In this document: positions 1-25,918 of the stretch, piece by piece
Layout of the letters: each line of letters opens with the position of its first letter
Position numbering within the stretch: position 1 is the stretch's first letter
IMG/VR virus record: IMGVR_UViG_3300008952_000267
Coordinates: 1-25,918 of that record
DNA from: a virus
Strand: one strand, 5' to 3'
DNA length: 25,918 nucleotides
Position numbers and translations under genes: made by a program
The notes under the pieces: generated by a model
What the model was told of the DNA's origin: nothing
The model's input: the letters and a program-made list of their open reading frames with translations, nothing else
Database searches by the model: none

Positions 1-72
1 GAGTTGCAAGGGGCGATAGACAGGGTGCTATCGAGGATCGATAAGATGGAAGAGAGGTTAATGAGTAAATAG
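1..72 (+). CDS. 3' end of an upstream late gene (partial)
   Basis: The first 72 bases read in frame 1 as 23 codons ending in TAG (70-72), giving a charged, probably helical tail that ends in EERLMSK. The heptad-like spacing of I, V, L and M residues suggests a coiled coil. The start lies outside the window, so function cannot be judged. It is on the same strand as the following late genes and 41 bp from the next start, so it is probably part of the same operon. Confidence 0.55.
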   Translation, partial: ELQGAIDRVLSRIDKMEERLMSK

Positions 73-113
73 AACTATGACTATTAATCAAAAGAGAATT
101 TTGGGGGTGTGTT

Positions 114-1091
114 ATGCCCGGTATTGGTGATGGCCCCGGTGGGCTTTATGACATAACAGACCCGCGTCACCCGGACGAAGGATATGCCCCTTATGGTTAT
201 GTGCCGCCCGCGACTACGCGAACCCCGGCTCCTGCGCCTAGCCCTACGCCTAGCCCTACGCCCAGCCCTACGCCTAGCCCTACGCCTAGCCCTACGCCTA
301 GCCCTACGCCTAGTCCGTCTCCGAGTCCAGCGCCGGAACCCGAGCCGGAATATGAGGCTCCTGATTTAGTGGGTGAAGTTCCCTACGCACAGACTGCCGT
401 GGCGGGTATGCCAACCCTTGGCGATCCTGTTGCTATTCCAAGCCCCGCGCAAAGAACGGTTGATCCGCAGGAGTTAGTTGAGTTTCGTATGTCGCAAATG
501 ATGAAACAAGACAGCCCGTACACACAGCAGGCGATGACTAACGCCATGCAGTTTGCAAATCAGGCGGGATTGTTAAACACCTCAATTGCCGCAAGCGCTG
601 GATTGGATGCCGCAATAAGAAGCGCATTGCCTATCGCGCAACAGGATGCGGCAACCCTGCATGGGCAAGCCTTGGAAAACCAGAGGGCGGTTAATGAATT
701 CTTGTTGCAGGATTATTTAACGAAGAACCAGTTTCGGCTTACGGAGTTTGGCGCACGGGCAACGACATATAACCAAGGACTAGAGCAGGCTCACAGGAAA
801 AACGAGCAGGCAATCGAGAACGCTTGGGGCGCACACCAGAATGCGTTGCAAAGACAGTTAGAGACCAATCTTACTGAATTAAAGATCGCCGCAGAGCAGT
901 CAATGCAGGCCGCAGGATTTGGGCATTCAGAAGGAATGGCATCTTCGGTTTGCGCTCAAAGAGCGATAGCAAATCTGAATGCGAGAGTTATGGAAATTGA
1001 ATCCAAAGCCCATGACATGACCGCGGAACGATATGAAGAATTGTTAAGGAAAGCGAGGCAGGCTTACGATTCCGAAGTGGCGGCTTGTTGA
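114..1091 (+). CDS. Proline-rich phage virion-associated protein with PSPT repeats
   Basis: This 325-residue protein has three visible parts: a Gly/Pro/Tyr-rich N-terminus, a (PSPT)n stretch at about residues 42-70 followed by a PEPEPE segment, and a Gln/Ala-rich helical region from about residue 125 to the end. The helical part, with its LLNTS-A-A-S...A..ALPIAQQDA pattern, resembles uncharacterised proteins found beside internal virion proteins in podovirus-like phages; that is recognition from memory, not a domain match. A G-rich ribosome binding site (GGGGGTG) sits just before ATG 114. The stop overlaps the next start (TGATG). The PSPT part is coded by a 12-bp tandem repeat, so its length could vary between isolates. 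Function unknown; a virion or DNA-ejection role is inferred from position. Confidence 0.75.
   Translation: MPGIGDGPGGLYDITDPRHPDEGYAPYGYVPPATTRTPAPAPSPTPSPTPSPTPSPTPSPTPSPTPSPSPSPAPEPEPEYEAPDLVGEVPYAQTAVAGMPTLGDPVAIPSPAQRTVDPQELVEFRMSQMMKQDSPYTQQAMTNAMQFANQAGLLNTSIAASAGLDAAIRSALPIAQQDAATLHGQALENQRAVNEFLLQDYLTKNQFRLTEFGARATTYNQGLEQAHRKNEQAIENAWGAHQNALQRQLETNLTELKIAAEQSMQAAGFGHSEGMASSVCAQRAIANLNARVMEIESKAHDMTAERYEELLRKARQAYDSEVAAC
237..320 (+). repeat. 12-bp tandem minisatellite coding for PSPT units
   Basis: The unit CCTAGCCCTACG occurs six times in a row from 237 to 308 (the third copy reads CCC in place of CCT), followed by a degenerate copy at 309-320. Each unit is a multiple of three and encodes four residues, so gain or loss of units keeps the frame and only changes the length of the proline-rich stalk. 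Confidence 0.9.
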
Positions 1092-1537
1092 TGTCGAGAG
1101 AAGCCTCTCTCAAAGACATTCCCGCACTAATCTCTTTTATTAAACCGTTCCATGAGGGCGGCGGATATAAAGACATTCCCTTCCAAAACAATGTGGCAAG
1201 AGAAAACCTCACCGCCATGCTGTCATCTCCCATGCATAAAATTTGGGTGATTGAAAAAGACGGTGAAATCTGTGCCGCGTTAGGTGTTATCAGTCAGGAA
1301 CTTTGGTTTACCAAACGCCACTACGCAACAAACTTGTTTCTTTGCACAAACAACAAAGGCAAAGGAACCGCGGGATTCCTGTTACGTCGCTTCAAGCATT
1401 GGATAAATGAGCGACCAATTATTAAGGATGTCACCCTCGCTGTGACAAGCGAAATAGGAGATGTTGAACGTGTTGAAAAACTGTATCAGGCAGTTGGATT
1501 CAAACGCCTTGGCGGATTATTTAGGTTAGAAATATGA
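1091..1537 (+). CDS. GNAT-fold acetyltransferase-like phage protein
   Basis: A 148-residue protein with the layout of the GCN5-related N-acetyltransferase fold. An N-terminal region (SREASLKDIPAL) leads into strands (IWVIEKDGEICAALGVI). A motif A-like segment at about residues 93-107 has the NNKGKGTAGFLL pattern expected for the acetyl-CoA pyrophosphate loop, and a motif B-like LYQAVGFKRLGG closes the fold. ATG 1091 was chosen because it overlaps the previous stop (TGATG); a TTG at 1085 would add two residues. GNAT-like proteins are common in late operons of podovirus-like phages, where a substrate is rarely known, and acetylation activity is not shown here. The stop overlaps the next gene by ATGA. 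Confidence 0.75.
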   Translation: MSREASLKDIPALISFIKPFHEGGGYKDIPFQNNVARENLTAMLSSPMHKIWVIEKDGEICAALGVISQELWFTKRHYATNLFLCTNNKGKGTAGFLLRRFKHWINERPIIKDVTLAVTSEIGDVERVEKLYQAVGFKRLGGLFRLEI

Positions 1538-2589
1538 GCGGAATTTTTAAGTCAGTTAAGAAAGCCTTTAAGAAGGTTGGCAAAGTAATCAAAAAGATTG
1601 CTCCGGTGCTTATCGTAGCGGCGGCGGTTTATTTTGGCGGCGCATACCTGATGGCATCTTCCGGGGCTGGAACAGCCGCGGCTGGAGCGTCCGTTACATA
1701 TGGCGCTGAAGGAGTAGGGGCGGCTTTCACTAAATCCGCTGGCGTGTGGAAATCATTCCTTGGAGGACTCTCCAGTGGAACTGCTTCCAAGTCTGCTGTC
1801 GCGTTTGCTGAAGCCTCGTTTAAAGCCTCGCAGGCGAATATGGCGCTCTCAGGTCAGGTTGCCGCAGGAACCGCGGCGGTTAACAACCTTTCCACAATGG
1901 GAACCGTTGGTGAGGCAGTTAAGGCTGGCGTCAGCATGGCGCAGTCTGCTTTCTCCTCTGGTGCTGATCCGCAGTCCTCTTGGGGAATCCTTTGGAACGG
2001 GCTGAATGATCCAACTGCTCCTGCGCTTGAAGCCGCCGAAGCGGCAAGCGCGGCTTCGCCTGCTGGTAACCTTCTGTCACCTAAGCAAACGACACAACTA
2101 GAGAGCGGGTTGTTCGATCAAAGCACTTACATGGCGGATGCTTCTGCAACGCCTCCGGGTGCAATGTCCACAGACAGTACCTCCAGTATGTCTGATGGCT
2201 ATGGAATAGGAACAAGCCCTACTGATCGAACTGGGCTTGCAGGGAGCGCTATTGAGCCTGCCACTCAAGCGCCCACCGTTGAGGCTCCTCAAGGGCTTCT
2301 TACATCCCCCCCAGAAGCCCCAAGTACGATGACGTATATGACAGAGATGATTGCAAGAAATCAGGAATTGACCCTTGAAGGAATCCGGGCGCAGAACGAT
2401 TTATTGAAAGAGCAAATTGCGGCAAGAGCAAGTGCAGACAAAATGAAACTTGGCTTAACAGCAGGCGGAATGATTCTCAACGTGCTGGGTCAGTCTCAGC
2501 AGGCCAGCGCGGCAGAGGAAGAAAGAAACCGTAGTAGAAACTTCATTCCCCACAAAATCGCTTACAACCCATATAAGGGAATAGTCTAA
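1534..2589 (+). CDS. Ala-rich virion protein with an N-terminal basic/membrane segment
   Basis: A 351-residue protein with a lysine-rich N-terminus (residues 6-21), one hydrophobic segment at about residues 23-41 that could cross a membrane, a long low-complexity Ala/Ser/Gly/Thr region, and a helical C-terminal part from about residue 265 (NQELTLEGIRAQNDLLKEQ). A basic patch followed by one membrane segment is seen in small phage proteins encoded beside ejection proteins, so a role in the virion core or in crossing the cell membrane during DNA entry is a reasonable inference. No enzyme motif is seen. It overlaps the preceding gene by ATGA and the next by TAATG. Confidence 0.7.
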   Translation: MSGIFKSVKKAFKKVGKVIKKIAPVLIVAAAVYFGGAYLMASSGAGTAAAGASVTYGAEGVGAAFTKSAGVWKSFLGGLSSGTASKSAVAFAEASFKASQANMALSGQVAAGTAAVNNLSTMGTVGEAVKAGVSMAQSAFSSGADPQSSWGILWNGLNDPTAPALEAAEAASAASPAGNLLSPKQTTQLESGLFDQSTYMADASATPPGAMSTDSTSSMSDGYGIGTSPTDRTGLAGSAIEPATQAPTVEAPQGLLTSPPEAPSTMTYMTEMIARNQELTLEGIRAQNDLLKEQIAARASADKMKLGLTAGGMILNVLGQSQQASAAEEERNRSRNFIPHKIAYNPYKGIV

Positions 2590-3194
2590 TGGCTGAATTA
2601 CCTCCACAGATGCCTGAAATGCCGCAAGAGGGCATTATTGAACAGCCCGTTATGGAAAGCGCGGCTTTGCAGGCTGACGAATCCACAATGAATGACGCGG
2701 CGTTAAAGATTGTTGCGTCATCCAAGTCTCGTATATATGGCAATGAGTTTGATCAGTATATGCAAGTGTTGCAGTCAAGCGATAACTTGGTTGAGGACAT
2801 TGCGATGATTTCTCTTAACTTGATTGTTCCAGAGATTCAGGCGGTTTCATCGAGCGGGGAGGTTCCTTTTGATTACCTGATGGATGCCTCTGCTGATGTT
2901 GTCTCTGAGGTGTATGACCTGAGCGTTCAGTCGGGAGTGTACAGCCCATCGAATGAAGAAGAGATCGAGCGTAACCAAAACATTACTTTGACGATGGTCG
3001 CTGGAGAACTCGGCAAGTCTCTCGCAGATGGCAATGCCATTCCACAGGATGGCGTAGAACACTTTATTGAAAGCGTGATGGACGGCAACTACGACAACCT
3101 ACCCACTGAGGCAGATGTCGCCCCCGGAATGCCGCCACAGATGCCGGGAGGCGGAATGCCCCCAGCAATGCCCGGAGGAGGGATGCCCGTATGA
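2589..3194 (+). CDS. Acidic phage protein with a Pro/Gly/Met-rich tail
   Basis: A 201-residue acidic protein. The first 20 residues are rich in P, M, Q and E (PPQMPEMPQ), the middle is helical, and the last 25 residues form a short imperfect repeat of PPxMPGGGM units. The DNA for that tail ends in GGAGGAGGG about 9 bp before the next ATG, so the repeat also supplies a strong ribosome binding site for the downstream gene. It is coupled to both neighbours by overlapping stop/start codons. No known family recognised; a structural or ejection role is inferred only from the operon. Confidence 0.7.
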   Translation: MAELPPQMPEMPQEGIIEQPVMESAALQADESTMNDAALKIVASSKSRIYGNEFDQYMQVLQSSDNLVEDIAMISLNLIVPEIQAVSSSGEVPFDYLMDASADVVSEVYDLSVQSGVYSPSNEEEIERNQNITLTMVAGELGKSLADGNAIPQDGVEHFIESVMDGNYDNLPTEADVAPGMPPQMPGGGMPPAMPGGGMPV

Positions 3195-4519
3195 GCGAGT
3201 CAGGTGGAATTCTTTTGTCCGGTATTGGGCAAAGTCTAATTCAATTCGCAGACATCCAGCATGACACGAAGATTTCTGCGCTAGAGGCAGAAGCACAGCG
3301 CCAGAAGGAAATCCGTCTTCAGGAGATGCGAGTAAGCCGGGACGCAATCACAGATTCATTCCGTTTGGCTAATCTTGAGTCATCTCAGGAACGGCTAAGG
3401 CTTGCTCAGGAAACGTCCAACCTTGCTCAGGAAAAATTCGATTACGAAAAAGAACAGGACTTAATCGCTGATTACGACTCGACAAATCAAAACGTATACG
3501 GTCATTACTACGAAGAAGTTGAAGACCCATTGAATCCCGAGGCGACTATAAAAAAGCAACAGTGGGGAATTGTTGGTCAACGGCGTGTCCTCATAAACAA
3601 GAAAGACCCGGATGACATCCGTATCCTCAACATGGATGGAACCATGACCCGCGGAACCACCGCAGATTTGACTGCCGCAAATGCAAGCGCTCAACCAGTT
3701 AGCGGCACTGCCGCGCCTACGTCATTTGGCTCCATGAGTGAACTTGAAGACTACATAATAAAGAAACACAAAGACGCCGGAGAATCTCTAACTCCAGAAC
3801 ACGCAAAAATCATGGCTAAGTCGGCTGTCGATCTCGGAAGGGTCACCATCGGCGGCTCCGCCGCAGAAACGACTTCTGCCGTAAAAACTACTCCTGCCGG
3901 AGGGATAATCCAAACAGGCGGAGATGCGAGTTTGGCAGAAAGTAATTTCCAGAATCCCATAGAGTTTAAGAGGCATAGGGAGGAGATAGATAAGCATATA
4001 AAAAGTAAAATGCTCTCCGCGGTTTATGGCGAACAATATAAAAACGAACGCATCACAGAATTGGCGAAGGAGTATAACGTCTCCCCCGAAGAGATGGCGG
4101 GGTTATTAGGTTATGTGGTGGATGAGTCCGATATCGACATTGAAACTAGGTCGGCTCAAGCCCCCCCTATCCCTCGGAGGGTTACAACCGCCCCACAAGT
4201 GCAGGCCGACGCTATTGTCCCCGGAGGGGCCGTTATAGATGCCGCGGCGGAAGCAAGCGATCCCGCTACGATAGCCTCTGAGTTTGGCGGCCCTGTTGTT
4301 GTGCAAGAAGATCAAAACGTCTTTGCCTACGATGCGGCTAAATCAAAAGCCTTCATAGAAGGCCTAATCAAAGAGATGCAGACTGCAAACATTTCACAGG
4401 AAGATATCCGAAAAGAACTTCTTTTGATACTAGGGGGGATACCCAAAGAACAAGCAAATGGAGACTTCGCCAAAGCAGTGGCGAACGCATATTACGAGTT
4501 CACCAAGGGAACAAATTAA
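3191..4519 (+). CDS. Coiled-coil phage virion-associated protein
   Basis: A 442-residue protein. Residues about 15-95 are predicted coiled coil from composition (long runs of E, Q, R, L and A, such as LEAEAQRQKEIRLQEMR). The middle is rich in T, S and A, and a charged helical region lies near residues 255-300. No signal peptide, membrane segment or catalytic motif is visible. It starts inside the preceding gene (ATGA overlap, strong GGAGGAGGG site upstream) and ends immediately before the giant gene with no gap, so it is probably made together with that protein and may share its place in the virion. Function unknown. Confidence 0.7.
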   Translation: MSESGGILLSGIGQSLIQFADIQHDTKISALEAEAQRQKEIRLQEMRVSRDAITDSFRLANLESSQERLRLAQETSNLAQEKFDYEKEQDLIADYDSTNQNVYGHYYEEVEDPLNPEATIKKQQWGIVGQRRVLINKKDPDDIRILNMDGTMTRGTTADLTAANASAQPVSGTAAPTSFGSMSELEDYIIKKHKDAGESLTPEHAKIMAKSAVDLGRVTIGGSAAETTSAVKTTPAGGIIQTGGDASLAESNFQNPIEFKRHREEIDKHIKSKMLSAVYGEQYKNERITELAKEYNVSPEEMAGLLGYVVDESDIDIETRSAQAPPIPRRVTTAPQVQADAIVPGGAVIDAAAEASDPATIASEFGGPVVVQEDQNVFAYDAAKSKAFIEGLIKEMQTANISQEDIRKELLLILGGIPKEQANGDFAKAVANAYYEFTKGTN

Positions 4520-7500
4520 ATGGCTCTTACGCTTGACCAGTTATTTCCACAATCTGGACAACCAACTCAGTCTACTCCCGGTCTCACTCTAGACGAACTT
4601 TTCCCACCAGTTTCAACCGTTGAGTCAGAGCCTGTAATTGAAGAAAAACCAGAAAGCGGTTTCGGGGCGCACCTAACGAAGTCTCTTTATGATTCGCGTG
4701 ACTATATAAGTCTTGCCTTATCAGGCTTAGACGGCGCTGAAGGAAACGAGGAAGAAATTGCTAGGATCGTTGCGGAAACTTCTCGAAGGCAGAATGAGGT
4801 AATAAAAAGCGCCCAGCATCAGTATCTGCTCGATGTTGTTAGAAGAGAAAGCAAGGATGTAAAGGATGCAGAGGGCTTTGCTGATACTGCGTTGGCTGTA
4901 CTCGATGCCTCGGGGAAAACCATCTGGACGGCTGTCACTAATCCTCTTGGTGTAGCAGAGTTTGGCGCATCGCAGGCAGGCAACATGGCTGTGGCTGTTG
5001 GCGGTATGTTTGCTGGTGGTTTGGCGGGAATACCGGGTGGGCCTCTTGGTATCGCGATTGGCTCCAGAGTTGGGGCGGGAACGGCAGGAGCATCGGTCGA
5101 AACAGGAGCGGCCTACATTGAAGCCCTGATGAAAGCCGGGGTGGATGTTACCGATCAGGTCGAAGTGGAGAGAGCCATTTCTGATCCCGAGTTCCAGCGC
5201 GAAATGTACAAAAAAGGCTACACCAAAGGCCTCACCATCGGAATAGTTGATGCCGCGTTTATGGGTCTCTCAAAGATGCCCGGAACAGGGGCGGGGCGTG
5301 AGTTACGCAAAGACCTTCTTAAAGAAGGCATTGATATTAAGAAGAATGCCGACTGGGAAAAGATCGCCGTTAGACACGCCGAAGGCGATGAAGTAGTAAC
5401 CGCGGCATTCAAGAAGTACGCAGAAGCCCCAAGGGCCAAAGCAATCGGCACTAAAAGGATGACGATTGAAACCCTCGGTGAGGGGGTTGGTGAAGGTCTC
5501 GGCGGACTTGCCGCATTCGGTGAAACTTCGTTTGAAGACATCGCCCTTGAAATGCTGGGCAGTACCGCCCAGTCCGCTGTGCAGGCATCTGTCTCTGCGT
5601 CTTTATCTGGGTCAAAGCAACTTCTACAGAAGGCTACAAAAGAGGCTCTACGTCAGCAAGCGGATTCAGTTGCTAAAGGAGAGGCAAGCGGGATAGAGCC
5701 AGAAGAACTTAACGAGTCCTTGCGCCGACAGAAAGAGGGAGTAGGCGCACAACTCGATACGGTCTCCGCAACAATCTCCGCTTTTGAAGATGGCATAGGT
5801 GAGTCAGATAATGCTCAGTCCGTTATCGATACGCTTAGAACCGCGTTGACGCTGGAAGGCTTTGCAAATTACAGATTAAATCTGCAATCCGCCCTCCAGA
5901 CAGAAGACACATATCCGAATGGCGTGATGCCATTTTATGTTGCTCTCACCAAAGAAGAGCAGGCCACACTGGCGGCTGGGGGATCGCTTCCCGCCCCCGT
6001 GAAAGGAAGCCTCAACAGGGCTAACGTCAAAACGCTAAAAGGCAAAACCGACAAGAAAGGGGAAAACTTTGGTGGTCAGGACGTAGTCCTTGTTAAGGTT
6101 CCCGTTTCCTCGGTAATCATGCGGGGCAACTGGGACAAGTTGGAACTGGTTGTAGAGGCCAAGGGGATGCAACTGGCCGCGGTTCCTCAAGCCCCACAGC
6201 AGACTGAAACCAAGCCCGTCCTGTCCGAGAAACTGGAGCAGGAAGCAGATCGCCTTGCTAGGGAAGATGTTGAAACAACGCTTCAGACAGAAGTTGAAAT
6301 TGGGGAACTTGAAGCCCAAGCAATCGACAGGTCTAAGAAAGATGTTGATCTCGATACCAGAGAAGCAACCGATAAGGCCGCAAGGAAACTTGCTCAGTTA
6401 AGAGAACCCGATAACTACGAAACTGTCGCTCAGTTACAGGGGGCGGTGGATCGTAACAAAGTACCCTTATTCCCGGGACAGCGCAGGAAGCGTCCGCCGC
6501 TGGCTTTGGCTTTGCAGAACTACCGCAAGGCTCTGGAAAAGCCAGACAACATTAACGCATTGAACGATGTACTTGCGCCCACGGGATACAAATTATCAAA
6601 GAAGGCTGACGGTATTCATGTCGTCCCTATTGATAACAAACCCGCTCTCCGAGTCCCCAACACAGGGAACCGGGAAGTAGGTCAAAGCACCGTCGATGAT
6701 TATCTGTTCTGGATCAATGAAGAGCAGACAAAGAAAGCACCAGAAACGACTGAAAAGAAACAGGCCGCGCTAAAGAAAGAAGCGGCTCAGGTCGAGGCGC
6801 GAAAACCGCCAAGAGAAAATGTTCAGTCCATCATCGACAGCATCGAGAAAAACTTTGTTACTAGGAAAGGCAACAAGGTTACGATAGACGAGGAAGGTCT
6901 ATCGGATATTCTTGCCCAAGCGAAAAACATCGCTGGCTGGTCTAAGGCTGACAGGGGTCGGCTCGATCAGTATGTCCGCTCCCTTCGTAAGGAGCAGGAA
7001 CTTCAGACCCCAACCAAAAAAGCGCCCGTTGCAGGAACAACTATCACTGTTCCACAATCGGCTGGCGCTCTCACCTCACTAGAGTCTTCCTTCAAGCGCA
7101 CTGGTAAATCCAAGTTTATCGAGCGCGTAAGGAAACTCCTCACCGATAAGAAAGGCAACGACGCTCTACTTGCAGAGATTGCCAAAGCCTACCGTAAAGC
7201 GAACCCCGGCAAAGCCGAGGGTGATCTCGCCTCCATACTGACACTCACCGGAAAAGCCGATCAGGCAAACATAGCCAAGGCATACGCATTGGCTCAGATG
7301 CTGATTACGCTACGTTCGTCTGTGTCTACCATTCGCCCTGACAACACCCTCGCTATTGAGGATGGAAACCTGTCTGCGTTTATGCGTTTTGACAAGGTGC
7401 TTGATGGGGTTAAGGAGAATCAACTGGTCGGCCAGATCAAACAGGTCTTTGGTGAGGACTCAACCTATACCCGGATCAATGACTTTGAGGTAGTGGTCAC

Positions 7501-10500
7501 TAATCCAAAACTTACCCCGATCCAGTTCGCAAGACGGTTCGGGAGACTACGCGGAAAGCGCAATGACATCAGAAAATCGGAACTCTTTACAGCGCAAATC
7601 GAAACGCACACCCACGACTGGACTAAAGACCCTTCTGGAGAAAGCATCAGGAGCGAAATTCGCAGACTCGGATTCGGAAGTATTCTCCAATACGTTGATG
7701 ATCGGAGAGCCGATTACCTCGATATCGCCGAGGAGTTCGGGGCCAAAGAAGTAGCCCAGTACAGGCAGGCTCCAAGAGCGCCGCCGCAGGAAACCGCCGC
7801 TGAAGAAACCGAAGCCGCCGATGAGGCGGCTTTTTCTTTGGAGGGGCAGGCAATTGTATTTTCTAGAAAAATAGAAAACAAAAAAGAGCCTATGGGCTTT
7901 GTTCCTGATCAAGCCGAATACAGGAAGTATCCCAAAGAATCCGGCCTTGCCAAAGGCATCTTAGTCAAGATGACGCCGCAGGAGTTTTTGAATCTTGTCC
8001 CAAATCGGACTGAAGACTCAAATGTCGAAGCGATTCTGGATCGTCTGGAGCAGGGGGACAGGATGGCTCCTCCATTCCTTAATGTAGAGATTACAAAAAA
8101 CGGTCTTCAAATAACCGGGCATGAGGGGCGTGGGCGCATGATCGTGGCTACCTCTCTGGGCTTGACTGACGAAATAGAAGTCGATGTCTTTTTCAATAGG
8201 GATCGAGTAGAGGACTTTGACGCCATCGATCCAAAACCAGTTTTTATTTCCCAAACTGGAAGAGCCGACATTGACACCGTAGAGCCTCAAGTAACTGTTC
8301 CTCTCCGTAGATTAGAGGACACATCGCTGGATAAAGCCGACGAAAGCGTAGCCTTCTCTCTTGCTGAGACAACTAAGGTATACCCGGGTGAATACGAACT
8401 AACCGCCAGCGACGGAACCAAGTACAAGGTTGTACAGGCAGAGCCGGAAGAAACATTCGGCCCCGGCAGAGAGTGGAAGTTATACAGAGCCACAAAGGAA
8501 AACCCAGACTACCACGCTGACTTCGACTGGGACTGGATGGATACATTCCCCCGCCTTAAAGATGCCAAGGCTTGGGTGGAAGATCGAACCGCCGAAGGGC
8601 CGCTGTTCTCTTTGGAACAGGTAGACGATGCAGAAAACTTCCAAATAGAAGAAGACGAAGCCATCGGCTTTTACGATTACAAATCCGACAAGGATTTAAG
8701 CACGGAAGAGCAACGCCAGAAGTTATCCAGCAGGAAATTCAAGTTACTGCAAAAACGTCTTGGGTATGCAGAGGAAGCCGTAAGTAAGTTTAACGATATC
8801 GGAGTTCCTATCTTTGTTTACCATAAGCCATTTGACAGTACTGGCGGGTTCTTTGCTTATGACACAAAGGAAGACGGAACCCTTGTTGACCCAGAAATTC
8901 ATATTAATGTTGGACGAGCAAAAACACTTGCACAAATAACAAAGACTTTATCGCATGAGATGGCTCATGCTGTTATTGCCACAAAGTTATTTCCCAACAA
9001 CAAAGATTCAGTGGCATTTTTTAATAAAATTTATTCTGACAATCGTGCCGCGATAAACACTTGGTCAGCACTAAACTATGCGACTGAGAGCAATGCTGTC
9101 AAAGCAGAAGAATGGCTTGTATGGTCTATCGATCAAGAAATTGCCGCAATTGTTAGCGGCAAACAAGATTCGTTTAGTTTAAGCATCAGACGGATTGTTG
9201 ATCGCATAGCGAAACTTCTTTTTGAAACTCTTGGTTTTAATTATCAAAGACAAGAAGTTGCTCAGATAATCAAAGATGCGACTACTGCTCTTATCAACGA
9301 TTCTCAACGAATTGAAGTCACGGCTGAGAATCAAACCGACGAAGGGCCGCTGTTTGCGCTCGGGGATAGAAAGAAGCGTCGGATTGGAGAGGGGAAGGAC
9401 ACAGAAGATAAGACAACCCGACATCTTGAGGACTTGGAAAAAACCATTCCCGAATCAGAGAGAACGGCTAGGGCATCTAGAGGAAAACGGAAGACAGTTG
9501 ATGGGGGTGATTACCTCGATCTCAACCTAGATCAAGCAGGGAAGGGGATGCTTGGGTTGACGCAGGAAGAACTGACCAGTCTATGGGAGGCCTCGGTTGG
9601 CGATACCTCAAACAGTGAAGCGGCCCGTGAAATAATTTCCAAACTAAACATGGCTCCCAAGGATGTTGAATTCTGGGATGACGCGCTCCGACTTCCGGAT
9701 CGTGCGCGTTATTGGTATGAGGTCTCAGCGGAATCGTTTGAAAAAATCCTTCGCGTATCCAAAGGTGACCTGAAACGATTTATTGCAATAGTCTCTGCTA
9801 CATCGCCACAAGCCAACCCAATCGTGAATATGAAAAGGGCTATTGGTGTGTTCGCTCAATACATGGCTGGTGAACCCATCGATATGGATTTGACGATACC
9901 GCAGAATGTCCGAGAGGCACTAAAGTACGGAACCCTATCAGGGCTGAAAACCGGATCGTTTGCCGGAACGATGCAGTACATACTAGGTCTTGAGAATACT
10001 GCCCCGCTCTCAACAAATGACAGACAGGTTGCAAGTTCATTTGGTGTAACTGGTGATGATATTGCCACCAATCCAATCCTCTATGAGACCCTGAGCCGCT
10101 TCTATATCAATCTGAGGGACAAACTTAACTCGCAACTTCCCCCGGGGGCGGAGCCTTTTGAAACGTGGCAGTTGCAAGCGCTTGGCTGGGTAGAGGAACG
10201 GGCTACTAGCGAAGCAACAGATACGACCCGGGATCAGACGGATGATTATCTTTCCGCCTTGCAGTCTGAGGATAAAGGCAAGAGGCGTGGCGTCATTCCT
10301 ATACTTAAAAGCGCGGGGATCATTAAAAATGATTTCCTCACTGATAATGACCTTCGTAACCCCGCGATCCCGTCAGCCTTATCTGGAACCCTAGATCGTT
10401 ATAGAGAAAAACAAAAACTTACTATAGAGATTGGCTCTCCATTCTCTGACCTTCAGGCAGAGGCGAAAGCGTTAGCACAGGAGGCATTCAAGAATGATCC

Positions 10501-13500
10501 AGTAGCGGCCAGAGAATTTCTGGAAACATTTACTAGTGTTTTGTACGCCTCTGGCAGGGGGGTAACAAACCCCTTTAACGAACTTGTTTCAGCGGTTACA
10601 GGGAAGAAGACTACCCTGACAAGATTGCAATCCCCCACATCAGAATCGCCATTTGATATAGCCGGGACATACGAGGGGGAGGTAAGCCCCAATGTCCGTG
10701 TCCCCATGCCTGCCAACATGGCAGATGAAGATATGCGGGTGGTTATGGCGGTCATCGGACGCGCTTGGAAACAGGCCGCGATGGCGCATAGCAATTTCCA
10801 AGATAAGGGGAAAGCGGAGGGGGTTGATACACATTCCGTTTTTGTCGAGACAACCGAGAATCTAGGAACGGATGGAGCCTTATTTGGGCAATTCTCCTCC
10901 GCGCTACCTGATGGGCATGAGGTAATAATAGAGCGATGGCCCAACGGGTATATGTTGCACGTTACGCCCAGTTTTACAGACGAAGGCCCAGTATCTCTCG
11001 ATGCGAAAACTATAAATACAGAAGCGACCAAGACCTTTGGCGACACTGTTAAAGTCGGGCCGACTATTTTTTCTGGTGATTACATTGAGGCGGATGATTA
11101 TGGTAAAATCATATCTCGCTTCAGGAATAAACTCCGTCAAGACATACGCAAATTTGAGGCAATCAAAGATGGCAATAATCTCAGCAAAAGAGATGTCCGA
11201 AATCTTCAAACAAAGGCCGAAGCATCTGCAAGGCGGCTCGATAATCTCGATTCCGCTATCAGGAAAGCCAACAAACTCCAGCAAGAGTTTGAAAAAAGAC
11301 AAAGACAGTGGGTTGAAAAATACCGCAAAAGATTAAGCCCCGAGGCCGCAAGCCTCACACCCATCGACAAACCCGCCTCTGGCGGGTTTTCTGCTTCTGG
11401 GCTACGTCGCGCCCTTGTTAGCAAGTTTGGCGAAAAAGGCATTGCCCGTCTTGAAGCAGACGGCATCCTCGTAATTGTCGAATCCGCCGCGGACTTACCC
11501 GCGGGACTCATTAAGGATCAGGACGCGGCTCAACGCGCCCGTGGGTTGTTCGATCCTAAAACCAATACCGCCTACCTAATAGCGAATCGTCTCAACAGGG
11601 TAACCGCTCCGAAGGTTCTCCTGCATGAGGTCGGTACGCATTTTGGCCTCAAGCGAATGCTAGGGGACACGGCCTATGCTGACTTAATTGTAGAACTTGA
11701 GGCTGGCAAGGACACAACCTTCAAGCCTTGGTACGACCGCATCAGGGCCAACTATGGCGGCAGGGTTAACGAAGGAACAGATCGTTTTGCTGAGGAAGTG
11801 CTTGCCGCTATAGCGGAAGACACTAGCGAGATTACGTTGCCGCTCAGGACGCGCATCTGGAGAGCCATAAAAAAATTCCTGATTGGTGCGGGCCTACCGA
11901 AAAACCTCACCCCTCAAGAGATTGGATATGTTATCCAAGGCTCGTTGCGAAAGGCTATGCGTCAGAACGATCTTGCTCTGGCGAAGATGCCCCGCTTCAT
12001 GCGGATGGAAGGCGGCGATGTGCAACTGGGAGCCGCGGCTATTGCGTTCCCTGAGTACACCCAACCAACCAGAAAACTAACAGAGAAGCATAAACGCTAC
12101 GACATTATCAGCGCTATCGATAAGGTGCTTAATAGAAGCGAGGAGTTGCGTCTCCGAAGGAACATGGACGGCATGATGAAGGTGGCCGAGCGGGTGTACA
12201 AGAAAGGCTACAAGAACATCGATGTCCATCTCCCTGTTGTTTCTCCCAACACCAGCATCACCTCTCGGTATGCCATGTTCAAGAACACCCAAACAGGCAC
12301 TGAGTTGGTTATCAGGATGTCTGACCACCCTAAAGACCCGTTTGTTGCGGCAGGCTCTTTCCCGTTTGTTTCCTACAACAATGGGCATAAGACTGACATG
12401 ACCGACCTGTCTGATATTGAGAGGGCGGTTAAGTTGCTGTCTGCTGGAAAACTCGACGGCATGAACGGCCTCCAGTTCCAGTTTGAATACTCACTGGGTG
12501 ACGGCGTTGCTGGAATATCCAAAGCCAATAGCCAGAAGTTTACCTATGAGCAGTTCCTGCGAGGCCTCCAGAAAAAGAACCCAAGTATGTTTAACAGGGT
12601 TCAGGACAACGCACAGATGGAGTTGCGAAGTGGGGCCGTCATTGGGGAGGAAGGGCCAGTCTTTTCCCTAAACCGCAACAGCGGTCTCGATGAGGCGAGT
12701 AAAGCGGCAATAGCGAAAACGTCAGGTCGCGCTGGAAGGCGAAGTGCTGGCGAAATGGTCTCCGATGCCAGAAACCGCTGGTGGCAAAAAGGGGTTCAGA
12801 ACTGGGTAGATGCTTATCGCCCAATCAAAAACCTCCTTGGTGATCAGGCTACCAGAGCGTGGCAGATGATGCAGTTGTCGGAAAACGCCCACGGGATGCT
12901 TCACGCAATGCTTCATTATGGCGCTCCCAAAGCGCGATATCACAACGGAGAGTTCGATTGGTATGACGTGGACTTCTCAAGAGAAGGCCTGCTGGACATC
13001 CTGAAAGACCTTGACGGAGAAGCCGACAGGTTTATGTCTTGGATGGTTTACACCCGCGCTAATCGCCTAGCAAAAGAAGAGCGGGAAAAGAACTTTACAA
13101 CAGAGGAAATTGTCGCTGGCTTAAAACTGAACCAGCAGTCTAAAAACGACATGATGAAAAGCGGTCGGGATCGCCGGGTCGTTTACCAGCAAGCCATGCG
13201 GAAGATGTCCAAGTTGCAGGACTCCGTTTTACAGATGGCGGTCGATGCTGGAGTGATTGACGAAACTGTTAGGGAAACCTTGGATACAGATTTCTACGTT
13301 CCGTTTTATCGAGAGTTCACCTCAGAGGGGAAGACTGCGGTTCGTGGGCCAACTCCCTCGCATGACTTTGTAAACATCAAAAGCATCGTTAACCGACTTC
13401 GTGGTAGCGAAGAAAACATCAATGATGCGCTCCAGAACATGATGATGAACTGGACGACCATCATGTCTGCCGCAATGAAGAACCGTGCTGGAGTTGCCGC

Positions 13501-15337
13501 TATGGAAGCGGCCACAAAAGCCGGTGTGGCAACGCTGATTGCCAGCAAAAAGGACATTGCCAATATCGAATTCTCCAAGGGCAAAAGCCGTAACGAGAAA
13601 TTTGATTCGTTTGTTTACGTTCTCAAAGACGGCAAGAAAGTCTGGTACGAAGTTAATGATCCTCTTGTCTTAAATGCAATGGCATCTCTTGTATGGGGTG
13701 GAGTGGACTCTAAAGCACTTAGGACACTGTCTACGTTCAAGCGATGGCTAACCATCGGTGTTACAGCGTCCCCAGCATTCAAGATTAGGAACCTGATTCG
13801 TGACACGGTTCACTCGATTGCAGTCGGAAAACTTTCCTATAACGCTTTGGGTAATGCCAGCACTGGATACCAGACGCTAAAAGATAACCATCTTGTTACT
13901 GCCAACATGATGATGGGTGGCGCAACATTCCAGTTCGGTTTTTACAACGACGACCCAGCGGCCATCCGAAGGATGGTTGATGCAGTAGGTGAGGGGAGGA
14001 TTCTCGATACCACTGCCAAGGCGCGTAAAGCGATGGGCTTTTTATTCAACTGGTATCAAGACATCGGCAACAGAATGGAAAACGCCAACCGCGCCTCTCT
14101 GTACTTGAAGAGAAAAGAAGAGGTTGGTCACCTTCAGGCCTCGATGGAGGGCAGAGACCTTCTTAACTTCTCGCAACATGGTAGAGGCGTTGCCGCGCAA
14201 TGGCTGATGGCATCCATGCCTTTCCTCCAAGCCCGCATAAACGGCCTCGATAAGTTAGCCCGCTCAGGGGCCAAAGGGGAACGCGCCAGAATGCTCACCG
14301 TTGTCGGAACGGTGACTCTCGCAAGTATCCTACTAAGGCTTTCTTACGAGGGCGATGAGGATTACGAAGAGTTAGAGGAATGGCAGAAAGACACTTACTG
14401 GCCGATCAAAATCCCCGGCACAAAAGACTTCTTCTTCCTTCCCAAGCCCTTTGAAATTGGTGCAATAGCATCAATGGGGGAACGTATCACCGAAAACTTT
14501 ATTCGGGATGCTGGCGAATTGGGCATGAACGACTACACCCGGGCGCGTATCACTGATGCGCTGATGCACCAGTTAGCAGTGGACTGGCGTCCTCAAATTG
14601 TTAAGCCAATGGTCGAACTGTGGCAAAACAAGAATTCCTTTACTGACCGCCAAATCGAAAACATTACTTGGCAGATGAATAACCTACCCAAGGAGTTAAG
14701 GGTCAGGGCTTACACGTCTGATTTCTCTATTAAGTCGTCATGGGCGGTCGGAGAGATGCTGGACTTAATCGGATTAAAAGAATCGGGTTTACACGTTTCA
14801 CCTGTCCAGATGGATCACCTGATCAAAGGTTACTTCGGGTGGATCGGCGCAACCACAGCAGGCGCTTTTGACATCCTTTCAAGTGACGTTGACCCGCTAA
14901 CCAGAATCGATGAGATGCGAGGTTTACTCCCGGCTGGCTCGTTCTATTCCGGCTCTCCACGCAAATCCACCAAATACCTCACTCTGTTCTATGACCAGAT
15001 GGGAGAGGTCAAGGGACTGAAGGCGGCTTTTGATGCCTATAAAAGAAGAAGGATGGTGGACGAGGCCAGAGCAGTGGTTTCAGATAACAAAGATGTGATG
15101 CGTTGGCTGAGGACTTACAACAAAGCCAACGAGGCCATGCAGAAGATTAATAAACGTATTGGCTTTATTTACGACGACAAAGATATGAGTCCAGCAGACA
15201 AGAGAAAAGAGATCGACCGCCTCAATGAAATGAAGGTTGGCATCGCCAAGAAGATCGTCCTACGAAGGGCCGAAAGAGAGGCTGAAGAGGGCATTGAGAG
15301 CGATAACCCACTGGCAAGTTTGAGGGCTGAGAATTGA
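4520..15337 (+). CDS. Giant polyvalent phage protein (ParB/Srx-like, two zincins, LPD38-like)
   Basis: A 3605-residue polyprotein-like product of the polyvalent protein class, proteins thought to be packaged in the virion and delivered with the DNA. Visible parts: duplicated LTLDxLFP peptides (3-10, 22-29); a Gly/Ala-rich hydrophobic segment (about 145-200); unassigned regions to 1100; a ParB/sulfiredoxin-like domain with GHEGRGR (HEGRGR 1201-1206); a small unassigned module (1281-1357); a zincin with HEMAH (1479-1483) and EE at 1530-1531; a helical module with SATSPQANP (from 1759), possibly DNA-binding; a second zincin-like domain with HEVGTH (2369-2374) and EE at 2425-2426; an unassigned module; and from about 2720 a C-terminal region resembling LPD38. 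An EGPLFSL-like peptide recurs at 1101, 1274, 1358, 1607, 2154 and 2710, between modules. ATG 4520 follows the previous stop directly with AGGGA upstream. Domain calls for ParB and the first zincin are firmer than the rest. Cleavage into parts is possible but unproven. Confidence 0.85.
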   Translation: MALTLDQLFPQSGQPTQSTPGLTLDELFPPVSTVESEPVIEEKPESGFGAHLTKSLYDSRDYISLALSGLDGAEGNEEEIARIVAETSRRQNEVIKSAQHQYLLDVVRRESKDVKDAEGFADTALAVLDASGKTIWTAVTNPLGVAEFGASQAGNMAVAVGGMFAGGLAGIPGGPLGIAIGSRVGAGTAGASVETGAAYIEALMKAGVDVTDQVEVERAISDPEFQREMYKKGYTKGLTIGIVDAAFMGLSKMPGTGAGRELRKDLLKEGIDIKKNADWEKIAVRHAEGDEVVTAAFKKYAEAPRAKAIGTKRMTIETLGEGVGEGLGGLAAFGETSFEDIALEMLGSTAQSAVQASVSASLSGSKQLLQKATKEALRQQADSVAKGEASGIEPEELNESLRRQKEGVGAQLDTVSATISAFEDGIGESDNAQSVIDTLRTALTLEGFANYRLNLQSALQTEDTYPNGVMPFYVALTKEEQATLAAGGSLPAPVKGSLNRANVKTLKGKTDKKGENFGGQDVVLVKVPVSSVIMRGNWDKLELVVEAKGMQLAAVPQAPQQTETKPVLSEKLEQEADRLAREDVETTLQTEVEIGELEAQAIDRSKKDVDLDTREATDKAARKLAQLREPDNYETVAQLQGAVDRNKVPLFPGQRRKRPPLALALQNYRKALEKPDNINALNDVLAPTGYKLSKKADGIHVVPIDNKPALRVPNTGNREVGQSTVDDYLFWINEEQTKKAPETTEKKQAALKKEAAQVEARKPPRENVQSIIDSIEKNFVTRKGNKVTIDEEGLSDILAQAKNIAGWSKADRGRLDQYVRSLRKEQELQTPTKKAPVAGTTITVPQSAGALTSLESSFKRTGKSKFIERVRKLLTDKKGNDALLAEIAKAYRKANPGKAEGDLASILTLTGKADQANIAKAYALAQMLITLRSSVSTIRPDNTLAIEDGNLSAFMRFDKVLDGVKENQLVGQIKQVFGEDSTYTRINDFEVVVTNPKLTPIQFARRFGRLRGKRNDIRKSELFTAQIETHTHDWTKDPSGESIRSEIRRLGFGSILQYVDDRRADYLDIAEEFGAKEVAQYRQAPRAPPQETAAEETEAADEAAFSLEGQAIVFSRKIENKKEPMGFVPDQAEYRKYPKESGLAKGILVKMTPQEFLNLVPNRTEDSNVEAILDRLEQGDRMAPPFLNVEITKNGLQITGHEGRGRMIVATSLGLTDEIEVDVFFNRDRVEDFDAIDPKPVFISQTGRADIDTVEPQVTVPLRRLEDTSLDKADESVAFSLAETTKVYPGEYELTASDGTKYKVVQAEPEETFGPGREWKLYRATKENPDYHADFDWDWMDTFPRLKDAKAWVEDRTAEGPLFSLEQVDDAENFQIEEDEAIGFYDYKSDKDLSTEEQRQKLSSRKFKLLQKRLGYAEEAVSKFNDIGVPIFVYHKPFDSTGGFFAYDTKEDGTLVDPEIHINVGRAKTLAQITKTLSHEMAHAVIATKLFPNNKDSVAFFNKIYSDNRAAINTWSALNYATESNAVKAEEWLVWSIDQEIAAIVSGKQDSFSLSIRRIVDRIAKLLFETLGFNYQRQEVAQIIKDATTALINDSQRIEVTAENQTDEGPLFALGDRKKRRIGEGKDTEDKTTRHLEDLEKTIPESERTARASRGKRKTVDGGDYLDLNLDQAGKGMLGLTQEELTSLWEASVGDTSNSEAAREIISKLNMAPKDVEFWDDALRLPDRARYWYEVSAESFEKILRVSKGDLKRFIAIVSATSPQANPIVNMKRAIGVFAQYMAGEPIDMDLTIPQNVREALKYGTLSGLKTGSFAGTMQYILGLENTAPLSTNDRQVASSFGVTGDDIATNPILYETLSRFYINLRDKLNSQLPPGAEPFETWQLQALGWVEERATSEATDTTRDQTDDYLSALQSEDKGKRRGVIPILKSAGIIKNDFLTDNDLRNPAIPSALSGTLDRYREKQKLTIEIGSPFSDLQAEAKALAQEAFKNDPVAAREFLETFTSVLYASGRGVTNPFNELVSAVTGKKTTLTRLQSPTSESPFDIAGTYEGEVSPNVRVPMPANMADEDMRVVMAVIGRAWKQAAMAHSNFQDKGKAEGVDTHSVFVETTENLGTDGALFGQFSSALPDGHEVIIERWPNGYMLHVTPSFTDEGPVSLDAKTINTEATKTFGDTVKVGPTIFSGDYIEADDYGKIISRFRNKLRQDIRKFEAIKDGNNLSKRDVRNLQTKAEASARRLDNLDSAIRKANKLQQEFEKRQRQWVEKYRKRLSPEAASLTPIDKPASGGFSASGLRRALVSKFGEKGIARLEADGILVIVESAADLPAGLIKDQDAAQRARGLFDPKTNTAYLIANRLNRVTAPKVLLHEVGTHFGLKRMLGDTAYADLIVELEAGKDTTFKPWYDRIRANYGGRVNEGTDRFAEEVLAAIAEDTSEITLPLRTRIWRAIKKFLIGAGLPKNLTPQEIGYVIQGSLRKAMRQNDLALAKMPRFMRMEGGDVQLGAAAIAFPEYTQPTRKLTEKHKRYDIISAIDKVLNRSEELRLRRNMDGMMKVAERVYKKGYKNIDVHLPVVSPNTSITSRYAMFKNTQTGTELVIRMSDHPKDPFVAAGSFPFVSYNNGHKTDMTDLSDIERAVKLLSAGKLDGMNGLQFQFEYSLGDGVAGISKANSQKFTYEQFLRGLQKKNPSMFNRVQDNAQMELRSGAVIGEEGPVFSLNRNSGLDEASKAAIAKTSGRAGRRSAGEMVSDARNRWWQKGVQNWVDAYRPIKNLLGDQATRAWQMMQLSENAHGMLHAMLHYGAPKARYHNGEFDWYDVDFSREGLLDILKDLDGEADRFMSWMVYTRANRLAKEEREKNFTTEEIVAGLKLNQQSKNDMMKSGRDRRVVYQQAMRKMSKLQDSVLQMAVDAGVIDETVRETLDTDFYVPFYREFTSEGKTAVRGPTPSHDFVNIKSIVNRLRGSEENINDALQNMMMNWTTIMSAAMKNRAGVAAMEAATKAGVATLIASKKDIANIEFSKGKSRNEKFDSFVYVLKDGKKVWYEVNDPLVLNAMASLVWGGVDSKALRTLSTFKRWLTIGVTASPAFKIRNLIRDTVHSIAVGKLSYNALGNASTGYQTLKDNHLVTANMMMGGATFQFGFYNDDPAAIRRMVDAVGEGRILDTTAKARKAMGFLFNWYQDIGNRMENANRASLYLKRKEEVGHLQASMEGRDLLNFSQHGRGVAAQWLMASMPFLQARINGLDKLARSGAKGERARMLTVVGTVTLASILLRLSYEGDEDYEELEEWQKDTYWPIKIPGTKDFFFLPKPFEIGAIASMGERITENFIRDAGELGMNDYTRARITDALMHQLAVDWRPQIVKPMVELWQNKNSFTDRQIENITWQMNNLPKELRVRAYTSDFSIKSSWAVGEMLDLIGLKESGLHVSPVQMDHLIKGYFGWIGATTAGAFDILSSDVDPLTRIDEMRGLLPAGSFYSGSPRKSTKYLTLFYDQMGEVKGLKAAFDAYKRRRMVDEARAVVSDNKDVMRWLRTYNKANEAMQKINKRIGFIYDDKDMSPADKRKEIDRLNEMKVGIAKKIVLRRAEREAEEGIESDNPLASLRAEN
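7812..7839 (+). other. Terminator-like hairpin inside the giant gene (first)
   Basis: AAGCCGCC (7812-7819) pairs perfectly with GGCGGCTT (7825-7832) around a 5-nt loop, and TTTCTTT follows at 7833-7839. Taken alone this has the form of an intrinsic terminator on the + strand. It lies in frame within the giant gene, just at the module boundary that encodes DEAAFSL. Whether it stops transcription is unknown. Confidence 0.6.
8593..8607 (+). repeat. 15-bp direct repeat, left copy, at peptidase module edge
   Basis: The 15 bases CGAAGGGCCGCTGTT occur here and again exactly at 9340-9354. They encode part of the EGPLF boundary peptide and bracket the AT-rich HEMAH metallopeptidase module of the giant gene. 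Confidence 0.85.
9340..9354 (+). repeat. 15-bp direct repeat, right copy, at peptidase module edge
   Basis: Exact copy of the sequence at 8593-8607, in the same codon phase, at the other edge of the HEMAH metallopeptidase module. Between the copies, the 420 bases from 8881 to 9300 are about 38% G+C by hand count, while sample lines of the same gene on either side are about 45-57%. Confidence 0.85.
11369..11390 (+). other. Terminator-like hairpin inside the giant gene (second)
   Basis: AAACCCGCC (11369-11377) and GGCGGGTTT (11381-11389) form a perfect 9-bp stem with a 3-nt loop, followed by TTCTGCTTCT. It encodes KPASGGF at residues 2284-2290, in a linker ahead of the second peptidase-like domain. 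The T tract is short, so it is a weaker terminator candidate than the one at 7812. Confidence 0.5.
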
Positions 15338-15702
15338 AGTCCACCGCTTTATGGTTAAGCCTTTTAGTTGTATTGTTATCTGGTTGTGGGACGGTAACTA
15401 AGGTCGGCACTACGACAGTAGGTGCAACCGTTGGAGCCGTAGCCGCTGGCGTCCCCGGCGCTATCGTAGGAGCCGCGGCGGCTGATCTTGCGGGAGAAAT
15501 TATTGTCGAGCCAATCCTGACGATCTATAAACACAAAAGAAATGCCGAGCAAGTTGTGGAGAAACAGGTAGACGACGTATGGAGTTTGCTTGCCCGGATG
15601 TCAGAAGTCGCTGGCTGGGTATTAGGGGTTTTTCTGATCTTGCCGCTGGTGCTTCCTTTGCTTATCGGTTGGGTGATTCCAGCGCCCGGAAGCAAAAAAT
15701 GA
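15334..15702 (+). CDS. Lipoprotein with C-terminal membrane segment, candidate u-spanin
   Basis: A 122-residue protein with a lipoprotein signal peptide: a hydrophobic stretch at residues 6-15, then the lipobox LLSGC with the cysteine at 18. A Gly/Ala/Val-rich stretch follows (about 23-56), then a charged helical region (about 65-90) and one strong hydrophobic segment at about 94-114 ending in KK. An outer-membrane lipid anchor plus a C-terminal inner-membrane segment is the defining layout of unimolecular spanins (phage T1 gp11 type), which fuse outer and inner membranes at lysis of Gram-negative hosts. The TTG start overlaps the giant gene's stop (TTGA) and has GAGGG upstream. No holin or endolysin is seen nearby, so the role is inferred from topology alone; a structural lipoprotein is the alternative. 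Confidence 0.65.
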   Translation: MKSTALWLSLLVVLLSGCGTVTKVGTTTVGATVGAVAAGVPGAIVGAAAADLAGEIIVEPILTIYKHKRNAEQVVEKQVDDVWSLLARMSEVAGWVLGVFLILPLVLPLLIGWVIPAPGSKK

Positions 15703-15998
15703 ACTGCAAACATTCGGTGGTGCGAGTGTCATGGATTGATGCTGAGAATTCAGCAGGGTGGCAGGAATTCAAGAATGAGGCTCCTTGGGTTATCCACACG
15801 ATTGGGTACTTAGTTTCGTCAGGTAAAAAGAAAACGGATTTTATTGTTCTGGCGGACTCGCACTTGCCGGATATAGACCAATGGGGAGGACTTAACCGGA
15901 TTCCAAAGGGGATGGTGCTAGGCATCGACACCCTGCTGGAGTCAGTACCCTGCGGTCGAAAATATGAAAATTCTCGTAATTCCCGACACACAGATTAA
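15699..15998 (+). CDS. Small conserved phage protein of unknown function
   Basis: A 99-residue protein starting at ATG 15699, which overlaps the preceding stop by ATGA and has GGAAG upstream. The pattern VSWIDAENSAGWQEF...VIHTIGYLVSSGKKKTD...IPKGMV resembles a small family of tailed-phage proteins usually left unannotated, with a W-D-A-x-x-x-x-GW start and an IPKGMI-like end. It has no signal peptide and no catalytic motif that can be recognised. Its last 35 bases overlap the metallophosphoesterase gene in another frame. Longer in-frame starts exist upstream but would overlap the preceding gene heavily. Confidence 0.65.
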   Translation: MNCKHSVVRVSWIDAENSAGWQEFKNEAPWVIHTIGYLVSSGKKKTDFIVLADSHLPDIDQWGGLNRIPKGMVLGIDTLLESVPCGRKYENSRNSRHTD

Positions 15999-16743
15999 AC
16001 CCGGGGTTCCTATCGCCCAGATGAAGTGGGCGGCAAGGGCCGTAAGAGACTACCTAAAAGAGGGCGACTACGTCGTCCACCTCGGTGATCACTGGGACTT
16101 CCCCTCTCTGAGTTCCTACTCCAGCAGGAAAGAGATCGAGGGCCAGCGGGTTATTGAAGACATCGAGGCGGGGAACAGGGGGATGGACTTGTTCTGGAAG
16201 ACCTTGAAGCCAATGAAAAAACGTCCAGAGTTTCATCTCCACGGGGGCAACCACGAAGACAGGCTTGTTAGGTATGTGAACGATCACCCCGTCTTAGATG
16301 GAGTGCTGTCAGAAGAATCACTGAACAGGGATGGCTGGACATTCCACCCGTTCAAAACAGTGAACGCTATTGGTGGGGTTCACTTCACTCATTATTTTTA
16401 TGCTCCCTATACTGGTCGAGCATACGGCGGCACAGCGGAGAACATTCTCCGCAACGTGGGTCTTTCCTATTGCCAAGGTCATAGGCAGGGAAAACTTGTC
16501 GCCGCTAGAGCGCTCCCAACAGGTCAAGTGCAAAGAGCGCTGATCTGTGGAAGTTGCTACCTCCACAAGGAGGAGTACCTCGGGCCGCAGGCCAAGGAGT
16601 CATGGCAGGGAGTTGTAGTTCTGAATGGCGTAGAAGATGGCGATTACGACATGATGGAACTAAGCCTTAAATACCTCTGCCGCAAGTACGAAAAGATGGA
16701 ATTACGAGATTACCTCACAAAGGAGGGAATCGAAGTTGACTGA
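15964..16743 (+). CDS. Calcineurin-like metallophosphoesterase
   Basis: A 259-residue protein with the ordered metal-binding motifs of the calcineurin-like phosphoesterase family: PDTQ with D8, GDHWD at 41-45, GGNHED at 94-99, H140/H143 in GVHFTHY, and GH at 172-173. These residues normally hold two divalent metals that hydrolyse phosphomono- or phosphodiesters. The size is close to phage DNA-associated phosphoesterases. The ribosome binding site is weak and the start overlaps the preceding gene, so translation is probably coupled. Substrate unknown; nucleic acid or a nucleotide is plausible. The family call is well supported. Confidence 0.9.
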   Translation: MKILVIPDTQIKPGVPIAQMKWAARAVRDYLKEGDYVVHLGDHWDFPSLSSYSSRKEIEGQRVIEDIEAGNRGMDLFWKTLKPMKKRPEFHLHGGNHEDRLVRYVNDHPVLDGVLSEESLNRDGWTFHPFKTVNAIGGVHFTHYFYAPYTGRAYGGTAENILRNVGLSYCQGHRQGKLVAARALPTGQVQRALICGSCYLHKEEYLGPQAKESWQGVVVLNGVEDGDYDMMELSLKYLCRKYEKMELRDYLTKEGIEVD

Positions 16744-16972
16744 AGAATATTACATTTCACCGGAGCCAAATATGCGTCTACCAGCACAGCGTCAAATCAG
16801 TAACCCCCAGTTTCAGGCCGCGCTTGTTGGTGCAAAAAGCATGAGGTCGAAACTCGCGGCGTGTTACGCGATGCTGAGTCAGCAGGGCGCGTTCTCGGAC
16901 TCTGGGCCAGAGGTATGGGAACTGCGGCAGGAAGTCGCAGAACACATTCCAGAGGAGTTAAAGGATGGCTAA
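16736..16972 (+). CDS. Small hypothetical phage protein (TTG start)
   Basis: A 78-residue protein. The TTG start at 16736 is supported by an AAGGAGGG ribosome binding site eight bases upstream and by overlap with the preceding stop. The protein is mostly helical in its second half (SKLAACYAMLSQQGAF...WELRQEVAEHIPEEL). No family recognised. It overlaps the next gene by 8 bases and lies between a phosphoesterase and a small-terminase-like gene, so it may be a packaging accessory; that is inference only. Confidence 0.6.
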   Translation: MTEEYYISPEPNMRLPAQRQISNPQFQAALVGAKSMRSKLAACYAMLSQQGAFSDSGPEVWELRQEVAEHIPEELKDG

Positions 16973-17336
16973 AAAAACAGATGACAAGTTGGTAAAAGAA
17001 GCCGCCCCAGAGGCGGCTTCTTCAGTTAAGAAGCGGGTAATGCCCGTTGGAAAACCCTTCGTCAAGAATGATCCCCGGATCAACAGGGCGGGGCGACGGA
17101 TAGGGTCTCGCAACAAATTCTCTCAAGCATTCACGGATGCCATGCTACTCGACTTTGAGCAGTATGGAGAGTCTGTGATTGCCGAGGTCAGGCAGAAAGA
17201 CCCCTCGACTTACGTCCGAATCGCTACCGCTTTGATCCCCTCAAAGACAGAGCAGGAGATTGAAGTCAAAGACACCTCAGCCGAGAGTGTCAGCGAGATC
17301 GACTGGGACATAATAGTCGGCGGAAAGAAGGATTAA
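16965..17336 (+). CDS. Small-terminase-like DNA packaging protein
   Basis: A 123-residue protein. After a disordered charged start it shows RINRAGRRIGSRNKFSQAF (41-59), a form of the NPAGRPxGSRNK motif seen at the start of small-terminase-like phage proteins. Then follow an acidic helical region (LLDFEQYGESVIAEV) and DPSTYVRIATALIPS, also typical of that group. The small subunit normally recognises the packaging site for the large terminase; no large subunit is in this window. GAGGAG and AAAGG lie just upstream of ATG 16965. An 11-bp perfect hairpin covers codons 11-20. Its TAA shares bases with the stop of the convergent gene. Family assignment is from motif memory, so moderately sure. Confidence 0.6.
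   Translation: MAKKTDDKLVKEAAPEAASSVKKRVMPVGKPFVKNDPRINRAGRRIGSRNKFSQAFTDAMLLDFEQYGESVIAEVRQKDPSTYVRIATALIPSKTEQEIEVKDTSAESVSEIDWDIIVGGKKD
16996..17022 (+). other. Hairpin near the 5' end of the small-terminase-like gene
   Basis: AAGAAGCCGCC (16996-17006) pairs with GGCGGCTTCTT (17012-17022), a perfect 11-bp stem with a 5-nt loop. The inner arms AAGCCGCC and GGCGGCTT are identical to those of the hairpin at 7812-7832. No further T tract follows, so it could equally modulate translation or mRNA stability. Confidence 0.5.
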
Positions 17337-17560
17337 AGGCTTAAACATTTATCGTTCGCCATATTTGAGATAAAAGAATTCGGATATTTTTCAACCATGC
17401 CTCTTTTTTCTAATGCTTTTGCAAACTTATTTAAAGCGCGTCTTAAAACTAACTCCTCTGTCAGAGTGCCGCAATTTTCAAGAGCAAGAACGTGACCCTC
17501 AAACGTACTAGCCCATAACGCGATAGCCTGTTGTTCAGTTAAATCCATAGTAATTTTCAT
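17333..17560 (-). CDS. Small convergent hypothetical protein
   Basis: A 75-residue acidic-to-neutral helical protein (ITMDLTEQQAIALWASTFEGHVL...RRALNKFAKALEKRG). It starts at ATG 17560 on the minus strand, with only a weak GGA-type ribosome binding site. Its stop shares bases with the stop of the convergent + strand late operon. It lies beyond the terminator at 17697-17740, so it would need its own promoter, which I could not identify. The local DNA is AT-rich compared with the late operon. Function unknown. Confidence 0.5.
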   Translation of the reverse strand: MKITMDLTEQQAIALWASTFEGHVLALENCGTLTEELVLRRALNKFAKALEKRGMVEKYPNSFISNMANDKCLSL

Positions 17561-17643
17561 GTCGTTTTTCCAATTTTTGTGTGTGTACTTGTAAATGCCA
17601 AAAAATCAGAAAAGTGGACATTTTTTTGAAAATATTTTTGTAA

Positions 17644-17740
17644 AGCGCGAGGGGGCCGCGCTCCCAATCAACCAACCTACGAATAGGCTCTGCGAGGAAA
17701 AAAAAGAACGCGCCTTTGAGGTTGCCCCCTCGCTGGCGCG
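17644..17740. repeat. GC-rich nested inverted repeats
   Basis: A GC-rich island in AT-rich DNA. AGCGCG (17644-17649) pairs with CGCGCT (17657-17662). GCGAGGGGGC (17647-17656) is a perfect inverted repeat of GCCCCCTCGC (17724-17733), 67 bases apart. The second arm lies in the loop region of the terminator hairpin at 17709-17740, so the pairings exclude one another in RNA. Confidence 0.6.
17697..17740 (-). terminator. Intrinsic terminator downstream of the integrase operon
   Basis: Read on the minus strand, CGCGCC (17740-17735) pairs with GGCGCG (17714-17709), with an inner GAGG/CCTC stem, and the 3' side runs into TTCTTTTTTTT (to 17698). This is a textbook intrinsic terminator about 270 bp beyond the integrase stop, so the left operon transcript would include attP and end here. 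Confidence 0.75.
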
Positions 17741-17773
17741 ATGATTGCAATTTAACGATGTAAAAACAACATT

Positions 17774-17799
17774 GATATACACAGTTATGCTGTATATTG
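17774..17799. promoter_or_regulatory. Operator-like inverted repeat left of attP
   Basis: ATATACA (17775-17781) and TGTATAT (17791-17797) are a perfect 7-bp inverted repeat with a 9-bp spacer. The octamer GATATACA recurs in the left promoter at 22794-22801, and GTATATTG (17792-17799) recurs upstream of the repressor at 23618-23625. Repressor or integration-factor binding is inferred. Confidence 0.4.
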
Positions 17800-17841
17800 T
17801 CGTATTGCTATTTCAACGAAAGTGGACGGGTCAGAGGTCAC

Positions 17842-17870
17842 TTCAGTTAACGTGTTGAAATAACTATACT
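17842..17870 (+). promoter_or_regulatory. Possible promoter reading into the attP tRNA half
   Basis: TATACT at 17865-17870 is a good -10 hexamer. At a 17-bp spacing, TTCAGT (17842-17847) is a poor -35. Transcription would begin near 17877, about 18 bp before the tRNA-like sequence at 17895. After integration this could drive the rebuilt host tRNA gene. Confidence 0.35.
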
Positions 17871-17894
17871 TTTGCATCAATTTCGTCGTATTTT

Positions 17895-17931
17895 TGGGGG
17901 ATCGTCTAGCGGTAGGACTGCGGACTCTGAC
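17895..17931 (+). other. attP: attP core: 5' half of a tRNA-Gln(CUG) gene
   Basis: These 37 bases fold as the first half of a tRNA: acceptor strand TGGGGGA, D stem GTCT/GGAC with loop AGCGGTA, anticodon stem 5' strand GCGGA and a 7-nt loop with CTG at 17927-17929. Identity stops at the 3' edge of the anticodon loop: the matching TCCGC is missing and no 3' half follows. A leading U followed by GGGG and a CUG anticodon fit tRNA-Gln. It sits about 80 bp beyond the integrase stop. CGTCGTA (17884-17890) and TACGACG (17972-17978) form an inverted repeat around the core, and AAAGTGGAC occurs at both 17613 and 17819, possibly as arm sites. The isotype and attP role are inferred from fold and position. 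Confidence 0.75.
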
Positions 17932-18010
17932 GAATTTGGTTTAGTCTTTTTATCAACCACTTACAAACCCCTACGACGTAATACACTTTACAAATCAGCC
18001 TGTTTGGCCG

Positions 18011-19219
18011 TTAGGCTACCTTTACGAGCCTGATCGCCTTCTCATCAGACCACTCGGTCAACTTCTCCAGAGCGGCAACCAGTGACGGCCCATGACGATG
18101 CACATAAACATCGAAGGTGATGTCACCAGAGGAGTGGCCCATCAATGTCTTGATCGTCTCGCCCTGTACCTCCATGTCAGCCAATCGGCTGGCGAAGGTA
18201 TGGCGCAGATCATGGAACCTGAAGTGCCTGTTCTTGCCTCTGACGTGTTCCAGCCCAGCCTGCTTCACACCCCGTTTGAACACGTTACCCTTCAGGTAGG
18301 ACGTATACGGCTCTCTCACGACGCCTGAGCGCTTCTCCTTGGGTCTGGTGAAGACATAGTCAGGGTGGTTGCCCCTTTGTTTATCAATGATCTCCCGAGC
18401 GACTGAGTTCAGGAACACCATATGCGGAACCTTGGCCTTCATCTCAGACTCCGGTATGCGGAACGCCGTACCTAAGCCCGGAATCTTCACCTCCCAATCC
18501 CACCTCAAACCGCGCACGTTTGCATCACGCAGGCCTGTGTTCAGATCAAATTCCACTATTTCTCTAAGGTGTTCTGTCAGGAAAGGCAGTAACGCTCGTT
18601 CCTGACTACTTGTCAGCCTATGGCCCTTTGGGGTCTTGTGATCAAGGAGTCCAATCTCGTTGTACTCGGGAATCAGGGTCATCCCATTTTCCTTCCACAC
18701 TACATTCCTAGACTGCTTGCCATAGACCTTTCTCTGGCCTTGGAACCCGCTTGCCATCTTCAGGATATGGTTCAACGTCCCGATCTTTTTATTGATCGTC
18801 GCGTTTGAATTGCCCTCTTCTTGGCAGTACTCGATCATCTCAGAAAGTTCTGCACTATCATTATCGATGCTGTGCAAAAACACACCGCCAAAAAACATTT
18901 GCAGGACAGCAAGGTGTTCACGCGCTGTTCTGATCTGATGCTGGGTTTTGCGGGTCTTCCAATAGCGATCCACGATTTCATTGAAAGTGTATCGGTGTCT
19001 TTTTGGCCCCTCCTCCAATTCCCTCTTGGTTGCGATAATGCACCTTGTCAGAACCTCACAAGCGGCCTGTTCGTCCGTCTCGTAGGTTGACCCGTGTATT
19101 ACCTTCTTGAACCTTGTGGGATCAAATGCAAGTTCCGGCGGAATTGTTACCGTCTTACGCATGACCCACATTCCAGATCGCTTATCCTTGGATAATCCGT
19201 TCATCTTTTCCATCTCCAA
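18011..19219 (-). CDS. int: Tyrosine recombinase integrase
   Basis: A 402-residue site-specific recombinase that joins attP with a host attB site. The catalytic set is visible: R231 in NTGLRDANVRGL, a likely lysine at 261 or 263, HDLRH at 336-340, GH at 361-362 and the nucleophile Y372 in FDVYVHRH. The N-terminal part (about 75-160) looks like the core-binding SAM-like helical domain, with a shorter arm-binding part before it. Three in-frame ATGs lie close together (19219, 19213, 19204). The last overlaps the excisionase-like gene's stop as ATGA and may be the true start; GGAG precedes the middle one at six bases. The gene's 3' end faces attP, as usual for integrases. It is last in the left operon. 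Confidence 0.95.
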   Translation of the reverse strand: MEMEKMNGLSKDKRSGMWVMRKTVTIPPELAFDPTRFKKVIHGSTYETDEQAACEVLTRCIIATKRELEEGPKRHRYTFNEIVDRYWKTRKTQHQIRTAREHLAVLQMFFGGVFLHSIDNDSAELSEMIEYCQEEGNSNATINKKIGTLNHILKMASGFQGQRKVYGKQSRNVVWKENGMTLIPEYNEIGLLDHKTPKGHRLTSSQERALLPFLTEHLREIVEFDLNTGLRDANVRGLRWDWEVKIPGLGTAFRIPESEMKAKVPHMVFLNSVAREIIDKQRGNHPDYVFTRPKEKRSGVVREPYTSYLKGNVFKRGVKQAGLEHVRGKNRHFRFHDLRHTFASRLADMEVQGETIKTLMGHSSGDITFDVYVHRHGPSLVAALEKLTEWSDEKAIRLVKVA

Positions 19220-19458
19220 GAAGCGACCCCTGACCGCCCACCCATTCTAGCCACAAAGTTTTCGAGATCAACCTTGTTGAAAAAAATTTTGTGTCCGATC
19301 TTTATTTCGGTCAGACGCGGTCTGATGTGTTTCTCAAACGAGGTGCGTCCAATGCCAAGATATTTTTGGGCCTCTGCTTTGGGAATCAACGGAGAGTCTT
19401 CTGAAGGGATCGACCAGCGATCAGGCTCTTCCCGAAGAAAGTCGTTAACCTCTTTCAT
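19201..19458 (-). CDS. xis: Excisionase-like helix-turn-helix protein
   Basis: An 85-residue protein with a MerR/excisionase-type helix-turn-helix at about residues 24-70. The pattern is LIPKAEAQKYLGIGRTSFEKHI, then IKIGHKIFFNKVDLENFVAR, in which helix, turn, helix are followed by a short wing and a closing helix. It is just upstream of the integrase and overlaps its start, the classic place for a recombination directionality factor that bends DNA and favours excision. It could instead be an AlpA-like transcription regulator. It abuts the preceding gene's stop exactly. The start ATG 19458 is the only sensible one. Confidence 0.75.
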   Translation of the reverse strand: MKEVNDFLREEPDRWSIPSEDSPLIPKAEAQKYLGIGRTSFEKHIRPRLTEIKIGHKIFFNKVDLENFVARMGGRSGVASWRWKR

Positions 19459-19722
19459 TCAAGCGACTCGGTTATACGCTAAATCCCAGACGATGGCCGA
19501 ACGGCCAGAGCGAGTGGGTCTGGTTTGTCCAGTGTCAACAATCAATCCGCTTTTCCTAGCGCCTGTCAGAGTGGCTGACACCGATTGATGCTTGCCATCT
19601 AGGGCGATTTCCAACTCGTCGCAAGTACAGCCGCCTAACTCTTCTATTTTTGACAGCACCCTGTTCCGCATGGACTCGTGGTCAACGGAAAGGTACGCTT
19701 CTCGGGATGTGTTTTGAATCAT
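19459..19722 (-). CDS. Winged-helix DNA-binding protein
   Basis: An 87-residue protein. Residues about 18-80 read as a winged helix: MRNRVLSKIEELGG, CTCDELEIAL, then SVSATLTGARKSGLIVDTGQTR, which matches a recognition helix followed by a beta wing. Proteins of this size with this pattern are common in phage early operons and are usually unassigned regulators. Its start overlaps the stop of the preceding gene (ATGA) and its stop abuts the excisionase-like gene, so it belongs to the left operon. Target sites unknown. Confidence 0.65.
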   Translation of the reverse strand: MIQNTSREAYLSVDHESMRNRVLSKIEELGGCTCDELEIALDGKHQSVSATLTGARKSGLIVDTGQTRPTRSGRSAIVWDLAYNRVA

Positions 19723-20030
19723 TTCGCCGCCCTTTCATTTCGCAGATCATCCAACTTTCCCTCGGAATCCGTCCGCGATCTTGCGCGTCCGCTATAACGG
19801 TCAATGTCTGGATAAACCGGAGTCTCGCCATTAGGGAAATAAACCGCATCTCCACCGGGAAGGACAAAAAGTTGATACCCGTCGTAGGTCGCAGGCTTGG
19901 GGAGCGTCCCAACATTCCTCGGCGGAGTGATCACTTTGATCGGAAGTTTTATCCCGCGCCACTCCCTATGAGGTGACCACTCCCCACCGTTGCACAGAGT
20001 TCCAGTCGTGTCTTTAAAAGGGGATATCAT
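19719..20030 (-). CDS. Hypothetical protein of the left operon
   Basis: A 103-residue protein, with ATG 20030 chosen because AGGA lies about nine bases upstream and the overlap with the preceding gene is then only 17 bases. A longer frame reaches back to 20162 but would sit on top of the neighbour. The sequence has Gly/Pro-rich beta-like stretches (GGEWSPHREW, TYDGYQLFVLPGGDAVYF) and an Arg-rich C-terminus (RYSGRARSR). No family recognised. Translation is coupled to the winged-helix gene by an ATGA overlap. Confidence 0.6.
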   Translation of the reverse strand: MISPFKDTTGTLCNGGEWSPHREWRGIKLPIKVITPPRNVGTLPKPATYDGYQLFVLPGGDAVYFPNGETPVYPDIDRYSGRARSRTDSEGKLDDLRNERAAK

Positions 20031-20277
20031 CTTCAAAGTCCTTTTTCTCTTCGGTGAATTCTTTCGGCGTCTTTGCTCTGATTGATCCAGAGAGCCTGAT
20101 GTCCCCGGCTTGGGTTTCTCCCCTCCAGAGAGATACCCAGACTTCAGCCCTGCCAGAGCCAAGGCCTAAATCCGCGAGATCAACTAATCCATCACCTGTG
20201 TAGGATGGATCGTTGTCCCCGCGCTTCTTTTTGTTTTGCAGGAGCGAAAATCGATTTGGTTTATGTTCGTAAGCCAT
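20014..20277 (-). CDS. Small protein with SSB-type acidic tail
   Basis: An 87-residue protein. The C-terminus ends in FEDDIPF, preceded by a charged, flexible EKKD segment. A terminal DDIPF is the hallmark of bacterial single-stranded DNA binding proteins, which use it to recruit other DNA enzymes. The N-terminal part has beta-rich features (AEVWVSLWRGETQAGDIRLSGSI) but is shorter than a full OB fold. It lies directly after the YqaJ exonuclease gene, overlapping it by TAATG. A single-strand-binding or SSB-mimic role in phage recombination is a good inference; the fold is not proved. Confidence 0.65.
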   Translation of the reverse strand: MAYEHKPNRFSLLQNKKKRGDNDPSYTGDGLVDLADLGLGSGRAEVWVSLWRGETQAGDIRLSGSIRAKTPKEFTEEKKDFEDDIPF

Positions 20278-20888
20278 TAGTTACCCTCGTAGATGAGTTT
20301 GTAGTCAAGGTCATTCGGGTAACGCCGTTTCTGTTTGAGCCGCGGCGGCTCTTCACCAGAGACAACGTAGTACCAGAATTCTTTTAGGTAAGGTTTCAGC
20401 CAGTCCCAGTACTCTCGGTCGAAGGGGACTGCCCAGATTCTTTGCTGGTCTGGAGTCCATGACTGGAAGAAGCATCGTTCGCATCCGCACACTGCAAGTT
20501 GCGTCTGAATTTGCGCCATGTGTTGAGGTGATATGGCTTCATAAGGCGATTCAGGGCGGCACTTAATTTCATGCAAACCCAGTCCAGTAAACACGCCATC
20601 TGGAGAAGCGCCCAGCCAATCGTCAGTGTCACTAACAAAAATGCCAACAGGCCAAGAGATAGCGCCCATTGCAATTTCCCCCGCATGACGCGCATCCTCC
20701 TCATGCTCTAACCCAAAGATCATCGGTAGCGTGAGTGGCCGCTCTTCTCCGTTCAGCGACCGCCAGAGGGCAGGGCGAGACAGATATGCTCCCGGTAATC
20801 CCGCCGCCGACCCAGCGTTGGATGCCGTGAGAATTCCCATCCTTGCCCAATGCCACTCTGACGATCCCTGTTCGCACTTAATCTCCAT
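20277..20888 (-). CDS. YqaJ-type (lambda exonuclease-like) recombination nuclease
   Basis: A 203-residue nuclease of the PD-(D/E)XK superfamily. Visible family motifs: QGSSEWHWARMGILTASN near the start, GLEHEEDAR with E61, SPDG with D97, EIK at 107-109, and a Gln-rich helix HMAQIQTQLAVCG. These match the YqaJ viral recombinase group, which resects double-stranded DNA 5' to 3' to leave 3' single strands. ATG 20888 gives an 11-base overlap with the ERF gene and starts right before the conserved region; a GTG at 20942 would add 18 unconserved residues. With the adjacent ERF annealase and the SSB-tailed protein it forms a complete phage single-strand annealing system, like lambda exo/bet. Confidence 0.9.
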   Translation of the reverse strand: MEIKCEQGSSEWHWARMGILTASNAGSAAGLPGAYLSRPALWRSLNGEERPLTLPMIFGLEHEEDARHAGEIAMGAISWPVGIFVSDTDDWLGASPDGVFTGLGLHEIKCRPESPYEAISPQHMAQIQTQLAVCGCERCFFQSWTPDQQRIWAVPFDREYWDWLKPYLKEFWYYVVSGEEPPRLKQKRRYPNDLDYKLIYEGN

Positions 20889-21534
20889 CGGCGGGGCGGC
20901 TTGCCGCCATTGCAACGCTTTTAAATTGGGCGACCTGAACACTTGTCAGAGACTGCTTTTGTTTTTCGGTCAACTGCGCGAAGGACTTGGTCAGCGACTC
21001 TTTTCCTTCTTTGGCTGACTTGTCCAACTTAGCCAGCAAAGATTTGCTTGCTTTGGAAACAGGTTCCTTTTTTGGTTGCTCCACCTTTTCGGCCTCGACC
21101 GCGTCGTAGTCGTCACCGTGGGAGGCAATCGAGAAGAAGCCGCCAAGGGCATAGCGCCTCATATAGGTAAAAACAGAACCCGCGGCTTGGGGAACATTCT
21201 TGTGATCCTTGCTTTCAAAAGGGATCGCAACCTCGCCTCTGATCCATTGACCTGAAGAGTGGGTGAGCAGAGTGGTTACCCCAACTCTCCCGGGTTGCGA
21301 AGAGGGGCTTTGCAAGACGAACAGGTTGTTCTTTATGCAGGCCTCGCGAATCATCGGGGTGAACATCTCAAGAGGGGCGTATTTATAGTTGAACGCGGCT
21401 GTGTTCTTGTGGATGTCCTTGATGTCTTTCAGGCAGTTAGTCAGCGCGGCGGAAATCTCTCCAATTTCTCGGCTGTGGCTAAGTGGCTCTTCATGGATCA
21501 GGGGGTAGGTATCAGTTTCTTCTGGCAGTCTCAT
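20878..21534 (-). CDS. erf: ERF-family single-strand annealing recombinase
   Basis: A 218-residue protein with ERF family features: an N-terminal helical region, YKYAPLEMFTPMIREACIKN at 50-69, beta strands with GVTTLLTHSSGQWI, and the signature GSVFTYMRRYALGGFFSIA followed by GDDYDA at 119-145. ERF proteins form rings that anneal complementary single strands during phage recombination and genome circularisation. The C-terminal 70 residues are charged and probably flexible (KKEPVSKASKSLLAKLDKS). ATG 21534 has a clear GAGGT ribosome binding site. The neighbouring YqaJ nuclease would supply the single strands. Confidence 0.92.
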   Translation of the reverse strand: MRLPEETDTYPLIHEEPLSHSREIGEISAALTNCLKDIKDIHKNTAAFNYKYAPLEMFTPMIREACIKNNLFVLQSPSSQPGRVGVTTLLTHSSGQWIRGEVAIPFESKDHKNVPQAAGSVFTYMRRYALGGFFSIASHGDDYDAVEAEKVEQPKKEPVSKASKSLLAKLDKSAKEGKESLTKSFAQLTEKQKQSLTSVQVAQFKSVAMAASRPADGD

Positions 21535-21538
21535 AGTG

Positions 21539-21784
21539 TTACCTCATGTAAAAGATGTCGGCTTTCAAATCGGATATAGACCTGTCCATCTCTTTGTTTG
21601 CTTTGTTAATGGTTTCTGTTAAATCGTTCAATGCTGATTGGTAATCATCTGCGGCGTCTGACCCGAATGCCGCGACGAGGTTTTCGCCGTCACTAATTAC
21701 TGCCCAAAGTTCAAGATTTAGAAGGACAGTGATGTTCTTGATGTTCTCGATTCGGTGTTCGATCTGCTCTTTTGTCAGTCTCAA
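21539..21784 (-). CDS. Small helical hypothetical protein
   Basis: An 81-residue, acidic, mostly helical protein (KEQIEHRIENIKNITVLL, then ADDYQSALNDLTETINKANKEM). No known family recognised. It overlaps the preceding gene by ATGA and ends four bases before the ERF start; the ERF ribosome binding site lies across its stop codon, so the two are probably coupled. Confidence 0.6.
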   Translation of the reverse strand: MRLTKEQIEHRIENIKNITVLLNLELWAVISDGENLVAAFGSDAADDYQSALNDLTETINKANKEMDRSISDLKADIFYMR

Positions 21785-22107
21785 GCGCCTTGCCTCCTGT
21801 TAGCCTGAAGGGAGCGCCAGACCTCTCGGATGCCAGCCTCTGTAGCCCGTTTGTTTGCCAACTGCTCGGCTTCTACAATGGCCGCTTCGTATTTCTCAAG
21901 GTAGTCCCGGTACTGATCAGTCGTCAGCGCCTTTGCTTCGCGCTCGGCTACAGTTCCAGTTGCTTCTAAAAACCCAAAAGCCTTCACGGTCTTGCCAAAT
22001 TGCTCAAGCGACTTGGCCCTCGCTTTTGCTTGCGCGGCGGTAAGGTCTGTCTCGGCCAAAAAGATCATGGCTTTCTCAACCCGCTCATCTGAAACCAATT
22101 CACTCAA
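21781..22107 (-). CDS. Coiled-coil hypothetical protein of the left operon
   Basis: A 108-residue protein, almost wholly helical and rich in Ala, Glu, Lys and Arg (AAQAKARAKSLEQFGKTVKAF, then YLEKYEAAIVEAEQLANKRA), with a basic C-terminus. A coiled coil is likely. No enzyme motif is visible. It overlaps its upstream neighbour by 8 bases and its downstream neighbour by ATGA. It lies upstream of the recombination genes, where many phages carry small nuclease inhibitors; nothing in the sequence proves such a role. Confidence 0.6.
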   Translation of the reverse strand: MSELVSDERVEKAMIFLAETDLTAAQAKARAKSLEQFGKTVKAFGFLEATGTVAEREAKALTTDQYRDYLEKYEAAIVEAEQLANKRATEAGIREVWRSLQANRRQGA

Positions 22108-22333
22108 AGTCCGCCTCCCGGGCTAACGCACAATCATTTATGTACGAAGCGATCTCCATCTCATCCTCAGATAAAGGTTGATCGCCGATATAGCGGAGCA
22201 TGATCTGCCGAACCATCCGCGCAATGTCGTGAAAGTTTTCCAACACCAGCATTTCGATCATGGCTTCGCTGGTCAGGTTCATCGGGTCGGCGCGAGATGA
22301 CGCACCGCCATCTCCAATGTCTTCATCAGCCAT
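22100..22333 (-). CDS. Small acidic hypothetical protein
   Basis: A 77-residue acidic protein with helices from about residue 20 (NLTSEAMIEMLVLENFHDIARM, then SEDEMEIASYINDCALA). ATG 22333 has GAGGA nine bases upstream. An internal ATG at 22282 overlaps the HNH gene's stop as ATGA and is an alternative start giving 60 residues. With the longer start, the gene overlaps the HNH gene by 55 bases. Function unknown. Confidence 0.6.
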   Translation of the reverse strand: MADEDIGDGGASSRADPMNLTSEAMIEMLVLENFHDIARMVRQIMLRYIGDQPLSEDEMEIASYINDCALAREADFE

Positions 22334-22641
22334 AAGGGTTGTTCCTCTTTGTACTTTTCAAAGTGGGCGTGAAACTCGTTGTGGCAAGTGACGTGTAAGG
22401 GGATGCCAAACGAATCGTTGGCTTTGCCGCCCATCTTTCCCAAATTAAGTCCGGGGATGGCAATGGCGTGGTGTACAACGATTTGGTTGTCGTCCCAGCC
22501 AGCATGACCACACATAGCGCAATCCAAGCCTTGTAGGAATTTTTTATACGCACTGGATTTCCATGTTTTTTGTTTAGGAATCAAACGGCCCGCCCCGGGA
22601 AAGGATCGGAGCGGGCCGCTGACCCACTGAGGCAAATCCAC
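22279..22641 (-). CDS. HNH-type nuclease, DUF968/Ref-like
   Basis: A 120-residue protein with a zinc-and-histidine pattern of phage HNH-like nucleases: CAMCG (C41, C44), VVHHAI (H57, H58), GKMGGKANDSFGIPLH (K73, D76) and CHNEFHAH (C86, H87, H91). The order CxxC, HH, GGK..D, PL, CHxExH matches the DUF968/Ref-like group, some of which cut DNA with RecA. It starts with GTG at 22641 and has only a weak ribosome binding site. It is the first gene after the left promoter, behind a roughly 135-base leader. Endonuclease function is a family inference. Confidence 0.75.
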   Translation of the reverse strand: MDLPQWVSGPLRSFPGAGRLIPKQKTWKSSAYKKFLQGLDCAMCGHAGWDDNQIVVHHAIAIPGLNLGKMGGKANDSFGIPLHVTCHNEFHAHFEKYKEEQPLWLMKTLEMAVRHLAPTR

Positions 22642-22777
22642 TTTTTCTGCTTGCGTTTACGGAGGAGGACTCCCCGGAACGTGCAAGGGTGAGGTTTACC
22701 CGCCGCCCAGCAGGATGGTTGTGAACACCACTCAACCGATCTGGCGCTCGGTTGACACACGCTATTTGGAAAGGCAT
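22642..22777 (-). promoter_or_regulatory. Structured leader of the left operon
   Basis: Between the predicted start site and the HNH gene, the minus-strand transcript can form AACCGA/TCGGTT (22753-22734), an overlapping and so competing hairpin GGTT..GTG/CAC..AACC (22737-22717), and a larger CTTGC/GCAAG stem (22687-22651). The competing hairpins suggest attenuation or antitermination control. An open frame of 67 codons (22777-22574) begins with ATG at the predicted start site, but it overlaps the HNH gene and looks unlike a protein. Confidence 0.4.
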
Positions 22778-22783
22778 GGCTAA

Positions 22784-22812
22784 AGTATACAAAGATATAC
22801 AGCGATATGCAA
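22784..22812 (-). promoter_or_regulatory. Left early promoter (pL-like)
   Basis: On the minus strand, TTGCAT (22812-22807) and TATACT (22789-22784) are separated by exactly 17 bp, a good sigma-70 promoter. It sits between the repressor's terminator and the first left-operon gene, as lambda pL does. Repeated GATATAC, GATATGC and AATATGC half-sites overlap both hexamers and are likely repressor operators. Confidence 0.7.
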
Positions 22813-22830
22813 TATGCACCATACATCCAC

Positions 22831-22861
22831 CAAAAAGAAAACCCCTCACAAAGGAGGGGTT
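22831..22861 (-). terminator. Intrinsic terminator after the repressor gene
   Basis: On the minus strand an 8-bp perfect stem (AACCCCTC/GAGGGGTT, + positions 22840-22847 and 22854-22861, 6-nt loop) is followed by TTTTCTTTTT. It begins 26 bp past the repressor stop and separates repressor transcription from the left promoter. Confidence 0.85.
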
Positions 22862-22887
22862 CTTTAAAGAAACTAACGTGAATCTAT

Positions 22888-23520
22888 CTACATATCGGTT
22901 ATGAATTGCTTTGCAACGGCTATGATCTGGTAGCCACTTTCATCCGTCTCAATCGCCGAGTACTGGGCGTTTAGCGGCCTCAACAAATGACGGCCCCCAG
23001 ATACCCTTAACTGCCGGAAAAGTGGTGTTTCGTTGTCGTTTATTATTACTAGAACGGCATCGCCGCTTTGCGGCTCCGCCTCCACATCGAAAGCGACGTG
23101 GCCCCCAACCCTAACAGGCGAGTCGGGGGCGACCATCTCGTCGCCGATGATCTCTAACGCAAAACCCTTTGTTATCTTCTTAGTAACTGGCATAAATTTG
23201 CGCCCCTCAAAGTTGCTCGACTTAGCCTTCGCAGAAAAGGTTGATGCTTCGTCGATTGAGATCACAGGAATAAAAAACACTTCCTGTCGATGGTAAGCGC
23301 CCTTGGATGATGGTTTACCAGTTGCGAGTTCTTCCGCATCGACCTTGAGGGCTTTCGCCATCTTGATCAATTGGCCCATCTTCATTTCTTTTATAACGCC
23401 CATCTCGTATTGAGAGATCGAGGCTCGGCTTAAGCCCATTTCTCTGCCTAACTGGCTCTGGCTTATTCCGATTCTTTCTCTCAGCATTTTTATCCTCTGA
23501 CCCAGTGGTGCATCGGACAT
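22888..23520 (-). CDS. cI: CI/LexA-like phage repressor lacking self-cleavage residues
   Basis: A 210-residue repressor. Residues 6-66 are an XRE-type helix-turn-helix domain (LRERIGISQSQLGREMGLSRASISQYE). Residues about 83-205 are an S24/LexA-like dimerisation domain (VFFIPVISIDEAS, FALEIIGDEMVAP, GDAVLVI, LFRQLRVSGGRHLLRPLNAQY). In cleavable relatives the nucleophile is the serine of GDSM and the base is a lysine in FKQL. Here these positions are E128 and R169, and the Ala-Gly cleavage site is A92-S93. The protein should bind operators and keep lysogeny but is predicted not to self-cleave with RecA. AGGAGAG precedes ATG 23520 at a good distance, and a strong terminator follows. Confidence 0.9.
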   Translation of the reverse strand: MSDAPLGQRIKMLRERIGISQSQLGREMGLSRASISQYEMGVIKEMKMGQLIKMAKALKVDAEELATGKPSSKGAYHRQEVFFIPVISIDEASTFSAKAKSSNFEGRKFMPVTKKITKGFALEIIGDEMVAPDSPVRVGGHVAFDVEAEPQSGDAVLVIINDNETPLFRQLRVSGGRHLLRPLNAQYSAIETDESGYQIIAVAKQFITDM

Positions 23521-23530
23521 ACGTTCTCTC

Positions 23531-23566
23531 CTAGGTTTTTTCGGATGTTTACAGAAACCATCCTAG
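23531..23566. promoter_or_regulatory. Dyad upstream of the repressor start
   Basis: GGATGTTT (23543-23550) and AAACCATCC (23555-23563) form a near-perfect dyad around ACAG, enclosed by CTAGG (23531-23535) and CCTAG (23562-23566). It lies 11-46 bp upstream of the repressor ATG, so it may be an operator or a hairpin in the repressor mRNA leader that covers its ribosome binding site. Confidence 0.4.
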
Positions 23567-23975
23567 TAATCGCGGCGGTTTAGCGTCATTTGTTTCCCTT
23601 GGTTATTGCTGGAAACGGTATATTGATGCTTAACATTCGTTTTTGCAAGCAATTTTTTAGGGGACATGGGCCATATCCCTGTAACGGCTATGAACGCTTG
23701 ACACTCAACCCCAGAAAGAGTACCTTTTAATGGCCCGGGACGCATGGTGAGAGGGGCCGCTGGTCACCCGACTCTTGATCCCAGAAAGCCAGTAAAAGAC
23801 GTTAGGTGAGCCGTGGCGACCTCTGAGACGGGATAAACGCCGCAATGGTGATGCTTCCGAGAAATCGGCCATCGGGGCTGGCGCGGCCCTCCATATACCG
23901 GGAATCCGCGGGGCGATGACTGGCACGGCGATGCACCCATCACCAACGTCTCTGTGACCGCTATGGGAGTTAGTT
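23567..23975. other. Divergent intergenic region with structured block, no clear gene
   Basis: These roughly 410 bp between the repressor and the rightward replication gene hold no open frame I can defend. The first 110 bp are AT-rich and include GTATATTG (23618-23625), shared with the operator-like repeat near attP. From about 23745 the DNA is GC-rich and folds well as + strand RNA: TGGTGAT (23845-23851) can pair with ATCACCA (about 23938-23944), enclosing CCGA-GAAA-TCGG, a stem with a GNRA tetraloop. TCACC and GGTGA upstream can also pair. No Cro-like helix-turn-helix gene was found where lambda has one. I could not identify a convincing rightward promoter. Confidence 0.5.
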
Positions 23976-24590
23976 ATGCAAGTTGAAATGATTGACGCGG
24001 CAATCGATAAAAGCCTTCTGGCTGATCTGTTCGCGGTTTGGTGGGAAAAGTGGCCTGTCGGGCATAAGCAGGGGAAGTCGCAGGCTTGGGATGCTTGGCT
24101 AAAGGTTTTTTTAAAACGTAACCCCGGCGTCCTCCAGCACGACTGGAAAGACTACGCGACAAACGTCCTCGGCGCGGCGCTTGATAACCAGTGCCGTTAC
24201 CGCAAAGCCATATTCGACAAGTACCCCACGTCAGAAGATCGCAGGAGGGCTGATATTTTTGTCCCGCGCCTCCCAATGCCTGCCACATGGCTTAACAAGA
24301 GCCGCTGGGAGGACGCTGTGCCATCGCTCCCCGGGACGCTGGAAGACAAGGTTGCTGTCAGGATGCCCTGCAAGGATTGCGATGCAGACGCCGTGGTCTT
24401 GGTTGATGGCGAAGGATTCTGTGCTTGGCACTGGACAAAGCGCTTTAACCGGGAGCATCTCAAACTGATGGCCGAGTCTCTTAATAAGTTGGGCCTTGAT
24501 CGTAAAAAAAATGAATCTCAGGCGGCGTGGTCGGAGCGATGCCGGGAGTATGCGAGGAATAGCAAGTGGTCGAGCGTGATCCAATCTTAG
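23976..24590 (+). CDS. Phage replication-protein-like, with zinc-binding C-terminus
   Basis: A 204-residue protein. Residues 18-45 (LFAVWWEKWPVGHKQGKSQAWDAW) and PATWLNKSRWED (102-113) match the C-terminal domain of phage replication initiators (lambda O/DnaD-like organisers), which ends in a PATWLNQGRWEDE-type motif. The usual N-terminal winged-helix DNA-binding domain is absent. After it comes CKDCDADAV...GFCAWHW (C132, C135, C149, H152), a likely zinc knuckle, then a helical tail. GGGAG lies six bases before ATG 23976. It is first in the rightward operon, the place of lambda O. It may recruit a host helicase loader, but how it binds the origin is unclear. Confidence 0.7.
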   Translation: MQVEMIDAAIDKSLLADLFAVWWEKWPVGHKQGKSQAWDAWLKVFLKRNPGVLQHDWKDYATNVLGAALDNQCRYRKAIFDKYPTSEDRRRADIFVPRLPMPATWLNKSRWEDAVPSLPGTLEDKVAVRMPCKDCDADAVVLVDGEGFCAWHWTKRFNREHLKLMAESLNKLGLDRKKNESQAAWSERCREYARNSKWSSVIQS

Positions 24591-24772
24591 GAAAGTTGCT
24601 GGGCTACACGCCAAGCACTGAAGAGGAGCCAGAAGACTTAATGGTTCCCTTCAATAACAAACAAGAAAAATGGCAGTACATGAAATCCAAAGGGCTGGAT
24701 GAGGCTTTTTTGGCAATTAAGGAAGTTTTCCCCTGTTGCGGCGAACCCATCGTTTTCCGCAAGAGGAATTGA
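24566..24772 (+). CDS. Small hypothetical protein of the right operon
   Basis: A 68-residue protein starting with GTG at 24566, supported by GAGGA about eight bases upstream, and overlapping the replication-like gene by 25 bases. It has an acidic centre (EEEPEDLMVPF), a helical segment and a C-terminal FPCCGEPIVF that could be half of a zinc site. No family recognised. Confidence 0.55.
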   Translation: MVERDPILGKLLGYTPSTEEEPEDLMVPFNNKQEKWQYMKSKGLDEAFLAIKEVFPCCGEPIVFRKRN

Positions 24773-24777
24773 CCTAA

Positions 24778-24840
24778 CGCTGTAGAAAAAACTCGGCCCG
24801 TCGAGGCCAACAGCGTCTTTTGCCCCGGCATTTTCGGGGC
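24778..24840 (+). terminator. Tandem hairpins, possible terminator or attenuator
   Basis: CGCTGT (24778-24783) pairs with ACAGCG (24810-24815), with GGCC pairs inside, followed by TCTTTT. Immediately after, GCCCCG (24822-24827) pairs with CGGGGC (24835-24840), seven bases before the next ATG. The first hairpin has a terminator-like 3' end; the second could mask the next gene's start. Confidence 0.4.
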
Positions 24841-24846
24841 CACTTT

Positions 24847-25062
24847 ATGACAGAACCATCGACAAAAAGAGCAAAGCGTCTGGATTACGCACCCCAACGA
24901 GGACTTGTGATCGATGGGTTAAACGACTCGCCTTGTGAAAACCCCGACCGATGCCCGTACTGGGGTTTTTGTAGTGAACACAACACCGACTGCAATCGAT
25001 TCCGAGTGTGGACAAACCGAGGGAAAGATTCCGGCGAAGGAGACCGATTCCCAGATGTCTGA
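24847..25062 (+). CDS. Small Cys-rich, probably zinc-binding phage protein
   Basis: A 71-residue protein with cysteines spaced C-x5-C-x5-C-x6-C (from SPCENPDRCPYWGFCSEH to DCNRF), a pattern seen in small phage proteins of the nin-like region and consistent with one zinc ion. ATG 24847 is preferred; a TTG at 24820 would add nine residues that run through the hairpin. No good ribosome binding site is seen, and the hairpin at 24822-24840 lies just upstream. The coding DNA contains AAAACCCC/GGGGTTTTT (24938-24970), which could also act as a terminator. Function unknown. Confidence 0.55.
   Translation: MTEPSTKRAKRLDYAPQRGLVIDGLNDSPCENPDRCPYWGFCSEHNTDCNRFRVWTNRGKDSGEGDRFPDV
24938..24970 (+). other. 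Terminator-like hairpin inside a coding region
   Basis: AAAACCCC (24938-24945) pairs with GGGGTTTT (24962-24969), with one more T at 24970 and a 16-nt loop. The arms encode ENP and WGF of the Cys-rich protein. It looks like a terminator with a T tract, placed inside an early-operon gene. Confidence 0.4.
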
Positions 25063-25438
25063 TCTCGAAGAAAAGTTTCTTGAGCAAGTCAAAGTTGCTG
25101 GCTTCCCCACTCCTAAACGCGAATACAAGTTTCATGTGACCCGAAAGTGGCGCTTGGACTTTTACTGGGACGCAAAAGATACGCGCTCCTTTCCTGTTGC
25201 CGTGGAAGTCGAGGGAGGCACGTTCATGCGTGGAATGAATAGACACACCTCTGGAGTCGGGTTCCAGAAGGACTGCGAAAAATACAACGAAGTCGCCCTA
25301 GCAAGGATCGTCTTGCTAAGGGTGACCGGAACGCACGTCAAGGATGGACGTGCGCTTGATTGGCTAAGGAGAGCCGCATTATGGGAGATGGATTTACTAA
25401 CAGCCATGAGGCTATCGGATGGGCGCTTCGACGAGTAA
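25055..25438 (+). CDS. Restriction-endonuclease-fold (DUF559/Vsr-like) phage nuclease
   Basis: A 127-residue protein. REYKFHVTRKWRLDFYW (D35) followed by VAVEVEGG (E51, E53), then H64 and DCEKYNEVAL, follows the pattern of small PD-(D/E)XK-type phage endonucleases related to DUF559/Vsr-like proteins. Such enzymes are often encoded in the nin-like region and may act as Holliday-junction or nicking nucleases; activity and substrate are inferred. ATG 25055 was chosen because AAGGAG lies 12-13 bases upstream and the conserved region starts right after it. An open frame extends back to a GTG at 24935, but that part overlaps the Cys-rich gene. Confidence 0.7.
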   Translation: MSDLEEKFLEQVKVAGFPTPKREYKFHVTRKWRLDFYWDAKDTRSFPVAVEVEGGTFMRGMNRHTSGVGFQKDCEKYNEVALARIVLLRVTGTHVKDGRALDWLRRAALWEMDLLTAMRLSDGRFDE

Positions 25439-25890
25439 GAACCCCTATTTATGACCGCCCCAGTATCTGGGATTTGGGTCGCAAAACTTCTGGCCGGGAC
25501 TTTCTTCCCGGGTTAAACGAGTGGGACAAAGTGGCTGAGGCCGGGTTAATACTGAAAAACATGGAACGGCACTGCGCTAAACAGCATCAGGCTGTGATCC
25601 TGACCTACTTCACAGGTGGAACGGTCAGAGAGACAGGCGTCCTGATTGAGTACCTTGCAAAACATTTCGGACGGGACAAATGGTTTGTGATGGAAATCGT
25701 CCTGAACTGGGCTAAGGGAAAACGGATGCGGCACACCACAGAATGGTGGGCAAAAAAGTACGGCGTTAACCAGTCAACTATCACTCGCTGGACGCAGAAG
25801 GTCAAAGAGAAACTCGACGAGTTATTTGAGTATGGGATGAGTGTTGTTGACGATGCGCTCATCGCTTCAGGCCACATCGAACGCGCATAA
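25381..25890 (+). CDS. Helix-turn-helix protein in the position of a late regulator (Q-like)
   Basis: A 169-residue protein. Residues about 45-112 are helical (AGLILKNMERHC, then RDKWFVMEIVLNWAKGK). Residues 117-149 form a sigma-region-4-like helix-turn-helix (RHTTEWWAKKYGVNQSTITRWTQKVKEKLDEL). ATG 25381 has AAGGAG eight bases upstream; a TTG at 25360 is the longer option. It is last in the rightward operon, and an extended -10 promoter begins 15 bp after its stop. That arrangement is the same as lambda Q and pR', so a role as late-gene activator or antiterminator is likely though not shown. It overlaps the nuclease gene by 58 bases. Confidence 0.65.
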   Translation: MGDGFTNSHEAIGWALRRVRTPIYDRPSIWDLGRKTSGRDFLPGLNEWDKVAEAGLILKNMERHCAKQHQAVILTYFTGGTVRETGVLIEYLAKHFGRDKWFVMEIVLNWAKGKRMRHTTEWWAKKYGVNQSTITRWTQKVKEKLDELFEYGMSVVDDALIASGHIERA

Positions 25891-25904
25891 TTTGAACGCC
25901 CGTT

Positions 25905-25913
25905 TGGTATAAT
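25905..25913 (+). promoter_or_regulatory. Extended -10 promoter reading out of the window
   Basis: TGGTATAAT (TGnTATAAT) is a perfect extended -10 element; no good -35 is present at 17 bp, as is usual for this class. It follows the helix-turn-helix gene and points toward the genes beyond the window, where a late promoter like lambda pR' would lie. Confidence 0.6.
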
Positions 25914-25918
25914 TAATA

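Follow-up and report, generated by a model that had tools for sequence, protein, structure and literature searches.

A phage attachment site carrying the 5' half of a tRNA-Gln(CUG) gene, with a candidate relic of its junction in a gammaproteobacterial genome

We describe a viral sequence whose predicted phage attachment site (attP) carries the 5' half of a tRNA-Gln(CUG) gene, and we consider it very probable that this attP belongs to a temperate phage, that its tyrosine integrase recombines within the anticodon loop of the host gene, and that the phage supplies the 5' half so that the tRNA is rebuilt and transcribed from phage DNA. The window, by which we mean the whole stretch of DNA analysed, comprises the 25,918 nt of IMG/VR virus record IMGVR_UViG_3300008952_000267. 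Its attP block (17895-17931, + strand), TGGGGGATCGTCTAGCGGTAGGACTGCGGACTCTGAC, is identical to bases 1-37 of complete tRNA-Gln(CUG) genes, covering the acceptor strand, the D arm, the 5' anticodon stem and all 7 nt of the anticodon loop. The match from the first tRNA base to the edge of the anticodon loop, which an earlier note had read from the window, is therefore exact and ends on the last loop base. The anticodon CTG lies at 17927-17929, within the loop CTCTGAC (17925-17931, + strand), which the alignment places at the limit of host identity in the window. The behaviour of the overlap region is known for tyrosine integrases that use anticodon loops, and by analogy CTCTGAC would be expected to form the 7-bp region of strand exchange. 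When searched with a small tRNA library built for this analysis, the tRNA half scored E = 8e-10 and the next-best tRNA match elsewhere in the window E = 2.3, which places the half far beyond chance. Neither ARAGORN nor the Rfam tRNA model called a whole tRNA in the window, and the 3' half of tRNA-Gln is absent from it.

The tRNA half is convergent with a gene for a 402-aa tyrosine integrase (18011-19219, - strand) and is separated from its stop codon by 79 bp. The integrase matches PF00589 (3.4e-19; 69.7 bits against a curated cut-off of 27.1) and phrog_1 (6.5e-40), and its predicted translation contains the motif FRFHDLRHTFA. Next to it lies a gene for a small HTH protein (19201-19458, - strand), possibly an excisionase, with a weak match to the excisionase/regulator family phrog_66 (0.0025) and an HTH_17 match (3e-4) that falls below Pfam's cut-off. 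A CI-like repressor with HTH and peptidase S24 domains (22888-23520, - strand) and, further along from the integrase, the recombination genes ERF and YqaJ fit a temperate phage. A single ORF of 3605 aa (4520-15337) takes up more than 40% of the record and matches a known family, the large polyvalent protein LPD38, only at its C-terminus; its counterpart in the viral contig L132 has 3228 aa. To the left of this giant gene (1-4519) lie five large ORFs, two of which have PHROGs matches, one to an acetyltransferase family and one to a family of unknown function, and no structural or packaging gene was recognised among them. The first ORF contains a 12-bp tandem repeat, CCTACGCCTAGC, at 207-338.

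The same attP was found in three further viral contigs (L092, L093 and L094), whose integrases are 90% (L092) and 46% (L094) identical to that of the window. All 37 tRNA bases are identical in the four sequences, and the left arms of the window and of L093/L094 are only about 71% identical; in L093/L094 the identity to the host tRNA extends to 40 nt. Invariance of the tRNA bases beside arms that diverge is the pattern expected from selection for an intact rebuilt tRNA. The reading of the site as an attP with the 5' half of tRNA-Gln is thus borne out by its place beside the integrase gene, by the missing 3' half and by the same arrangement in the sister phages. Beyond the integrase gene of three more distant viral relatives (L140-L142) no tRNA-Gln half was found. 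We also noted that about 310 bp that separate the attP arm from the last late gene (17333-17646), containing a 75-aa ORF with no family match (17333-17560, - strand), are missing at this place in L092 and L094, reflecting either an insertion in the window or a loss in those two.

A search of 84,980 species genomes for the exact 37-mer returned 90 stretches, mostly from Gammaproteobacteria, so that the host tRNA-Gln(CUG) genes sharing this 5' half, which the earlier note proposed looking for, do exist. ARAGORN called a complete tRNA in 88 of them and the other two, clipped by a contig end, nevertheless run on into the tRNA 3' half; in all 90 contigs the host 3' half adjoins the 37-mer. The most informative of these is L066 (DPVA01000224.1), a 1.5-Mb gammaproteobacterial MAG of Acidiferrobacterales type in which the 37-mer occurs once only. 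Here 246 bp matching window positions 17687-17931 at 88% continue directly into a complete tRNA-Gln(CUG), so that the counterpart of the left arm of the phage (17687-17894, + strand), the predicted upstream DNA of the rebuilt tRNA after integration, stands in front of a bacterial gene. The products of the two genes downstream are 80-87% identical to their counterparts at the same tRNA in the syntenic relative Acidiferrobacter sp. IN47 (L034), where an arginase-family gene lies upstream and the tRNA has its native promoter, TTGGCG-N17-TAAAAT, at a distance of 11 nt. With a phage arm in the one and a native promoter in the other, the upstream DNA of L066 has been replaced, as integration through a 5' half predicts.

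Judged from its sequence, L066 is the predicted junction, preserved as a prophage relic. The rest of the prophage is missing: upstream of the arm come about 330 bp, in which no match was found, and then a fragment that we take, by eye, to be hyuA-like and a livF-like ABC transporter gene (PF00005). As L066 is a MAG, chimerism is possible, and two false joins would be needed to produce this arrangement. Searches for an intact prophage with the exact 37-mer (84,980 genomes), with arm DNA and with the large phage protein (each in the 109 genomes of the relic's order) and with an integrase profile (369 genomes of the class) found none beyond L066, and the integrase-side junction of this phage, with a 5' half only, was not found among the 90 contigs with the 37-mer. 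Of the prophages predicted to be joined at the anticodon loop, what was recovered is thus this relic junction and no intact element. Two other apparent relics were rejected, L006 because its short arm match consists only of host-type promoter sequence and L071 because its arm match extends no further than 16 bp upstream of the tRNA.

These data fit a simple scheme. The integrase would exchange strands within the anticodon loop of tRNA-Gln(CUG) and, since the phage carries the 5' half, one prophage end would join the host 5' half to the phage integrase gene, leaving a dead tRNA fragment, and the other would join phage arm, phage 5' half and host 3' half into a complete tRNA. The rebuilt tRNA would be severed from its native promoter and would need transcription from phage DNA, and selection for an intact tRNA would keep the 5' half exact. 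The exact crossover base is one that we infer, and so is the proposed role of the arm in driving transcription of the rebuilt tRNA. The earlier note went further and had the prophage controlling expression of an essential host tRNA; as to its effect on the tRNA, the sequences carry us as far as a replacement of the upstream DNA. "Essential" also appears overstated, because a separate tRNA-Gln(UUG) gene is present in five of the six genomes checked in the relevant order, which makes it doubtful that the CUG gene is indispensable.

Where the promoter lies is less clear. Hexamers in the 120 nt preceding the tRNA were rated with a simple sigma-70 score and compared with those of shuffled sequences; the hexamer frequencies are approximate, making the score a yardstick only. 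The -10 candidate put forward earlier, TATACT (17865-17870, + strand), 24 nt before the tRNA, is weak. Its best -35 candidate by hexamer scoring, TTCAGT (17842-17847, + strand), 17 nt upstream, matches at three of six positions; the pair reaches 8.3 where shuffles average 7.2, one in four (25%) of them attain its score, and the -10 hexamer reads AATACT in L066. Statistically this element is unremarkable. No promoter in the window's own arm scored better than shuffled sequence over the same 120 nt. A second -35 candidate, TTGAAA (17855-17860, + strand), is the best-conserved stretch within 60 nt before the tRNA and occupies positions -40 to -35 from it in all the phages and in L066; in the 30 nt closest to the tRNA the window and L094 agree essentially at random. 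In L093/L094 it forms TTGAAA-N17-TAGAAT, ending 11 nt before the tRNA, with a score of 12.8 that about 1% of shuffles reach and a position equal to that of the native promoter in the host group (L006, L031-L034, L045, L046 and L086). At the same 17-nt spacing the window, L092 and L066 have a poor -10, CAATTT. Our view is that the phage family would bring its own promoter, which in the window is weak or of uncertain position; most likely this promoter is built on TTGAAA, about 40 nt from the tRNA, and is strong in L093/L094 and weaker in the lineage of the window.

It also should be considered that TTGAAA is part of a conserved inverted pair, TTTCAAC (17811-17817) and GTTGAAA (17854-17860), spanning 17811-17860 (+ strand) with 43 bp from start to start and found at identical positions in the window, L092 and L094, and that it might serve as a protein-binding site, in place of a promoter role or alongside one. 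An integrase or regulator site overlapping the -35 is possible, and a search for arm-to-arm repeats that might act as integrase sites gave no clear excess over shuffles in any of three phages. It would be a long shot to propose that the pair binds integrase, excisionase or repressor such that the decision between lysogeny and excision shifts tRNA-Gln(CUG) up or down; were a phage protein to sit over the -35 in this way, the prophage would regulate the decoding of CAG and make its own loss costly.

We sought parallels with an integrase profile built from three integrases and searched over 369 genomes of the class. Relatives were found in 25 of these, and their attachment tRNAs lie 3' of the integrase gene and convergent with it, as in the window. 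By tRNA calls resting on the small tRNA library, the 30 integrase loci divide into 17 with a complete tRNA, about seven with the 3' part only, two with the 5' half only and four with none recognised, in keeping with the idea that the 3' part is usual and the 5' part rare. The two 5'-half loci are in genomes G440 and G470. The G440 integrase is a distant relative of that in the window with the same arrangement, a tRNA-Arg target and a present-day prophage: on contig C12 it adjoins a lone 5' half of tRNA-Arg(UCG) ending after the anticodon loop, and on contig C41 a complete tRNA-Arg stands between phage tail-fibre genes on its upstream side and, downstream, the host genes for an aldolase and SMC. 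Both copies of the tRNA sequence are preceded by about 55 bp that they have in common, including the promoter-like TTGATA...TAATAAT. These prophage ends are on separate contigs and the prophage is not spanned in one piece, yet the arrangement indicates that the wider integrase family includes a 5'-type prophage that carries a promoter copy of its own. A complete tRNA preceded by element DNA, as the earlier note anticipated, has accordingly been seen in one relic, L066, whose prophage body is gone, and in this analogue. In G470 (L150/L178 and L180) a related integrase adjoins a lone 5' half of tRNA-Pro(GGG), and a lone 3' half with the common core GCATGGGGTGCAGG lies at a contig end elsewhere; insertion of this element apparently divides tRNA-Pro(GGG) and does not restore it. 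At L164 a complete tRNA-Thr stands beside the integrase gene and, at a distance of about 140 bp, a further lone tRNA-Thr 5' half (89%); this locus may bear the marks of two insertions at the same site.

Three other explanations should be weighed. That the site is no attP, and the tRNA fragment was carried by chance or captured, would leave it no surprise that an intact prophage of this exact phage was not found, yet the half adjoins the integrase gene, its identity stops precisely at the anticodon-loop edge, it is conserved across four viral contigs, and the junction in L066 contradicts this explanation, which we regard as extremely improbable. A more serious proposal is that the 5' half is integrase core only and that integration breaks a dispensable tRNA-Gln(CUG), with nothing functional rebuilt because tRNA-Gln(UUG) suffices. 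The presence of tRNA-Gln(UUG) in most of the genomes checked, the want of a convincing promoter in the window arm and the apparent behaviour of the G470 element all speak for it. A core, however, can be much shorter than 37 nt (8-10 bp is enough in PMC10865867), none of the 37 positions varies among phages with arms that diverge by about 30%, and complete tRNAs are kept at the phage junction in L066 and G440, so that we think it unlikely.

Somewhat less unlikely, though still improbable, is that TTGAAA and TTTCAAC are arm sites for integrase or excisionase and that the tRNA is transcribed by read-through from phage late genes. The distance of each motif from the core is constant across the window, L092 and L094 (-84 for TTTCAAC, -41 for GTTGAAA), the late genes point towards attP in a rightward + strand block that reaches 17336, and no terminator-like site was called in 17300-18050. 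Against this, TTGAAA belongs to a strong promoter at a host-like position in L093/L094, lysogens normally keep late genes silent, L066 retains its tRNA without late genes, and the fruitless search for arm-to-arm repeats offers no help to such sites. We therefore retain as the best account a 5' half that rebuilds the tRNA, with transcription from phage DNA.

Classical tRNA-targeting phages and islands reportedly include an anticodon-loop class, set out by Williams in 2002. Such phages are like the window in having a tyrosine integrase, an expected anticodon-loop crossover and an attP beside the integrase gene with a convergent tRNA, and unlike it in carrying the 3' half and keeping the host promoter. 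In the passage of PMC6563490 that cites Zhao & Williams 2002, recombination at the 5' side of tRNA genes is considerably less frequent than at the 3' side, and the mode outlined there, in which the 5' part of the target RNA gene comes from the element, is like that of the window, which adds a phage lineage with tRNA-Gln(CUG) as target. In the plasmid pTN3 of Thermococcus nautili (Cossu et al. 2017, PMC5495485; reviewed in PMC8371274), 41 bp are identical to the 5' half of tRNA-Leu; like the window, the plasmid has a 5' half in attP, a full-length tRNA is rebuilt and the original promoter is separated. Unlike the window, pTN3 is an archaeal plasmid with its attP within the integrase gene, so that integration splits that gene, whereas the attP of the window is intergenic and its integrase gene stays whole. 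In pTN3-like archaeal elements, expression of the rebuilt tRNA depends on element DNA, something rarely encountered in bacteria (PMC8371274; PMC5495485). In the tRNA-dependent lysogeny of mycobacteriophage Fionnbharth there is no rebuilding of the host tRNA; a whole tRNA, equipped with its own promoter, is encoded by the phage (PMC10865867). As in the window, phage DNA becomes responsible for tRNA supply after integration, but no whole tRNA is present in the window, which may be an incomplete genome; the broken-gene proposal above resembles such lysogeny minus the phage tRNA.

A 5'-half attP is thus a mode already known, from Zhao & Williams 2002 (as given in PMC6563490) and from archaeal pTN3, and rare, since with most tRNA-targeting phages it is the back half that comes from the phage, and the bacterial promoter stays in place; the window is a new, well-supported example in a bacterial phage. 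The family offers a conserved attP, a host relic, a relative with an empty site and a parallel at an unrelated target (G440). As a 5'-type element must bring a promoter, the promoter question is directly testable in this family, in which G440 carries a copy of the tRNA upstream region and L093/L094 carry promoter-like sequence with host-like spacing. With L066 as a case, our findings suggest that prophages may permanently rewire the promoters of tRNA genes by a simple route.
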